Assembly: GCF_000733845.1 (NCBI RefSeq)
Contig: NZ_JPOI01000001.1
Coordinates: 558,001-622,000, forward strand
DNA length: 64,000 bases
From: Geobacillus vulcani PSS1
GTDB lineage: Bacteria; Bacillota; Bacilli; Bacillales; Anoxybacillaceae
Direction of reading: 5' to 3'
A program made the translations under genes and the position numbers. The notes beneath the pieces are model-generated. The model was not told where the DNA came from. It did not search any database and saw only the letters and a list, made by a program, of their open reading frames with translations. Below are positions 1 through 64,000 of this stretch, piece after piece. Numbering within the stretch: position 1 is the stretch's first letter; every line of letters begins with the position of its first letter.

Positions 1-31
1 AACCATCTAGACGGGAGGTCCACATATACAC

Positions 32-505
32 ATGGAAGAAACAACAAAGCGGGAGCTTGTGTTGCACATTAACGGGGAGCAACGAACCGTCGTCATCCGC
101 CAAGCCGAGACGCTGCTGTTTGTTTTGCGCGATCATCTTGGGCTGACCGGCGCCAAACCGGGTTGTCTAAACGGTGACTGCGGAGCCTGCACCGTCTTAG
201 TCGATGGCATGCCGATCAAGTCATGCATGATGCTCGCGATGGAAACGGTCGGCAAACCGATCACGACGATCGAAGGGCTGGATGATGCCCCCATACAACA
301 CGCTTTCGTCCGCCATTTCGCTTTTCAGTGCGGCTATTGCACACCGGGCTTCATCATGAACGCTCAGGCGCTCATCGAGCGGCATCCGGATGCCGATGAC
401 GCGATGATTCAAGAATGGCTCGAATCGAACATTTGCCGCTGCACAAGCTATCAAGAAATTGAAGCAGCAATCAAAGAAGTGCTTGAAGCTAAAAAACAAG
501 CATGA
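32..505 (+). CDS. [2Fe-2S] small subunit of a molybdenum hydroxylase (CoxS/PucE type)
   Basis: A 157-residue protein of the usual size for the iron-sulfur subunit of xanthine dehydrogenase/CO-dehydrogenase-type enzymes. Residues 8-80 form a plant-type ferredoxin domain with Cys45, Cys50, Cys53 and Cys65. Residues 90-150 form the helical [2Fe-2S]-binding domain with Cys100, Cys103 (CGYCTPG) and Cys135, Cys137 (ICRC). It should pass electrons from the molybdopterin subunit to FAD. A GGGAGGT ribosome site precedes the ATG. The molybdopterin and FAD subunits are not in the window and probably lie upstream. The substrate cannot be told from this subunit alone. Confidence 0.93.
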   Translation: MEETTKRELVLHINGEQRTVVIRQAETLLFVLRDHLGLTGAKPGCLNGDCGACTVLVDGMPIKSCMMLAMETVGKPITTIEGLDDAPIQHAFVRHFAFQCGYCTPGFIMNAQALIERHPDADDAMIQEWLESNICRCTSYQEIEAAIKEVLEAKKQA

Positions 506-585
506 CGCGTTAGCCTCATTTTCGACAGAAATCTCCACCTCGAGCAATAGGCAAAGCAAGCGATCCTAGGAAGAAGTGAGAGAAG

Positions 586-1680
586 TTGGCCAAGACAGCT
601 CAGATTTCGCTCCTCCGTAGGAGCGTTTATCATCGCGGCGCAACCCATTGGCAAGTGGAAATGCTGTTTACCGCCTACATTTTTACGATGGCCGTCATGA
701 TGATTCCGGTTGGCCTCGTCGTCAGCCGCGTCGGCGATAAACAAATGATGGTGATCGGACTTGGCCTTGTCACGATTTTCTCATTATTGTGCGGCTTTGC
801 GGCGAATATCCCGCAATTATCCCTCTTCCGCGCCGGGTGGGGGCTTGGCAATGCCACGTTTTTTGCGACCGCCATGACCTTGTTAATCGCCTTAACACCG
901 CAGGCGAGCACGGCTGTCGGCTTGTATGAGGCGGCGATCGGCCTCGGGATGGCCGGCGGCCCGCTCATCGGGGGGCTGCTTGGCCAACATTCATGGCACT
1001 ACCCGTTTCTCGGCACGAGCGTGCTCATTTTTATCGCCTTTTTGCTTGTCGCCTTGTTTGTGTACGATCCGAATAAAGGAAAACCAAAAAAGGCGGCCGG
1101 GTGGCAAGAAATGCGGCGTCTGCTCGCCTTTCCGCCGTTTTTGAAAGGGGCGGTGGGCGGCATGCTTTACTATTACGGCTTTTTCGTTGTCCTAGCCTAT
1201 TCGCCGCTCATCATTCGCTTATCCGCCATTCAAATCGGCCTCGTCTTCTTCGGCTGGGGGCTTTGCCTCGCCTACGGTTCGGCGGTGCTGGCTCATCGGC
1301 TGGAGGAAAGCCATGAACCGAAACATCTATTGCCGTACAGCTTATTGCTGTTTGCGGTGTTGCTGCTGCTGTTGGCCGTCGCTCAGCCAACTTGGTTGAT
1401 GATCGTCTTGATCATTTTGTCAGGTCTTGTATCCGGCGTAAACAACGCCTTGTTCACAAGCTACGTGATGGAAACATCGCCGTATGAACGCGGCGTCACT
1501 TCCGGCATGTACAACTTCGTCCGCTGGCTCGGAGCGGCCATCGCCCCCGTGCTGTCCGGCGTCATCGGCCATGCCATTTCCGCGAAAGCGCCGTTTATGG
1601 TGGCCATGGCGCTGGCGCTCATCGCCTTCCTGTTCCTTGCCTGGCGCAAGCGGGAGACTTCGGCAACCAAAACGGCATAA
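586..1680 (+). CDS. MFS transporter lacking the first transmembrane helix
   Basis: A 364-residue polytopic protein of the major facilitator superfamily. The sequence from HWQVEMLFTAYIF onward matches the second helix of 12- or 14-helix drug/sugar MFS proteins, and the loop VGLVVSRVGDKQ is the inter-helix 2/3 motif. The short N-terminus (MAKTAQISLLRRSVYHRGAT) is hydrophilic, so helix 1 is absent. No better in-frame start exists upstream; the TTG used has only a weak GA-rich site before it. The protein therefore looks 5'-truncated, probably by a small deletion between 505 and 640, and may be non-functional. It is followed by a strong hairpin terminator. Substrate unknown. Confidence 0.75.
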   Translation: MAKTAQISLLRRSVYHRGATHWQVEMLFTAYIFTMAVMMIPVGLVVSRVGDKQMMVIGLGLVTIFSLLCGFAANIPQLSLFRAGWGLGNATFFATAMTLLIALTPQASTAVGLYEAAIGLGMAGGPLIGGLLGQHSWHYPFLGTSVLIFIAFLLVALFVYDPNKGKPKKAAGWQEMRRLLAFPPFLKGAVGGMLYYYGFFVVLAYSPLIIRLSAIQIGLVFFGWGLCLAYGSAVLAHRLEESHEPKHLLPYSLLLFAVLLLLLAVAQPTWLMIVLIILSGLVSGVNNALFTSYVMETSPYERGVTSGMYNFVRWLGAAIAPVLSGVIGHAISAKAPFMVAMALALIAFLFLAWRKRETSATKTA

Positions 1681-1727
1681 CCGTGAAAAGCAGGCGACAA
1701 CGGCCGTTTCGCGTCTATATAAAACTC

Positions 1728-1765
1728 GGAAAACGCCCGTCTCCGTCTGGAACGGGCGTTGTTCA
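1728..1765. terminator. Bidirectional hairpin terminator
   Basis: AACGCCCGT (1732-1740) pairs with ACGGGCGTT (1752-1760). T-rich tails occur in both directions, so it can close the MFS gene (+) and the lysine-catabolic operon (-). Confidence 0.75.
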
Positions 1766-1892
1766 CAACTCGCTTTCCAGCCACGATCATTTTGAGCATG
1801 CTGCGGTGGCGTTGTCTGCTCCGCACGCAATGGCGAGACATTGCCCTTTTTCACGAAACTTCTTCCATCCTCCTACTTATGGCGCCGCCTTT

Positions 1893-3050
1893 TCAGCTAT
1901 GAACCGTCCGCTTCTCGCTGATGAGGACGCCGCGTTTTTTCATCTCGTCCATATACACATCCCCCGGAACGATTTGCTCCGGCGGATAGACGCCGCGCTT
2001 TGTAATCACCCCGCGGCCGATGAGCTGAGCGACAGCGGAAATGGTGTAAGCCGTCGTGCGCGCCATCGCCGTCACCTTGTTTTCGCGGTCATTGAACGTG
2101 ACGGTTTCGTATTCAAGCACTGTTTCCTTTCCGTCTTTCCGACCGCCGACGATGACTCGGAGCAACACCACATCATCTTTTCCTTTCAAATCAAGAAGCG
2201 GCTTTAGGACGGAAAGCAGCACGTCGCGCGGCTTGACTTTGCATCCATTGACCTCGACTTCTACATCGTTGCGCGTCAAGTTCAAATCGACAAGCAGCTT
2301 GCATTTTTCTGCATGGCCGCGGTAGCGGATCGTTTTGTACTCGAGCCGCTTCAAGTTCGGAAACGAACGCGAGAGCGTCGACGTCCCGCCTGAGGTGTGA
2401 AACGCTTCAAGCGGCCCGAACCGGTCGAAATAAATCGGCTCGACTTCCGAAAGGGACGGCACTTCCTGCTTTTGGCCGTTGCGGATAATCAAGGCTGGAT
2501 CCGTGTAATGGTCAAGCAGCCCCTCGAGTGAAAACACATGGTTGTACTCCAGCGGCGGTTCAGGACGGACGGGAATGCCGCCAACATACAACAAGATGGA
2601 TTCCACCTCATCGAGTTGACTCGCCCCATAACCGGATAAAATGTTGATCATTCCCGGTGCGACGCCAAGGTCAGGGATGATGGTCACACCAGCAGCTTGG
2701 GCTTGTTCATGCAGCTCAAGCACCCGGTCGGTGATATGGCCGATATGGCCGCCTAAATCGACAGAATGGACGCCAGCTGCAATGGCCGTTTTCGCCACCG
2801 TTTCGTTAAATTGGTAAAACAAGGCATTGACCACCACATCGTGCCCTTTCATGCAAGCCGACAGCTGCTGTTGATCGCCAGCGTCCACCCGCACGGCGGC
2901 AAGCTTCTCGGAATGAAGCTGCCGCACCGTCTGCTCTGCCTTAGCTAAATCAACATCAGCCAACGTCACCGCCTCAACGTCTGGGCTTTGCACTAAATCG
3001 CGCGCTGCTTCTTTGCCCATCAACCCCGCTCCAAGCACAAGCACTTTCAT
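1893..3050 (-). CDS. lysDH: L-lysine 6-dehydrogenase (saccharopine dehydrogenase-fold)
   Basis: A 385-residue NAD-dependent dehydrogenase with an N-terminal Rossmann motif ([12 protein letters not shown], residues ~4-15) followed by the catalytic/dimerisation domain of the saccharopine dehydrogenase family. Length and sequence fit the L-lysine 6-dehydrogenase known from Geobacillus stearothermophilus, which oxidatively deaminates the epsilon-amino group of lysine to allysine, which cyclises to piperideine-6-carboxylate. The ATG at 3050 is chosen because GGAGG and AAAGAACG precede it; a start 21 bases upstream has no good site. It is the last gene of an operon behind an aldehyde dehydrogenase, which supports lysine degradation. 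Assignment from memory of the family, no alignment run. Confidence 0.85.
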
Positions 3051-3207
3051 CGTTCTTTCCCCCTCCGTCACCGATTCTTTGCCATACGCTCACATGGCAG
3101 CCGCTTGTTTCGCATCCTTGTTGCGGCCGTTGCTTCAGTTCGCCACACGTGTTTGGTGTTGATTTTTTCTTCTCTTTCCCCGACCATCTTGCAAGCGACA
3201 TCCCGGT

Positions 3208-4689
3208 TCAATCTCCAGTATCGATTTGCGCCCGCTGCAGCCTGCCGCTGAAATCGACATAAATGCTCCGCCATTCGGTGAATACGTCAAGCGCAGCGAC
3301 GCCGGAGTCGCGATGGCCGTTGCCCGTCCCTTTCGTGCCGCCAAACGGCAAATGAATTTCCGCTCCCGTTGTGCCGGCGTTGACATACACAATGCCGGTG
3401 TCCAAATCGCGCATCGCTCGAAACACGTTATTAACATCGCGTGTGAAAATCGCGCTTGACAGCCCATAATCGACGCTGTTGTTGACGGCGATCGCTTCGT
3501 CCAAACTGCGGACGGAAATGATCGACACGACCGGGCCAAAAATTTCTTCGCGGGCGATGCGCATATTCGGCGTGACATCGGTGAAAATCGTCGGTGCGTA
3601 GTAAAAGCCGTGCGCATAGTCGCCTTCACGCAATATATAACCGCCCACAAGCAGCTTCGCTCCTTCTTCTACGCCAATACGCACGTAGCGGTCAATTTTT
3701 TGCAGCGCCTCTTCGTGGATGACGGGTCCGACTTTGACCGTTTCATCGAGCCCGTTGCCAATTCTCAATGTTTTCACGGCTTCAAGCAGACGCCGTTCAA
3801 GCTCCTGTTTCACCCGCTCATGGACAATGACCCGGCTGCACGCCGTGCACCGCTGGCCTGATGTACCGAATGCACTCCAGATGATGCCGTCCACCGCCAA
3901 TGTCAAATCAGCATCATCCATCACAATGACAGCGTTTTTTCCTCCCATTTCAAGCGAAACTTTTTTCAACAGCCGTCCACATTTTTCCGCAATCATCCGC
4001 CCGACTTCATTCGATCCGGTAAACGAGATGACCTTGACATCCGGATGTTCGACGAGCGCATTGCCAGCTGTCGGCCCGTCGCCATGGACAACATGAAACA
4101 CTCCCGGCGGCAAGCCCGCTTCTTCAAAAATGCGAGCCAACTCCTGCGCCATGATCGGCGTCTCGGGAGCCGGCTTCCACACGACCGCATTGCCGGCAAC
4201 AATCGCCGGGAATGATTTCCAAGTGGCGATGGCAATAGGGAAATTCCATGGTGTGATGATGCCGACCACTCCAACCGGCACGCGGACGCTCATGGCAAAT
4301 TTGTCCTTCAGTTCAGACGGCGTCGTATCACCAAACAGTCGGCGGCCTTCCCCAGCCATGTAAAACGCCATATCAATGCCTTCCTGCACTTCGCCGCGCG
4401 CTTCCTCAATCACTTTGCCCATTTCCATCGTCAACAGCCGAGCCAACTGTTCTTTCCGCTCCTTTAGCAACATCCCGACTCTATATAAAACTTCCGCGCG
4501 TTTTGGCGCCGGCACGAGCGCCCACCGTTTTTGCGCTTCTTTGGCTGCCTGAACCGCTTCATCGATATCGTTTGGACCAGACATCGCCACCTCGGCAATC
4601 GTTTCCCCTGTCGCCGGATTGATCACCGGCGCAAATTGCCCGGTGCTTGGCTCCTTCCATTCTCCATTGATATAATTTTGGATTTTCAC
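3208..4689 (-). CDS. NAD(P)-dependent aldehyde dehydrogenase, probable allysine/aminoadipate-semialdehyde dehydrogenase
   Basis: A full-length 493-residue ALDH. Asn149 (TPWNF), Glu247 (LEMGGKN) and the nucleophile Cys281 (GQRCTACS) are all present. It starts with GTG behind GGGGGGAG. The gene lies between a TPP enzyme and lysine 6-dehydrogenase on the same strand. The most economical role is oxidation of allysine (piperideine-6-carboxylate) to L-2-aminoadipate, the next step after LysDH. Close family members also act on succinate semialdehyde, glutarate semialdehyde and benzaldehydes, so it might instead, or also, oxidise the product of the neighbouring decarboxylase. The ALDH call is firm, the substrate is inferred from context. 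Confidence 0.9.
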   Translation of the reverse strand: MKIQNYINGEWKEPSTGQFAPVINPATGETIAEVAMSGPNDIDEAVQAAKEAQKRWALVPAPKRAEVLYRVGMLLKERKEQLARLLTMEMGKVIEEARGEVQEGIDMAFYMAGEGRRLFGDTTPSELKDKFAMSVRVPVGVVGIITPWNFPIAIATWKSFPAIVAGNAVVWKPAPETPIMAQELARIFEEAGLPPGVFHVVHGDGPTAGNALVEHPDVKVISFTGSNEVGRMIAEKCGRLLKKVSLEMGGKNAVIVMDDADLTLAVDGIIWSAFGTSGQRCTACSRVIVHERVKQELERRLLEAVKTLRIGNGLDETVKVGPVIHEEALQKIDRYVRIGVEEGAKLLVGGYILREGDYAHGFYYAPTIFTDVTPNMRIAREEIFGPVVSIISVRSLDEAIAVNNSVDYGLSSAIFTRDVNNVFRAMRDLDTGIVYVNAGTTGAEIHLPFGGTKGTGNGHRDSGVAALDVFTEWRSIYVDFSGRLQRAQIDTGD

Positions 4690-4760
4690 TGTATACTCCC
4701 CCCATTTTTTCTAGATGATTTATTAAGATAATTTATACATTGAACGCCGGGTGATGATCG

Positions 4761-6416
4761 TCAGGACTTCCTCTTGGCCCGCAAGTCTTGGATCGTTGCC
4801 GCCACCGAAATGTGGTCCGGATCGGTCAACACTTCAATCACCGTCGGCTTCTTGGCTTCAAACGCCAACAGAAGCGCTTCCGTGAACTGTTGTTCCGTCT
4901 GCACTTGGAATCCGCGGCTGTTCAAGCATTCTGCCAACCGGGCAAACGACACGCGGCCTAAATCGGTGCCGATGACCCGCCCCGGAAACTGCAGTTCTTG
5001 ATGCATGCGGATGGTGCCGTACATATGATTGTTAAACACAATGCTGATGATCGGAATATCGTATCGTGCGGCTGTTTCCAACTCCTGCACCGTCATCATA
5101 AAACCGCCGTCCCCGGATAAAGAAACGACAGTCCGGTCAGGAAAGGCCAGTTTGGCGCCAATGGCAGCCGGCATGCCATATCCCATCGCTCCAGACGTCG
5201 GACCGATGTACGTGTGTCCATCCCCAAACGGGAAAAAGGCATGAAGCCAACCGGCGAAATTCCCGGCATCGTTCGTAATGACCGCATTTTTCGGCAAATG
5301 ACGCCCTAAACTCGCCATGACCGCTTCATGAAGATTTCGTTTTTCAAGCGGCAACGCGGCCGTTTGTTCGTACCGTTTCCTCCGTTCAGCCACCCATTCT
5401 TGCCAAGACGGCCGCACCGCGAGATCGAGCAAACGGGACAGCGCTTCCCGACAATCAGCCCAAACCGCGATATCCGGTGCATACACTTTTCCGAACCCAT
5501 CGCTGTCGATATCGATATGAATCAGCGTCTGCGTTGGAGATAGCAAACGGTAATCTTGCGTCGTCACTTCCGACAGCCGCGTCCCCAACGCAATCACCAC
5601 ATCGGCCTGCTCGGCCGTTTCCATGACCTCTTTCGGCGCCCCTAGGCCTAGGTGGCCGACATAGCACGGATGGTTGTGGGGAAACACATCATGCCTCCGG
5701 AACGCCGCCATCACCGGAAGTGAATACTTTTCCGCCCACAAGCGCAGCAACGGCTCCGCCCCCGACCATTTGACACCGCCGCCGGCAATCACGAGCGGCC
5801 GTTGGGCGCGCTCAAGGCGCTCTTGGATGTTCCGTATATCTTCTTGCCTTGGAGCCGGTTTCGGTGCATGGGTCTCGGCCAGCACCGCTTCCGTTATCGT
5901 TTTGGAAAATAGATCTTCTGGCAGTGAAACGACGACGGGGCCGGGCCGTCCTGTTTTCGCCATGCGAAACGCCCGTTGCACCAGCTCGGGCACCCGCTCG
6001 GCTTCGTGAATTTCAACCGCCCATTTTGCGATCGGTCGAAAAAACGCTTCCATATCGACTTCCTGAAATCCTTCACGCCCTAGGAAGCGGCTGTTCACTT
6101 GCCCCAAAAACACGACCATCGGAGTGGAATCTTGCCTCGCGGTATGGACGCCGATCGCCAAGTTCGCCCCACCAACCGCTCGTGTGGCCAGCACGACGCC
6201 GCACTTCCGTGACGCTTTCGCATATCCTTCCGCCATAAACGAGGCTCCCCCCTCATGGCGGGTGGAGATGAATTCGATGGACGGCTCATCGTAGATGGCA
6301 TCAAGCAACGGCAAATAACTTTCCCCCGGCACACCAAACACATGACGGATCTGTTCCTGTTTTAGACATTCAACGATGGCTTGAGCCACCCTGATGTGAT
6401 GTATCGTTCGCTTCAT
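4761..6416 (-). CDS. TPP-dependent enzyme of the acetolactate synthase/decarboxylase superfamily
   Basis: A 551-residue three-domain ThDP enzyme. The N-terminal Pyr domain has FGVPGESYLPLLD and the TPP-activating Glu in RHEGGASFMAEGYA. The C-terminal PP domain has the GDG...NN cofactor motif (SGDGGFMMT...IVFNN). The family includes acetolactate synthase, 2-oxoacid decarboxylases, oxalyl-CoA and benzoylformate decarboxylases. The start ATG overlaps the aminotransferase stop as ATGA, so the two are translationally coupled; an alternative ATG 33 bases upstream is less likely. In this operon a plausible substrate is 2-oxoadipate, formed from 2-aminoadipate by the aminotransferase, giving glutarate semialdehyde. 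That is inference from gene order only. Confidence 0.88.
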   Translation of the reverse strand: MKRTIHHIRVAQAIVECLKQEQIRHVFGVPGESYLPLLDAIYDEPSIEFISTRHEGGASFMAEGYAKASRKCGVVLATRAVGGANLAIGVHTARQDSTPMVVFLGQVNSRFLGREGFQEVDMEAFFRPIAKWAVEIHEAERVPELVQRAFRMAKTGRPGPVVVSLPEDLFSKTITEAVLAETHAPKPAPRQEDIRNIQERLERAQRPLVIAGGGVKWSGAEPLLRLWAEKYSLPVMAAFRRHDVFPHNHPCYVGHLGLGAPKEVMETAEQADVVIALGTRLSEVTTQDYRLLSPTQTLIHIDIDSDGFGKVYAPDIAVWADCREALSRLLDLAVRPSWQEWVAERRKRYEQTAALPLEKRNLHEAVMASLGRHLPKNAVITNDAGNFAGWLHAFFPFGDGHTYIGPTSGAMGYGMPAAIGAKLAFPDRTVVSLSGDGGFMMTVQELETAARYDIPIISIVFNNHMYGTIRMHQELQFPGRVIGTDLGRVSFARLAECLNSRGFQVQTEQQFTEALLLAFEAKKPTVIEVLTDPDHISVAATIQDLRAKRKS

Positions 6417-7591
6417 GGCGCCGATTCCCCCCAATCCACGTGCTTCCATCGTTCAACGGCTTGCTGCAGACGCTCCATCGGCGCTGACAGCGATACGCGG
6501 ACATACCCTTCCCCGGCGGATCCAAACGCTGTTCCTGGTGTTACAATGACCCCCGCTTCTTCCAGCAGTTTGGCGGCAAACTGCTCGGACGAGTATCCGT
6601 CGCAAACGGGAACCCACAAGAAAAAGGTCGCTTTCGGACGCTGCACGTCGATGCCCAATTCTCGGAGTTTCTCGACCATCATATTCATGCGTTGTTCATA
6701 AATGCGGCTATTTTCTCGAATAAACGTCCGTCCGTTCGTCAAAGCAGCCACCGCTGCTTTCTGAATCGGAATAAACTGACATGTGTCTGTGTTGCTTTTG
6801 ATCACCGAAAGCGCTCGAATCATGTCACGATTTCCGACCACATATCCGATGCGGCAACCGGCCATGTTATAGCTTTTGGACAACGATCCAAATTCCACCG
6901 CCACTTCCTTTGCCCCGTCCACCTGCAAAATGCTCGGTGCCTGAAAACCGGCAAACGTCACGAACGAGTAGGCCGCATCATGAGCAATGAACATCTGGTG
7001 CTGACGGGCAAGTGAAACGGCTTCGGCAAATACATCCAAATCAGCAGTGGCGGCCGTCGGATTGCTCGGATAATTGAGAAACATGATTTTCGCTTGGTCA
7101 TAAACAGACGAAGGAAGCGCATCAAACCGGGGAATATAACCATGTTGCGCATCGAGCGGAAGCGATAGACTCTGTCCACGGGCAAAATGGACAGCCGTCC
7201 GGTAAACGGGATAGCCCGGATCAGGCACTAAGGCGAGCTCGCCGGGATTGAGAACGGCTTGCAGCAAATGGACGATTCCTTCTTTTGAGCCGATTAACGC
7301 CAACACCTCGGTCTCCGGATCGAGCTTGACGCCATATTCCCGTTCATAAAAACGCGCGACCGCTTCCCGGTACTCCCTGCAGCCGCCATATGGCGAATAC
7401 GTATAGTGCTCCGGTACATCAAGCGCTTCTTTCAATGTTTCGATGACAAAGGAAGGAGGCGGCAAATCGGGGGCGCCGATCCCTAAATCAATGACATCGA
7501 CCCCGAGCTTTAGCAGTTCTTCTTTTTTCTTCTGAAATCGGGAGAACAAATATGGCGGCATCGTCTGCACAATATCGGAAAATGTGTTCAA
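6413..7591 (-). CDS. PLP-dependent aminotransferase, class I/II (DapL-like branch)
   Basis: A fold-type I aminotransferase of about 392 residues. The PLP-binding Lys lies in SLSKSYNMAGCRIGY, the Asn/Pro motif in NYPSNPTA and the cofactor Asp in AHDAAYSF. The start is uncertain: an ATG at 7597 abuts the ribosome site GAGGAGGG directly, while the TTG at 7591 is spaced about 6 bases from it and is preferred here. It is the first gene of the lysine-catabolic operon and is coupled by ATGA overlap to the TPP enzyme. By position it probably transaminates 2-aminoadipate (or another lysine-derived amino acid) to the 2-oxo acid. No clear promoter was recognised upstream. Confidence 0.85.
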   Translation of the reverse strand: MNTFSDIVQTMPPYLFSRFQKKKEELLKLGVDVIDLGIGAPDLPPPSFVIETLKEALDVPEHYTYSPYGGCREYREAVARFYEREYGVKLDPETEVLALIGSKEGIVHLLQAVLNPGELALVPDPGYPVYRTAVHFARGQSLSLPLDAQHGYIPRFDALPSSVYDQAKIMFLNYPSNPTAATADLDVFAEAVSLARQHQMFIAHDAAYSFVTFAGFQAPSILQVDGAKEVAVEFGSLSKSYNMAGCRIGYVVGNRDMIRALSVIKSNTDTCQFIPIQKAAVAALTNGRTFIRENSRIYEQRMNMMVEKLRELGIDVQRPKATFFLWVPVCDGYSSEQFAAKLLEEAGVIVTPGTAFGSAGEGYVRVSLSAPMERLQQAVERWKHVDWGESAP

Positions 7592-7767
7592 TCCCATCCC
7601 TCCTCATGGGCCTTCGTTTCAGTTTATGCGCGCGCCCATCGCCCTCATGCCCGTTTCACTTTCAAGAGGCTGCCTACAATACAAACAGATTTCCCAAAAT
7701 AAAGACATCATCAAAATCCTTTTTCTCGGAAATCGGTTGATGCTGGGGAAATGATTATGTTTTTTCA

Positions 7768-7905
7768 CTAGAAGGTCAGTGATTTTGCAGGAGATGCAGC
7801 CCGACCACGGAATGTATCAAATTGAGCAATCTTTCAAAATCTGCTTTTCTCTCTTACGAGAAACATCGAGTTGACGGAACCCATCGTTTTTTGCCAACCT
7901 TCTAG
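7768..7905 (-). repeat. MITE-like dispersed repeat copy R1
   Basis: A 130-bp element (7772-7901) bounded by CTAG direct repeats (7768-7771 and 7902-7905). Its ends are inverted: AAGGTCAGTGATTTTGC at the left and, reading inward on the minus strand from the right, AAGGTTGGCAAAAAACG. It matches the ends of the other copies at 31977, 48980, 53151, 53276 and 57664. No coding potential. Confidence 0.65.
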
Positions 7906-8330
7906 TGCTAGAAAGACGCGATCAACCTTCTGAAAACCGCCCCTTTCGCCATAAAAAGAAGCGGCCGGCATCATCCACGGTTCGATGACGCAACTGGCCG
8001 CTGTCTATGGAAGCAAAACGCCGGCGAAGGCGCCGCAATAGACTGCGCAGTTTTCCCCGCATGATCATTCTATGACTAGAAATTTGTACCTTATGCCATT
8101 ATCATAATCGATTTGAAATGATTTGTAAATATATTTTTTGAAAATTATATATTTTATATGTATTATGAACCTAAGACTGACCCAAAAGGTTGTTTTTCCT
8201 GAAGCAAAACACCACCTGTCATTTCTTCATGATTGTTTTATGCCTACATACGGTAATAACATAAGGAAATCCTGATCCTTTTGGAACAACCTCTCCTAAT
8301 TTACGTTAATGAGGAGACGCACCGATTTGC
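7906..8330. other. Non-coding interval, partly AT-rich
   Basis: No convincing gene. The part from about 8090 to 8180 is unusually AT-rich for this genome. I saw no RNA gene or clear promoter. Confidence 0.5.
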
Positions 8331-8367
8331 AGGACAAACAAGGGGGCGACGAACGTTCGCCCCCTTC
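8331..8367 (-). terminator. Terminator downstream of thiC
   Basis: AAGGGGGCGA (8340-8349) pairs with TTCGCCCCCTT (8356-8366); on the minus strand it is followed by TGTTTGTCC. Confidence 0.75.
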
Positions 8368-8471
8368 CACTGCTTCGATCAGCACCCGAGCGTTTTCCAG
8401 CTCATGCTTTTTCTGTTGATCGAACTTCCATATCCTTATTTACCTATTTCGAGCAGCGCAGCCCCTTCTTG

Positions 8472-10235
<1,764 letters not shown>

Positions 10236-10251
10236 TCAGTGATGGCGGCCA

Positions 10252-10287
10252 ATCGAAAATAAAAACAGGTTCCGACATCGGAACCTG
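10252..10287 (-). terminator. Riboswitch-controlled intrinsic terminator of thiC
   Basis: CAGGTTCC (10266-10273) pairs with GGAACCTG (10280-10287). On the minus strand it is followed by TTTTTATTTT. It lies between the TPP aptamer and the thiC start, so ligand control is probably by transcription termination. Confidence 0.85.
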
Positions 10288-10339
10288 ATCGAAGGCAAAA
10301 GGCCAAATGGACAAGATATACGTCTACGTCCATCTATTC

Positions 10340-10442
10340 CCGCTGCCTGCTTCCCTACGCTGGCATGACCCAGATCAGGTTCAAAGGGTCAAAGAACTTC
10401 ATCGCGTTCTTTTCTCAGCCCGGCTCTCGGACTCCCCTAGCA
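10340..10442 (-). promoter_or_regulatory. TPP riboswitch (THI element)
   Basis: Read on the minus strand the region has the conserved THI-box parts in order: GGGGAGTCC, GGGCTGAGA, ACCCTTTGAACCTGATCTGG and GTCATGCCAGCGTAGGGAAG. It is directly upstream of thiC with a terminator hairpin in between. Confidence 0.96.
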
Positions 10443-10583
10443 GATAAGCGTATAACAATGATGCCTGACTTTTTTTATTTTATCAGTCCATTGTCAAAGA
10501 TGCAAACCATTTTGTTCCAAACGTTGGCTCCCACACGTCGTTTGCAAGCCCCTCTTTCTCGGAGAAAGCGTCCTGTTCCTCAC

Positions 10584-11837
10584 TCACACAGAAAATTTCT
10601 TCAGCATGGCCCGCATCTCGTCCGCCATCTGACCGAGCGATGTCGACGAAGAGGCGATTTCCTCGACGGAAGCCATTTGTTCCTGCGTCGCTGCCGATAC
10701 GTTGGCCGCACCGGACGCTGACTGTTCGACAATATGGGTCATTTGTTGGAGTGCATCATTTACTTGACGAGCATGCGCTGTCATTTGCTCAATAGCGGAC
10801 GATACTTGTCCAATTTGTTCACTCACTTGACCGATTTCCTGGCGAATATGGGCAAATGATTGGCCGCAGACCGCCGCAACGTTTAATCCTTTTGCCACCT
10901 CAGCGATCACCTGTTCAGTGGATGCAACCGCCCGTTTCGTTTCTTCTTGAATATAAACAATCAGTTCGGAAATTTGTTGAGCTGAACGAGCGGATTGTTC
11001 TGCGAGCTTCCGCACTTCATCTGCGACGACCGCAAACCCTTTCCCTTGCTCACCGGCGCGCGCCGCTTCGATCGCCGCATTGAGCGCCAACAAATTCGTC
11101 TGCGACGCAATGCCAGTGATCGCTTCCGTAATCTGTCCAATCTCATTGGAGCGCTCCCCAAGACCTTTCACCAACTGGCCGAGCGTTTGCACATGATCAT
11201 AAATGAACCGCATTTGCTCGGACATTTGCCCAATCGATTGCTTGCCATCCTCAGCTTTCTCCGACGTTTTCTCGGCCCGGTGCGCCACATCTTTCGTAAG
11301 GCAAGCGACGTCGCTCAATGTTTTAGAAATATCATGCACGGACGCGGCGTTGGTGCGGACAGCATCGGCCTGCTCCTCCGCGCCTGTCGCAAGCGTTTCC
11401 ATCGTTGTCGCAATTTGCTCTGTCGCTTTCGTCGTCTGTTCAGCAACAGCAGCAAGATGCTGAGAATATTGCGCTACCTCTTCGGCATGATGTTGGATTT
11501 GCCTCATCACACTTTGCCAAGCGTCTGCCATATCGTTTAACGACGCCGCAATCGGCCGCAGCTGCTGCACGCGATCAAGCGGTACGCGTACCGTCAAATC
11601 TCCGCCTGTCATCTTGCCTAAATGTTCATTAATAACAGCAATCGGGGCAACAAACCGCCGGTAATTGAGCGTTGCCGAAACGAAGCCGAGCATCGCGCCA
11701 AACAGCACCGTAGCAACAAGCGTCCACCAAAATGCCGCGCCGCGAATGCCGTTGACCAAGCATGTGGCAAGGCCGATCGCCGCTGTGCCAGGAATGACAA
11801 CGAACATTGTGCGAATGATATAAGCGCTTAACGACAA
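10584..11837 (-). CDS. Methyl-accepting chemotaxis protein without extracellular sensor domain
   Basis: A 417-residue chemoreceptor. Two hydrophobic segments (about residues 8-33 and 36-58) are separated by only a few residues, so there is no outer ligand-binding domain. A HAMP-like linker (about 60-115) follows, then a long coiled-coil signalling domain with the hairpin tip [32 protein letters not shown], which couples to CheA/CheW. Such receptors sense internal or membrane-derived signals; the ligand is unknown. It is monocistronic and has a sigma-D-like promoter about 80 bases upstream, as expected for a motility-regulon gene. Confidence 0.93.
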
Positions 11838-11925
11838 TCCATTCTCCTCCTTTTTCTATCGTGCAAACAGTTTTGTCGTCGTCATAGACTTGATATATTC
11901 GTCAACTTGCGTTGGTTTTCCTGCT

Positions 11926-11950
11926 TTATCGCCCAACCGAACATCCTTTA
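11926..11950 (-). promoter_or_regulatory. Candidate sigma-D (flagellar) promoter for the chemoreceptor
   Basis: On the minus strand TAAA (11950-11947) is followed after 14 bases by GCGATAA (11932-11926), close to the Bacillus sigma-D pattern TAAA-N14/16-CCGATAT. Confidence 0.45.
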
Positions 11951-12189
11951 TATGACAGGAGTTCAGTAAAAGTATCAGAAAATGTTATTATACCAAGGTT
12001 TTATCCCCTCCTCGAATCTCACTTATCGAGTGAGCAGCAAAAACGTTATATTTATTCATTGTTCTCAGCAGCTTGGACACATTTTTCACATGGAAAAGAT
12101 CCATGGGCAGCACGATCTGCCCTCCACCCGGGGATGAAAATCCCCCTTTTCTTCCCATAATGAAGAATAGGCGCAAACAGTTCAACAGG

Positions 12190-12370
12190 ACGTTATGCTT
12201 AATGGTGGCTTAGACCCTGTACGGAAAAGTGTTTGAATCCACTGGGTGCACCACCCATTGTCCGCCCTTTCCTGTGATAGAGGAAAGGTGACGACGAACG
12301 GAAAACTGCCGCATGTCTCCCGTGGATTCGCTGTTTGCGCACTCCATCATCGAAAAGGAGGCGTTTCATC
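12190..12370 (+). ncRNA. Candidate bridge RNA region of the IS110 element
   Basis: IS110-group elements carry a structured bridge RNA in the non-coding left end, upstream of the transposase. This 180-base stretch has no gene and contains several local inverted repeats, such as GGTGCACCACCC (about 12245-12256) and CCTTTCCTGTGATAGAGGAAAGG (12267-12289). The loops were not resolved; inferred from family knowledge and position. Confidence 0.35.
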
Positions 12371-13507
12371 ATGGATGTCATCTATCCTCGCTGCGCAGGA
12401 TTGGATGTTCATACCGAAACTATTGTCGCTTGTGCCCTATGGGAAGAAGAGGGGGAGATTCAAAAGGAGATCCAAACGTTCTCAACGTTCTCGAAAGGGC
12501 TTGGCGACCTGCTCGAGTGGCTCGAAGACCATGGGGTCACCCATGTCGCCATGGAATCCACCGGCGTGTATTGGAAACCGGTCTTTGCCTTCCTCGAGGG
12601 CTATGTCGACTTGACTTTGGCCAATCCGCAGCGGATCAAAAATGTCCCGGGAAGAAAAACCGATGTCTCTGACGCCGAGTGGATCGCCAAGCTGCTCCGC
12701 CATAGACTCATTGAAAAAAGTTTCGTCCCCCCAGCGCCGATTCGTGAACTGCGGGATTTTACCCGCCTGCGCAAAAAGTGGGTCGGACAGTTGAGTTCAG
12801 AGAAAAACCGGATTCAAAAAGTGCTGGAGTCTTCCAATGTCAAGCTGGGCTCCGTCCTCTCGGATCTCTTCGGCGTTTCCGGACGAAACATCCTTGCCCG
12901 GCTGCTCGAGAAGGGATACGTGGACAAGGACGAGCTGGATCAATGCCTGCGCGGCAGGCTCAAAACGAAAAAGCAGGCGGTGTACGATTCGCTGCTGGGC
13001 ACCTTGACCGAACATGAGCTCTGTCTCCTTCGCCTCTTGTGGAAACACGTGGAGGAATGCGAGCGGCTCATCGAAGAAGTCGACCAGCACATCGACCGCC
13101 TGCTCGAGCCGTATCGGGAGGAAGTGGACTTACTGATGACCATGCCTGGAATCAAAAAACAAACCGCCGCCGTCATCATCGCCGAGATGGGAACCGACAT
13201 GAGCGTCTTTGAAACGCCGGAACGGGCGGCTTCATGGACGGGGTTGTCCCCCGGCAACCATGAAAGCGCCGGAAAGCGAAAGAGCACGCGCACCACCAAA
13301 GGCAATCCCCATCTTCGATCAGCGTTATGCGAGGCGGCATGGTCAGCAGCTCGATCCAAGACACATCCCTTGTCCCGAAAATTTTGGTCGTTGGCGGCCC
13401 GATGCGGGAAGAAAAAAGCCCTCATCGCCACGGCTCGACGAATGTTGGTGATCATCTTTTGCATGATCTCCCGCAAAGAGTCGTTCCGCCAACCACAACT
13501 CATTTAG
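12371..13507 (+). CDS. IS110-family transposase (DEDD recombinase)
   Basis: A 378-residue protein with the two IS110 domains: an N-terminal RuvC-like DEDD domain (Asp in GLDVHTE, Glu in MESTG, Asp residues in GRKTDVSDAEW) and a C-terminal transposase_20 domain around MTMPGIKKQTAAVIIAEMG...ASWTGLSPGNHESAGK, which holds the catalytic Ser region. The ATG at 12371 follows AAAGGAGG; an upstream in-frame start lacks a site. Full length with no frameshift, so it may be active. Single copy in this window. Confidence 0.95.
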   Translation: MDVIYPRCAGLDVHTETIVACALWEEEGEIQKEIQTFSTFSKGLGDLLEWLEDHGVTHVAMESTGVYWKPVFAFLEGYVDLTLANPQRIKNVPGRKTDVSDAEWIAKLLRHRLIEKSFVPPAPIRELRDFTRLRKKWVGQLSSEKNRIQKVLESSNVKLGSVLSDLFGVSGRNILARLLEKGYVDKDELDQCLRGRLKTKKQAVYDSLLGTLTEHELCLLRLLWKHVEECERLIEEVDQHIDRLLEPYREEVDLLMTMPGIKKQTAAVIIAEMGTDMSVFETPERAASWTGLSPGNHESAGKRKSTRTTKGNPHLRSALCEAAWSAARSKTHPLSRKFWSLAARCGKKKALIATARRMLVIIFCMISRKESFRQPQLI

Positions 13508-13744
13508 TATAGCCAACAGGCAGCCGGATGATACGAGATGCCCGAAAATGGGGCACCTCTGCTTTCCTATTGCCTTCTTTGGCCATTTTCAGTATACCCA
13601 CACGGATCAGGAGCGTATACAGCACTCACCCAGTGGTGGGGATTTTCACGGAAAAATTCTATTGCTAGCAAAAGGGAATTGGATTAAAACAGAAATTATG
13701 TTATAAATATTCATTTACGAGATCAATAGAATGGAGGATCATCC

Positions 13745-13912
13745 ATGAATAGGAAGATGATTGGCGGGGCACTTGCCTTCAGTTTGTTGGCATTCTCCCC
13801 TTGGACGGCCACGCAAGCTGAGCCGATCAAATGGACGAACGTCAATGCGTTTGAAGAACAAAACGGGAGCTTATTCAACCAAGAAAACGATGACTTTGTC
13901 AAGTTTTCGTAA
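13745..13912 (+). CDS. Short secreted peptide or truncated exported protein, 55 residues
   Basis: ATG follows an excellent site (AATGGAGGATCATCC). Residues 1-25 form a classical signal peptide (MNRKMIGGALAFSLLAFS...TQA) with a likely cut after ATQA, leaving a ~30-residue acidic tail ending NDDFVKFS. I do not recognise the family. It may be the N-terminal stub of a longer exported protein cut by rearrangement near the IS110 element, or a genuine small secreted peptide. It lies upstream of the siderophore operon but is separated from it by about 200 bases and the Fur boxes. Confidence 0.5.
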   Translation: MNRKMIGGALAFSLLAFSPWTATQAEPIKWTNVNAFEEQNGSLFNQENDDFVKFS

Positions 13913-14111
13913 ATTAAAATCGTTGATTCATAAACGCGTGGAAAGGTTGTTCATTCATTAGCGACCCCCCCTCGCTAGAACGTTTTTCCTTTAAATTACC
14001 GACTTCTGAGGCGGAACCTTTATAATTCTTCCTCCCATAAATCGAACTAACCAGTTTTTCTTACTCCCCTCCCTATCTCTTGGACGGAAAGACTATTTTT
14101 TATCCCTCTAT

Positions 14112-14166
14112 TGAAAATGATAATCATTTATATTATGATATTTAACGATATTGATAATCGTTATCA
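14112..14166 (+). promoter_or_regulatory. Two Fur boxes upstream of the siderophore operon
   Basis: AATGATAATCATTTA (about 14116-14130) and GATATTGATAATCGTTATC (about 14147-14165) both match the Fur consensus GATAATGATTATCATTATC. They end about 5 bases before the ribosome site of the first synthetase gene, so repression under iron-replete conditions is expected. Confidence 0.88.
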
Positions 14167-14181
14167 AATGGAGGGGTCCCC

Positions 14182-16110
14182 TTGCATTCGATCCGCCTCT
14201 TTCTTGATGAGGAAGAAAAAACATATCAGTCTTTACAAACGATTGATCCGTCGCTGGCTCGTTTGTTTTTGTCTATTTTGCCAAATAGCCGGCGACGCAT
14301 CGCCGGCCGGCTGCTACAGGCGCTCATTCGCGAACGGCTTATTCCCCTTGACCGGGTCATCTGGAAGTGTGCGGGGGAAGAATGGGAGCTTTTCATCCCA
14401 CTTTCCGGGACAAAACAGATCAAAGCGGCGATAACGGAACGGTTCAACCTCGGTCAATTTGTCGTCGCGCATCTTTGGCTGCTCGACGGAAAGGAGCGAA
14501 CCCCCCTCTCCTCTCCTTTGGAGCTGCTCGAGCTTCTTCGGAGCGAAGGGCTCATCGGTTCCGCGCCAAACTGGAGCGGATTTTGCGCCGAAATCGCCAA
14601 CAGCGTAATTAATGACGCGCTTGTCCAAGCCGCGGCCGAGCGGCGAAGAAGCCGGCGGCGCGACGCCTACGGGAAGTGCTCCTCTTCGCTCGAGTGGGTG
14701 CGCGCTCAGCCGCGGCCGTTCAGTCCGCTCGTCTTTTATGAACAGGCGGTCATTGACGGACATACGCTACATCCGTGCGCCAAAACAAGGCTTGGTTTCA
14801 GCGTCCAAGATATGATTGAGTATTCGCCGGAATGGGAAGCCAACGTCTCTCTCCCCTTGCTGGCGGTGCATCGCAGCCATTGCCGTTTTGTTTCCTTTTC
14901 CTACGGACGGATGGCAGATTGGGTTTACGAACAAGATGAAACGTTGCAGTCCGTTGTACAAAACGCGTTGCGGACATACGGCCTGTCTGAATGCGAATAC
15001 GACGTCATCCCCGTTCATCCATGGCAATGGAAGCACGTCATCCAACAGCGTTTCCAAAACGAGCTGGCCGCACAAACCATCGTTCCGATCGATGGCGGCG
15101 TACTGCCGGCTTATCCGCTCGTTTCTGTGCGGACGTTCATGGTTCCCGGCGCTTCCGGCGATCATTTGAAAACGCCGGTCAACGTGCAAATGACAAGTGC
15201 CATCCGCACTGTATCCCTGGCGGCGGCAGCCAATGGGCCGCGATTATCGGCATGGCTGGCCGATGTGCTCACAAAAGAACGGCTCGCTCCCCGCTTTCGG
15301 ATCGTCAGTGAAAAGGCAGGCATCTGCTTCTTGCCTCACGGCCGAACGGACGAGGAGGCAGCGGCCCTGGGCAAACAACTCTCGGCCATCGTCCGAGACA
15401 ATCCGGAACGCGGACTGTCCGAAGGAGAGATCGCGTTGCCGGCGGTGGCGCTTCTTTCTCCGTCTTTCCTAAGCGGCAAACCCGTGGCAGCTGAACTTGT
15501 CCAGGAATATGCGGCCGATCAAGCGGCAAGCTCCATGCGTGAGGCGGCTGTGTCATTTTTCCGTCAATATGCGGAAGTGCTCATTCCGCCGCTGCTCGTT
15601 CTTTTATGCAAGTACGGAATCAGTCTTGAAGCCCACTTGCAAAACAGCGTCCCTGTCTTTCGCCGCGGCGTGCCTCAAGCGATGCAAGTTCGCGATTTAG
15701 GGGGCATTCGCCTTCATTCCGGCCGCTTTCGTCGCCATCGCTATCCGCTTGACGAGCTCGCGCCGTCAAGCGTCGTGACAGCCGATCTCAACGAGTTGCG
15801 GCATACGTTCACCCATGCTGTCATTCACAACCATCTCGGCGAGCTGACCGCCTGCTTGTCTCGCACATTCTCTGTTGAGGAACCGCTCTTTTGGCAGACG
15901 CTGGCCGACGTGATCGAAGAGGCATTCGCTTGGCTCGCCCGCGACAGCGAAATCAAAGAACAGGTAAAACAAGATCGCGAAGCGCTCTTTTCCCCGGTGC
16001 TGCCGATGAAAGCGCTCGTTGCTATGCGCTTAACGGATGATCTTCGCAACCATTTCATTGAAACGGCCAATCCGCTGGCCAAATGGAAAAGGGAGGAATG
16101 GGAACGATGA
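14182..16110 (+). CDS. IucA/IucC-type NIS siderophore synthetase (first)
   Basis: A 642-residue nonribosomal-peptide-independent siderophore synthetase that adenylates a carboxylate such as citrate and condenses it with an amine or alcohol. The IucA/IucC motifs are present: HPCAKTRLG (His/Lys ATP-binding region, about residues 196-204), VHPWQW, KTPVNVQMTSAIRT and the C-terminal FhuF-like domain with LEAHLQNSVPV and RDLGGIRLH. The TTG start is placed after GGAGGGG at 14170. It heads a four-gene operon under two Fur boxes; its stop overlaps the next start by ATGA. Confidence 0.95.
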   Translation: MHSIRLFLDEEEKTYQSLQTIDPSLARLFLSILPNSRRRIAGRLLQALIRERLIPLDRVIWKCAGEEWELFIPLSGTKQIKAAITERFNLGQFVVAHLWLLDGKERTPLSSPLELLELLRSEGLIGSAPNWSGFCAEIANSVINDALVQAAAERRRSRRRDAYGKCSSSLEWVRAQPRPFSPLVFYEQAVIDGHTLHPCAKTRLGFSVQDMIEYSPEWEANVSLPLLAVHRSHCRFVSFSYGRMADWVYEQDETLQSVVQNALRTYGLSECEYDVIPVHPWQWKHVIQQRFQNELAAQTIVPIDGGVLPAYPLVSVRTFMVPGASGDHLKTPVNVQMTSAIRTVSLAAAANGPRLSAWLADVLTKERLAPRFRIVSEKAGICFLPHGRTDEEAAALGKQLSAIVRDNPERGLSEGEIALPAVALLSPSFLSGKPVAAELVQEYAADQAASSMREAAVSFFRQYAEVLIPPLLVLLCKYGISLEAHLQNSVPVFRRGVPQAMQVRDLGGIRLHSGRFRRHRYPLDELAPSSVVTADLNELRHTFTHAVIHNHLGELTACLSRTFSVEEPLFWQTLADVIEEAFAWLARDSEIKEQVKQDREALFSPVLPMKALVAMRLTDDLRNHFIETANPLAKWKREEWER

Positions 16111-18110
16111 ATACGCGTTTATCCCTCCGGACAGCTGATATCATCCTTTATCCATACGAAGAAGAATGCGCCGAGTTCATCGAAAAACGATTTCCTGAAC
16201 ATCTGTCCGCTTATGTCCACCATGTCATGCGGGCGCGGACGACGATCTTGCAACGAACCGTAGCTGCGTTGCTGCGGGAAGACGTATTCGGTCTATACTC
16301 CCGTTCCTACAACTTGCAAGTGATCGGCTCAGTGTATATCACGAACTGGCACGGGCTGACGCCGGAATGGGAACCGGCTGTCCGCCAGCTGCCGGCCGCC
16401 CACTTGCAAGAAGGGATCATGTATAAATTGTTCCCCGTTGCCCCCGGCCAATGTTTGCTGATCCCGATCCGCGGCGAATCCGCTTTCCGCCAATGCGACA
16501 TCGGCGAAGAGGTCATTTCGGTCGGCGAAGGCATCCAAACGGTGCGGGACGCCCTTTCCTTCCTTTCGCTGCTAACGCCGCTCATCAAAGCGGCCGGCGA
16601 GGAACAAGCATGGGCGCAGCTGGCGAAAGAATTGGAAAACGGAACCGCCAACTTGGCGTTGGCTTATTGGCATTTTGAAAAGGAATGCCAAACGATGCGC
16701 AAGGAAGCGGACAACTTGTTCACCTATATCGAACAACGACAAAGCGATCCATCGTTTTGCCCGGCGCTGTTTTTCGAGCAACTTTGCATTGAAGGGCATC
16801 ATCTCCATCCGGGCGCCAAAACGAAACTGCCGATGTCCCCTAAAGACGTATTGGCTTACTCGGCGGAGTTTGGGGGTCAACCGCAGCTGCGGATCGTCGC
16901 CGTCCGACGCAATTTGTGCGATTTCCATTTTGACGGATATGAGGATCCGAACACCTTCTTGTTCGACCATTTTCCGGCGCTGCGCGGCCTGGTTGCCGAA
17001 CGCTTTCGGGAAGCGGACAAGAGGCTGGAAGACTATGTGCTCGTGCCTGTCCATCCTTGGCAATACGAACATGTCCTTCCGAACGTCTATCGCGAGGAAT
17101 TGGACGACGGCCGCCTTTGGCTGATCGAAGGAGCGGTGATCCCAACGCAGGCGACCGCCTCGTTCCGAACCGTTTTGGCGAAAGAAGCGCCGCTGTATAT
17201 AAAGACGGCCGTCCATAGTCAAATGACCTCGACGGTCAGGTCCATTTCCCCCCAGTCAGCCAACAACGGCGCAACATACAGCCGGCTGTTTCGCGCCATT
17301 TTGGAAAGAGAGAGGGGCTTGTCCGCTATCTTTCTTCCTGTTTGTGAAATTGGCGGCTGCTCGTTCCGCTCCAAAGATCCAAATAAAGCACGGAACTTAT
17401 CGGTTATTTATCGGGAAGGGCTGGATCGCTTGATCGATGAAGGGGAAATCGCCATTACCGGCACCGCTTTATATGCCCCATCTCCATTTAGCGGCCAGCC
17501 GATTATCAACGATATGATTGAGGCATATGCCAAGGGAATCGGCCGCCCATCATCTCAAGAAACGGCGCTTTCCTTTCTTCGCGAATACGCCGTCATCGCC
17601 GTCCGTGGCTTTCTAACGTTGCTCGTCAAGTACGGCATTGGCCTGGAAGGACACTTACAAAATACCGTTCCCGTTTTCCGGCAAGGAAAACCAACAAAAT
17701 TGCTGTTTCGCGACTGGGGCGGCATTCGTTTGTACCGGCCGCGCCTTGAACGCCAAGGATTCCATATCGATGTCCGTCCCGGTTCCATCACGATTACAGA
17801 TGATTTGCGAGAAGCACAAAACAAAGTGTTTTATACAGTCTTTCAAAATCAGTTTGGCGAAATCATCCGGCACATCAGCCGCCGCTGGGGCATCGCCGAG
17901 GAACAAGGCTGGGCGTGCGTCCGCCGCCAATGTGATGCGGTGTTTGCCGAATTGGCGAAAGACCCGAGCCTAACGTTCGCGGTGGACGAAGACCGCGAGG
18001 CTTTATACCGGCCGTTTGTCGACCATAAGGCGTTGACAAAAATGCGGCTGCAGCCAGAGGCGAAGACATATTGTTTCGTTTCCGTGCCGAATCCGCTAGC
18101 AACAAGCTAA
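16107..18110 (+). CDS. IucA/IucC-type NIS siderophore synthetase (second)
   Basis: A 667-residue paralogue of the preceding synthetase with the same motifs: HHLHPGAKTKLP, VHPWQYEHVLP, KTAVHSQMTSTVRS, LEGHLQNTVPV and RDWGGIRLY. The ATG at 16107 overlaps the upstream stop (ATGA) and has GGGAGG about 10 bases before it; two earlier ATGs in the same frame are too close to, or before, the site. Two different NIS synthetases in one operon suggest two successive condensations on one scaffold, as in staphyloferrin A assembly (citrate-ornithine-citrate). Substrates are not visible in the sequence. Confidence 0.95.
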   Translation: MNTRLSLRTADIILYPYEEECAEFIEKRFPEHLSAYVHHVMRARTTILQRTVAALLREDVFGLYSRSYNLQVIGSVYITNWHGLTPEWEPAVRQLPAAHLQEGIMYKLFPVAPGQCLLIPIRGESAFRQCDIGEEVISVGEGIQTVRDALSFLSLLTPLIKAAGEEQAWAQLAKELENGTANLALAYWHFEKECQTMRKEADNLFTYIEQRQSDPSFCPALFFEQLCIEGHHLHPGAKTKLPMSPKDVLAYSAEFGGQPQLRIVAVRRNLCDFHFDGYEDPNTFLFDHFPALRGLVAERFREADKRLEDYVLVPVHPWQYEHVLPNVYREELDDGRLWLIEGAVIPTQATASFRTVLAKEAPLYIKTAVHSQMTSTVRSISPQSANNGATYSRLFRAILERERGLSAIFLPVCEIGGCSFRSKDPNKARNLSVIYREGLDRLIDEGEIAITGTALYAPSPFSGQPIINDMIEAYAKGIGRPSSQETALSFLREYAVIAVRGFLTLLVKYGIGLEGHLQNTVPVFRQGKPTKLLFRDWGGIRLYRPRLERQGFHIDVRPGSITITDDLREAQNKVFYTVFQNQFGEIIRHISRRWGIAEEQGWACVRRQCDAVFAELAKDPSLTFAVDEDREALYRPFVDHKALTKMRLQPEAKTYCFVSVPNPLATS

Positions 18111-18125
18111 TAAGGGGAAATCGAT

Positions 18126-19364
18126 ATGCTTCTGACATCGAAAAAACCGTCCCCTTCCTTCGCATTATTTTGGCGCCCGTTCCGGATTTATTGGGGCGGA
18201 ACGCTGCCGGCGCGCATCGGGGAGTGGGCTGATTTCATCGTCTTAAACTGGGCCGTGCTGCAGCTTTCCCGCTCGCCGCTCGACCTCGGCGTTCTCAACG
18301 TTTGCCGGCTGCTGCCGATTTTTCTATTCAGCTGGCTCGGCGGGATGCTCGCTGACCGCCTTCCGCGTCGCCAAGTGCTGGCCGCCTCCTTGCTTGGCAT
18401 GGCAGGATCTACTTTGGCGATCGCCTGGCTGTTGCATGAGCCGTCCTCCCTCATTTGGCTGCTTGCCGCTGTCTTCGTCCGTTCGGTTTTTATGGCCATT
18501 GAGACGGCGGTGCGCAATGCGTATATCGCTGATCTTGTTCCAGGCGCGGCACTCTCGAGCGCCATTTCACTGCATACCGCCGCTCTTCACATCGGGAAAA
18601 TCATCGGCCCAGCAATGGCCGGATGGGGGCTCTCTTCACTCGGCGGCGTTTTACTGCTTATCATCTACAGCGCGATGCTCGTTATCGCAGCTTTTGCTGT
18701 ATTGTCATTAGAAGAGAGCCGCCCCCGCCGTCCAGCTGCGCGTCCGACCAACAGCGGCAAAGGGGAGGCGATCTGTTACATCAAGCGCACCCCGCTCGTT
18801 CGGGCGCTGCTTCTTCTTTCAATCATTCCGATGACGTTTGGCTTTGCCTATTCGGCGGTCACCCCGCTTCTTGTTGACGCGTTGGCCAACGGCGATGCCG
18901 GGGATTTCGCCTTGCTGCTTTCTGTCTCATCCGCCGGGGCATTGCTTGGCACGACTTGGCTTTCCTTCCGGCCGGTCGAGGCGATCGGCAAATGGCTCAT
19001 CATCTCTTTGCTCGCTTTCTCTTTATCGTTGCTTCTATGGATCGTCTTATTTGAACATTGGCTGCTTTGCTTAGCTGCCATGGCACTGGCCGGGCTGACC
19101 GGGCAGCTGTATCGGACGCTATGCCGCCTGGCCATCCAGTTGACCGTTCCGGATCAGCTGCGCGGGCGGATCATGAGCATCGCCTTAATGGACCGCGGCT
19201 TCATCCCGCTCGGCACCCTTTTGCTGACGACTCTTGCCGAGTATGTTGGAGCGAAAGTCGCTGGCTATGCGATGGGATGGCTTTGCCTGCTTTGCGTCCT
19301 TGCCTTTTGGCGGCGAAAAGAACTATGGAACATCTCCACAGGAGGACGAACATGGAACGATTGA
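18126..19364 (+). CDS. MFS transporter, probable siderophore exporter
   Basis: A 412-residue MFS protein of about 12 helices, closest by look to the EntS/SfaA-type exporters (RPFRIYWGGTLPARIGEWADFIVLNWAVLQLS at the N-terminus, GGMLADRLPRRQV after helix 2, QLTVPDQLRGRIMS late in the protein). It begins 15 bases after the second synthetase, and its stop overlaps the following gene. Position inside a siderophore operon indicates export of the finished siderophore across the cytoplasmic membrane. No uptake system (substrate-binding protein or ABC permease) is present in the window. Confidence 0.9.
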   Translation: MLLTSKKPSPSFALFWRPFRIYWGGTLPARIGEWADFIVLNWAVLQLSRSPLDLGVLNVCRLLPIFLFSWLGGMLADRLPRRQVLAASLLGMAGSTLAIAWLLHEPSSLIWLLAAVFVRSVFMAIETAVRNAYIADLVPGAALSSAISLHTAALHIGKIIGPAMAGWGLSSLGGVLLLIIYSAMLVIAAFAVLSLEESRPRRPAARPTNSGKGEAICYIKRTPLVRALLLLSIIPMTFGFAYSAVTPLLVDALANGDAGDFALLLSVSSAGALLGTTWLSFRPVEAIGKWLIISLLAFSLSLLLWIVLFEHWLLCLAAMALAGLTGQLYRTLCRLAIQLTVPDQLRGRIMSIALMDRGFIPLGTLLLTTLAEYVGAKVAGYAMGWLCLLCVLAFWRRKELWNISTGGRTWND

Positions 19365-20557
19365 ATACTGTCATTCAAACGATCGTGAGCCACAAGACCA
19401 AACAGCGGTCCCCGCTTTGCGCCTATGTATATGACTTAGACAACCTCCGCGTCCATACAGCGAGCTTGTCCGCCTCGCTCCCCCCTTCCGTCCGGCTCTT
19501 TTACGCCGTGAAAGCGAACGCGGATGAGCGGATCTTGCGAACGGTCGCGCCGCATGTCGCCGGTTTTGAAGTCGCCTCAGGCGGCGAGCTGCAAAAAGTC
19601 CGCCGCCTGTTTGCCGATGCGCCGGTCCTTTTCGGTGGGCCAGGAAAAACGGATGAAGAACTTATCGCAGCACTCGAGGAGCGCGTGGCTCTTATTCATG
19701 TCGAAAGCCTTTGGGAATTGCAGCGGCTCAGCTGGATCGCTGCCGATCGGCAAACAACCGCGCGCGTGCTCTTGCGAGTCAATTTACGCCAAGCTGCCTC
19801 AGGCGCCACATTGCGTATGGCGGGAAAACCGACCCAATTTGGCATCGACGAACGGCACATCGCCGAAGCCATCCATATAGCGCTGGCACTTCCATCTGTG
19901 GATCTACAAGGATTCCATTTTCATTCGATGTCCAATCATACCGACGAGCAAGCCCATCTTTCTTTTATCGAAACGTGCCTGTCATTTGTCGCGCAAGCGG
20001 AAATGACGTACGGGCGGCGGTTTTCCACAGTAAACGTTGGAGGAGGAATCGGCGTCCATTACAGCGATCCGGACCGGCAGTTTCACTGGGATTGGTTTGC
20101 CAAAGAGCTAAACTTTCTGCTGCGCCGCCGCGCTTCCCGGCATTGGACCGTCATTTTCGAGCTTGGCCGTTTTATCACCGCTCATAGCGGATATTACGCT
20201 GCAGAAGTGCTCGATCTGAAAAACAATTACGGAACGTATTTTGCGATTCTCCGCGGCGGCACCCACCATCTCCGGCTGCCGGCAGCTTGGAAAATGAACC
20301 ATCCGTTTCTCATCATTCCGATCGACAAATGGCCTTACCCGTTGGACCGCCCATTTTTGTTCAATGAACGGGTGACGTTAACCGGCGAGTTGTGCACGCC
20401 AAACGATGTATTGGCTCGGGATGTGCCTTGCGACCGTCTGCGCGTCGGCGACATCGTGCTGTTCCGCTGTGCCGGCGCCTACGGCTGGGACATTTCCCAT
20501 CATGATTTTTTAAGCCACCCGCACCCGGAATTTATTTACCTTGATTCGTCAACCTAA
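19352..20557 (+). CDS. PLP-dependent decarboxylase/racemase-like enzyme (DAP/Orn decarboxylase fold type III)
   Basis: A 401-residue fold-type III PLP enzyme. The Schiff-base Lys is Lys54 in FYAVKANAD, the glycine-rich phosphate loop is VNVGGGIGVHY, and the C-terminal Cys of the second half-site is in GELCTPNDVLA. Relatives are SbnH and SfaC of staphyloferrin operons and diaminopimelate/ornithine decarboxylases. The ATG at 19352 follows ACAGGAGGACGAAC and overlaps the exporter stop; longer in-frame extensions upstream lie inside the exporter. It should provide the amine building block, either a decarboxylated diamine or a D-amino acid such as D-ornithine. Confidence 0.9.
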   Translation: MERLNTVIQTIVSHKTKQRSPLCAYVYDLDNLRVHTASLSASLPPSVRLFYAVKANADERILRTVAPHVAGFEVASGGELQKVRRLFADAPVLFGGPGKTDEELIAALEERVALIHVESLWELQRLSWIAADRQTTARVLLRVNLRQAASGATLRMAGKPTQFGIDERHIAEAIHIALALPSVDLQGFHFHSMSNHTDEQAHLSFIETCLSFVAQAEMTYGRRFSTVNVGGGIGVHYSDPDRQFHWDWFAKELNFLLRRRASRHWTVIFELGRFITAHSGYYAAEVLDLKNNYGTYFAILRGGTHHLRLPAAWKMNHPFLIIPIDKWPYPLDRPFLFNERVTLTGELCTPNDVLARDVPCDRLRVGDIVLFRCAGAYGWDISHHDFLSHPHPEFIYLDSST

Positions 20558-20560
20558 AAC

Positions 20561-20593
20561 AGCGGGCCTCCATTTGGAAGCCCGCTCGTTTCC
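20561..20593 (+). terminator. Terminator of the siderophore operon
   Basis: AGCGGGC (20561-20567) pairs with GCCCGCT (20580-20586), with TCC/GGA extending the stem, and CGTTTCCTTG follows. It lies between two convergent genes and may serve both. Confidence 0.8.
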
Positions 20594-20597
20594 TTGT

Positions 20598-21011
20598 TTA
20601 CACCGTCGGTTTTTCTGTTGTCACATACGTCCCGGCGATAAAATCGTGAATCGACCGTTTGTCTTCTCTTGCAGCTACCATAATCGCACTAATAATAAGA
20701 CCGATTCCAAAAGTAACAAAATAAACCAGTCCACCGACAAATGAACGCAAAAACATCGTGCCGAGGCCGACTTTGCCGCCATTCACCTTCGCAATTCGAA
20801 TGCCAAGCATCCGCTTGCCCACCGTATATCCATACCAGACAACCGGAACGATTAACGCGTACAGGATGTTCGCTAACGATGTAAACCAGTTCGTTTCCCA
20901 ACTGCCCGTGATCCAATAGCCGACAAGCGAAATTGGAATACCCACAACAATGGCGTCCAACAAATTCGCCAACAGCCGCTTCCAAAATCCAGCCGGATTC
21001 GTCACCGCCAT
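20598..21011 (-). CDS. RDD family membrane protein
   Basis: A 137-residue membrane protein with three predicted helices and the RDD signature: Arg near GFWKRLLANLLDAIVV in helix 1 and Asp in the same helix, then the GYTVGKRMLGIRI segment after helix 2. Such proteins are common in Bacillales; some have been tied to Na+/H+ antiport or cell-envelope functions, but most are uncharacterised. ATG at 21011 follows GAGGAGGGAAGATCG. Convergent with the siderophore operon. Confidence 0.9.
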   Translation of the reverse strand: MAVTNPAGFWKRLLANLLDAIVVGIPISLVGYWITGSWETNWFTSLANILYALIVPVVWYGYTVGKRMLGIRIAKVNGGKVGLGTMFLRSFVGGLVYFVTFGIGLIISAIMVAAREDKRSIHDFIAGTYVTTEKPTV

Positions 21012-21314
21012 CGATCTTCCCTCCTCGTGCCTTTTCTATATTGTATTCGCCATCAATAGCGTAATTGTCTTTATTTTAACCTAAATTGTGGAAAGGAATC
21101 TATACCATTGTTTTTGTATTTATCTCCATATAAGGAAACAGGAGTTAATTTGCCCGTCTTTTCAAAATAATTAAAAGGGAATAGGGCAAAAGGCCACTTT
21201 TGTAACCGCCTCCCCTTTGAGGGAGGCCAACTTGACTGCCATGCCGTTTCATCCGAACAAAAAAGTACTTGTAAAACGAGCCGACAGCCGGATATAGGCA
21301 GGCGGGGCCCTCAT
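21012..21314. other. Non-coding interval with one hairpin
   Basis: About 300 bases without a gene. GCCTCCC/GGGAGGC (about 21209-21228) can form a hairpin, which may end the PP2C-containing operon although no clear T-tract follows. It also holds the RDD gene's promoter region, not resolved. Confidence 0.4.
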
Positions 21315-22832
21315 TCAGCCAAGCTTGGCCACCACCACCGAAAAATCGTCCCGAAGCGGACCTTTTTGCGCAAAATGGCAGCGCAGATAGTCCAAAAGCA
21401 CCTGTTCGTCCAATAAAATATGCGGCGCCAGCGCGTCGCGAAGCGCCTCGATCTTTTGCCGAACGGATCCCGTTCCCCCTTCAATCGCCCCGTCGGAATA
21501 CAGCACAAGCGTCGCCCCCGGCTCGTAGCACAACCGACCGCTGTCGACAAAAAGATGCGGAAGCAATCCGATCGGCGCACAGCCGCGATCCAGCTCCGCC
21601 ACCGTCCCGTCCGATTGGAACAAAAACCCTGGCGGATGGCCGGCTGATGCATATTCAATCATCCGTTCCCCGACATCCACAAGAACATACACAGCGGTGA
21701 AATAATACGTCATTCGCCCGTTTTCATGGTACAACTGGCGCATATGGCGGTTCAACTCGCGAAACACTTCCGCCGGAACGATCCCTTTGCGGATGACGCC
21801 GTTTAAGAGTGAGCGAACCGACATGCAAATGAGCGAAGCTGCTGCCCCATGCCCCATCACATCCATTAAAAAAATGCCGTACCGCTGCTTGTCGATCGGA
21901 TACCAAGCGTACATATCGCCACCCAGCTCCCGCGATGGGATGTACATCCCGGCAATCTGAATTCCTTTGGCCGACAGCGGCTTGCTCAACACACGCTTTT
22001 GCACCTCGCGGGCGAGCCGCAAGTCATCTTTCATCGATGCGGCGTATGGGTTCTCATAAGTCGGATTGGCAAATAAAAACAAGTAAAAAGCGATTCCTCC
22101 ATCATGGCCGGGCACAGCTCGCACCGTCGTCTTCCTGACATAAACCGAACCGTTTTTCCGCCGCCAACGCACCTTTCCCCTCCATTCCCCAGTTCCCGCT
22201 TGAACCACCTCGTAAAGCCAGGCTTCGTAATAACCCGCGTAAAGCGTATGCAACGGCTGACCAACAATCTCTACACCATGGCCTGTTAGTTTTGTGAATG
22301 CTGGATTCACAAACTGAACGATAAATTGGCCATCGGTTACCAGCATCGCCTGTTCCATAGCTTTGTACACTTGTTCAGCGAGCTGCCGTTCATTCTCGTT
22401 TCGCTTTGCTTCTGTCAGATCAGCGACAACCCCGCTGACGAGCCTCACTTCCCCGAATGGACTAAGCACAGGAAACGTCCGTTCAAGCACCCAGCGGACG
22501 GAACCATCCCGCTGATTGATGATGCGATACGTTTGGGCACCTGCATCCGCCCCTGAAAGAAGCGACCATTTTCGTTCCGCCTTGGCGCGGTCATCCGGAT
22601 AGGACACTTTTGCCCAGATGTCTTGATCTCGGTAAAAGTCGTCCGGAGGCAAACCGTACAGCTGCTCACATGATGACGAGATGAACAAGAGACGCCTTTG
22701 TTCCGGCGCTGCGAGCCAATACACATAATCGCCCGGCCCAACGAACACATTCATTTTTTCCAAGCTGAGAAGCAACTCCCGCCACGCGAGGTGATCATAG
22801 CGTTGAACAGATTCCCAAAACCCATCCACCAT
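21315..22832 (-). CDS. PAS-PAS-PP2C (SpoIIE/RsbU-type) serine phosphatase
   Basis: A 505-residue cytoplasmic protein. Residues about 25-145 and 150-265 look like PAS sensor domains (YWLAAPEQRRLLFISSSCEQLYGLPP; AMLVTDGQFIVQFVNPAFTKLTG). The C-terminal ~230 residues form a PPM/SpoIIE phosphatase with metal-binding acidic motifs in ELGGDMYAWYP, FLMDVMGHGAAASLICM and LVLYSDGAIEG. Such enzymes dephosphorylate an anti-sigma antagonist. The gene starts 6 bases after the STAS gene, and an RsbW-like kinase gene lies upstream, giving a complete partner-switch module. No sigma factor is in the window. Confidence 0.93.
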   Translation of the reverse strand: MVDGFWESVQRYDHLAWRELLLSLEKMNVFVGPGDYVYWLAAPEQRRLLFISSSCEQLYGLPPDDFYRDQDIWAKVSYPDDRAKAERKWSLLSGADAGAQTYRIINQRDGSVRWVLERTFPVLSPFGEVRLVSGVVADLTEAKRNENERQLAEQVYKAMEQAMLVTDGQFIVQFVNPAFTKLTGHGVEIVGQPLHTLYAGYYEAWLYEVVQAGTGEWRGKVRWRRKNGSVYVRKTTVRAVPGHDGGIAFYLFLFANPTYENPYAASMKDDLRLAREVQKRVLSKPLSAKGIQIAGMYIPSRELGGDMYAWYPIDKQRYGIFLMDVMGHGAAASLICMSVRSLLNGVIRKGIVPAEVFRELNRHMRQLYHENGRMTYYFTAVYVLVDVGERMIEYASAGHPPGFLFQSDGTVAELDRGCAPIGLLPHLFVDSGRLCYEPGATLVLYSDGAIEGGTGSVRQKIEALRDALAPHILLDEQVLLDYLRCHFAQKGPLRDDFSVVVAKLG

Positions 22833-22838
22833 AGAACG

Positions 22839-23171
22839 TCATTCTCCACTGAAATAATCCATGGCTTCCTTCTCTGTGGCAAATAGTTTGATAAACGAAG
22901 AAAATTTGACAATATGGAAAATTTCTGCGAGCGACCCTTCCACCCCAGCAATGACCAACTCTTTTTGTCGGGCTCTCGCCGTCATAACGCTGTCAGCGAT
23001 AACACCGAGTCCAGCGCTGTTAATGTATTTGACCCCCTCCATGTTGACAATCAATCGGTCCGCCCGTTTGTCCAGCAACGTTTCCAGCACTTGACGGAAC
23101 GACTCGACGTTGTTTAAGGTAATATCTTCTGTCCATGTCAGCGTGCAAATTGCCCCTTGTTTTGTCTCCAT
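22839..23171 (-). CDS. STAS-domain anti-anti-sigma factor (RsbV/SpoIIAA-like)
   Basis: A 110-residue single STAS domain. The phosphorylatable Ser is in GVKYINSAGLGVIADS, the standard RsbV/SpoIIAA position. The ATG at 23171 is preferred because GGAGGAAACAGG stands just before it; a GTG start 21 bases upstream lacks a site. It is expected to bind the adjacent RsbW-like kinase when dephosphorylated by the PP2C gene immediately downstream. Confidence 0.93.
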   Translation of the reverse strand: METKQGAICTLTWTEDITLNNVESFRQVLETLLDKRADRLIVNMEGVKYINSAGLGVIADSVMTARARQKELVIAGVEGSLAEIFHIVKFSSFIKLFATEKEAMDYFSGE

Positions 23172-23592
23172 CCTGTTTCCTCCAATGGTCACTCTTTTTT
23201 TTGCATTTGCACATGCACAACAAGACGTTGTTTCCCGCTCGCTTCACGTATACATCGTCGACAATATGGGTAATCAGCTGCAATCCCCTGCCGCGCGGCC
23301 CAGTATTGACGACATCGGTTCGGGCTAAGGAGAAGCATCCCCCTCGCTGCTTGACAATCATCATCAACTGTCCCGCATCAATTTTCCAAAATATCCTAAA
23401 TGGAAACCTCTCCGTTTTTTTACAATATTCATATGCATTCGTGCACGCTTCCTCGGTTGCCAGCCGAAGAAAAAGGCAATCACGCGGCAAAAACCCCACT
23501 CTCTTCGCCAATTCCTCGGTAATGTCCATCGCTTTTAAAATGTCCGCCGGTTTCATGATGGCCATCGTTCGGATCATGGCTGCAGGCTTCAT
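23020..23592 (-). CDS. RsbW-like anti-sigma regulatory ATPase with frameshifted 3' end
   Basis: A HATPase_c_2 protein: the N box is in RLATEEACTNAYEYCKK and the G box is in NTGPRGRGLQLITHIVDDVYVKR. Domain homology ends near residue 134. The frame then runs on for about 55 residues (SDHWRKQDGDK...) through the STAS gene in another frame, which is not credible as protein. At the end of the domain is an A8 run on the coding strand (T8, 23195-23202); one extra A would give Lys-Glu-stop, ending the gene at about 23189, just before the STAS start. So this is a homopolymer frameshift, either real slippage or a sequence error. Start 23592 follows AGGATAGGGG. Confidence 0.8.
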   Translation of the reverse strand: MKPAAMIRTMAIMKPADILKAMDITEELAKRVGFLPRDCLFLRLATEEACTNAYEYCKKTERFPFRIFWKIDAGQLMMIVKQRGGCFSLARTDVVNTGPRGRGLQLITHIVDDVYVKRAGNNVLLCMCKCKKKSDHWRKQDGDKTRGNLHADMDRRYYLKQRRVVPSSAGNVAGQTGGPIDCQHGGGQIH

Positions 23593-23793
23593 CGGCATTC
23601 CCCTATCCTTGTTATGCTTATACGCCGACCAAAGCAGCACGGCAACTTTTCCGCTATCGCACGTTCCGGCGCTGGGGAAAACGGATTCGAATGCTATTTT
23701 TTCCTTGATTGTTCCATTCTTATCGAAAAATAGTTCTTATTTACTACAATTCATTATAATACAAAATAGGGTTCATTCCAATTTCCTACATTC

Positions 23794-23834
23794 AAAAAAA
23801 AAAGACATCATGGCACCCATCGTCCAATGATGTC
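23794..23834 (-). terminator. Terminator of the GAF-LuxR regulator gene
   Basis: GACATCAT (23804-23811) pairs with ATGATGTC (23827-23834); on the minus strand a run of ten T follows. Confidence 0.9.
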
Positions 23835-23837
23835 CCC

Positions 23838-25490
23838 TTAGCGGCGCTGCCGGCGGTGGTTTAGTTGATACACAAGGGCGATCAACTGTGACCGGTCATT
23901 GACGCCAATTTTTTGAAAAATGTTCGTAATATGATTTTTCACGGTATGGACGCTAATGAACAACCGTTCTGAAATTTCACGGTTGCTGCAGCCTTGAATG
24001 AGCAACTCCAATACATCCATCTCCCGGGCCGTCAACTGCTCAGATAGCATGTCGATATTGACCGTCCCATCATTCCCGCCGTGAGCCTTGCCGCTAATCA
24101 TCATCGAACCAATCGCAGCCAGCGCCGTCATATACACTTCCGCCTCTTTCGCTTCCCTTTCTTTCTTTATATGAACGGAAAGAACACCGTATTGGCCAGC
24201 GCTGACGAAAAACGGCACTTCCATCACAGGTTTGTCCTCGACATAGAGCAACACCGGCACCTCGTTTTTCGCCTTCTCGCCCTGACAGCCATAGCGACGG
24301 CAAACATCATCCCGATAACGAACAGCCATTTCTACGTCCATCGCTCCTTCATGGACAACGGCTGCTTGGCCATCGCTCGACCATACCACGCAGACAAAAT
24401 CGCCGTAAGCGAGCTCTGCGGCGAATTCGGCCATCATCCGGATGATGTCTACCTCGTTTTGCACAACACGCATGGCTCGTCCAATTTCCATCAACATCGA
24501 AAGGCGCATCAAATGGCGGTCCATTTTCATATCGGCCTCTGTACATTTCGCCAAGAGCAGCCAATGTTGAACGAGGGCGGAGCCGACCGAACGAAGCGAC
24601 GCCGGCAGTGAAGAGGCCGCCTCGCTGCCGATCATGACCCATCCTTCCATTGTTTTCCCGTACATCGCCGGATACGCGATCATCGCTTTCGGGCGGATGT
24701 CATGGCGGACAAAAAAGGAAAAGCGTGGATCCAAAGCGGCATCTTGAACGTAAACCGAACGAAGCGGGGGCTCCGAAGACGAAAGCGGCGGAAATAACAC
24801 ATCTATCATCTTGCCGCGCAGCTTCCCTGCCTTTTCTCCACTTGCCGCTGCCACCATCCATCCTTGCGGACATTTGGCGATATACAACGCCATATCGACG
24901 CGTTCATCGAACGCCCGCAACTCAAAAAGCAGCTTGTCTACGTCCGCTAAGGCGGAGCTGTCTGTGACCACTGTTTCGAGCCGTTTCCCGTATTCACAGC
25001 ATTGTTGCTTGCGGCGCTCGCCGCTGATTAATTCCCCGCATATGATCGCCATCTTTTCTATATCTTTTAACTTCGCTTCGACTGCCGGCGCCGGCAGCGC
25101 CACCGATTGTTCGAGGGCTGACATCCACTTTCCGCCGTCTACCAGCGGCTGTTCGCAAATGAGCCATTTCGTCTCTTCCTCGATAAACACGCCCGCCCAA
25201 ATCCAATATTCCACCTTTCCATCGACAAACACGGGAGCGACGATGCTTTTCATGCCCAAACGTCCGACCGGCACGACCGACGGGCGCTGCCATCTGTCAA
25301 TGCTAAGTTCTCGCGGAAAGGAAAATGATGGCGCTTCGCTTTTAGCGGCAAACAAAACGAGCTCCGCCAGCTCAGTCATATTTGATACTTTCGTCACGGG
25401 AGTACCGTGATCATCAACGATCAGCATGCTCAACTCCGTCAATGCCGCGTATGCATCTTGAATATATTGCAACGATTCACGGATCACCAC
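23838..25490 (-). CDS. GAF-domain LuxR/NarL-type transcriptional regulator
   Basis: A 550-residue regulator. The N-terminal ~110 residues resemble a PocR-type ligand pocket (LSMLIVDDHGTPVTKVSN...), two GAF-like domains follow (about 165-320 and 330-480), and residues ~485-548 form a LuxR helix-turn-helix (LTAREMDVLELLIQGCSNREISERLFISVHTVKNHI). It starts with GTG after AGGAGAG. It shares strand with, and lies just upstream of, the partner-switch genes but has its own terminator. Ligand and targets are unknown; NreB/NarL-like sensing of small molecules is possible. Confidence 0.85.
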   Translation of the reverse strand: MVIRESLQYIQDAYAALTELSMLIVDDHGTPVTKVSNMTELAELVLFAAKSEAPSFSFPRELSIDRWQRPSVVPVGRLGMKSIVAPVFVDGKVEYWIWAGVFIEEETKWLICEQPLVDGGKWMSALEQSVALPAPAVEAKLKDIEKMAIICGELISGERRKQQCCEYGKRLETVVTDSSALADVDKLLFELRAFDERVDMALYIAKCPQGWMVAAASGEKAGKLRGKMIDVLFPPLSSSEPPLRSVYVQDAALDPRFSFFVRHDIRPKAMIAYPAMYGKTMEGWVMIGSEAASSLPASLRSVGSALVQHWLLLAKCTEADMKMDRHLMRLSMLMEIGRAMRVVQNEVDIIRMMAEFAAELAYGDFVCVVWSSDGQAAVVHEGAMDVEMAVRYRDDVCRRYGCQGEKAKNEVPVLLYVEDKPVMEVPFFVSAGQYGVLSVHIKKEREAKEAEVYMTALAAIGSMMISGKAHGGNDGTVNIDMLSEQLTAREMDVLELLIQGCSNREISERLFISVHTVKNHITNIFQKIGVNDRSQLIALVYQLNHRRQRR

Positions 25491-25684
25491 GCCTTCAACT
25501 CTCCTACAACTCGTTTTTACCCCTATCTATTATGGACAAATAACTGGCAAGAAATCAAGCTTTAACCCTCTGCGACAGCAAAAACAAACCGGCGCAGCGT
25601 CCGTCACTATGCGGACGGCCCACGCCGGGAAAGAGCTTTTGAACCAGACAGGGCACATCGGTGCAAACGTTTCGGAATAGGATG

Positions 25685-27094
25685 TCACCAATCGATGTGC
25701 AATTCCAGAGCATGGAGACAGTCAGCCAGCTGCCGCTTAATCTCCGCCAATGCGGCTTCCGTCTTCGCCTCCGCACGCAGGACAAGAATCGGCTGCGTGT
25801 TCGATGGCCGCACCAACCCCCAGCCTTCCAGAAACTGGATGCGGGCGCCATCCACATCAACAACTGGATAGCGGCCGGCGAACCGGTTTTTCACCGCGGC
25901 AATGGCAGCTGGTTTTTTCTCTTCCGGACAAGCAACGCGCGTCTCCGGCGTCGCTGCGTACCGCGGCACATCGGCAAACCACTCAGACAGCGGACGTTCG
26001 TCATTCGACAACAAGCGAAGCAGCCGCCCGGCGGCGTACAAAGCGTCGTCATAGCCGTAAAACTCATCATTAAAGAACAAATGGCCAGACATTTCACCGG
26101 CAAACGGGATCTCCGGACGGCGGCGCAGCGTCGCTTTGACGTGCGAGTGGCCGGTCCGATGGAAGAACGGCTTCCCGCCGAGCCGCTCAATTTCCTCCAC
26201 GAGCGCTTGTGAACATTTCACTTCGACGGGCGCGTCGGCTCCCGGATGGCGCTTGAGAATCTCGCGCCAGAACAGCACCATCAGCTGGTCGCCCCAGCGG
26301 ATCGCACCCGTTTCATCCACAACCCCGATCCGATCGCCGTCGCCGTCAAACGCAATGCCAAGATCGGCCTTCTCTTTGCGCACCGTTTCAATCAAATCCG
26401 TCAAGTTTTCCGGCACGACCGGGTCCGGATGATGGTTCGGAAACGTTGGATCGGATTCGCAGTAAAGCGGGATGACATCGCACCCCCACTCTTTGAGCAC
26501 TTGTGGCGCAATGATCGATGGGGTGCCGTTGCCGCAGTCAACGACAACCTTCAGCTTGCGCGGACCGAGTTGGATTTTCTCCTTCAACATCTTGATATAC
26601 GCTGGAGCAAGGTCCAACGTTTCCTCACGCCCCCGCGCTGTTTCAGGCCGCGGCTGTTCCTTGCTGAGCCGCTCCATCGCCAGCCGCAGCGCTTGGATAC
26701 GCTCACCATAAATTGTCGTTTTCCCCATGGCAATTTTAAATCCGTTCTCATCGCCTGGGTTATGGCTGGCGGTGATGATCATGCCGCATGGGATGTTCGT
26801 GTAATATAAGCTGTAGTAAAACATCGGCGTCGTCGAAAGCCCAATATCGACAACATCGCAGCCGCCATCGAGCAGCCCGTCTTTGAGCGCCCGATGCAAG
26901 CCAGGCGATGACAAACGATTGTCATGACCGACAACCGCCCTCTTCTCGCCTTCCTTTTGCATCATGTCGGCAAAGGCCCGTCCGAGCCAATACGCGAACG
27001 ACTCATCGAGCTCCTCGCCGGCTCGTCCGCGAATGTCATATTCTTTAAACACGTGTGCCGGCCATGCGAACGGTTTCGTTGTTGATGGATTCAT
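25685..27094 (-). CDS. manB: Phosphomannomutase/phosphoglucomutase
   Basis: A 469-residue alpha-D-phosphohexomutase. The phosphoserine loop is TASHNPGDENGFK, the Mg2+ loop is DGDGDRIGVVD, the sugar-specificity loop is GEMSGHLFF, and the phosphate-binding site is RPSNTQPILVLR. It interconverts hexose 6-phosphate and hexose 1-phosphate. The GEMSGH loop fits PMM/PGM enzymes of the AlgC type. ATG at 27094 follows GGAGG; the gene overlaps the previous one by about 50 bases. It is the last gene of an operon beginning with a sugar-1-phosphate nucleotidyltransferase, so its likely job is to supply mannose-1-phosphate. Confidence 0.93.
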   Translation of the reverse strand: MNPSTTKPFAWPAHVFKEYDIRGRAGEELDESFAYWLGRAFADMMQKEGEKRAVVGHDNRLSSPGLHRALKDGLLDGGCDVVDIGLSTTPMFYYSLYYTNIPCGMIITASHNPGDENGFKIAMGKTTIYGERIQALRLAMERLSKEQPRPETARGREETLDLAPAYIKMLKEKIQLGPRKLKVVVDCGNGTPSIIAPQVLKEWGCDVIPLYCESDPTFPNHHPDPVVPENLTDLIETVRKEKADLGIAFDGDGDRIGVVDETGAIRWGDQLMVLFWREILKRHPGADAPVEVKCSQALVEEIERLGGKPFFHRTGHSHVKATLRRRPEIPFAGEMSGHLFFNDEFYGYDDALYAAGRLLRLLSNDERPLSEWFADVPRYAATPETRVACPEEKKPAAIAAVKNRFAGRYPVVDVDGARIQFLEGWGLVRPSNTQPILVLRAEAKTEAALAEIKRQLADCLHALELHIDW

Positions 27095-28160
27095 CGACAA
27101 CCACCTCCACCGAAATCGATTGAGCGATTGCTGCGGTTAACAAGTAAGATAATGTCGATTCTGCCCCCCGATTCGGGTTCGGGCCGTTCGGGCCAAGCCC
27201 GTCGCAACAACTGCCGTCGCTTGGGTCGGCAAGCGGCGCCTTGCCGTCGTTTTCTCCGTAAAACCAGGCAAGGCAGCGGCGGACGACGCTGCGATACTGC
27301 TCGTCGTCCGTCGCCCAATACGCTTCGCGCGCCGCCAAAGCGAGCTTCATCACATCAAGCGGCTGCTGATCCCAATCGGCGCGGTAGCGGCGGCTGCACC
27401 AACCGCGGTTGCCGATCGGGCGGATGACACCTTCCGGTCCGCTCATTTTTTCAATAAGGAAAGCAAGGCTTTTTTCCGCCACTTCCCTCACCTCATTCCG
27501 CGGCGCGCGCCGATATGCCGTCCAAAGCGCCCACGGCAACACCCCGTTGGCGTACGTCAACTCCGGCTCATACCAATGCCAACTGTCACCGGCATGCTCC
27601 CAATAAGCCGCAAGCAGCCGTTGCTCAAACCGTGCGGCCAAAGCCGCCACTTCCTCTTGATCGACGCCACGCGGGCGTCCTTCTGTCAATAAAACGCCGC
27701 AAGTGGCCAACCCCCAGGCGACGCCGCGCAGCGATCGAAGCTCCCATGCCGCCGGCATGGCCCGCCGCAACATCTCGGCCGCCGCCTCGCGCCGCGCCGG
27801 ATCGCTGAGGCGAATGCAAGCCAACGCCGCCGCCCAAAACGATCGCCCAAAACAGTCGTCTGACGGCGTTTCCTCTTCTTTTGTCCGGTCGAAGAAAAAG
27901 TTGTTGTGGAACGTGCCATCATCGTTTTGCGCCCAAAGCAAAAACGCCAAATACCGGTCAAGCAAACGGTGCAGCCGCTCTTTCTCTTCTTTGTCCTCGC
28001 ATAGCGCCATCCATTCCAGGCTCGCCCAAATAGCGCGAGCGTTGTCATCGGTCGAATAACCCTCGCGACGGCGCGGGATGCGACCAAGGCTATGCTCAAG
28101 CAACCCGGTGTCGTCAGTCATGCGCTCGAGATGGTCGAACTTAATGACTGACGGTGCCAA
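27045..28160 (-). CDS. (alpha/alpha)-barrel glycosidase-like protein of a glycan operon
   Basis: A 371-residue soluble protein without a signal peptide. Repeated helix-hairpin segments with motifs STDDNARAIW, NNFFFDRT, CFGRSFWAA, WHWYEPELTYANGVLPWAL and NPNRGAESTLSYLL indicate an (alpha/alpha)6-type fold, as in several glycoside hydrolases and epimerases. The TTG start follows GGGGAGGTGAAGACCA. It overlaps the glycosyltransferase upstream (20 bases) and the mutase downstream, so all are co-translated. I do not know its reaction; in some bacteria a domain of this kind is fused to a GT4 glycosyltransferase, so it may act with its neighbour. Confidence 0.75.
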   Translation of the reverse strand: MAPSVIKFDHLERMTDDTGLLEHSLGRIPRRREGYSTDDNARAIWASLEWMALCEDKEEKERLHRLLDRYLAFLLWAQNDDGTFHNNFFFDRTKEEETPSDDCFGRSFWAAALACIRLSDPARREAAAEMLRRAMPAAWELRSLRGVAWGLATCGVLLTEGRPRGVDQEEVAALAARFEQRLLAAYWEHAGDSWHWYEPELTYANGVLPWALWTAYRRAPRNEVREVAEKSLAFLIEKMSGPEGVIRPIGNRGWCSRRYRADWDQQPLDVMKLALAAREAYWATDDEQYRSVVRRCLAWFYGENDGKAPLADPSDGSCCDGLGPNGPNPNRGAESTLSYLLTAAIAQSISVEVVVDESINNETVRMAGTRV

Positions 28161-29328
28161 TGGTCTTCACCTCCCCACGTTTCGCGGCGCACATGCGCGC
28201 AAACAAGGCGACATGCTGTTCGCCGACGCGCGGCCAATGCGTGTTTGCCCCGATTTGGCGCATCTTTTCCTCCCATCGCTTCAGCGCCGCCTCGTCGGCC
28301 AACAGCTGCCCGAGCCGCTCTTCCCAGACAGTTGTATCGCCATATGGCAACAACAGCTCTTCACAACCTTGCAACAAATCGCGCGCATGCTCATACGGCG
28401 TCGAAACGACCGGACGACCGACGCCGACCGCATAGGCAAGCGTGCCGCTTGTAATTTGTTGCATGCCCGGGTACGGGGTGACGTATAGATCGCATGCCGT
28501 CAAATAATCAATCAATTCCTCTTCGCTGAAATACCGATCTTCCATACGAACATGGCGCTCAAGCCCCAAACGGTGAATGAGCGATTTCAACTCCTCGCGA
28601 TAGGCTTCTCCTTCCCTCTTTTTCACTTCTGGGTGCGTCTGTCCAGCGATGACATACAGCGCTTCCGGCACCTTGCGAACAACACCCGGCAATGCGGCCA
28701 AGACCGACTCAATGCCTTTGCCGCGGCTGAGCAAGCCAAACGTCAACATCACTTTGCGGCCACTGAATCCGAGGCGACGGCGCAGCGAATCGCGGTCCTC
28801 ACTGCTTGGACCCGGAGCGCCGTGCGGAATGTAGACGACTTTCTCCTTTGGCAGGCCGAACGCCTTCACTAAGTAAGGGATCGCCTGCCGGTTCATGACG
28901 ATGATCGCATCGCTTGCTGTCGCGATTTTCTCTTGAATCGGGCGATACGGTGGCTCGGGCTCGGCAAACACCGTATGGAACGTCGTTACGAGCGGCTTAT
29001 GGAGCGCGGCAATGAAATCAAGAATGTATTCGCCCGCCTCGCCGCCGAAAATGCCGAACTCATGCTGCAATAAAACGACGTCGATGTCGCTTTCATTCAC
29101 CCTTTTGGCCATCTCAGCATACGCCGCGCGGTTTTGCGCCGGAAGCGGCCAATACACTGGGTTGTTGCGATAGGCGTCATCTCCATCGCTTTCGTTGTAC
29201 AACACGATGACGCGGTCGCCGTCGGACGGACCGCGGACGCCATCAATACTTTGGCGCAAATGTTCCGTAAACGTCGCCAGCCCGCACCGCCGTGGTGGGT
29301 ACGTGCTGACGTAGGCGATTCGAATCAT
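28141..29328 (-). CDS. GT4-family glycosyltransferase
   Basis: A 395-residue GT-B retaining glycosyltransferase. The N-terminal domain begins MIRIAYVSTYPPRRCGLATFTEHL, and the C-terminal nucleotide-sugar site contains FGLLSRGKGIESVLAALP and the E-x7-type loop YPGMQQITSGTLAYAVGVGRPVVSTPYEHA. Its ATG overlaps the stop of the nucleotidyltransferase by ATGA. With a mannose-1-phosphate-type nucleotidyltransferase and a phosphomannomutase in the same operon, GDP-mannose (or another NDP-hexose) is the likely donor; the acceptor is unknown. No transmembrane segments, so it acts in the cytoplasm or at the inner membrane face. Confidence 0.92.
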   Translation of the reverse strand: MIRIAYVSTYPPRRCGLATFTEHLRQSIDGVRGPSDGDRVIVLYNESDGDDAYRNNPVYWPLPAQNRAAYAEMAKRVNESDIDVVLLQHEFGIFGGEAGEYILDFIAALHKPLVTTFHTVFAEPEPPYRPIQEKIATASDAIIVMNRQAIPYLVKAFGLPKEKVVYIPHGAPGPSSEDRDSLRRRLGFSGRKVMLTFGLLSRGKGIESVLAALPGVVRKVPEALYVIAGQTHPEVKKREGEAYREELKSLIHRLGLERHVRMEDRYFSEEELIDYLTACDLYVTPYPGMQQITSGTLAYAVGVGRPVVSTPYEHARDLLQGCEELLLPYGDTTVWEERLGQLLADEAALKRWEEKMRQIGANTHWPRVGEQHVALFARMCAAKRGEVKTIGTVSH

Positions 29329-30368
29329 GCTTGCACCGCCTCCTTGAACTGATTAATAATCGAATCTTCGAACACTTCCCCCGCCGGCGTCACCGTCCGA
29401 TAGCCGAAAATGCTGTTTTGCAAACGGCTGCGGTCACGAATGACAGAGCGGTCCCAAACGATGGTTTGCGCGCAATGGACGCGGGCGCCAATTTGACAAC
29501 GATCGCCGATGACCGCATTCGGGCCAATGACGGCCTGCGGACCGATTTTCACGTGATCACCGATGAGCACAGGCGGCACAAACAAGACGCCAGCCCCAAT
29601 CTCCACGTTTTCCCCAACAAACACGCCTGGTTGAATTTCACGTCCTTTGAGCGGAATCGGAAATTCCCGGTTCAACGCATCCCAATGCACTTGGCGATAG
29701 CGGGCCGGCGTCCCCATATCTCGCCAGTATCCGTTGCTGACGATGCCATATACACCGACATTCTTCTCGATCAGCAGCGGGAACGTTTCACGCTCGATCG
29801 ACACTTCCCGCTCAGCCGGGATATAGCGCATCACGTCCGGCTCGAAAATATACATGCCGGCGTTGATCCGGTTCGATGGTGCTTCCTCGCGGCGCGGCTT
29901 TTCGACAAAGCGTAAAATTTGCCCGCGATCGTTCTGTTCGACTACCCCATAGGAAGAAGGATCGTCTACTTCCGTTAAGACAATCGTCGCCAAACCGCCA
30001 TGTTGACGATGGAAATCAAGCAACGGGATCAATTGCGGCAAATGCACGATATCGGCGTTAAACACGAGAAACCGTTCCTTCAGCCAGCGTTCGGCGTTTT
30101 TGATCGCTCCAGCCGTTCCGAGCGGGAACGGTTCAAGCGCGTATGTAATCTTCACATTCCAGCGCTTCCCATCTTCGAAATAGCGACGGATCACGTCTGA
30201 ACAATGATGTGCGGCGATGACAAATTCGTTGACTCCTTGGTCGCGAAGATGAACGATGAGGTGTTCAAGCCATGGCCGGTTCGCAATTGGGGCCATCGGT
30301 TTGGGGATGTTTTCCGTCAATGGACGAAGACGTGTACCTAATCCTCCTGCCAGCAACAATGCTTTCAT
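29325..30368 (-). CDS. Sugar-1-phosphate nucleotidyltransferase (mannose-1-phosphate guanylyltransferase-like)
   Basis: A 347-residue protein. The nucleotidyltransferase domain begins MKALLLAGGLGTRLRPLTENIPKPM (pyrophosphorylase signature), with the catalytic Asp in VFNADIV and the sugar-site motif FVEKPRRE. From about residue 245 there is a left-handed beta-helix of hexapeptide repeats (GENVEIGAGVLFVPPVLIGDHVKIG...), as in bacterial and eukaryotic GDP-mannose pyrophosphorylases of this layout. First gene of the four-gene glycan operon. The choice of GTP/mannose over other NDP-sugars rests on the phosphomannomutase neighbour. Confidence 0.9.
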   Translation of the reverse strand: MKALLLAGGLGTRLRPLTENIPKPMAPIANRPWLEHLIVHLRDQGVNEFVIAAHHCSDVIRRYFEDGKRWNVKITYALEPFPLGTAGAIKNAERWLKERFLVFNADIVHLPQLIPLLDFHRQHGGLATIVLTEVDDPSSYGVVEQNDRGQILRFVEKPRREEAPSNRINAGMYIFEPDVMRYIPAEREVSIERETFPLLIEKNVGVYGIVSNGYWRDMGTPARYRQVHWDALNREFPIPLKGREIQPGVFVGENVEIGAGVLFVPPVLIGDHVKIGPQAVIGPNAVIGDRCQIGARVHCAQTIVWDRSVIRDRSRLQNSIFGYRTVTPAGEVFEDSIINQFKEAVQA

Positions 30369-30657
30369 TTCGTCATCCCTCCAATACTATTTTTTTCACA
30401 AAAATAGACACGCTTTTGACGGATGAACGAGAAAATGAAAGTCGTTCATAGATTGCTAGCACTCGGCTATGATGGTTGCTAATAATAATATACATAATAT
30501 TCCTCCTTCGATGCAAGCGAAATGATTGTCGAATGACGTCGATGAAGAATGGACGCTTATAAATTTAGAAGCTTTCATTTTCTCGTTCTTCTTTTTCTTT
30601 GCGGTATAATGAGTATCGTTAATGCTATATATATGTGAGGGAGGAGGAGAATACGCC
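30369..30657. promoter_or_regulatory. Divergent promoter region
   Basis: A 290-base region between the divergent glycan operon and oxidoreductase gene. GCGGTATAATGAG (about 30601-30613) supplies a perfect -10 box TATAAT for the plus-strand gene; its -35 is poor. A tandem GGAGGAGG site follows. Confidence 0.5.
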
Positions 30658-31830
30658 ATGATTTCTTCATCATCTTTCCGTTACCATGTTGGCATTGCCG
30701 GTGCCGGCGCATTCGCTGAGTTTCTCGCCGGCGCTCTTGCTCCGCTTCCTTCCTTTCATCTCTTCGCTGTCGCTGGGCGGACGGACGAAAAACGCCAGCG
30801 CGTCATCGACGCCTATCGCCGCCGTCAGCCGCAGGCGGGCGACGTGCGTGAATACCGCGAAGCTGAAGAATTGATCGTTGACCCACACGTTGATATCGTC
30901 ATTCTCACCACCCCGCCGCATTTGCACACCCCGCTTGCCAAGCGGGCGCTTGAGGAAGGAAAACATGTGCTGCTTGAAAAGCCAGGCGGCCTCACCGCCG
31001 AGGCGCTGCGGGCAAACATCCAGCTCGCCGCCCGCCAAAACCGGGCATTGGCGGTCAATCTCGTTCTTCGCTACCACCCGCTCGCGGAAGCCGTCAAGCA
31101 ACTCATCCACCGCGCGCTTCTTGGCCCAGTGGACTACGCAAGCCTTCACAACGCCGCCCATCGCGTTGCGGAAGGCCATTGGTTTTGGGACGAACAGCGA
31201 AGCGGAGGCATCCTGATCGAGCACGGCGTCCACTTTTTTGAAGTCGGCCGCGATTGGTTTGGCGAAGCGGCTTCCGCGCACGGATTCGCGTTGGGGGAAA
31301 CAGACGGCACACGGCCGCGCGTCGGTGCCACGGTCATTCATGAAGGCAACGGACGACGCGTCCCCGTCCATTATTACCACGGCTTTACGATGGACCCTGC
31401 CGCTTCGGAATCGACGCACTGGGACATTCATACGGCACGCGGGCGCATCGTGCTTGACGGCTGGATCCCGATGCGGCTATCCGTATCCGGCCTCGTCTCA
31501 ATCGATGAGGCAACCTATATCAACGCCTTGTTTGATGCCATTCCGAAGCACCCATCCGCAGATGCCATCGAACAAATGCGGTGCACCGCCGACCGCCTGG
31601 CGCCGCCCGCTGCATCGCCAGCCGCCCCGCGCATCCCGTACGAACGCACCGTGGTGCTCTCGGACCGCCACGGGTGGTACGAAGCGATCGCCCAAGCGCG
31701 CTTTCTTGACTTTTGCCGCTTGATTGAGGATCCAAGTGCGCGCAGCATCGTCACTGCCGAGAATGCCGCCGCCGACCTCGCTTTGGCGGAAGCGTGCACC
31801 ACCGCCAGTGAACCGTCACGCGTTCGCTAG
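30658..31830 (+). CDS. Gfo/Idh/MocA family oxidoreductase
   Basis: A 390-residue NAD(P)-dependent oxidoreductase. The Rossmann start is VGIAGAGAFAEFLAGAL, the cofactor-binding turn is ILTTPPHLHTPLAKRALEEGKHVLLEKP (EKP motif) and the catalytic His is in SGGILIEHGVHFF. The family acts on sugars, inositols and related polyols. ATG at 30658 follows GAGGGAGGAGGAG. It is divergent from the glycan operon and may share its pathway, but substrate is unknown. A strong terminator follows. Confidence 0.88.
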   Translation: MISSSSFRYHVGIAGAGAFAEFLAGALAPLPSFHLFAVAGRTDEKRQRVIDAYRRRQPQAGDVREYREAEELIVDPHVDIVILTTPPHLHTPLAKRALEEGKHVLLEKPGGLTAEALRANIQLAARQNRALAVNLVLRYHPLAEAVKQLIHRALLGPVDYASLHNAAHRVAEGHWFWDEQRSGGILIEHGVHFFEVGRDWFGEAASAHGFALGETDGTRPRVGATVIHEGNGRRVPVHYYHGFTMDPAASESTHWDIHTARGRIVLDGWIPMRLSVSGLVSIDEATYINALFDAIPKHPSADAIEQMRCTADRLAPPAASPAAPRIPYERTVVLSDRHGWYEAIAQARFLDFCRLIEDPSARSIVTAENAAADLALAEACTTASEPSRVR

Positions 31831-31848
31831 ACAGCGGGCAAGAAAACA

Positions 31849-31897
31849 AGCCTGTTGGGGATGCAATGAAAGCAACCGCCGACAGGCTTTTTCTTTT
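31849..31897 (+). terminator. Terminator of the Gfo/Idh/MocA gene
   Basis: AAGCCTGT (31849-31856) pairs with ACAGGCTT (31882-31889) and TTTTCTTTT follows. Confidence 0.8.
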
Positions 31898-31926
31898 GGA
31901 ACCAATTTCCTATTGTTACACAAATC

Positions 31927-31960
31927 AAAAACGGCTCTTCCTACGGGAAAAGCCGTTTTC
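31927..31960. terminator. Second hairpin, terminator-like
   Basis: AAAACGGCT (31927-31935) pairs with AGCCGTTTT (31951-31959), making an A/T-flanked hairpin usable in both directions. Confidence 0.55.
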
Positions 31961-31972
31961 CTGCATTAGAAT

Positions 31973-32112
31973 CAATGAGGGCGGTGAAAAACGGCTGATT
32001 CCCTTACTCAATGGGGGGAATGGGCGAAAAGCAGGGTCGATGCAACAAGGTTTTTCTAATTGAGAAATGACATGGTAAAGCCGTATTCACGATTAAATCA
32101 CCAGCCTCCAAT
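31973..32112 (+). repeat. MITE-like dispersed repeat copy R2
   Basis: A 132-bp element (31977-32108) between CAAT direct repeats (31973-31976 and 32109-32112). The left end is GAGGGCGGTGAAAAACGGCT, the right end ATTAAATCACCAGCCTC. Its body is nearly the same as the copy at 57664-57795, including the stretches GCAACAAGG and TTTTTCTAATTGAGAAAT. Confidence 0.82.
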
Positions 32113-32140
32113 ACCTCCCCCAGCTCAGTGCCTCATTCTC

Positions 32141-32542
32141 CTATAGGCAGCCTTTTGCCAACAGTGCCTCAACGGTGGGAAGATCAGCCGGCGCCCATCT
32201 AAGGTCACGAAGCTGCGAGGGCGGCACCCACCGAAGCTCGGCATGCTCCCGAGCTCGCGGTTCCCCATCGACTAAGCGGGCTTCATACGTCCGCAAATGC
32301 ACGATGGCGTGTTCATATTCATGGCATACATCCGCCAACAGTTTGCCGATGGAAATCGTGCAGCCAAGCTCCTCGCGAATTTCCCGGACTAAAGCCGCTG
32401 CCGGACTCTCCCCTTCTTCCACTTTGCCGCCGGGGAACTCCCAGACGTTCGGCAACGACATATTCGGTGCGCGCAGCGCGCATAAAACGTCCCCCTGCTC
32501 GTTGCAGATGGCTGCTCCGACGACAGGAATGACCCGTTTCAT
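32141..32542 (-). CDS. NUDIX hydrolase, MutT/8-oxo-dGTP diphosphatase-like
   Basis: A 133-residue single-domain NUDIX protein. The full NUDIX box GX5EX7REUXEEXGU is present from GGKVEEGES to REIREELG. The sequence around it (PNVWEFPGGKVE) and the C-terminal LRWVPPSQL are typical of MutT-type 8-oxo-dGTP pyrophosphatases. The ATG at 32542 (MKRVIPVVGAAI) gives the normal family length; the longer in-frame version adds 20 residues without homology. The ribosome site before it (AGGGCGGG) is modest. Confidence 0.88.
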   Translation of the reverse strand: MKRVIPVVGAAICNEQGDVLCALRAPNMSLPNVWEFPGGKVEEGESPAAALVREIREELGCTISIGKLLADVCHEYEHAIVHLRTYEARLVDGEPRAREHAELRWVPPSQLRDLRWAPADLPTVEALLAKGCL

Positions 32543-32604
32543 TGCTGACCCGCCCTTCTCATCCATATACGCCATTTTAGCAAAAACCGCTTTGTTTTCC
32601 AAAA

Positions 32605-32740
32605 CAGTGGAACTCCTTCAAACATGACGAATGCGGCATCGCCTTGCCGCTGGCCAACTTGGCTAAAGAGCTGTACGGGTTTGCCAAACCATACGGTCGG
32701 GGGCAAGAAGACGCTTTCCGCTGTTTATCGGCTGTTGTCA
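32605..32740 (+). pseudogene. Remnant of a 3-hydroxyisobutyrate/6-phosphogluconate-dehydrogenase-like gene (C-terminal piece)
   Basis: The plus strand reads GIALPLANLAKELYGFAKPY followed by GRGQEDAF..SAVVK. This matches the C-terminal helical region of beta-hydroxyacid dehydrogenases (typically GVPLPLAxxAxELYxxAxxxGxGxxDxSAVI). Only about 45 residues remain, there is no start, and the reading frame runs on into the Spo0M gene. It is a deletion remnant, not part of Spo0M. Confidence 0.5.
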
Positions 32741-32853
32741 AGCCAAAAGGGACAGGCAGGGACGGTGCCGTTCCCTCTTTTTTGAAAGGACGAAACTTTT
32801 TGACTGGACGCTCCGTATTCTCAACTGAAATCGATGACAGGGAGGCGAACTCA

Positions 32854-33615
32854 TTGTTCAAAAAACTGTTAAGTTCCATCGGCATCGGATCTGCCACGGT
32901 CGACACGAAGCTTGCCAAAGCGCAATACGCTCAAGGGGAAACAGTCGAAGGAGTAGTCGAAATTCGCGGCGGCAGCGTGGAACAGCACATTGATAAAATT
33001 GATCTAGCCTTAGTGACGACGTATATTCGCGAAGTCGACGATCACAAATTCGAAGAAAAAGCTGTGCTCGCCCGACACAAGGTGTCTGACTCGGTGACGA
33101 TCAGGCCGAACGAAACAAAAACGATCCCGTTCCGATTCACCCTGCCCTATGACACACCGGTGACGCTCGGCTCTTCCAAAGTGTGGCTGCAAACCGGCCT
33201 GGACATTCAAATGGCGCTTGATCCGCAAGACCGGGACTACCTCACCATCGAACCGCATCCGCTCGTCACAGCGTTTCTTGAAGCCGCCCGTCAACTGGGA
33301 TTCCGCCTCCACCATGTGCAGTGCGAACAAGCACCGCGCTATTGGCAGCGGCGGCTGCCGTTTGTCCAAGAGTTCGAGTTTCGCCCGGTAAGCGGAGCGT
33401 TTCGGGGCCGCCTTGACGAATTGGAAGCCATCTTCTTTGTGTCCGAGCACGGAGTGGAAACCATTTTGGAAATCGACCGCAAAGCGCGCGGATTGGCCGG
33501 GTTGCTCGCCGAGGCGCTCGACATCGACGAGACGCTCGTCCGCTTCACCTACGGGCCGAACGATCTCGCCTCGCTGCCGCAATTGCTGGCCAATGCCATT
33601 CATCGATATAGCTGA
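32854..33615 (+). CDS. spo0M: Sporulation-control protein Spo0M
   Basis: A 253-residue arrestin-fold protein beginning FKKLLSSIGIGSATVDTKLAKAQYAQGETVEGVVEIRGG, the Spo0M/SpoOM family start; the C-terminal half carries the additional conserved segment (FVQEFEFRPV...DELEAIF). In Bacillus subtilis Spo0M (258 residues) is a negative regulator of sporulation and cell division. The start chosen is TTG at 32854, behind GGAGGCGAAC; the same frame is open farther upstream but that part is a remnant of another gene. Soluble and cytoplasmic. Confidence 0.92.
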   Translation: MFKKLLSSIGIGSATVDTKLAKAQYAQGETVEGVVEIRGGSVEQHIDKIDLALVTTYIREVDDHKFEEKAVLARHKVSDSVTIRPNETKTIPFRFTLPYDTPVTLGSSKVWLQTGLDIQMALDPQDRDYLTIEPHPLVTAFLEAARQLGFRLHHVQCEQAPRYWQRRLPFVQEFEFRPVSGAFRGRLDELEAIFFVSEHGVETILEIDRKARGLAGLLAEALDIDETLVRFTYGPNDLASLPQLLANAIHRYS

Positions 33616-33624
33616 ACCGAAAAA

Positions 33625-33651
33625 GCAAAAGGGGCCATCGGCCTCTTTTGC
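33625..33651. terminator. Hairpin between convergent genes
   Basis: GCAAAAGGGGCC and GGCCTCTTTTGC pair across ATC. T-rich flank on the minus strand favours termination of minus-strand transcripts; it also follows spo0M. Confidence 0.6.
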
Positions 33652-33752
33652 CCCATAATGAAGCAAATCGACAACTTGCCCCTATGTCCCCTCTATCACT
33701 GCTCTATAGACAAAACAGCATGGTTTCTTCCAGCGAAAATGCAAGCAAGCAC

Positions 33753-33986
33753 TTAAATCGTCCATTGATCGTGAACAATCCCAACCAGCCGCCATGTATC
33801 GCCATCTTGTTCAAAAACAAGACGCAAACTCTTCCAATCCATTCCATTATATTGCTCGTCAAACCCGGTAAAATGAAACTCCACAAACACTCCATTGGGA
33901 TATACTTCATGAATGTTTTCCAACGTATTTCCTTTCCCAATCACGATGTTGTTTCCAATCATATGCGGATTGGCAAAATCCACGTC
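33753..33986 (-). pseudogene. 3' fragment of a gene cut by the tnpB element
   Basis: About 77 residues from DVDFANPHMIGNN to WRLVGIVHDQWTI, cut at the 5' side exactly where the IS200/IS605-type right end (GTAGTTCAC) begins. The fold and function are not recognised; the sequence ENIHEVYPNGVFVEFHFTGFDEQYNGMDWKSLRLVFEQDG looks like an extracellular or lipoprotein domain. Beyond the left end of the element (36852-36813, minus) is a short signal-peptide-like start (MKKTSVFGLVFLS) with a good ribosome site, possibly the 5' end of the same gene. Confidence 0.55.
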
Positions 33987-34140
33987 GTGAACTACCCCCA
34001 CTTAATTTTCTAGCGAAAATTTGAAGTGGAGGCTTCCAAAGAAGTTTGACTGCTTCAAGCAATCCTTATTCTTTGAGGCGTGTCCACTTCGCCGCTAGAG
34101 CATAAGACACTCAGGTCTACAGCTTTACTTTTCTTTAAGA
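33987..34140 (-). ncRNA. Candidate reRNA (omegaRNA) at the 3' end of the first tnpB
   Basis: TnpB guide RNAs derive from the 3' end of tnpB and the right end of the element. The minus strand here carries stem-forming sequence (AAGCAGTC..., GCTTCCA, CCACTTCAAAT) up to the element end; the guide would start in the flanking gene at 33986. Inference from family knowledge. Confidence 0.4.
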
Positions 34141-35302
34141 TGTTTAATGCGCCATTGACATCAGCATTAATTAGTTTGCCAGACTTTGTTCGATACAAGC
34201 CGCGCTTAATACGTTTGCCGCTGAACTTATATTCTTTTGGATTGTCGGCATTATATTCAGGAATCTCATCGCCGTCAAAAAAGCTGGCTTGAGACGTATA
34301 TGATTCTTCCTGTTTAAAGAATTCAATGCCGTAAAATTCACAAAGATATTCTAGTTTTTCTTTTATGTTACCGAGAGGAATATTGACAAAGTTTTGATTT
34401 GTCTTTTTTCCTAGATTAATATTGCGTTGCAATGTTTCAGCATAGCCAATGACAAGTTTGCCAATTTGATTTTCAATACAGTAGTTAATGATGTAACGGC
34501 AAGTCTTGTTGATATAATCATTCACTTTATTATTGCGATTCATAGCAAGCAAAGCCTGTTTACGAGTGGTGCCTTTGATTTTTTGCTTATCTTTAATGCT
34601 TTGAAGTCTGGCATTTTCTTTGTTAAACCATTGATTTATACTTTTTAATCTCCGCCCATCAATGATGAATGATCTGCCGTCTGATGTGACACAAGTGGCA
34701 AAATTGTTTAATCCTAAATCAATTGCCAGTGCTTTTTGGTCATTTAATTCTCTTTGATCTTCAGGCATTTCATATTTGTACTGAATCTCAAAGAACCTGG
34801 CATGATGCTTAGGAATGATTTCAATCTGCTTAATCTTTTTGTCCAGTAACACAGGCGGAATCGTTATCGTGATAGGCTTGTGAGTCTTTTTAAATAGGCG
34901 AGAATACGGTATCGTGAATTTGTTGCCGTCTATACGAATCTGGCCAATGATCAGTGAATGAAAGCCATCTTTTTTAAGATATTTTGGAATACTGATAGCC
35001 TTGTAGTCATATTTTCCTTGTTTGGCAAGACTGATCAAACCAAAGAAAGATTTAAAGGCTTCATTGACCTTTTTTAAAATTTGCTGTGCCATGTTGCTGT
35101 TTAACAGCTTATAGTTTTCGTTAGTTTTTGCAAGATGATAGTTTTTCTCATAATTAAGAAATTCCTTGTGTTCAAAATAGTATTGTCTGACATTGTACAA
35201 TCCGACGTTGTACATGTTCTTGGCAATATGGCACAGTTCTCTAAGAGTCAAGTATTCTTCTTTGGTCAAACCATTTAGCTGTTGTTTGATACAAAAATAC
35301 AT
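34055..35302 (-). CDS. tnpB: TnpB-like RNA-guided nuclease (IS200/IS605, zinc-finger-less branch)
   Basis: A 415-residue TnpB. RuvC-I is [15 protein letters not shown], RuvC-III is [12 protein letters not shown]. The usual CxxC...CxxC zinc ribbon between RuvC-II and III is absent; instead there is [21 protein letters not shown] and [10 protein letters not shown], typical of one TnpB branch. The canonical RuvC-II Glu is not obvious; GYAETLQ or EESYTS might supply it. ATG at 35302 follows GGGAGGTGAAAAA. Only about 27 bases remain upstream before the inserted IS, so the native promoter is cut off. Frame intact over full length. Confidence 0.92.
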
Positions 35303-35328
35303 TTTTTCACCTCCCATCTAACTATATT

Positions 35329-36698
35329 ACTGCAGATGAGCATTTTTCATTACAGTAATTTCCATGAAATAAGAGACAAACAGGGGACCCCTTAGGCGAC
35401 ATGGAGCTGTTTTTTGATCACATCAATGGGAATATCTTGTTTTGCGGCGTCATAGATGAACTCAACGACGCTGTGTCCTTTCCGAGACCGAAGAAGCTCC
35501 AGTCCGGAAGAGAGGTCTTGTTGAGATTCCGCGATGCTGTATACGCAGGCAAATAGCACCACTGCCCAATACCGTTTCACCGCCCGAACGTGACGAACAC
35601 GGTACCCATCGAGCTTCAGCTGGTCTTTGGCCTGCCGGAAAAAGCATTCGATCGTCCAGCGCTGGGCATAGTAACGCAAGATGTCTTCGTCACTCAGCTC
35701 CCGGTCGGTGCTCAAGACGACATGGAGATGATCCGGCGTCATCGGTTCATCCGCCTTCCAAGCCAGCAGCACCACCGCGTCATCAAGACCGTTGAGCGCG
35801 CCTTCGTAGCGGTAGACACGATAGCGCTCGCTCCCCACCGTGACGAGGCGGGTGTCGTTTGGCTCGATATAGCGGGCAAACTCCTTCGCTTGAATGGCGA
35901 TGCCTTTCGGGTAGAGAATCCGGTTCGTCTTGAGCATGGCGATGACATGGAATCCTTGTTTCAGGCAGGCTTCGATGAGCGCTTGGGACGGATACCATGA
36001 ATCCATGAGCACATACACCGGCTGAGCCCACTTCCCCTTGAGCGAGGAAAGCATCTCGATCGCTAGGTCGATTTTGCTTCTTCCCGCCGCCTTATCATAG
36101 AGACGAAACGCGAACGGAAACGCTTGCGTGAAGGTATGCACCATCAGCCAAACAAGCGAATGCCCCCAGACCCATTGATGATCGCTGTGAGAGAAATGCC
36201 AGTCACACCCTTGAATGGCGTGCGTTGCCCGTGACGAAGGCTTTGTTTTTTGGCAAATGGTATCATCAATCGAAACAAAAAGGGGTTGATTCTCCTGTTT
36301 GGCGATTCGCTTGATGCGATGAAGGATCCATTGCTGGAGTTTGCGAAGCAACGTCTCTTCATCCCAAGGGCTTTTCGTGAAAAAATGGCTGAGCGTGGTT
36401 CGATGGTTGGGATGAAAACTCCAGTGATGGACATCGGTCAATGTTCCCGAAAATCCCTTGGTAGTCAAGGCCTCCACAATATGAACGAGATGCTTGATGA
36501 CCGGTTTCGAGAAATAAAGCGCCAACCCCAACGTCATGAAAAACTTGTGGATTCCTTGATGATGTGCTAATCTATTCATGAGACATGAACCTCCTTGTGG
36601 GTAGTTGGTGGCACATCTATTCTAACCAAGGAATCGGGTTCATGTCTCCTTTTTTGTTTAGTTGTCAATTTATGTTAGCAAATTTGCTCATCTACAGT
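35329..36698 (-). mobile_element. IS4/IS701-like insertion sequence, 1370 bp, with 5-bp target duplication
   Basis: Flanked by direct repeats ATATT (35324-35328 and 36699-36703). Terminal inverted repeats: ACTGCAGATGAGCA at the left and, on the other strand at the right, ACTGTAGATGAGCA, then looser similarity. One transposase gene fills the element. It is inserted inside the tnpB element between its left end and tnpB. Confidence 0.85.
35392..36579 (-). CDS. DDE transposase of the IS4/IS701 superfamily
   Basis: A 395-residue DDE transposase with the first Asp in VSIDDTICQKT, the second in YVLMDSWYPS and the Y-2-R-3-E-6-K signature in YAQRWTIECFFRQAK. Start ATG at 36579 follows AAGGAGGTTCATGTCTC. 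Reading frame intact, so the element may be active. The exact IS family (IS4 versus IS701) was not settled from sequence alone. Confidence 0.92.
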   Translation of the reverse strand: MNRLAHHQGIHKFFMTLGLALYFSKPVIKHLVHIVEALTTKGFSGTLTDVHHWSFHPNHRTTLSHFFTKSPWDEETLLRKLQQWILHRIKRIAKQENQPLFVSIDDTICQKTKPSSRATHAIQGCDWHFSHSDHQWVWGHSLVWLMVHTFTQAFPFAFRLYDKAAGRSKIDLAIEMLSSLKGKWAQPVYVLMDSWYPSQALIEACLKQGFHVIAMLKTNRILYPKGIAIQAKEFARYIEPNDTRLVTVGSERYRVYRYEGALNGLDDAVVLLAWKADEPMTPDHLHVVLSTDRELSDEDILRYYAQRWTIECFFRQAKDQLKLDGYRVRHVRAVKRYWAVVLFACVYSIAESQQDLSSGLELLRSRKGHSVVEFIYDAAKQDIPIDVIKKQLHVA

Positions 36699-36852
36699 AT
36701 ATTATACTATATTTTACTGAATCTATACTATTTTCAGTAAAATATAGTTAAGGCGATTCATCTCCCACTTACTCCGCTTCGCTTCGTTGAAGTGGGAGTC
36801 TTCTCGCCTAATTAAGATAAAAAAACCAACCCAAATACCGACGTCTTTTTCA

Positions 36853-37472
36853 TCGCCTAGTCCCCCCTTTTTTCTTTAAACACCATTTTATACGATATCA
36901 ATAGCGGAAAACACGTCCCCCTTGCCGACCTTCCATGCCCGAGTTCTGAAACGAAAGCAAGGAGTGCAATACATAACTTCTATATTTTATGTTACCTTCC
37001 TTTTTTGCGCACATATTTGATATGGATGACATATTCCTATCGCCGGCGCCGAGAAGAGTGGTGATTGCATCAGTCATACGGCGCCAAAAGGTGTTTTCTC
37101 CACTACATCAACCTTAATATTTTTGAAGCTTTCCAAAAACACTGGCGTTAAGAAAGAGCGATGTTCATCGACCTTCTAGAAGGCCGGTGAAAAACAACCG
37201 GTTCGCTCCATTTAGGAGAATCCGAAAGACCCACTATAGTTCGACTTTTAGAAAAAGAAAAAGGGAAGTACGTGGACATTTCTCCCGTTTCTTCCCTCTT
37301 GGTTTCACCACATGTTTATTCGATTTCCTTTGGTCTATCCATGTTTGCCCTTGTTTGTCAAATAAGATGCCGGGGATGGACTGTTTCGTTTCCCAGTAAA
37401 ACATCATCCAAAGTCCGACTTGATTTCTCTCGATGAACGGTTATTTTTTAAGTGAACGAGTGTATTTGGTGT
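36853..37472. other. Non-coding interval with a partial MITE end
   Basis: About 620 bases without a supported gene. At 37176 CTAGAAGGCCGGTGAAAAACAACC matches the left end of the dispersed MITE family; its right end is not clear. The sequence just left of it (ATCGACCTT) could be the end of another divergent copy, as in the tandem pair at 53147-53399. Confidence 0.45.
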
Positions 37473-38861
37473 TTACAAATTTTTTATAAGCAACGCACAG
37501 CACTCCACATGCGCGGTATGCGGGAATAAATCAACCGGCTGGACGATTTTCAATGTATAACCAAATGGAACTAATTCCGTAATATCTGCCGCCAACGTTT
37601 CTGGGTTGCACGAGACGTAAACGACCCGCTCCGGCTGCGCCCGGCCGATTTTGCGCATCACCTTCCCGCCCGCACCCGAACGCGGAGGATCCAAAAGCAA
37701 CAGCTCCGGCCTTCCGAATTGTTCGAGCACCTCATCGATGCCGCGCCGGGCGTCCCGCGCCAAAAAGTACGTGTTGTCGATGCCGTTGTCTTTGGCGTTG
37801 CGTTTCGCCGATTCGATTGATGTTTCCACAATTTCAATGCCGGCTAACGCCTTGACCCGCTTGGCGAACGGCAAAGAAAACGTGCCAACCCCGCAAAAGA
37901 GATCGATCATTTTTTCGTGCGGCTGCGGATTTCCCATTTCCAACGCCAGCTCGACCAATTTGGCCGCTTGCACCGGGTTCGTTTGGAAAAACGTGTCAAA
38001 CCACAGACGGTAGCGAAACCCGCATAACTCGTCATAAATGAAATCACGACCGGCCAACACATGGGTTTGTTCTGCCTGAGTGCGGTCAGCCCACGCCCGG
38101 TTTTCCAGCCAAAGCAAGCTTTTCACTTCCGGGAGCGCCTTCGTGATCCGCTCCGTCAAATCGGCTGCCGCTTCTTTTAGATCCCCTTCCGGCGCCTCGG
38201 TCGCGAAAAGCGCCACCATGACTTCCCCGGTCGCAAACGACTCGCGCACCATGAGATGGCGAAGCAACCCTTCATGCGTATCCTTATGATACCCAGGCAG
38301 CCGATGATCGCGCGCCCAACGCGCCACCTCCATGGCAGCTTTGACGATCTTCTCGCCGGCAATGAGGCATGTCTCCAACGAAATGACTTGCCGGAAGTTC
38401 CCGTGCTCATGCAGTCCAAGCAACCCTTCCGGAGAAAACGTAAACTCCATTTTATTGCGGTAATGCCACGGATGTTCCATTCCGATCGTCTCGCGGACAA
38501 CGTTCGGGTCAAATCCGTACTGCTCCAAAAGTGCCTTCACATGCTCCGTTTTATGGCGCAGCTGCCCTTCATAGTGCCAGTGCTGCCAGACACAGCCGCC
38601 ACAGCGGTCAAAGTGCGGACACGACGGCGCAAGCCGTTCCGGATGCGGCTCGATCACTTCTTCCAACCGCGCCTGAACTCTGCGCCGTTTTGGCTCATCG
38701 ACAACGACTCGCACCTTCTCACCCGGAAGTGTAGACGGAATGGCCAGTTTGAGCTTCTTTCTCTTTCCGTCCTCTTCATGCCAAACGGCGGCTTGTCCAA
38801 TTCCTTTTTTATCCAACTGATGAACTTCTGCCACAAACGAATGGTTCGTCACACCGCCCAA
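37473..38861 (-). CDS. rlmD: 23S rRNA (uracil-5-)-methyltransferase, RlmD/RlmCD type
   Basis: A 462-residue TrmA/RumA-family SAM methyltransferase. The N-terminal TRAM domain (residues ~8-65) is followed by Fe-S-type cysteines CPHFDRCGGC, the SAM fold (MIDLFCGVGTFSLPFAK), LLLDPPRSGAGGKV and the catalytic [15 protein letters not shown]. It should form m5U in 23S rRNA. TTG at 38861 follows GGAGGGAACCCA. A second family member sits at 43295-44671, so which site each modifies is not decided; B. subtilis RlmCD makes both m5U747 and m5U1939. Confidence 0.92.
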   Translation of the reverse strand: MGGVTNHSFVAEVHQLDKKGIGQAAVWHEEDGKRKKLKLAIPSTLPGEKVRVVVDEPKRRRVQARLEEVIEPHPERLAPSCPHFDRCGGCVWQHWHYEGQLRHKTEHVKALLEQYGFDPNVVRETIGMEHPWHYRNKMEFTFSPEGLLGLHEHGNFRQVISLETCLIAGEKIVKAAMEVARWARDHRLPGYHKDTHEGLLRHLMVRESFATGEVMVALFATEAPEGDLKEAAADLTERITKALPEVKSLLWLENRAWADRTQAEQTHVLAGRDFIYDELCGFRYRLWFDTFFQTNPVQAAKLVELALEMGNPQPHEKMIDLFCGVGTFSLPFAKRVKALAGIEIVETSIESAKRNAKDNGIDNTYFLARDARRGIDEVLEQFGRPELLLLDPPRSGAGGKVMRKIGRAQPERVVYVSCNPETLAADITELVPFGYTLKIVQPVDLFPHTAHVECCALLIKNL

Positions 38862-39048
38862 TGGGTTCCCTCCTTTTCGACATGAATCAGCTTGATTTCA
38901 TTCTTGAGTGTATTGTACACTTTGTCGCAACGGACTTATGCTTGGCGGAAACATACGTTTTTCATTATAACAAGGAACGCCTTTCATTGAAAACGGCAGA
39001 ACATCATTCCCGATCGATGGGAGCTGCATTCGTTTTCATTTGCTTTTA

Positions 39049-39092
39049 ACACCAAAAGGTGATATATTTATTTTGAAACCTATTGGTGTTAT
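39049..39092 (+). promoter_or_regulatory. Inverted-repeat operator upstream of the SRPBCC-ArsR pair
   Basis: AACACCAAAAGG (39049-39060) and CCTATTGGTGTT (39079-39090) form an inverted repeat with 11 of 12 positions matching, around an AT-rich core, just upstream of the pair. A likely binding site for the ArsR-type repressor encoded downstream. Confidence 0.55.
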
Positions 39093-39115
39093 ATTCAATG
39101 AACGGAGGAATTCTT

Positions 39116-39541
39116 GTGGAAACCAAGCAAACATTGCCGGAAATCCGCAAAACGATTGTACTGAACGCGCCCATTGAAAAAGTATGGAAAGCGGTGGCAA
39201 CATCCGAAGGACTTGCGGCGTGGTGGATGCCGAATACATTTGCGCCGATTTTAGGCCACCAATTTGTTTTGCACGCAGGGCCATTCGGGGATTCCCCCTG
39301 CACCGTCACCGAGCTCGATCCACCTCACCGTGTAGGATTTAATTGGGGAAAGGATTGGCATCTTACGTTTGAATTAAAAGCATTGGAAGACGGAAAAACC
39401 GCATTCACCCTCATCCATTCCGGATGGGATGCCGACAAAACAACGGAATTTGGCCAACCTCATGCAGCCGTTCGCCAGATTATGGATGGTGGGTGGGAGA
39501 ACATTGTCAACCAAAAACTCCCTGCATACATCGAGGGATAA
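39116..39541 (+). CDS. SRPBCC/AHSA1-domain protein
   Basis: A 141-residue single START/AHSA1-like domain (KTIVLNAPIEKVWKAVATSEGLAAWWMP..., ending WENIVNQKLPAYIEG). Such proteins bind small hydrophobic ligands or act as chaperone co-factors; in Bacillales they are often paired with an ArsR regulator, as here. The GTG at 39116 follows CGGAGGAATTCTT and is preferred over an ATG 33 bases upstream. Confidence 0.85.
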   Translation: METKQTLPEIRKTIVLNAPIEKVWKAVATSEGLAAWWMPNTFAPILGHQFVLHAGPFGDSPCTVTELDPPHRVGFNWGKDWHLTFELKALEDGKTAFTLIHSGWDADKTTEFGQPHAAVRQIMDGGWENIVNQKLPAYIEG

Positions 39542-39872
39542 ACGAACCGCCGCCGCGCCGAAGCACGATGTATTTCACGCCATCGCCGATCCCACCCGCC
39601 GCCAGATGTTGCAGCTGCTGGCCGACAACGAGCTGTCGATCGCCGCGATTGCCAAATCGTTTCCGATCAGCCGTACAGCCGTCAACAAGCACCTTCATAT
39701 CCTAGCGGAAGCAGGTTTAGTGAGCCGTCGAAAAGCCGGGCGCGAAACGAGGTACAGATTCCATCCCGAACCCCTCGCCGAATTGAAAACATGGCTTTCC
39801 TTCTTTGAACCGTATTGGGACGAACGGCTCATGGCTCTCAAACAGTGGGTGGAAACAGACGAAAAGCCCTGA
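39504..39872 (+). CDS. ArsR-family transcriptional repressor
   Basis: A winged-helix ArsR protein of about 122 residues: HDVFHAIADPTRRQMLQLLADNELSIAAIAKSFPISRTAVNKHLHILAEAGLVSRRKAGRETRYRF. No Cys-based metal site is visible, so it belongs to the non-metal subfamily common next to SRPBCC genes. The start is uncertain: no ATG is available in frame, and TTG at 39504, inside the preceding gene after GGGAGAACA, is the best candidate. Probably represses its own operon through the inverted repeat at 39049-39090. Confidence 0.8.
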   Translation: MSTKNSLHTSRDKRTAAAPKHDVFHAIADPTRRQMLQLLADNELSIAAIAKSFPISRTAVNKHLHILAEAGLVSRRKAGRETRYRFHPEPLAELKTWLSFFEPYWDERLMALKQWVETDEKP

Positions 39873-39964
39873 TGACGACAAAATCGCATCGTATTCGCAG
39901 AGGCGCAAAGGCGGTTTCAATGACGACGAACAGCTGCATCTTATAGAGGAAGGAGAACGGGAAG

Positions 39965-40312
39965 ATGGATCCTTTCATCTCTTGCCCGCAGTGCACGAAT
40001 CCCATTACTGTTAAAGATGTCATGCACTTTTCTTCGCCTTGGACCATGAAATGCCCGTATTGCGATGTGAAGCTGAAAGAAACGAGAATCACGCCGTTTT
40101 TGCTGCTGGCCGCAGCCGGCATTGTCCCGTTGTTTCTTTTCCTGACAGTCCAAATCAAGGCGTTTGCAGCAGCTTATTGGCCCGTGGTCGAACACGTGCC
40201 AACAATCATCGTGTTTCTCGTCACACTCTATCCCCTTTATTGGATGTATGAGCGGGCAAACGCCACCATTCTGTGCAAAAAGGGACGCTTTCAGGTGAAG
40301 AAAAAAGGATGA
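39965..40312 (+). CDS. Small membrane protein with zinc ribbon
   Basis: A 115-residue protein of unknown function. The N-terminal cytoplasmic part has two CxxC pairs (SCPQCTN and KCPYCDV), suggesting a zinc ribbon, followed by two transmembrane helices (about residues 42-62 and 72-92) and a basic tail. ATG at 39965 follows GAGGAAGGAGAACGGGAAG. It lies about 90 bases after the ArsR gene and might be co-transcribed. Confidence 0.75.
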   Translation: MDPFISCPQCTNPITVKDVMHFSSPWTMKCPYCDVKLKETRITPFLLLAAAGIVPLFLFLTVQIKAFAAAYWPVVEHVPTIIVFLVTLYPLYWMYERANATILCKKGRFQVKKKG

Positions 40313-40364
40313 CCTCCGAAAAATGAATTCATAGAAAAAGGTTCTCCAGGGGATCGATGGTGAT

Positions 40365-40400
40365 AGAAAAAGGGTGTCCTAAAAGCAACGGGACACCCTT
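40365..40400 (-). terminator. Terminator for the AGCS symporter gene
   Basis: AAGGGTGTCC (40370-40379) pairs with GGGACACCCTT (40390-40400); on the minus strand it is followed by TTTTTCTATC. Confidence 0.75.
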
Positions 40401-40405
40401 GACTG

Positions 40406-40545
40406 CTAGAAGACTGGTGAACAATCGCCTCATCTTCACGGCAAAACGTTTTTTTAGGAAAGCAAAATCAAACGAGGCAAGGCTCCTCCGCTTTAGGAAC
40501 GATTGATTTCGCGCCGTATGCTCTCAACACCACCAACCTCACCAA
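40406..40545 (+). repeat. Possible divergent MITE copy R4
   Basis: CTAGAAGACTGGTGAACAAT at 40406 resembles the family's left end; the right end is not convincing. Confidence 0.3.
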
Positions 40546-40589
40546 CGTACGGTGAACCTTAGAAACGGATTGCTGCAGCAAGGCGATCA

Positions 40590-42065
40590 TCATAAAGCTT
40601 CCTTTTTCTTTTCTTCGGCTTTCTTATACCCATTTTCCCAGAACGTCGCGTTTTTGATTCCGTATTTTGACGCATTGAACTCTGGATCTTTGCCTTGCTT
40701 CAGTTGTTCTTCGTAATCTTTCAGAGCAAGATAAGCCGGTTTAAACAACAATAAAATCGCGATCAAGTTCAGCCAGACCATAATGCCGAGCCCGGTGTCG
40801 CCCATGGCCCACGCGGTTGTCGCCGTTTTGACCGTTCCATAGAACGTGGCAGCCAAAAAGATGATTTTTAAAGCCAAAAAGGCAATTCCTCGATGTTTGC
40901 CACGCACAAGATAGGCGAGGTTGGTCTCGGCGATATAGTAATAGGCGTACATCGTCGTAAACGCGAAGAAGAAGAGAGCAATCGCGACAAACGCCGAGCC
41001 AAATCCCGGAAGCAGCGTGTCAACCGCAGCCTGCGTATAGCCAGCGCCCGGTTCGACTCCCTCGAGATGGACAACGATCGGTTCCCCTGTTTTTTCATTA
41101 ATGACATTGTATTGATTGGTAAATAAAATCATCAGCGCAGTCGCCGTCACCACTAAAAATACATCCAAATAGATCGAAAACGCCTGCACCAGCCCTTGTT
41201 TGGCCGGATGCGACACTTCGGCCGCCGCCGCCGGGTGAGCGCCTGTCCCTTGACCGGCTTCATTGGCATAAAGACCGCGTTTGACGCCCCACATGACGGC
41301 TGACCCGATAATGCCTCCAAATACTTGTTCCGCTCCAAACGCACTTTTAAAAATCAAGCCAAAGACCTCAGGAATTTTTTCGAAATTCACCGCAATGATC
41401 GCAATAGCGACCAACAAATAGCCAACGGCCATAAACGGAACAACAATTTCGGCCGTCTTCGCGATTCGCTTGACCCCTCCAAAAATCGTAAAGCCAAGAA
41501 GCGCAATGACGATTATGCCTGTCACCAGTTTCGGAATGCGAAACGCATTGTGAAAGCCATCGGCAATCGAATTGGCCTGAATTCCCGGCATTAACACCGC
41601 CATGGCAAGAAGGATGGCGGCGGCGATGACGACCGCAAACCATTTCCAACCAAGACCTTTTTCAATATAGAAAGCCGGACCGCCTCGGTACTGCCCATCT
41701 TGCTCTTCTTTGTAAATTTGCGCCAGCGTGGACTCGACATACGCCGTCGCCGCTCCGATAAACGTAATGACCCACATCCAAAAGACGGCGCCCGGCCCTC
41801 CGTAAGCGATCCCCGTCGCTGTCCCGGCGACATTCCCTACCCCAATGCGGCCGGATAACGACATCGTCAACGCTTGGAATGAGGACACCCCCGCATCAGA
41901 ACCCTTCCCCGTCGTTACAAGCCGCACCATTTCTTTCACATGACGAATCTGCAAAAACCGGGTGCGAATACTAAAATACACTCCACAAAAAACAATAAAA
42001 AGAATTAAGAGAGGGCTCCATAATAACTCATTCACCGTCTGGACAAGCTTGTCAATCAAATTCAT
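40590..42065 (-). CDS. Sodium:alanine symporter (AGCS family, AlsT-like)
   Basis: A 491-residue membrane protein of about 11 helices with AGCS hallmarks: GVSSFQALTMSLSGRIGVGNVAGTATGIAYGGPGAVFWMW, GPAFYIEKGLGWKW, GVKRGLYANEAGQGTGAHPAAAAEVSHP. It couples Na+ entry to uptake of alanine or glycine (glutamine is also reported for AlsT). GAGGAGGG is directly before the ATG at 42065; a TTG at 42059 would be better spaced and is an alternative start. Monocistronic with its own terminator. Confidence 0.95.
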   Translation of the reverse strand: MNLIDKLVQTVNELLWSPLLILFIVFCGVYFSIRTRFLQIRHVKEMVRLVTTGKGSDAGVSSFQALTMSLSGRIGVGNVAGTATGIAYGGPGAVFWMWVITFIGAATAYVESTLAQIYKEEQDGQYRGGPAFYIEKGLGWKWFAVVIAAAILLAMAVLMPGIQANSIADGFHNAFRIPKLVTGIIVIALLGFTIFGGVKRIAKTAEIVVPFMAVGYLLVAIAIIAVNFEKIPEVFGLIFKSAFGAEQVFGGIIGSAVMWGVKRGLYANEAGQGTGAHPAAAAEVSHPAKQGLVQAFSIYLDVFLVVTATALMILFTNQYNVINEKTGEPIVVHLEGVEPGAGYTQAAVDTLLPGFGSAFVAIALFFFAFTTMYAYYYIAETNLAYLVRGKHRGIAFLALKIIFLAATFYGTVKTATTAWAMGDTGLGIMVWLNLIAILLLFKPAYLALKDYEEQLKQGKDPEFNASKYGIKNATFWENGYKKAEEKKKEAL

Positions 42066-42277
42066 CCCTCCTCATTGATTCAGTTGCTTTTGTTGTATAA
42101 CACACGGCTAAGCTATATTATAAATAATCACATATTTCTATTTCAATAATTTTTTATAATAGTTTTTTTCTATATTTTCTGAATCACATTCCCCCTTTCC
42201 TATAGAACATCGATGGGTACAATCACAAAGGAATCACCGCGGAAAACAGGAGCAAAACGTTACGGATGCGCCAAGTT

Positions 42278-42320
42278 TCTTATAAACGGCTGAAATAGAG
42301 GAACATGCGCTCGACTCCAT
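42278..42320 (-). pseudogene. Short remnant of an Rpn-family nuclease gene beside CRISPR array 1
   Basis: The 30-base core CGGCTGAAATAGAGGAACAT plus GCGCTCG is the same as the intact gene at about 63043-63070 (encoding RMFLYFSRL), with similarity extending left. No other part of the gene survives here. It shows that an Rpn-family gene once stood on the same side of this array as of array 2. Confidence 0.55.
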
Positions 42321-42443
42321 CCTTCTAGTTGGCTAAATGAAGGAGAAAAGCAACCAAAACGGCCAAAAACATAAGCGGTTGAATGGGGAGATCAGTGGAA
42401 GCAACACAAGGGTATGCTATGGACAGCTGTAGGTGTAACAGTT

Positions 42444-42875
42444 GTCTCCATTCCTCATAGGTACGATAAAAACATTAGGTGGCAAGCAGATTAAAGTTGG
42501 TCTATTGGGGTTTCAATCTCTCATAGGTACGATAAAAACGGGCGGAATTTCTCCAGCTTGGTCCGGTGGCGAAGGTTTCAATCCCTCATAGGTACGATAA
42601 AAACATCGGCACACGGCCTTTTGCCGCAATATCAATACCGGTTTCAATCCCTCATAGGTACGATAAAAACTGAGTCGTTTTTGCTGCTCTTGCAATTGAC
42701 GTATCTTGTTTCAATCCCTCATAGGTACGATAAAAACGCAATCTTCCGTTTCAATGCAGCCACTTCGCGGGCCGAGTTTCAATCCCTCATAGGTACGATA
42801 AAAACTTCTCGTATGTATCGACGAATTGGTCATCGTTAAAGACAAGTTTCAATCCCTCATAGGTACGATAAAAAC
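42444..42875 (-). CRISPR. CRISPR array 1, 7 repeats and 6 spacers
   Basis: 30-bp repeats beginning GTTTCAATCC and ending CGATAAAAAC at 42444 (3 mismatches), 42510 (1 mismatch), 42575, 42641, 42708, 42776 and 42846. Spacers are 36, 35, 36, 37, 38 and 40 bp. The degenerate repeat at the left marks the old end, so the leader is on the right and transcription is probably leftward, giving a crRNA 5' tag AUUGAAAC as in type I-B/III systems. No cas gene is near. Confidence 0.98.
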
Positions 42876-43056
42876 CCTCAAAAAGTGTTGTCATATCAAG
42901 CTTTTCCCTTAAACGTCATCCTTAGAATAACACGTTTCGAAGATTCTGTCAATCAAGTTCATCCGTCATGGCTGTAGGGATCAAGCGACCAAAATCAATG
43001 TCGTCGACCCCCTAGGGTTTTTGCACGATTGGAGGTCGACGACAAGTGAACGGATC
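42876..43056 (-). promoter_or_regulatory. CRISPR leader of array 1
   Basis: About 180 bases that match the region right of array 2 nearly throughout (for example AGAATAACACG, ATTCTGTCAATCA, AATGTCGTCGACCCCCT, TTTTTGCACGATTGG). It contains TGTCGTCGACC and GGTCGACGACA, a perfect 11-bp inverted repeat about 24 bases apart. Confidence 0.85.
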
Positions 43057-43294
43057 GGCCATTTGCGCTTCGCTTGGAGAAGGGGCTTCAAGCGATTGGG
43101 GCGCGTGCGCCATCAGCTCTTTCTGCTTCCCTTTGTTCCGAAGGTATCCATTCTCACCACCACTACCCCAATTCTTTGATGATGGCTAACGGCCTTCCTC
43201 GCTCGCCTGCTCAGCGGGCGGTCGGACTGCCCATTTCTTGAGACGGGACACTTCTTTTGGACATGACGTTCAATCAAGATTGGTTCTTTGGCGT
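43057..43294. other. Non-coding interval between leader and methyltransferase gene
   Basis: No gene recognised. GCCTGCTCAGCGGGC (about 43207-43221) can form a small hairpin. Confidence 0.4.
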
Positions 43295-44671
43295 TTACAT
43301 CCGCCATTGCAATTTCGCCACGCACTCCACATGCGCCGTATGGGGAAACATGTCGACCGGCTGGACTTCGATCGTTTCATAGCCGCCGTCCTCTAAGATG
43401 CGCAAGTCGCGGGCCAAGGTGGCGGGGTTGCACGAGACGTAGACGACGCGCGGCGGTCTCATGGCGATGATCGTCTCGAGCAGCGCGGCGTCACAGCCTT
43501 TGCGCGGTGGGTCGACAACAAGACAGTCAGCCCGGATGCCTTCCTGATACCAACGCGGGATGACGTCTTCGGCGGCGCCGACTTCGAAGGTGACGTTTGT
43601 GATGCCGTTCAGCTCGGCGTTGCGCTTGGCGTCTGCGATCGCTTCGGGGACGATTTCGACGCCGTAGACATGCTTCGCTTTTTTGGCTAAAAAGAGCGAG
43701 ATCGTGCCGATGCCACAGTAGGCGTCCATAACCGTCTCCGCTCCGGTCAGCGCAGCATACTCGAGCGCTTTGTCATACAGCACTTTCGTCTGTTCCGGGT
43801 TGACTTGGTAAAACGAGCGGGCGGAGATGGCGAATTGGATGTCACCGATGCGGTCGGTGATGAACTCGCTTCCCCATAACACCCGCGTGTTAGCGCCGAA
43901 AATGACGTTCGTCCGCTCGGGGTTGATGTTTTGCACGATCGATTTGACGTTCGGAATGGCGCGGATGATGTCGCGGACGATCTCTTGTTTATGAGGCAAA
44001 TGGTCGGTGCGGGTGACGAGCACGACCATCACCTCGCCCGTCGCCGCGCCGCAGCGGGCGACAATATGGCGGAGCACGCCGCGGTGGGTGAGTTCATCGT
44101 ACGGCGGGACGCCGTAGCGCTCAGCGATCCGTTTCACCGCTTGGACGACGACGTCGTTTTTCTCCTGCTGGATGAGACAGGAGTCCATGTCGATGATTTC
44201 GTGGCTGCGCTCTTTGTAAAATCCGGCGACCAGCCCCCCTTCGCGCTCGCCGACCGGCACTTGCGCCTTGTTTCGGTAGCGCCATGGGTTCTTCATCCCG
44301 ATGACGGGATGGACGGTGACATGTTCTAGCTTGCCGATGCGGGCGAGCACTTCTTTCACTTGCTTCTCTTTCGCCTTCAGCTGGCCTTCGTAGCTCAGGT
44401 GCTGCAGCTGGCAGCCTCCGCATTGACGATAGACGGGGCACGGGGGCTCGACGCGGTCGGGGCTCGGTTCGTACAGCTCGATGAGACGGCCGTACCCGTA
44501 TCCTTTTTTCACTTTGATCACCTTCACTTTGGCCCGCTCGCCAGGAAGCGCGTTTTTCACGAACAACGGAAAGCCGTCCACTTTCGCCACGCCGAGCCCG
44601 TCATGGGTCAAATCGGTGAATGTGACGTCATAATAGTCGTTTTTGGCGACTGGTGCTTGTTGTTTCGCCAT
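43295..44671 (-). CDS. rlmD: 23S rRNA (uracil-5-)-methyltransferase, RlmD family (second)
   Basis: A 458-residue paralogue of the 37473 gene: TRAM domain at residues ~10-68, [15 protein letters not shown] cysteines, SAM motif [32 protein letters not shown] and the catalytic [15 protein letters not shown]. The start ATG at 44671 follows AGAAAGGGGAACGAT. Bacillales usually have two members, and this one resembles the RlmCD/YefA type in gene position next to the DgkB kinase, as in B. subtilis. Which rRNA site each modifies is not visible. Confidence 0.92.
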
Positions 44672-44746
44672 ATCGTTCCCCTTTCTGCCGATTCGTGTAA
44701 GGTTAGCGTACCCTTGGGGGCGTCATCACATAAGAAAAGAACAGGC

Positions 44747-45667
44747 TTATGACCCTGTTCTCACTTGTTCCGCCTTGTCTTTCGGCATGATGACTTCCAA
44801 ATGGTGGTACAAATTGACAAACTCTCCTGGAAGCATGCCGCCGAATTCCCCGTCTAAGTTCAGCTGCATCGGCGACCGCACCTTTACCCGGTTCGCTTTC
44901 GTATAAATGATATGCGGGTCGTTGATATGCTCCCCGCGCGCCGCCAGCGTCACAAGACGGACAAATTCGGCCAAATTCGTTTTTTTGACGATGATGAAAT
45001 CAAAGAGGCCATCATTGAGTGACGAGTCAGGCGCCAGTTTTTCAAAGCCGCCGACTGAGTTCGTGAGCGAAACCAAAAACATCATAATCTCGCCTTCAAA
45101 CAGTTTGCCGTCGTACTCGATTTGCGCTTCGGTCGCCTTAATGGACGGAAGCATCTCGATCCCTTTTAAGTAATAAGCAAGCTGGCCAAGCATCGTTTTC
45201 AGCCTGCTCGGCACTTCGTAGGTGAGCTCCGTCAGACGGCCGCCGCCCGCGATGTTGATGAAATAGCGTGTTTTGTCTTCGTTCGTCACACAGCCGATGT
45301 CAATCGGTACGGGCTCGCCCGTGGCGATCACCTCGCAGGCCCCTTCGATCGTGCGCGGCACGCCGATGGCGCGGGCGAAATCGTTCGTCGTCCCTACCGG
45401 GATGACTCCCAGTTTGGGCCGGTACGGTTGATTAGCCAGTCCATTGACCACCTCGTTGATCGTTCCGTCACCGCCGGCGGCGATCACGAGGTCAAATTCA
45501 CGTTCCACCGCTTGTCGAGCGGCTTTTGTCGCATCTCCCGGACCCTCGGTGGCGTGGCACGACGTTTCATAGCCCGCTTTTTCCAACCGAACGAGCACAT
45601 CGGGCAAATGGCGCTTAAACAGCTCGCGCCCCGATGTCGGATTATAGATCATTCGAGCTCGTTTCAT
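44747..45667 (-). CDS. dgkB: Diacylglycerol kinase (DgkB/YegS-like lipid kinase)
   Basis: A 306-residue soluble lipid kinase. The nucleotide-binding loop GGDGTINEVVNGL and the conserved IPVGTTNDFARAI are present, and the C-terminal beta-sandwich contains LNDGLFDFIIVKK and LDGEFGG. DgkB returns diacylglycerol from lipoteichoic acid synthesis to phosphatidic acid. Two adjacent ATGs (45670, 45667) follow AGGTTGAGG; the second is better spaced. It precedes the methyltransferase gene on the same strand with a short gap, the B. subtilis dgkB-rlmCD order. Confidence 0.92.
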   Translation of the reverse strand: MKRARMIYNPTSGRELFKRHLPDVLVRLEKAGYETSCHATEGPGDATKAARQAVEREFDLVIAAGGDGTINEVVNGLANQPYRPKLGVIPVGTTNDFARAIGVPRTIEGACEVIATGEPVPIDIGCVTNEDKTRYFINIAGGGRLTELTYEVPSRLKTMLGQLAYYLKGIEMLPSIKATEAQIEYDGKLFEGEIMMFLVSLTNSVGGFEKLAPDSSLNDGLFDFIIVKKTNLAEFVRLVTLAARGEHINDPHIIYTKANRVKVRSPMQLNLDGEFGGMLPGEFVNLYHHLEVIMPKDKAEQVRTGS

Positions 45668-45770
45668 CATCCTCAACCTACTTCCTTTTTTCCATTCCAC
45701 TCGTTCCCATCATAGCGAAACAATGCTTGATGCGCAACTCCGAAGAATGTCGTGAACGTTTGCCAATAGG

Positions 45771-45803
45771 CGAAAAAAGAGCCCTTTGTTCGATCAAGGG
45801 CGC
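45771..45803 (-). terminator. Terminator of the floT operon
   Basis: GCCCTTTG (45781-45788) pairs with CAAGGGC (45795-45801); TCTTTTTTCG follows on the minus strand. Confidence 0.85.
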
Positions 45804-45813
45804 CTGACACTGT

Positions 45814-47331
45814 TTATGACTCGCTCGCATTCGCCTGTTCGGAAGCGATTGGCTTAGCCGTGACGGCCGATGCTGCGCCGCTCGTTGTGAGATTTTCAAG
45901 CAGCTGCTTGACATCGATGCCGGTCGATGCTTTTAACGTCTCTTGCAGGCTCGCCATTAAGTTCGTCGCGTATCCCGTGACGCGATTGGCGCCGCCGTTT
46001 GTTCCCGATCCCGTATCGACGATCGTCAGCTTCTCGATGTTCGCAAGCGGGCTCGCGACTTGTTTCGCGTATTCCGGAAGCATTTTGATGATCATGTCGA
46101 GCACGGCCGCCTGGCCATAGCGTTCGAACGCTTCGGCAATCTTTTGTTTCGCTTCCGCTTCGGCGAGACCTTTTAGGCGGATAATTTCCGCTTCCGCCTC
46201 CCCTTTCGCTTTCTCGGCCTCGGCTTTCGCCAGCCCGTCGAGACGGATGCGCTCGGCTTCCGCTTTGGCAAGCGTCTCAACGCGGTATTTTTGCGCGTCG
46301 GCTTCAGCGATTTGTTTCGCCTTTTCCGCCGCCGCTTTTTGTTCGATCGCGTAGCGTTCGGCGTCGGCTTTTTTCTTCACTTCCGAGTCGTATTGCCGCT
46401 CGCGGCGCAAAATTTCTTTTTCTTCGAGCTCAATTTGTTTTTGCCGCTCAATGATTTTAATTTGCATTTGTTGGGCCATCACTTCTTGCTTGGCCTTCGC
46501 TTCTTCAAGATGGTACGCCTGGTCGGCGCGCGCTTTGGCGATGTCTTGTTCGCGGCGGAATTCAGCGAGCTTGAGCTGGTTGATTTTTTCCGCTTCGGCG
46601 ATTTCCGTCAGCCGCTCGAGCTCCGCTTTGCGCGCTTCTTTATCCGCTTCGGCCCGCTTGATGCGCGTCTCTTTCTCCGCTTCGGCCGTCGCAATATCGG
46701 CGTCGCGCTTCACTTGGGCGATGCGCGGCTTCCCGAGCGCGTCGAGATAGCCGTTTTTGTCGCGCACGTCTTTGATCGTGAACGAGACGATGACAAGCCC
46801 CATTTTCGCGAGATCTTGCGAGGCGACGCGCTGCACTTCTTGCGAGAATTTGTCGCGGTTTTTGTAAATTTCCTCCACCGTCATCGATCCGAGGATCGAG
46901 CGGAGATGGCCTTCAAGCACTTCTTTCGCTTCGTTTTCCATGTCTTGGCGCGTTTTACCTAAAAACTGTTCGGCCGCGGTCGCGATTTCGCTGATCGAAC
47001 TTCCGACTTTGATGATCGCCACTCCGTCCGCCATGACGGGCACACCTTGTTCCGTATACACTTCCGGCGTCTGCACGTCGAGCTTGATCGACAATAAACT
47101 GAGCGGCTCGGCCTGCTGGAAAATCGGCACGACAAACGTGCCGCCGCCGCGGACGATTTTAATTTTGTTTCCCGATTCGTCCACGTGGACGTTTTTGCTT
47201 CCTAAATAGCTGCCGGTGACAATAAGCGCCTCATCCGGCCCGACCGTGCGGTAGCGGGCGATAAAAATGGCAATGAGTCCGACGAGAAGCAAGACGACAA
47301 CGCCAATAACAATCAACCATGGCGCAACCAT
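45814..47331 (-). CDS. floT: Flotillin FloT
   Basis: A 505-residue flotillin. An N-terminal hairpin membrane anchor (residues ~4-25) is followed by the PHB/SPFH domain (about 30-215) and a long coiled coil rich in Ala/Glu/Lys (about 215-400, with repeats such as RLDGLAKAEAEKAKGEAEAEI). It organises membrane microdomains. ATG at 47331 follows GAAAGGGGAACTGTC. The gene lies 21 bases after the NfeD gene, the conserved yuaF-yuaG (nfeD2-floT) operon. Confidence 0.96.
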   Translation of the reverse strand: MVAPWLIVIGVVVLLLVGLIAIFIARYRTVGPDEALIVTGSYLGSKNVHVDESGNKIKIVRGGGTFVVPIFQQAEPLSLLSIKLDVQTPEVYTEQGVPVMADGVAIIKVGSSISEIATAAEQFLGKTRQDMENEAKEVLEGHLRSILGSMTVEEIYKNRDKFSQEVQRVASQDLAKMGLVIVSFTIKDVRDKNGYLDALGKPRIAQVKRDADIATAEAEKETRIKRAEADKEARKAELERLTEIAEAEKINQLKLAEFRREQDIAKARADQAYHLEEAKAKQEVMAQQMQIKIIERQKQIELEEKEILRRERQYDSEVKKKADAERYAIEQKAAAEKAKQIAEADAQKYRVETLAKAEAERIRLDGLAKAEAEKAKGEAEAEIIRLKGLAEAEAKQKIAEAFERYGQAAVLDMIIKMLPEYAKQVASPLANIEKLTIVDTGSGTNGGANRVTGYATNLMASLQETLKASTGIDVKQLLENLTTSGAASAVTAKPIASEQANASES

Positions 47332-47352
47332 GACAGTTCCCCTTTCTTTGTT

Positions 47353-47892
47353 TTAGATGGAAAGATGATACGGATCGTGCCTCGCTACCACAGCGACGCC
47401 GTTTTCCATTTGCACGATAATGACCTCTTCCCCTGACGGAATGGCCTCATTGTTTGCGCTTTTCGCCGCTTTGGCCACCGCACCGCTTTGACGGGAGATG
47501 AGAATTTCGCCAAACCCATCCGGCGGCACGGACACGATCACCTTCGCCAGCGACCCTTCCAACTCGGCATCTGTATACCCAATTGACGCCTCAGCCGACC
47601 GAAGCGGCAAAAAAACGAAAAAGTGCAAAAGCAACACCACGACAAGCGCCACGCCGACGCTCAGCCAAACGATCCACCGCGACGCCCAATCCGTATACCA
47701 TTCCGCCAACAAACCGACCGCGCTCGCGACGATGAAAAACGATAAGACGAGCTGCGGGCTGAACAGCGGATGATCGGCCACATCGAACAGACCGTCAAGC
47801 ACATCGCTGAAGAAAAAATACAACACCGTCAGCAGCGCACTGACCACCAGCACGATCCCATATATGACCTCAGGCGGATGGCCAAAAATCAT
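47353..47892 (-). CDS. NfeD-family membrane protein (flotillin partner)
   Basis: A 179-residue NfeD2-type protein. It has three transmembrane helices (about residues 9-29, 48-66 and 72-93) and a C-terminal OB-fold domain (about 105-175, ending EEVIIVQMENGVAVVARHDPY) but no ClpP-like protease domain. It corresponds to B. subtilis YuaF, which works with flotillin at the membrane. ATG at 47892 follows AAGGAGGGAGGG. First gene of the floT operon. Confidence 0.92.
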   Translation of the reverse strand: MIFGHPPEVIYGIVLVVSALLTVLYFFFSDVLDGLFDVADHPLFSPQLVLSFFIVASAVGLLAEWYTDWASRWIVWLSVGVALVVVLLLHFFVFLPLRSAEASIGYTDAELEGSLAKVIVSVPPDGFGEILISRQSGAVAKAAKSANNEAIPSGEEVIIVQMENGVAVVARHDPYHLSI

Positions 47893-48107
47893 TTCCCTCC
47901 CTCCTTTCGCCTTTACCTATTGATACGGGCGAGGCAGCGGGTGGTTTCATCATTTTTCCAATGGTATAAAAATTCGACAAATTCTTTCCTATTTCCTTTC
48001 TTTGAACAAAAAACTTCTGTGAAAAAGGCTGTGGTCAGGCAGGATTTTGCCTTGCATGGATCGAATAAAACAAATGGGAGTTTAAAAATAAAGTAGGGAG
48101 GAAGACC

Positions 48108-48794
48108 ATGTCAGAAACGCGCATTGACCATGATCGCCTGTTTAAAGAGTTGTTAAGCACGTTTTTTGAAGAATTCGTTCTCCTCTTCTTCCCACGCGTA
48201 TACGAGCATGTTGACTTTAACCATCTTTCCTTTTTATCAGAAGAAGTGTTGACCGATGTTACTGCAGGGGAAAAACATCGAGTCGATCTATTGATCGAGA
48301 CAAAGCTAAAAGGGGAAGATGGACTGATCATTGTCCACATCGAACACCAAAGCTACATCCAACCCGCTTTTTCAGAGCGAATGTTCATTTATTTCAGCCG
48401 TTTATTTCAAAAACACCGCCGCCGTATTCTTCCGATCGCTATCTTCAGCTATGACGCCACCCGTAATGAACCTTCCTCTTTCACTGTGGAGTTTCCGTTT
48501 TGGACCGTTCTCGATTTCCGTTTTTTGACCATAGAATTGCGCAAACTCCCGTGGCGCGAGTACATCCGCCATGACAACCCGGTCGCCGCCGCTCTGTTAA
48601 GCAAAATGGGGTATAATGAAGATGAGAAGGTGGAAGTGAAAAAGGAATTTTTGCGCATGCTCATCCGCCTCGAGCTCGATGAGGCGAAACAGCGTCTGTT
48701 GTTCGGCTTTTTCGAAACATATTTGCGGTTATCGGATGAAGAAGAAATCCGACTGCGAAATGAGGTGAATACAATGGAAGAGAAGGAGGTGACA
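48108..48794 (+). pseudogene. Rpn-family (PD-(D/E)XK) nuclease/transposase gene, 5' part, split by an IS607-like element
   Basis: About 228 residues from MSETRIDHDRLFKELL to EEKEVT. They match residues 1-222 or so of the intact gene at 62417-63325 closely, including the PD-(D/E)XK core (HRVDLLIETKLKGED...VHIEHQ), the segment FLRMLIRLELDEAKQRLL and the Glu-rich linker. The reading frame is cut by the IS607-like element between GTGAC (48789-48793) and GTAAC (50643-50647); the gene resumes at 50646. Start ATG follows GGGAGGAAGACC. The split protein would lack its C-terminal repeat region. Confidence 0.88.
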
Positions 48795-48860
48795 CACAGT
48801 TGAAATAAATTTATAAAATTTCGTAAAACTCTATATACAATTTATAAATAGGTGATAATT

Positions 48861-49304
48861 GTGAAGTATTACAGTATAGGGCAATTTGCCAAACTAATAG
48901 GGAAAACAGAGCACACATTAAGAGATTGGGATAAATCTGGTGTATTAAAACCTGCATATGTTGCGCCATCGGGGTTTAGAAGGCTGGTGAAAAACAGCTG
49001 TTTCCCCTGCTCAATGGATGAACATATGAAAAAAAGTACTGATGCTACAAAGTTTTTCTATTTGAGAAATGATGCCGGGAAGCCCCATGTTCCCTTAAAT
49101 CACCGGCCCTTTAGATATTACTCACAAGAACAGCTCAATCATTTTCTTGGTATAAAAAATAGGAAACGCGAGAGAAAAATTGTAGGCTATTGCAGAGTGT
49201 CAAGCGGTTCAAATCATCACATTATGTTGTAAATTGCAGGGGAAAAGAGCAAATAAAGCCAAGAAAATGATTCAGGAGTTGGTAAAAGATGATCAAGACT
49301 TATA
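48861..49304 (+). pseudogene. tnpA: IS607 serine recombinase tnpA, broken by a MITE and an internal deletion
   Basis: The MerR-like N-terminus (KYYSIGQFAKLIGKTEHTLRDWDKSGVLKPAYVAPSGFR) continues after the MITE with YYSQEQLNHFLGIKNRKRERKIVGYCRVSS, the serine-recombinase start. Then most of the catalytic domain is missing; in another frame GKRANKAKKMIQELVKDDQDL, the normal C-terminus, survives up to 49304. So about 100 residues are deleted. The MITE plus its duplication adds 135 bases, a multiple of 3, so the frame stays open through it. No active recombinase can be made. Confidence 0.85.
48976..49114 (+). repeat. MITE-like dispersed repeat copy R5, inside tnpA
   Basis: A 131-bp element (48980-49110) between TTAG direct repeats (48976-48979 and 49111-49114). 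Ends: AAGGCTGGTGAAAAACAGCT and AAATCACCGGCCCT. Removing it plus one TTAG restores the tnpA codons for PSGFRYYSQEQ, which proves insertion and fixes the ends and 4-bp target duplication. Confidence 0.92.
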
Positions 49305-50473
49305 AAGTTATGCTTTTGCCAAACAATAAGCAAAGAACAAAGTTATTTGAGTGTGCAGGCGTATCCCGATGGGCATACAATTGGGCATTGGCTACACAAC
49401 AAGAAAACTACAAAAATGGCGGAACGTTTTTAAACGATAATGAGTTAAGGAAAATGCTGACACAATTAAAAAAGCAAAAAGAATATGCTTGGCTTAACCA
49501 TTACTCAAATAATATAACAAAACAAGCAATTAAAGATGCCTGTCAAGCGTACAAAAACTTCTTTGAAGGCAGGACGAAGTTTCCAAAATTTAAGTCAAAA
49601 AAGAGAAGCAAACCAAGTTTTTATCAAGATACAGCAAAAATAAAAATCACAAAAACGCATGTAAAATTGGAAAAGCTGACTACTTCGAAGAAAAAGAACA
49701 AGCAAAAATTGAATGATGTTAAGTTAGCTGAAAAAGGCAGAATCCCAACAGGGAGTAATATAAAATATCTCAACCCAAGAATCACGTTTGACGGAATAAA
49801 TTGGTGGCTTACTATTGGAGTTGAAGAAGTTGAAAACAAAAACCAAAATTATACTGACGGCATAGGCATCGATTTAGGGGTGAAAGATTTAGCTGTCGTT
49901 AGCAACGGGCAGAAGTTTCGCAATATAAACAAATCAAACAAAGTGAAGAAGTTGGAGAAAAGGCTGAAACGGTTGCAACGTAAACGATCAAGGAAATATG
50001 AGAAAAATAAAATAAAAACAGAAGGAGGTGAATTCCGTTACAGAAAAACAAACAATATAAAAAAGTTGGAATTCCTTGTTCGAAAGACCTATCGAAGGCT
50101 AAAACACATCAGGCACAATTATATTCATCAAATCACTGCATCTTTGGTGAAAACCAAGCCAGAGTATGTAGTCATGGAGAGCTTAAATACTCATGGAATG
50201 CTAAAGAACAGAAAGCTATCGAAAGCCATCCAAGAACAAACATTCCATGAGTTCACGAGACAGATGGAATATAAGTGTGCTTGGAATGGGATCAAGTTGA
50301 TACTTGCCGATCGATTCTTTCCTTCGTCTAAAACTTGCAGCCATTGTGGGGCTGTAAAAGAGAAACTTTCTTTGTCAGAAAGAACGTTTGTATGTGATGA
50401 ATGTGGAAATAAAATAGACAGGGATGTGAACGCAAGTATAAACTTAAAAAAATATGGTAAGTCAATAGCCTAG
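49289..50473 (+). CDS. tnpB: TnpB-like RNA-guided nuclease (IS607 type)
   Basis: A 394-residue TnpB with all RuvC motifs: RuvC-I GIGIDLGVKDLAVV, RuvC-II VVMESLNTHGM (catalytic Glu), zinc ribbon CSHCGAVKEKLS...CDECG and RuvC-III DRDVNASINL. The N-terminal helix-turn-helix (KLFECAGVSRWAYNWALA) and basic bridge region are complete. ATG at 49289 follows TTCAGGAGTTGGTAAAAG and overlaps the end of the tnpA remnant. It could still act as an RNA-guided nuclease although its recombinase partner is dead. Confidence 0.96.
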   Translation: MIKTYKVMLLPNNKQRTKLFECAGVSRWAYNWALATQQENYKNGGTFLNDNELRKMLTQLKKQKEYAWLNHYSNNITKQAIKDACQAYKNFFEGRTKFPKFKSKKRSKPSFYQDTAKIKITKTHVKLEKLTTSKKKNKQKLNDVKLAEKGRIPTGSNIKYLNPRITFDGINWWLTIGVEEVENKNQNYTDGIGIDLGVKDLAVVSNGQKFRNINKSNKVKKLEKRLKRLQRKRSRKYEKNKIKTEGGEFRYRKTNNIKKLEFLVRKTYRRLKHIRHNYIHQITASLVKTKPEYVVMESLNTHGMLKNRKLSKAIQEQTFHEFTRQMEYKCAWNGIKLILADRFFPSSKTCSHCGAVKEKLSLSERTFVCDECGNKIDRDVNASINLKKYGKSIA

Positions 50474-50645
50474 CACGAAAAGCGGTTATTGACATGTACC
50501 CATTCGTTAGTGGGGAATTGAAGCCTTCGGAGCACCACATCCAACGAGAGTAGCTTTGGCGAAATCGGGTGCGATGAACAAGGAAAGAAACATAGGTCTT
50601 TATAAGATTTTTAACTATCTTATAAAGCCTTATAAGTTTTCTGTA
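50474..50645 (+). ncRNA. Candidate reRNA (omegaRNA) of the IS607-like element
   Basis: The non-coding stretch between tnpB and the element end holds paired segments (GAAGCCTTCGGAGC, CCAACGAGAG) and lies where TnpB guide scaffolds are normally encoded. The guide would begin at about 50646, in the 3' half of the split Rpn gene. Based on family knowledge; structure not computed. Confidence 0.45.
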
Positions 50646-50858
50646 ACGGCTGCCAAAGTCATGGAACTCATCGTTTCATACGAGCAGAAAGGCATGGAGA
50701 AAGGAATAGAGAAAGGAATAGAGAAAGGCTTGGAGAAAGGAATGGAAAAAGCGAAGCTGGATGTTGCGAAACGAATGTTGGCAAAAGGATATGATGCCGA
50801 CACGATTCATGAACTGACCGGGCTGCCGCTTGAAAAGATTGAACAATTGAAGAAATAA
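50646..50858 (+). pseudogene. Rpn-family gene, 3' part
   Basis: About 70 residues, TAAKVMELIVSYEQKG followed by four MEKGIEKG-type repeats and a C-terminal helix pair (AKRMLAKGYDADTIHELTGLPLEKIEQLKK). It continues the gene at 48108 in the original frame. In the intact homologue the same place reads KVLELIISYEQKG then a repeat-rich linker. Separated from its start by the IS607-like element. Confidence 0.88.
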
Positions 50859-50956
50859 TACGGAGACAAGAGCCTTCCTCCCTGGCATTCCATTCCGGAT
50901 TGTCGTCCTTCGATCTCTCCAAAACTTTGAGAAATCCCCCAGGGAGAAAGGCCTCT

Positions 50957-51319
50957 TTATCGCTGTTCCCATCCATTTTGCCTGACAGTCCGATCCTCTG
51001 AAAGCCCAATCCGCTCAAGCTCACGCCCCAAGCGTCCCGTAAGCATCAGCCCGTACATGTGAAAATCAGCTCGGAGCGACCAAAGCGGGTGGCCAAAGGT
51101 GGCGGGTTTGTTTCCTTCGATAAAAAAGTGGCTGAACCAAGCGAGCGTGTAGACGGCAATCGGCGCGCCAAGCAGCCACCATGCATTCCCCGTTACAGCC
51201 GCGATGATGATGAACAAAAAGACAACACTCGTTCCGACAAAATGCCACCACCGCGTCGCTCGTTTGCGGTGCTGGGTCAAATAGAACGGCCAAAATTCTT
51301 CATAGTCGCGGAATCTCAC
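50957..51319 (-). CDS. DUF962/Mpo1-like membrane protein
   Basis: A 120-residue protein with the DUF962 start RFRDYEEFWPFYLTQHRKRATRWWHFVGT, two transmembrane helices (about residues 30-47 and 50-68) and the conserved SHFFIEGNKPATFGHPLWSL. Yeast Mpo1 of this family is an Fe2+ dioxygenase acting on 2-hydroxy fatty acids, and the His residues needed for metal binding (in YLTQH, WWHF, SHFF, FGHP) are present. GTG at 51319 follows GGGGGTGAGG. A longer in-frame version runs into a gene remnant and is not credible. Confidence 0.88.
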   Translation of the reverse strand: MRFRDYEEFWPFYLTQHRKRATRWWHFVGTSVVFLFIIIAAVTGNAWWLLGAPIAVYTLAWFSHFFIEGNKPATFGHPLWSLRADFHMYGLMLTGRLGRELERIGLSEDRTVRQNGWEQR

Positions 51320-51414
51320 TTCCCTCACCCCCTTTCGCTTCCGCCGCTGCAACCCGCCGCTCGCGAATGGGCCGAGCGAGCAGCCCCCGGTCATGTACCA
51401 AAACAGCACGAACG

Positions 51415-51600
51415 ACAATCATGTCCACCATTGTCCTTTGACGAGCGACTGTTGCCAATCATCGAACTCATCGATGCCGCCCTTGACGATCGGCGCAGGC
51501 GCAGCGGGCGAATAGAAGCGGCGAACCGCTCCGTGAACGGCCGCCACGCCAACAAGGAACGTGACGATGACCAACCTTCACCCTCCATAGCGGCATCTAG
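51415..51600 (-). pseudogene. Decayed, partly deleted copy of the neighbouring membrane-protein gene
   Basis: The minus strand reads LVGVAAVHGAVRRFYS, then after a deletion DEFDDWQQSLVKGQWW and a stop. This corresponds to LLVGVVMLVKGTVRRLYS and DPFEYWQQSLIEGQWW near the N-terminus of the adjacent gene (51610-52998). It is a tandem-duplication remnant. Confidence 0.7.
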
Positions 51601-51609
51601 TACCATTGC

Positions 51610-52998
51610 TTATTGAATGTCATCCATGACACAAAATGTCTGCAAGTTGTGTTCTTGTTTTGGCACATTCAGGCGCGACACCGGTTGAGCCGTGCGCAAA
51701 TGAAAGATTTGCATTTCCCCTGCATGATCCGACTCGCTTCCTGCGGGCGGCTCCAATAGCACATACACATAGTCGCCATGAAATCGGGCTTCCCAGTACG
51801 ATGCGGGCAGTTCGTGTTTTTCGATCGGCTGGAACTGAGCGTTCAAAGCCATCCATCCCGATTTCTCCCGCTGTACGTAGCTCACCCACAGCGTGTCTCC
51901 TTGTACTTGGAGCTGATCGAATCGTGTTTCCTCCTCTCCTGTATCCCAATACGCCACTCGCCATGAACGCAAATCAATGATGGTGAGACGAGGCTTCGTG
52001 GCGATGACAAGGTGGTTGCGGAAAGCCGCCATCGATCGGGCGGAAGAAGTGAGCAACGGAATTTCTTTCACGACCTCGCCGCGTTGATCGATCACATACA
52101 ATACGCCTTGTTCCTTTTCAATCACATCGGCGAACACATAGAAATACGGCGCTACGTGCAAAACTTGAAGAACGTAAGGAGGGAACCGTTTAGAAAATAG
52201 CAATTTCCCCTCTTTTCGTACTTCGAGTTTATTCGTTTTTACATCTTGGTTGAGCGAACGAATATCCCACTCTCCCTGCAACGAGGCAAAGGAAAGAGGG
52301 CTGGAGAGCGCTTCTTGATCGGTAACAGTCCATTTGCCTGGATTCAGTCGATACACATACCTTCCCGTATAATCGGACCACAACAACAGTTCCTTTGTTG
52401 AGGAAACGGGCGAAAGGTGAGAGATTCCAACCGCTTTGAGCGTCACCACTTTGCGCACATGATGTTCGTCCGCCTCCACGATATATGACTCTCGCTCTAA
52501 CGGATGAGAATACAAAAAGAAAATACGCGCCGACGGATCTTGCGGCAAGCGGGCTTTGGACGGCTCGTACGTCCGCACTGAAGAGACAACGGAATCGTCA
52601 ATGTTCTGCACCCAATACACGATGACAGGCGCAGCTGCCGCCAGCACCACCCATATCCATCTCTGCCGCTTCCACCAAACTTGTCCTTCCTTTTGACCTC
52701 CTATGCGTTGAACAAGCCATGCCCAGTACCATACGATGTAAAGGAACAACGCAAGCGACAGCCACGCCCACCATTGTCCTTCGATAAGGGATTGTTGCCA
52801 ATACTCGAACGGATCGACACCGACCCTGGCGATCGTGTGAAAATTGTTCAGAAAAAAGAGCGGCACTGCGAGCACCGCAGCGAGCGAATACAAGCGGCGA
52901 ACCGTCCCTTTCACTAGCATCACCACACCGACGAGCAGCGTTGCGATGCATATGACGTAGTACAACATTGTCATCCATAACGGTGCACTTGGACCCAT
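51610..52998 (-). CDS. Membrane protein with large beta-rich domain, unknown function
   Basis: A 462-residue protein I do not recognise. The first ~150 residues hold four transmembrane helices (starting about residues 5, 28, 68 and 105). The remainder is a soluble beta-rich region with recurring Trp/Tyr-rich strands (VGISHLSPVSSTKELLLWSDYTGRYVYRLN; RSMAAFRNHLVIATKPRLTIIDLRSWRVAYWD), which suggests a beta-propeller outside the membrane. ATG at 52998 follows GGAAGGGGATGCAAC. A decayed partial copy lies directly downstream. No operon partner is evident. Confidence 0.8.
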   Translation of the reverse strand: MGPSAPLWMTMLYYVICIATLLVGVVMLVKGTVRRLYSLAAVLAVPLFFLNNFHTIARVGVDPFEYWQQSLIEGQWWAWLSLALFLYIVWYWAWLVQRIGGQKEGQVWWKRQRWIWVVLAAAAPVIVYWVQNIDDSVVSSVRTYEPSKARLPQDPSARIFFLYSHPLERESYIVEADEHHVRKVVTLKAVGISHLSPVSSTKELLLWSDYTGRYVYRLNPGKWTVTDQEALSSPLSFASLQGEWDIRSLNQDVKTNKLEVRKEGKLLFSKRFPPYVLQVLHVAPYFYVFADVIEKEQGVLYVIDQRGEVVKEIPLLTSSARSMAAFRNHLVIATKPRLTIIDLRSWRVAYWDTGEEETRFDQLQVQGDTLWVSYVQREKSGWMALNAQFQPIEKHELPASYWEARFHGDYVYVLLEPPAGSESDHAGEMQIFHLRTAQPVSRLNVPKQEHNLQTFCVMDDIQ

Positions 52999-53146
52999 GT
53001 TGCATCCCCTTCCAGTCATGATAGTTGGAATATTCGATGAGATGGAGACGGTTTCCTTCTTTATGGAAAGATTCCCCCCCAGTTGAAAGAATACGCATCC
53101 GCCACCAAAAACGGTGTCTGTCTATTCTCGGGTCAAAAGGTTCCTC

Positions 53147-53275
53147 CTAGGATCCCGGTGATTTACTTAGAATCCTCTATTTTCATTAATCAGGAAAATT
53201 TAGTAAAACATGCTTTTGCTTCTCGTCCAGCTTCGTCGATGTTCCAAGTATGCTCATTTTTCACTGGCCTTCTAG
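53147..53275 (-). repeat. MITE-like dispersed repeat copy R7
   Basis: A 121-bp element (53151-53271) between CTAG repeats (53147-53150 and 53272-53275). On the minus strand it starts AAGGCCAGTGAAAAATG and ends AAATCACCGGGATC. It abuts copy R6, sharing the middle CTAG. Confidence 0.75.
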
Positions 53276-53399
53276 GAGACCGGTGATTAAATCGTGCATA
53301 CCGCTTCCCGGCATCGTTTCTCAAATAGAAAAACCTTGCAACACTGCGCACATTCACTCATCGATCAAGGGAAACCGCTGTTTTTCAACAGCCTTTTAG
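53272..53399 (-). repeat. MITE-like dispersed repeat copy R6
   Basis: About 120 bp (53276-53395), minus orientation: AAGGCTGTTGAAAAACAGCG at one end and TTTAATCACCGGTCTC at the other, flanked by CTAG and TTAG. Its body shares GCAAGGTTTTTCTATTTGAG and GATGCCGGGAAGC with copy R5. Confidence 0.75.
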
Positions 53400-53494
53400 C
53401 TATATGAAGAAAATAGATGACCCGCGTTGGTTGCTAATCATCGGGAAAGTGGTTTCACGCGCCAGCCTTTCGCCTGTCGATATTTTATGTGAAT

Positions 53495-53540
53495 GAAAAC
53501 CGCCTCTTTCCCACTGATCCGATGGAAAAGAGGCGGTTTC
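53495..53540 (-). terminator. Terminator of the htrA gene
   Basis: AACCGCCTCTTT (53498-53509) pairs with AAAGAGGCGGTT (53527-53538); TTTTCATTC follows on the minus strand. Confidence 0.88.
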
Positions 53541-53543
53541 TTC

Positions 53544-54752
53544 TTACGACTGGCTGTTTTCTCTCGCCTTGAGCGTGACAGATACGGTTGTCTCAAACCC
53601 ATCACGATAAATTGTCAGTTTGATGCGATCGCCGACCGCTGTTTTCGTGTACAAATATTTGCGCAAGGCGCTGACGCTGTCGATTTTCTGGCCGTTGATC
53701 GCCGTGATGACGTCTTTCGATTTCAAGCCCGCGTCGGCCGCCGGCGAGAACGGTTCAACCGAGGTGATGGCCGCACCATATGTTACGTTGGACGGCAATT
53801 TCAGCTCATCGGCGCGCACATCATCGGACAAATCCGCGACATCGACGAGCTGGACGCCAAGATACGGGCGTTTGACTTTCCCGTCTTTCATCAGCTGTTC
53901 GACGATCGGCTTGACGTTTTCGCTCGGGATGGCAAAGCCGAGCCCTTCGACGCCTGTTTCGGCGATTTTCATGCTGTTGATGCCGATGACTTGCCCCGCG
54001 CTGTTAATGAGCGCGCCGCCGCTGTTGCCCGGGTTGATCGCCGCATCCGTCTGGATGACGTCAATCTCCCAGTCGCCCGCTGAAGTGGACACCGGCATCG
54101 TCCGTTTGCCGCTGACGATTCCTTCCGTCACCGTCCGCGACAAGTCAAGACCAAGCGGGTTGCCGATGGCCGCGACCGGCTCACCGATTTGCACGTTCGC
54201 CGAGTCGCCGAAGCTCGCCACTTTCGTTACGCCATCAGCTGGAATTTTCAAGACGGCGAGGTCCGTCAGCGCATCAGCGCCGACGATGTCCGCTTTCACT
54301 TTTTTGCCGTTCGCGAGCGCCACCTCGACTTTATTCGCTCCTTCGATGACATGGTTGTTCGTCACAATGTACGCCGTATTGCCCTCTTTTTTGAAAATCA
54401 CGCCTGAGCCTGTCCCAGCTTCGGTATCTTGCGCTTGATCGGAGAAAAAGTCGACTTGCTTCTGGATGTTGACGACGCCGACGACGGCATCGGCGACTTT
54501 GTTGATGGCGGCGATCATGTTCGTTTTCGTATTCGCCGTCGGCTGCAGCGGCAAGGCGTCGCTTTTTTGCTCAGTCGTTTGCGCCGCTTGAGTGGGGGCG
54601 GCGCCTTCTTGATTCAACCATTTCGGTGCCACATACCATGTCGCTGCGCTGCCGATCACCGCCCCAGCGACAGAAGCAGCAAGCCACGATACGAAGCGGC
54701 CGCGCCGTTTCGGCTGCGGAGTAGGGGTTGGTTCAAATGGCATCATGTCCAT
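53544..54752 (-). CDS. HtrA/DegP-like serine protease (S1C)
   Basis: A 402-residue membrane-anchored protease. One N-terminal helix (about residues 22-40) places the protease domain outside the cell. The catalytic triad is visible: His in VTNNHVIEGA, Asp in ALTDLAVLKI, Ser in NPGNSGGALI. A single PDZ domain follows (about 295-390, YLGVQLVDVADL...). It degrades or refolds misfolded exported proteins. ATG at 54752 follows AGGAGGAGATGACCG. It is near a two-component system that resembles the B. subtilis CssRS arrangement; no CssR-like site was seen just upstream of this gene. Confidence 0.95.
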   Translation of the reverse strand: MDMMPFEPTPTPQPKRRGRFVSWLAASVAGAVIGSAATWYVAPKWLNQEGAAPTQAAQTTEQKSDALPLQPTANTKTNMIAAINKVADAVVGVVNIQKQVDFFSDQAQDTEAGTGSGVIFKKEGNTAYIVTNNHVIEGANKVEVALANGKKVKADIVGADALTDLAVLKIPADGVTKVASFGDSANVQIGEPVAAIGNPLGLDLSRTVTEGIVSGKRTMPVSTSAGDWEIDVIQTDAAINPGNSGGALINSAGQVIGINSMKIAETGVEGLGFAIPSENVKPIVEQLMKDGKVKRPYLGVQLVDVADLSDDVRADELKLPSNVTYGAAITSVEPFSPAADAGLKSKDVITAINGQKIDSVSALRKYLYTKTAVGDRIKLTIYRDGFETTVSVTLKARENSQS

Positions 54753-54986
54753 CGGTCATCTCCTCCTTTATCATGAATGGTCATCCATAACCAAACATTG
54801 GACAACTTCGAGCGAATGCCGCCAAAGCATCGGAAAGGAGGATGAAACACAACGATGTCGCCTACATCCATCGGTCGTACACAAAGATCAGATGACATGT
54901 TCCGGTCATTGGCTGCTTTCTCCCTACCATAGTTGAACGGCATGTCTCGTTCCTTCTTTCCAAAGGGGCATCCCACGATGTTCCGA

Positions 54987-55409
54987 TTAGATTGTCTCCG
55001 GCGCAACAGTCGTCCGCTTTTGTTTCCGCTTGCGTCCCGCGGCGAGCGTGCGAATTGACAAGCAAATGCCCGTCGCCGTTAAGACGATCATCGCCACCGC
55101 GGCGAGATCAACCGCCCAACGAATGTCGAGCGAGCCAATGCGCCCTTCATGCAGCTGGCGGATGAACGTTCCAAGCGACGTTCCTCTTTCTTCAGCGCGC
55201 GGAACGATCGGGGCAGTGGACGAGCCTGCGCCAGACGCTTGTTCCACTCCGAACGCGCCGCCTGCTTGCATGGCACGATGCATTTCGCCGCGTTCGGCCT
55301 GGCCGATGAGCCACGGCTCGGATAGAAACAGGCCTGTCACAGCTTCAACGAGCAAAAAGACGGAACTGATCAATCCAATCCAAAGATGCAAATTTCTCAT
55401 TTTCCTCAT
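54987..55409 (-). CDS. PepSY-associated transmembrane protein
   Basis: A 140-residue protein with two transmembrane helices (about residues 5-27 and 95-117) separated by an outside loop. The LHLWIGLISSVFLLVEAVTGLFL start and the LHEGRIGSLDIRWAVDLAAVAMIVLTATGICLSI end are typical of PepSY-TM proteins, which often lie next to envelope-sensing two-component systems. ATG at 55409 follows GGAGGAGCATGACG; an ATG six bases earlier is closer to the site. Divergent from the response regulator, with a shared control region. Confidence 0.85.
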   Translation of the reverse strand: MRKMRNLHLWIGLISSVFLLVEAVTGLFLSEPWLIGQAERGEMHRAMQAGGAFGVEQASGAGSSTAPIVPRAEERGTSLGTFIRQLHEGRIGSLDIRWAVDLAAVAMIVLTATGICLSIRTLAAGRKRKQKRTTVAPETI

Positions 55410-55457
55410 CGTCATGCTCCTCCTTTTCCTCTTCGCCCATCATCATACCCAAGCAAA

Positions 55458-55530
55458 GTGAAAAAACGGTGAAAAATCCTCGTCGGATCGGCTTTCCTTT
55501 GCCTTTTCAATTTTCACCTTTTTTTCACGT
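55458..55530. promoter_or_regulatory. Mirror-image direct-repeat boxes between PepSY and two-component genes
   Basis: GTGAAA occurs at 55458 and 55469, and TTTCAC at 55512 and 55523. Each pair is spaced 11 bases, the pattern bound by OmpR-type regulators, and the two pairs point in opposite directions. The right pair overlaps the -35 region of the TATGAT box at about 55539. Likely binding sites for autoregulation by the adjacent regulator. Confidence 0.6.
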
Positions 55531-55576
55531 AGATTTGCTATGATAAAAGCAAGGATGGAAAACAGGAGGAACGTCC

Positions 55577-56248
55577 ATGAAAGTGTTGCTGGCGGAAGAC
55601 GATCTCCATTTAGGGGAACTGATCGTTCATTTGTTGAAGAAAAAAGGCATTGACCATATCGATTGGGTGCAGGAAGGGGAAGACGCGTACGACTACGCGA
55701 TGGCGGAATTTTACGATGTCGTCGTGCTCGATTGGATGCTGCCGAACGGCGATGGGGTGGAGATTTGCCGCCGCTTGCGGCAAAACGGCTACACAGGCGC
55801 CATTTTGATGTTGACCGCGAAAGACGCGGTGCAAGACCGCGTCACCGGGCTTGAATCCGGAGCGGATGACTATTTGGTCAAGCCGTTTGAAATCGATGAG
55901 CTTGTCGCTCGCTTAAAAGCGCTCGCCCGGCGCACGTTCGTCCCGCTCCAAGAGGAAACCGTGACGTTTCACGGCTTCACATTGAACCGGACAAGCCATA
56001 CGCTGCATCGCGGTGACGAGGAAATTTTCCTCACCCCGCGCGAGTTTCAGCTCCTTGATCTTCTCGTCCAAAATCAAGGCCACGTCGTACCGCGCGAGAC
56101 GATATTGGACCGCGTCTGGGGCTGGGACGCCGACGTCTCAATGAAAACGATCGACGCGACGATCAAATTGCTCCGTAAAAAATTGAAGGACGACGTCATC
56201 CAAACGGTGCGCGGGGTGGGATATAAAATTGATCAAACAATGGAATGA
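55577..56248 (+). CDS. OmpR-family response regulator
   Basis: A 223-residue regulator. The receiver has the acidic pair EDD (residues 7-9), the phosphorylated Asp in VVLDWMLPNGDG, Thr in MLTAKD and Lys in YLVKPF. The C-terminal winged helix (about 130-220, LTPREFQLLDLLVQNQGHVVPRETILDRVWG...VRGVGYKI) is of the OmpR type. ATG at 55577 follows AACAGGAGGAACGTCC. Its 3' end overlaps the kinase gene, so they form one operon. Confidence 0.96.
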   Translation: MKVLLAEDDLHLGELIVHLLKKKGIDHIDWVQEGEDAYDYAMAEFYDVVVLDWMLPNGDGVEICRRLRQNGYTGAILMLTAKDAVQDRVTGLESGADDYLVKPFEIDELVARLKALARRTFVPLQEETVTFHGFTLNRTSHTLHRGDEEIFLTPREFQLLDLLVQNQGHVVPRETILDRVWGWDADVSMKTIDATIKLLRKKLKDDVIQTVRGVGYKIDQTME

Positions 56249-57602
56249 ATGGCGCAACTGGCTGCGCCGTTTAGGAAGCGCGGACTTGTTCCGCCGCACC
56301 CATTGGCGGCTGACGGCGCTTTACAGCGGCATCTTTACTTTATTTCTCGCTTTGTTTATCGTCATCGCCGCCGCTTTGTTTTATTGGATCACGACATCCG
56401 ATCAAGAGCGGCGCATCGTTCGCCTCGCTGAACAAGAGGCCAACACGATGGAACAGTTTTTGTTAAAGCAAAGCGATTTTGACTTGTTCGATGACGAAAG
56501 TCTCGTATTGCTCAGCGAAGACCAACTCTTTTTTTACGTAATCGCTCCTAATGGCGATCTGCTTGCCGGGGATGAAGTCCACCCGCGCCTGCGCCCGTAC
56601 TTTTTGCACGCCTTGTCTCGTCTAAATATGAACGCACGTGCTCCAGTCTATTTGACCGTATCATTACCCGAGCATATGCCGGGCCTGGCCCGCGACGCCG
56701 CCCGTGACTGGCGGGTGCTCGCCGCCGCCCGTCCGCTCGTCATTCATGGCAATGTCGTCGGCATCTTGTATATCGGGATGGATGTGACCTCGTTTTTCGG
56801 GGTGTTCCATTGGCTGCTTATTGTGCTGATCGGTCTTGCCGTTCTCTTTCTCGCCGTCGGCGTGGCGCTCAGTTACTTCATGTCGAAGCGGGCGCTCGTG
56901 CCGATTGAAGAAGCGTACGAGCGGCAGCGCCAGTTTGTCGCCGACGCCTCCCATGAATTGCGCACACCGCTGAGCGTCGTCTTTTCATCTGTTGAGGCGC
57001 TCACAATGGAAGAAGACGTGATGAAAAACGAGTTTGCCCGCCGTCTGCTTGACCGCCTTCGCGAGGAGTTGAAGCGGATCACAAAGCTGATGAACGATCT
57101 CTTGACGCTCGCCCGCGCCGATGCGAGACACGCCGCGTTGGAACTGGCGAAACAGACGTTTGACTTTCGCCCGCACGCCGAGCGCACGTTTCAGCTCGTG
57201 GCGGAACTGGCGGCGAAAAAACAGCTCACGATGCACTTTCACGCTCCGGAACAAGCGGTCGTGACGGCCGACCCGGATAAACTGACGCAGCTGCTGTACA
57301 TTTTGCTTGATAACGCGATCAAATACACCCCAGAAGGCGGAGAAGTGACATTGTCGATCCGCACCGAGCCGAAGCAGTTCATCCTTTCCGTCAAAGACAC
57401 CGGCATCGGCATCCCACCGGAAGACATCGGCCGCATTTTCGACCGCTTTTACCGCGTCGACAAAGCGCGCTCGCGCCAACAAGGCGGTCACGGCCTAGGG
57501 CTATCGATCGCCAAATGGATCGTTGATGCCCATGGCGGCACGATCCATGTCCACAGCCAGCTCGGGCAAGGGACGGAGTTTATCGTACGTCTGCCTGCCT
57601 GA
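56229..57602 (+). CDS. Sensor histidine kinase
   Basis: A 457-residue membrane kinase. Two transmembrane helices (about residues 28-52 and 184-208) enclose a ~130-residue outside sensor domain. Then comes the HisKA box DASHELRTPLSVV and a complete ATPase domain (N box DNAIKYTPEGGE, G1 DTGIGIPPED, F box FDRFYRVDKARS, G2 GGHGLGLSIAKWI). The TTG start at 56229 lies inside the regulator gene behind GGGTGGGATATAAAA. The signal is unknown; neighbours (PepSY, HtrA, PspA-like) suggest envelope stress. Confidence 0.95.
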   Translation: MIKQWNEWRNWLRRLGSADLFRRTHWRLTALYSGIFTLFLALFIVIAAALFYWITTSDQERRIVRLAEQEANTMEQFLLKQSDFDLFDDESLVLLSEDQLFFYVIAPNGDLLAGDEVHPRLRPYFLHALSRLNMNARAPVYLTVSLPEHMPGLARDAARDWRVLAAARPLVIHGNVVGILYIGMDVTSFFGVFHWLLIVLIGLAVLFLAVGVALSYFMSKRALVPIEEAYERQRQFVADASHELRTPLSVVFSSVEALTMEEDVMKNEFARRLLDRLREELKRITKLMNDLLTLARADARHAALELAKQTFDFRPHAERTFQLVAELAAKKQLTMHFHAPEQAVVTADPDKLTQLLYILLDNAIKYTPEGGEVTLSIRTEPKQFILSVKDTGIGIPPEDIGRIFDRFYRVDKARSRQQGGHGLGLSIAKWIVDAHGGTIHVHSQLGQGTEFIVRLPA

Positions 57603-57613
57603 GCACATCTTCG

Positions 57614-57650
57614 AAAAGGGCGCCTCCGCAAAACAACGAGGCGCCCTTTT
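57614..57650 (+). terminator. Terminator of the two-component operon
   Basis: AAAAGGGCGCCTC (57614-57626) pairs with GAGGCGCCCTTTT (57638-57650). Confidence 0.88.
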
Positions 57651-57659
57651 GACCGTTGT

Positions 57660-57799
57660 CTAGAAGGCTGGGGAAAAACGGCTGATTCTCTTAATCAATG
57701 GGAGAATGAGCGAAAAGCAGAACCGATGCAACAAGGGTTTTTCTAATTGAGAAATAACATTGTAAAGCCGTATCCACGACTAAATCACCATCCTCCTAG
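57660..57799 (+). repeat. MITE-like dispersed repeat copy R8
   Basis: A 132-bp element (57664-57795) between CTAG direct repeats (57660-57663 and 57796-57799). Left end AAGGCTGGGGAAAAACGGCT, right end TAAATCACCATCCTC. Nearly identical body to copy R2 at 31977-32108. Confidence 0.88.
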
Positions 57800-57962
57800 G
57801 CGCTTTTCCTGCGTTTATCCCCTCCATCTCTTGTGCTTCGCCTGCGGGCAACCGGCTTTTCTCTTTTTTGAAATCTGTGTCCTCTTTTCACCTTATTTTC
57901 TCTTTCCCTCGCTACAATGCAAACTGTAGGCCGGTCCACCATCAAAAAAGGAGGTGAGAAGA

Positions 57963-58484
57963 TTGAAGAAAACTCGAGCAGTCGTTTGGCTCGCGCTTGT
58001 GGCGCTCGTTGGGGTCAGCTTGCTTCATGGGCTCACGCCGCATGAAGCGATGGCGCACGGACGCCCCGGGGTTCCGTTTGACGGCGTGCATGGCGGCGTT
58101 TGGCACCACCGTCAGGCATTCGGCATGGGGCCGCGCGCAGGCTGGATGCTTCCGCGCTTGTTCCTGTGGATCATCCCCTTGCTGCTTATCGGCGTTGGCG
58201 CCGTATGGCTCGCAGTGAAGCGGTCAAAGCGCTGGATCGGTTGGGCGCTCGTCACCTTAGGGATCGCCGCCTTGTTGCCGAAATGGGTGCTGATTGCACT
58301 GGCACTCGTGGCCGTCTACACGTTCGGACGACGTCAAGGACGAAAACCAGCAGCTGCTGAAGCATGGTCTCCAGCACCGCCGTCCGTTTCTGTCGATTGG
58401 CTGGACCAATGGGAAAAAACGATACAAAAGGAGGCGCTGACGAATGGGCATTTTTCGTCGGATCAAGACGATCGTTCTCGCTGA
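57963..58484 (+). CDS. Membrane protein upstream of a PspA-like gene
   Basis: A 173-residue protein with a signal-type helix (residues ~5-27), a Gly/His-rich outside loop (HGRPGVPFDGVHGGVWHHRQAFGMG), two further helices (about 65-82 and 88-115) and a cytoplasmic tail. The gene starts with TTG behind AAAGGAGGTGAGAAGA. It overlaps the PspA-like gene by about 40 bases, so the two are co-translated; it may be its membrane partner, similar in role to LiaI/PspC-type proteins. I do not recognise a named family. Confidence 0.8.
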   Translation: MKKTRAVVWLALVALVGVSLLHGLTPHEAMAHGRPGVPFDGVHGGVWHHRQAFGMGPRAGWMLPRLFLWIIPLLLIGVGAVWLAVKRSKRWIGWALVTLGIAALLPKWVLIALALVAVYTFGRRQGRKPAAAEAWSPAPPSVSVDWLDQWEKTIQKEALTNGHFSSDQDDRSR

Positions 58485-59097
58485 AGTGAATGAACAAATC
58501 GATCAATGGGAAGACCCGATCGCCATGACAAAACAATATTTGCGTGAACTCGAGCAGCAGCTCGAACGAGGGCGCCAAGCGCTCGCCCAGCAATGGGTCG
58601 CTGAGCGGCGCTATGAGACACTGATCGCCCAAGCGGAAGCGACGGTGGAAAAGCGGAACCGCCAAGCGAAACTGGCGCTCGAACGCAACGAAGAAGCGGT
58701 CGCCAAGTTGGCGCTGCGCGACAAGCTGCTGCACGAGAAAAAGCGGGAAGCCTATAAGCAACAATACAACGCGATCAAAGCGAAAACCGCTGAGGTGGCC
58801 CGCCGTCTTCAGGAGCTGCGCGAACGATATGACGAGCTCGCCGCCAAGCAGCTTGAGCTCACCGCTCGCGTCAACGCCGCCCAGGCGCTCAAGCAAATCG
58901 ACACGGCGCTCGCTTCGTTTTCCGCTGATGAAGCGCTGCGCGGCTTCGCCCGCATGGAAGAGCGCGTCATCGCCTTAGAAGCCGAAGCGGCCGCCGCCCG
59001 TTTCGGAGCGAACGTTGCGTTGTCCCCTGTGCCGTTTGAGGAAGAAGTGGAACGTGAGCTGGCAAAATGGAAAGAAGCCCAAGCGACGAACGCGTAA
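58444..59097 (+). CDS. PspA/IM30 (LiaH-like) membrane stress protein
   Basis: A 217-residue all-helical coiled-coil protein of the PspA/LiaH/IM30 family. The start MGIFRRIKTIVLAEVNEQIDQWEDPIAMTKQYLRELEQQL is the family's N-terminal helix and first coiled coil. It associates with the cytoplasmic membrane during envelope stress. It follows the small membrane protein with overlap and has its own GGAGG site and ATG at 58444. The nearby two-component system and HtrA make an envelope-stress cluster, though no regulatory link was read from sequence. Confidence 0.92.
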   Translation: MGIFRRIKTIVLAEVNEQIDQWEDPIAMTKQYLRELEQQLERGRQALAQQWVAERRYETLIAQAEATVEKRNRQAKLALERNEEAVAKLALRDKLLHEKKREAYKQQYNAIKAKTAEVARRLQELRERYDELAAKQLELTARVNAAQALKQIDTALASFSADEALRGFARMEERVIALEAEAAAARFGANVALSPVPFEEEVERELAKWKEAQATNA

Positions 59098-59124
59098 TCC
59101 CCCTCCCCCCTTTGACATAGATGA

Positions 59125-59163
59125 CCCCCTTGCCCGCTCGGCAAGGGGGATTGATTTGTTTGA
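59125..59163 (+). terminator. Terminator of the PspA-like operon
   Basis: CCCCCTTGCC (59125-59134) pairs with GGCAAGGGGG (59140-59149), followed by ATTGATTTGTTTG. Confidence 0.85.
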
Positions 59164-59255
59164 TCCCCTGTCACGCGTAAGCAAAATCATTCCCTCTTCT
59201 TTTCCATTGTGCTAAAATCATTAGAGAAACGAAATAATCCAGGAGATGACCCCGC

Positions 59256-60494
59256 ATGGACTGGAAGCGAAGCGTCCGCATTTTATGGCTGTGCAATTTT
59301 ATGGTGTCGGCCGGAATGACGATGGTCATTCCCTTTTTGTCGCTTTTCTTATGGCAAATGGGTGTCACTGAGCATCATGCCTTAAGCATGTGGACCGGGC
59401 TTGTCTTTTCCGCCACCTTCTTATCGGCAGCCATCATGGCGCCGATCTGGGGAATGTTTGCGGATCGATATGGTCAACGCGCCAATTTGATTCGCGCCGG
59501 AATCGGCATGGGTTTGATCACCGCCTGCATGGCGTTGGCCACTTCGCCCACGGCGCTGCTTGTGCTTCGGTTTCTTGTCGGCTTTTTCTCCGGCTTCATC
59601 ACCGTCTCGTTTTCCTATTTGGCCCGCGTCGTTCCGAAAGACCATAGCGGTGAGGCGCTCGGAACGCTGCAAACCGGCAGCATCGCCGGAAACATTATCG
59701 GGCCGCTCATCGGCGGCGCTTTGTCCGACTTGTTCGGCTTCCGCCCGGTGTTTTTAGTGACCGGGCTTTGCATTTTGCTTACCCTCTTGCCCGTCATCTT
59801 TTGGCTCGAAAAAGACCCAGTCGTGCCACAGACGAAAGAAAACAAGGCGAGCTTCAAAGACGTGTTCGAACACCGGCCGCTCATCATCTTGTTTGTCGCT
59901 ACGTTTCTCGTGCAAATCGCCGTTCTCGGCGTCAACTCGATGATGACGATTTTTGTCCAATCGTTGGTCGGCCACACTAGCAATCTCGCCTTTTTATCCG
60001 GCCTAGCCTCATCGATCACCGGCATCGCCACGATCATCGGCGCGCCGTATTTAGGGAAGCTCGGCGACCGGATCGGGCAAGAGAAAACATTGCCGATTTT
60101 GCTTGTTCTCTCCGGCTTGTTCGCCTTGCCGCAAGTCTGGACAGACCACATTTACGCCTTGTACGTATGGCGCTTCTTACAAGGGCTGGTCGTCGGCGGC
60201 GTATGGCCTGCCCTTCAGGCGCTCATCAACGCGCAAAGCCCGCGCCGCATTCAAGGGCGGGTGTTCGGCGTCACCGCCAGCAGCCGCTTCCTCGGCAACT
60301 TGACCGGCCCGACGGCCGCGGGCGCCATCGCCGGCCTGTTTTCCATCGCTTCGATTTTCGCCTTGTCCGGTCTCTTGTTGATCGCCACCGGCGCCTTGGT
60401 CGGCTATGCCCACCGCCCTGCAACCAACACATGGCGTGAAGGGATGAAAGAAAAACTCGCCGCGTGGACGCATCGCCTTCATAGTCGGCACTAA
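59256..60494 (+). CDS. MFS multidrug efflux transporter (MdtG-like)
   Basis: A 412-residue, 12-helix MFS antiporter. The intracellular loop motif GMFADRYGQRANLIRAGIGMG after helix 2 and the antiporter motif GSIAGNIIGPLIGGALSDLFGFR in helix 5 are typical of the DHA1/MdtG group of drug pumps. A ribosome site AGGAGATGACCCC precedes the ATG. No dedicated regulator is adjacent. Substrate unknown. Confidence 0.9.
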   Translation: MDWKRSVRILWLCNFMVSAGMTMVIPFLSLFLWQMGVTEHHALSMWTGLVFSATFLSAAIMAPIWGMFADRYGQRANLIRAGIGMGLITACMALATSPTALLVLRFLVGFFSGFITVSFSYLARVVPKDHSGEALGTLQTGSIAGNIIGPLIGGALSDLFGFRPVFLVTGLCILLTLLPVIFWLEKDPVVPQTKENKASFKDVFEHRPLIILFVATFLVQIAVLGVNSMMTIFVQSLVGHTSNLAFLSGLASSITGIATIIGAPYLGKLGDRIGQEKTLPILLVLSGLFALPQVWTDHIYALYVWRFLQGLVVGGVWPALQALINAQSPRRIQGRVFGVTASSRFLGNLTGPTAAGAIAGLFSIASIFALSGLLLIATGALVGYAHRPATNTWREGMKEKLAAWTHRLHSRH

Positions 60495-60589
60495 GCGACT
60501 TGGCGGCATCCAACTGAGATGGGCGCCTCGCTCGGCGGGAGCGCTATATTGACACGAGGCGCTCTGGCGGCATTGAACATGAAAGAAGG

Positions 60590-60618
60590 TATCCGCAAAA
60601 AGTGGGACACCTTCCCTT
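60590..60618 (-). terminator. Terminator of the S58 peptidase gene
   Basis: AAGGTATCC (60595-60603 region) pairs with GGACACCTT (60605-60613) around the loop GCAAAAAGTG; CTTTC follows on the minus strand. Confidence 0.55.
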
Positions 60619-60654
60619 CATCACCTGTCATCGTTTCATCCAACGGTTACCCTT

Positions 60655-61710
60655 CTATTCCCCCGCCCATTTCATCCGCTGAAGCAGCGAATACGGAATC
60701 GCCTCTCCAACGCGCCCGTTCCGCCCAGTCGTCGTTTCCGCCATCGTCAATGAGTTCCAAATCGCTTCCTCTGTCGCCTCAACAGCCGCTTGAAACAGCT
60801 CGTTCATGAGCGGCGCATCATCGCGGACAAGCGGCGGCAGCGCCTGATGCCCGGAATCGGCAACATGCGGAATCGTGTATGCCGTGGAAAAGGCAATGAC
60901 GATATCGCCGCTGCCGTGATGAACATGACTCCCCGTCCGCGCCAGCCCCACCGCCGCCCGCTTCGCCAACCGCTTCAATTGCCGCGCATCAAGCGGCGCA
61001 TTGGTCGCCACGATCATCATAATCGACCCAGGCGGCACGTCCCGCTCATCAAACGACGGCGGCACATACGGCACAAACCGCAGCTCTTCGCGCCGCCCAA
61101 AATTGCTCACGACAAGCGTCCCGACCGTATACATCCCGCCCGCGATCCGCGATGAACTGCCGACTCCTCCTTTCCAACCGAAGCACATCATGCCCGTCCC
61201 CGCGCCAACCGCTCCTTCTTCCATATCCACCCGCGCTTCGGCAATCGCCTGTTTCGCATGCGCCTTCGTCACCGCCAGCGCCCGCGCCGCGTTCAAATAG
61301 CTGTCATTGCACTCCCCGACCACGATGTTGACAGACCCGGCCGTGTCGCCAATCTCCGGCGTCATCTCCATCATATACTCAAGCGTCCCTTGCCAGACAG
61401 CGCCGACACTGAACGTACTCGTCAGCATAATCGGCGACTCGATCGTCCCCAGCTCCTCGACTTGCATGAGCCCCACCGTTTTCCCGAACCCGTTCAGGAC
61501 AAAGCACGCCGCCGGCACCTTCTCTAAAAACCAATTCCCCCCATGCGGCAGCACCGCCGTCACCCCAGTGCGGACCACCGTCCGTTCATCCCGCTCTTCA
61601 CGAATCGTCACATGCCCGACCCGAACGCCGGACACATCCGTAATTTGATTCCGCTTCCCTGTCGGAAGCGTGCCGATCGAAAACCCGAGATTGCGAAGTT
61701 TTTGGCGCAT
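60655..61710 (-). CDS. P1/DmpA-family (S58) aminopeptidase
   Basis: A 351-residue N-terminal-nucleophile hydrolase of the DmpA/BapA type. The family start (GTLPTGKRNQITDVSGVRVGHVTI) is present, and the autocleavage site lies at the Gly-Ser of WKGGVGSSSRIA, generating the nucleophilic Ser. These enzymes release D- or beta-amino acids or beta-peptides. ATG at 61710 follows GGAGGCTTCCCATCG; the frame is open for 39 more codons upstream without homology. No signal peptide, so it acts in the cytoplasm. Monocistronic. Confidence 0.93.
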   Translation of the reverse strand: MRQKLRNLGFSIGTLPTGKRNQITDVSGVRVGHVTIREERDERTVVRTGVTAVLPHGGNWFLEKVPAACFVLNGFGKTVGLMQVEELGTIESPIMLTSTFSVGAVWQGTLEYMMEMTPEIGDTAGSVNIVVGECNDSYLNAARALAVTKAHAKQAIAEARVDMEEGAVGAGTGMMCFGWKGGVGSSSRIAGGMYTVGTLVVSNFGRREELRFVPYVPPSFDERDVPPGSIMMIVATNAPLDARQLKRLAKRAAVGLARTGSHVHHGSGDIVIAFSTAYTIPHVADSGHQALPPLVRDDAPLMNELFQAAVEATEEAIWNSLTMAETTTGRNGRVGEAIPYSLLQRMKWAGE

Positions 61711-61798
61711 CGATGGGAAGCCTCCTGTCATAAATCCATTCCTCTTTCCATCATAACTTAAAGAAAGCATGAAAGTATAGAAAATATAGAAAAATAAC

Positions 61799-61942
61799 GG
61801 TTCATCACCACAACGTGTACTTGACAAGTGAGACTTCTTTTCGTGTCACCATGTATAAAAATCGTTGATTTACTGTTTTTTCTTTCCAGAAGGAAGTATG
61901 GCATGTTTTGAAACAGTCAAGTACAACTTTTGGTGAAGAGCC
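61799..61942. mobile_element. ISL3-like MITE, 144 bp
   Basis: Terminal inverted repeats of 27 bases with 22 matches: GGTTCATCACCAC.. at the left and GGCTCTTCACCAA.. on the other strand at the right, both ending TGTACTTGAC. Near-perfect 8-bp direct repeats AAAATAAC (61791-61798) and AAAGTAAC (61943-61950) flank it, the duplication length of ISL3-family elements. No gene inside. Confidence 0.8.
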
Positions 61943-61984
61943 AAAGTAACTTTCATTTTCCAAATATGTTCATTATTATAGTAA

Positions 61985-62106
61985 TAGGATCATACCACAG
62001 CAATGATCTCAGGGTTACTATGATAAGGGCTTTCTGCTTGGGCAGAATGACCCGCGGCGTTGGGGATCGCCTATCGCCCTCTTTTGGCGGGCATTCCCCA
62101 CTCTTA
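61985..62106 (+). ncRNA. Type II-C tracrRNA (GeoCas9 type), orphan
   Basis: The anti-repeat ATACCACAGCAATGATCTC (from 61992) continues AGGGTTACTATGATAAGGGC, then the nexus and hairpins TTTCTGC/GCAGAA, GACCCGCGGCGTTGGGGATC and CGCCCTCTTTTGGCGGGC, ending CATTCCCCACTCTT. From memory this is nearly the same as the tracrRNA of Geobacillus Cas9. It is followed at once by a terminator and then by a cas9 stub. No type II repeat was found in the window. Confidence 0.9.
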
Positions 62107-62114
62107 GGCGAACG

Positions 62115-62147
62115 AAGACCTTAGCGGAAAACGCTAAGGTCTTTTTT
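62115..62147 (+). terminator. Terminator of the tracrRNA
   Basis: AAGACCTTAGCG (62115-62126) pairs with CGCTAAGGTCTT (62132-62143), followed by TTTT. Confidence 0.92.
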
Positions 62148-62179
62148 ACTACATTATTCCGTTATGGGAGGGGATCGAA

Positions 62180-62347
62180 GTAAGATACAAAATCGGCCTT
62201 GATATCGGTATTACATCTGTCGGCTGGGCAGTCATTAATCTGGATCTTCCTCGTATCGAAGATTTGGGCGTCCGCATCTTTGACAGAGCAGAAAAAAATC
62301 GCGACTCACTGGTGCGATTTTCACCGAACAAAAAAGGCGGTGGATGA
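62180..62347 (+). pseudogene. cas9: cas9 5' stub (type II-C), start codon lost
   Basis: Translation from 62180 gives RYKIGLDIGITSVGWAV then INLDLPRIEDLGVRIFDRAE, the RuvC-I start of Geobacillus type II-C Cas9 (which begins MRYKIGLDIGITSVGWAV). The initiator is GTA instead of ATG, though the ribosome site GGGAGGGG is kept. After about 38 codons, near 62293, homology stops; a short unrelated tail runs to TGA at 62345 and includes two terminator-like hairpins (62298-62322, and AAGGCGG/CCGCCTT near 62334-62356). So over 1,000 codons and probably cas1, cas2 and the array were deleted. Confidence 0.9.
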
Positions 62348-62416
62348 CCGCCTTCTTCTTTTCCTCTTACTCATTCAACAGGAAACACTAGGGTGAGATC
62401 GATCACCCTTTTCCTC

Positions 62417-63325
62417 TTACTCGCTCAGCAAATTTCGAACCTCTTCTTCAGAAAGATCCACCAACCGGGCTATCTCGGCGGCCGTCATCCCTTTTTGCGC
62501 CATCGTCTGAATAAGCCGCTTCATTCCCTGTTTCATGCCTTGTTCCATTCCTTGCTTCATCCCTTGCTCAAGGCCGCGTTTTACCCCTTCTTCCAACCCT
62601 TCTCTCTTCCCTTTTTGCTCGTAGGAGATGATCAGCTCCAGCACTTTCTCTCGTTCTTTCGTTTCCATCGCCTTCACCTCGCTTTGCAGCTGTTGTTCCT
62701 CTTCCTCCGTCAACTTCACGTACGTCTCAAAAAACCCAAGCAGCAGCCGCTGCCTCGCCTCATCGAGCTCCAACCGCACCAACATGCGCAAAAACTCTTT
62801 TTTCAGCTCCACCTTCTCTCTTTCAGTATACCCCTTTTGACTGAGCAACGCAGCTGCAACCGGGTTGTCGTGCCGGATGTACTCCCGCCACTGCTTCTTC
62901 CGCAGCGCCACCGGAAAAAAGCGAAACTGCAGCACTTCGCCAAACGGAAATTCCATCGAAAACACAGACGGTTCCTCGCGGAGGGAATCATAGTGGAAGA
63001 CGGCGATCGGAACGATGCGGGTCCGGTAGGTTTCATACAAGCGGCTGAAATAGAGGAACATGCGCTCGGCAAACGACGGCTGGACATACCCTTGCGTTTC
63101 CACGTGCACGATGATCAGCCCGTCTTCGCCTTTCAACTTCGTCTCGACCAGCAAATCAACGCGGTACTTTTCGCCGGCCGTCACATCGGTAAACAGCTCT
63201 TCGGATAAAAAGGACAGATGGTGGAAATCGATATGCTCGTGCATGTCGGGGAAAAAGAGGAGCAGAAACTCTTCGAAAAACGTGCGGATCAGCTCTTTGA
63301 ACAGCCGATCATGGTCAATCGCCAT
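62417..63325 (-). CDS. Rpn-family recombination-promoting nuclease (PD-(D/E)XK transposase-like)
   Basis: A 302-residue intact protein. The PD-(D/E)XK core has the acidic residues in YRVDLLVETKLKGED and GLIIVHVETQGYVQ. A Glu-rich linker follows, then a low-complexity run (EGLEEGVKRGLEQGMKQGMEQGMKQGMKR) and a short helical C-terminus with MTAAEIARLVDLSEEEV. Related Rpn proteins promote RecA-independent recombination and occur in many copies. ATG at 63325 follows GGTGAGGTGATTGA. It stands between a dead type II-C locus and CRISPR array 2; a split copy is at 48108-50858 and a remnant beside array 1. Confidence 0.92.
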   Translation of the reverse strand: MAIDHDRLFKELIRTFFEEFLLLFFPDMHEHIDFHHLSFLSEELFTDVTAGEKYRVDLLVETKLKGEDGLIIVHVETQGYVQPSFAERMFLYFSRLYETYRTRIVPIAVFHYDSLREEPSVFSMEFPFGEVLQFRFFPVALRKKQWREYIRHDNPVAAALLSQKGYTEREKVELKKEFLRMLVRLELDEARQRLLLGFFETYVKLTEEEEQQLQSEVKAMETKEREKVLELIISYEQKGKREGLEEGVKRGLEQGMKQGMEQGMKQGMKRLIQTMAQKGMTAAEIARLVDLSEEEVRNLLSE

Positions 63326-63393
63326 TCAATCACCTCACCTTGACGGTCTCTCTTTTTCTATTCGCCGTCCTCAAGGCGGCATCCTGCTCACAG

Positions 63394-63626
63394 TGAGAAA
63401 TTCGTCATAGGTACGATAAAAACCGAATACCCCGATTTGAAACGAAAAATTTTCCGCAAAAGTTTCAATCCCTCATAGGTACGATAAAAACTTTTTTTCC
63501 GTCTGTCAAATATTGAAGCAATTCATCGTTTCAATCCCTCATAGGTACGATAAAAACCATGAAACACATTGATGTATTCTTGATTACAAAATATGGGTTT
63601 CAATCCCTCATAGGTACGATAAAAAC
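63394..63626 (-). CRISPR. CRISPR array 2, 4 repeats and 3 spacers
   Basis: Same 30-bp repeat as array 1, at 63394 (degenerate, about 7 mismatches in its first 11 bases), 63462, 63528 and 63597. Spacers are 38, 36 and 39 bp. The degenerate repeat is again on the left, next to the Rpn-family gene, and the leader on the right. cas genes, if present, must lie beyond the window. Confidence 0.97.
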
Positions 63627-63800
63627 CCCAAAAAGCGCTGTTATATCAAACTTTTTCATCCTAGGTTACCTTCAGAATAACACGGTCAAAAAATTCTGTC
63701 AATCATACTCACCCGTGATAGCTGTAGAAGCCAAGTGACAAAAACCAATGTCGTCGACCCCCTGGGGTTTTTGCACGATTGGAGGTCGACGACAAATGAA
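63627..63800 (-). promoter_or_regulatory. CRISPR leader of array 2
   Basis: Closely similar to the array 1 leader over about 170 bases, including AGAATAACACGG, ATTCTGTCAATCAT, TGTCGTCGACCCCCT and the 11-bp inverted repeat TGTCGTCGACC/GGTCGACGACA. After about 63800 similarity fades; no gene seen to the window end. Confidence 0.85.
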
Positions 63801-64000
63801 GACTGCTTCCTGGCGTTTGACTTGCCTTGTTTGCCGATTGCTGTTTGCCTAAGCGAGGACAAACGCTCGTCATGCGGTGAATAAGACCCGGGCGCCGCCT
63901 GCTCATCCATCGCGGGCAAGACGAATACAAACATTGGAATGCCAACACTTGCATGAACGGGGGCGAGTGCTAACTTTTTATGTCTCGAAGCAGTCGGCCG

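Follow-up and report, generated by a model that had tools for sequence, protein, structure and literature searches.

A complete tracrRNA gene stands beside the first 38 codons of a cas9 gene in Geobacillus vulcani PSS1, and the two are very probably the remains of a type II-C CRISPR-Cas9 locus that lost the rest of its sequence in one large and fairly recent deletion; they look like an ordinary relic rather than a repurposed RNA. The window analysed here (the whole stretch of 64,000 nucleotides) is part of a chromosome assembled as one contig of 3.389 Mb. Within it, the tracrRNA gene (61984-62147, + strand) is followed by the cas9 remnant (62180-62293, + strand), which tblastn and alignment identify as residues 1-38 of the Cas9 protein of Geobacillus icigianus G1w1 at 100% identity. 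Its start codon is GTA, at a position where five of the seven aligned Geobacillus relatives have GTG and the other two ATG. The remnant ends in a run of seven A residues (62292-62298) that forms the deletion junction, with cas9 to its left and, to its right, sequence from beyond the II-C array. The initial annotation had described a complete tracrRNA with anti-repeat, nexus, hairpins and terminator, a cas9 gene cut to a 38-codon start with a GTA initiation codon, and a nearby array whose repeat is unrelated to the anti-repeat, and the comparisons below bear out all of these descriptions.

The deletion becomes visible when the locus is set against that of G. icigianus, the closest relative found here, which carries the tracrRNA, cas9, cas1, cas2 and the array. 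Its cas9 encodes 1087 amino acids from a GTG start codon and its array consists of seven II-C repeats, one of which is interrupted by an insert. This insert (L035, approximately 2690-3187) is about 0.5 kb long, has inverted ends and repeated CAGG, and resembles a small mobile element. Both genomes are 96-97% identical over the left flank, the tracrRNA and the start of cas9; the alignment ends at cas9 codon 38 and resumes, at 93% identity, 5.36 kb further on, at a point some 30 bases past the final repeat. The missing stretch corresponds to cas9, cas1, cas2 and all seven II-C repeats, the interrupted one included, and its size of approximately 5.36 kb applies to G. icigianus coordinates, with array length being variable and the insert being G. 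icigianus's own. The reduction of cas9 to its start is due to this deletion, which removed cas1, cas2 and the array as well; by this comparison, a single event would have taken everything from codon 39 of cas9 to approximately 30 bases past the last repeat. The flanks tell the same story in a second genome of the genus (G005), in which both flanks of the window surround an intact II-C locus. The right flank common with the intact locus includes a gene for an Rpn-family recombination-promoting nuclease/putative transposase (62417-63325, - strand; TIGR01784 over its cut-off), which lies beyond the array in G. icigianus too. To the left of the tracrRNA, G. icigianus lacks the peptidase-gene stretch, which is an independent loss.

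In G. icigianus, the missing stretch is bounded by GCAG-AAAA-CCC in cas9 and by CAT-AAAAA-TCAC at its other end; the junction in G. vulcani PSS1 reads GCAG-AAAAAAA-TCGC. The two ends were likely joined within these short runs of A, through slippage or illegitimate recombination, and the longer run in G. vulcani PSS1 could reflect either slippage or a longer ancestral run. Loss of the cas9 start codon would be a separate mutation. The tracrRNA, located outside the deleted stretch, would have been left partnerless and would now be drifting. Some transcription of it may persist; with neither a Cas9 nor a II-C crRNA found, it would have nothing to guide.

The tracrRNA itself matches a covariance model (R1) over its full length (model positions 1-165) with 195.5 bits and no non-standard pair flagged, in a model built from the window sequence together with nine related sequences. 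Because the window sequence is itself a member of this model, the anti-repeat of Geobacillus thermodenitrificans T12 serves as an independent check: as given in the accessible part of its report, it matches 61990-62023 on the - strand at 33 of 34 positions, with one mismatch, and none of 100 shuffled sequences matched. The same excerpt places the T12 anti-repeat element 164 bp upstream of cas9 (PMC5765199), and the distance from the anti-repeat to the cas9 stub in the window is 156 bases. In Geobacillus stearothermophilus, a putative tracrRNA upstream of cas9 was shown by small-RNA reads, according to the available text (PMC5681539). The window anti-repeat is complementary to the II-C repeat, and its duplex with that of G. 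icigianus has a predicted energy of -48.8 kcal/mol at 37 °C, against -48.3 kcal/mol for G. icigianus's own tracrRNA. It is followed by the nexus/hairpin region and by a rho-independent terminator (62115-62147), which is intact, and in the computed folds the energies of repeat pairing, hairpin and terminator are approximately equal to those of G. icigianus. The window tracrRNA is, as modelled, structurally sound and not visibly broken, which counts against decay. A possible breakage of the hairpin by a change at 62080 that is private to G. vulcani PSS1 was considered and rejected, as the two RNAs differ by at most 0.2 kcal/mol at 37, 55 and 60 °C and an equally stable alternative fold is present. 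In the part of the window scanned with Rfam (50000-64000), no family reached its gathering level for the tracrRNA, and the one overlapping match (62087-62160, - strand) scored 20.1 bits against a gathering threshold of 100. Elsewhere in the window, a RAGATH-18 RNA (Rfam; 50524-50585, + strand) scores 65.9 bits against a gathering threshold of 44.9 and lies 50 bases past the stop codon of a TnpB gene (49289-50473), which is where the guide RNA of a TnpB is expected to lie. Another TnpB, whose start is nearly identical, occurs at L095:3940. Taken as a whole, the locus resembles the known Geobacillus type II-C loci (GeoCas9, ThermoCas9/GtCas9) in its tracrRNA upstream of cas9, in an anti-repeat that agrees with that of T12 at 33 of 34 positions, in its cas9 start and in its neighbours, which are those of G. 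icigianus and G005. It differs from them in having lost cas9 from codon 39 on, cas1, cas2, the array and the start codon.

Upstream of the anti-repeat, the seven Geobacillus relatives have TTG followed by any three bases, 17 bases and then TATTAT, immediately before the anti-repeat. On the basis of this alignment, the probable tracrRNA promoter of G. vulcani PSS1 is placed at 61951-61979 (+ strand), with TTTCAT as -35 box (61951-61956), a 17-nt spacer and TATTAT as -10 box (61974-61979). The -10 sequence is present in the seven Geobacillus relatives and absent from the loci of Bu78 and Thermolongibacillus. The -35 position reads TTG in all nine aligned loci (these two and the seven Geobacillus relatives) and TTT in G. 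vulcani PSS1 alone; the more distant Filibacter locus, which does not align there, is left out of this comparison. A consensus promoter scan called the proposed promoter in neither G. vulcani PSS1 nor G. icigianus. Directly upstream of it lies a MITE-like repeat (61799-61946, no strand assigned; ends approximate) with imperfect terminal inverted repeats, which is not homologous to the sequence preceding the tracrRNA in the aligned relatives. Many copies of this element are present in the own and sister genomes, at up to 93% identity, and dozens occur in Geobacillus genomes.

The rest of the genome offers the tracrRNA no visible partner. An intact cas9 elsewhere, which the initial annotation had considered, was not found when the whole genome was searched with the G. 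icigianus Cas9 protein and TIGR01865; these searches returned the stub and one HNH-only match. The latter (contig C1, 1481859-1482062) was rejected as a second Cas9, since it belongs to a protein of 184 amino acids and all of its matches fall in the HNH part. Repeats complementary to the anti-repeat were likewise missing: across the whole genome, the exact degenerate pattern of the II-C repeat matches the anti-repeat only, and allowing up to three mismatches adds one site between two genes, which carries three mismatches and looks like chance (approximately 0.2 expected by hand calculation). Judging by their translations, we take these two genes to encode a purine-permease-like and a GMP-synthase-like protein. 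Cas1 was found at no place in the genome, as compared with two places each in G. icigianus and G005, and neither cas1 nor cas2 lies within the 19-kb neighbourhood of the stub. For Cas3, G. vulcani PSS1 gave no match above the cut-off and six weaker ones (the best with 44.2 bits against 102.45), and G. icigianus and G005 gave one above the cut-off each, plus weak ones similar to those of G. vulcani PSS1; these sub-cut-off matches are probably ordinary helicases. The array near the stub (63462-63626, + strand; Rfam CRISPR-DR2) is short, has three exact copies of a different repeat and is no partner of the tracrRNA. This other repeat occurs in 23 exact copies in the genome, distributed over three arrays (window 42575-42875, window 63462-63626 and contig C1 2454036-2455068), and may be of type I-B. 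Next to the array at 2.45 Mb and the one at window position 42575, no open frame appears cas-like by eye in its first 60 residues, and the three arrays are probably orphan arrays. Among the types sought, much of the CRISPR machinery of G. vulcani PSS1 appears to be gone.

In the genus (14 genomes, one per species, that of G. vulcani PSS1 included), the tracrRNA and the cas9 start were found in eight genomes, and Cas9 matches in the same eight. Five of these (G. icigianus, G002, G004, G005 and G006) encode a full-length Cas9 in a single open frame. Two sister species show other partial losses of the II-C locus. In one (G010, L091), the Cas9 match ends at about residue 937-941 and no cas1 or cas2 is found in the 6.3 kb downstream; in the other (G011, L092), cas9 is split near residue 863, cas1 is mostly missing and cas2 is present at 97%. 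At the family level, the tracrRNA was found in 10 of 41 genomes, and exactly these 10 also have Cas9 or the stub, in a search that used Infernal's stricter filters with 70 candidates scored per genome and could thus lose weak matches. With these filters, no second cas9-less tracrRNA was found among the 41 genomes, so that there is no sign of such RNAs being kept as a class. A pattern scan of named genome contigs returned 10 stretches, two of which belong to G. icigianus and Geobacillus jurassicus. Three further loci in the named records have the RNA word and cas9 in the same stretch. Those of Bu78 and Thermolongibacillus give full-length matches to the RNA model, of which both sequences are members, followed by cas9; that of Filibacter matches the model weakly (25.2 bits) and has its cas9, cas1 and cas2 on the far side of a transposase-like gene. 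In Filibacter tadaridae (L057), this gene of 504 amino acids (5103-6617, assigned by eye) separates the tracrRNA-like stretch (6826-6967) from cas9 (1698-4943). The other five stretches were rejected as chance occurrences, with no RNA match at E<=1 and no cas9, cas1 or cas2 match at E<=0.001.

Why a partnerless RNA should be so well preserved is the point on which readings of this locus part. Selection could have kept the tracrRNA for a different function, either regulatory or in support of a Cas9 brought in by plasmids or phages. Its completeness, from anti-repeat and nexus to hairpins and terminator, speaks for this, as does the fact that other Geobacillus species encode a Cas9 that could use such a tracrRNA. 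However, the changes that arose after the divergence from G. icigianus, with six other species used for polarisation, argue otherwise. The G. vulcani PSS1 lineage has changed at 1 of 34 positions in the promoter, 4 of 163 in the tracrRNA, none of 32 in the leader and 1 of 114 in the stub, the last being the start codon; the G. icigianus lineage shows 1, 1, 0 and 1 changes in the same regions (19 rows at 62293, 18 scored as derived in G. vulcani PSS1 and one undecided, were left out, being artefacts of end gaps where the window sequence had been trimmed). The neighbouring MFS gene has 14 changes per lineage in 1239 positions, with 12 (G. vulcani PSS1) and 11 (G. icigianus) at its 413 third positions, and 15 undecided changes, nine of them at third positions. 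The tracrRNA change rate is thus 2.5% versus 2.9% at decided third positions of the MFS gene, both based on small numbers. Because the functionless stub is approximately as well preserved as the tracrRNA, preservation is best read as recency. The opposite idea, relaxed constraint on the tracrRNA, was also tried and rejected, since the private changes over 338 columns (six in G. vulcani PSS1, three in G. icigianus and 0 to 15 in six others) give no clear excess. All six private changes of G. vulcani PSS1 fall on columns that are invariant in the other seven, which would happen by chance with P of approximately 0.27, and one of them hits the G of the probable -35 box. This alteration, seen in G. 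vulcani PSS1 alone among the aligned loci, also speaks against retention, as do the missing Cas9 and II-C repeat, with the chance-like site as the sole other near-match, and the co-occurrence of tracrRNA and Cas9 or stub in the same 10 genomes of the family. Nothing found supports retention for another use, which we consider very unlikely. The initial annotation had weighed such a use, or a Cas9 encoded elsewhere, against a recent deletion with the RNA not yet decayed, and it is the latter that agrees with an intact locus in G. icigianus and with deletion ends that can be placed, while the former lacks support.

The deletion is read from the assembly, and cas9 could in principle be intact in the organism, the gap being a collapse of the assembly. 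This is highly improbable, as the chromosome is a single contig, the start codon is a second and independent lesion, Cas1 and the II-C repeats are likewise missing from the whole assembly, and all that both junction sides have in common in G. icigianus is an A-run of 4-5 bases. That a short peptide with a role is made from the stub, by way of another start codon, is scarcely conceivable. Its frame is indeed open up to a stop ending at 62347, with codons after 62293 that are not cas9. However, with GTA the original site no longer offers a start codon, the start listed at 62199 (TTG) is in another frame, and the 55-codon frame has no Pfam match at E<=0.001.

A recent deletion in a type II-C locus remains the preferred reading, and degraded Cas9 systems are known from other bacteria. 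The accessible text of one survey counts at least 8 of 21 Cas9 systems in Mollicutes as degraded, and describes in Spiroplasma syrphidicola a locus with an array and a putative tracrRNA and no identified cas genes (PMC6882279). Insofar as that text describes them, these are, as here, incomplete loci that persist; unlike them, the locus in the window has lost its array too and retains just the tracrRNA and 38 codons of cas9. An orphan tracrRNA, or a cas9-less tracrRNA in Geobacillus, was not found in the titles and abstract openings among the matches listed in a literature search that had most subscription journals outside its scope.

In all, G. vulcani PSS1 neatly illustrates the way in which a CRISPR-Cas9 locus may die, by one deletion and a start-codon change that leave its outermost element, the tracrRNA, in place. 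Finding a tracrRNA with a covariance model is no proof of a Cas9 system, and how well a sequence is preserved next to a dead effector has to be judged against a neutral standard, here the stub and the neighbouring gene. If selection did keep RNAs of this kind, a Cas9-independent role of the tracrRNA would best be sought in a strain such as this one.
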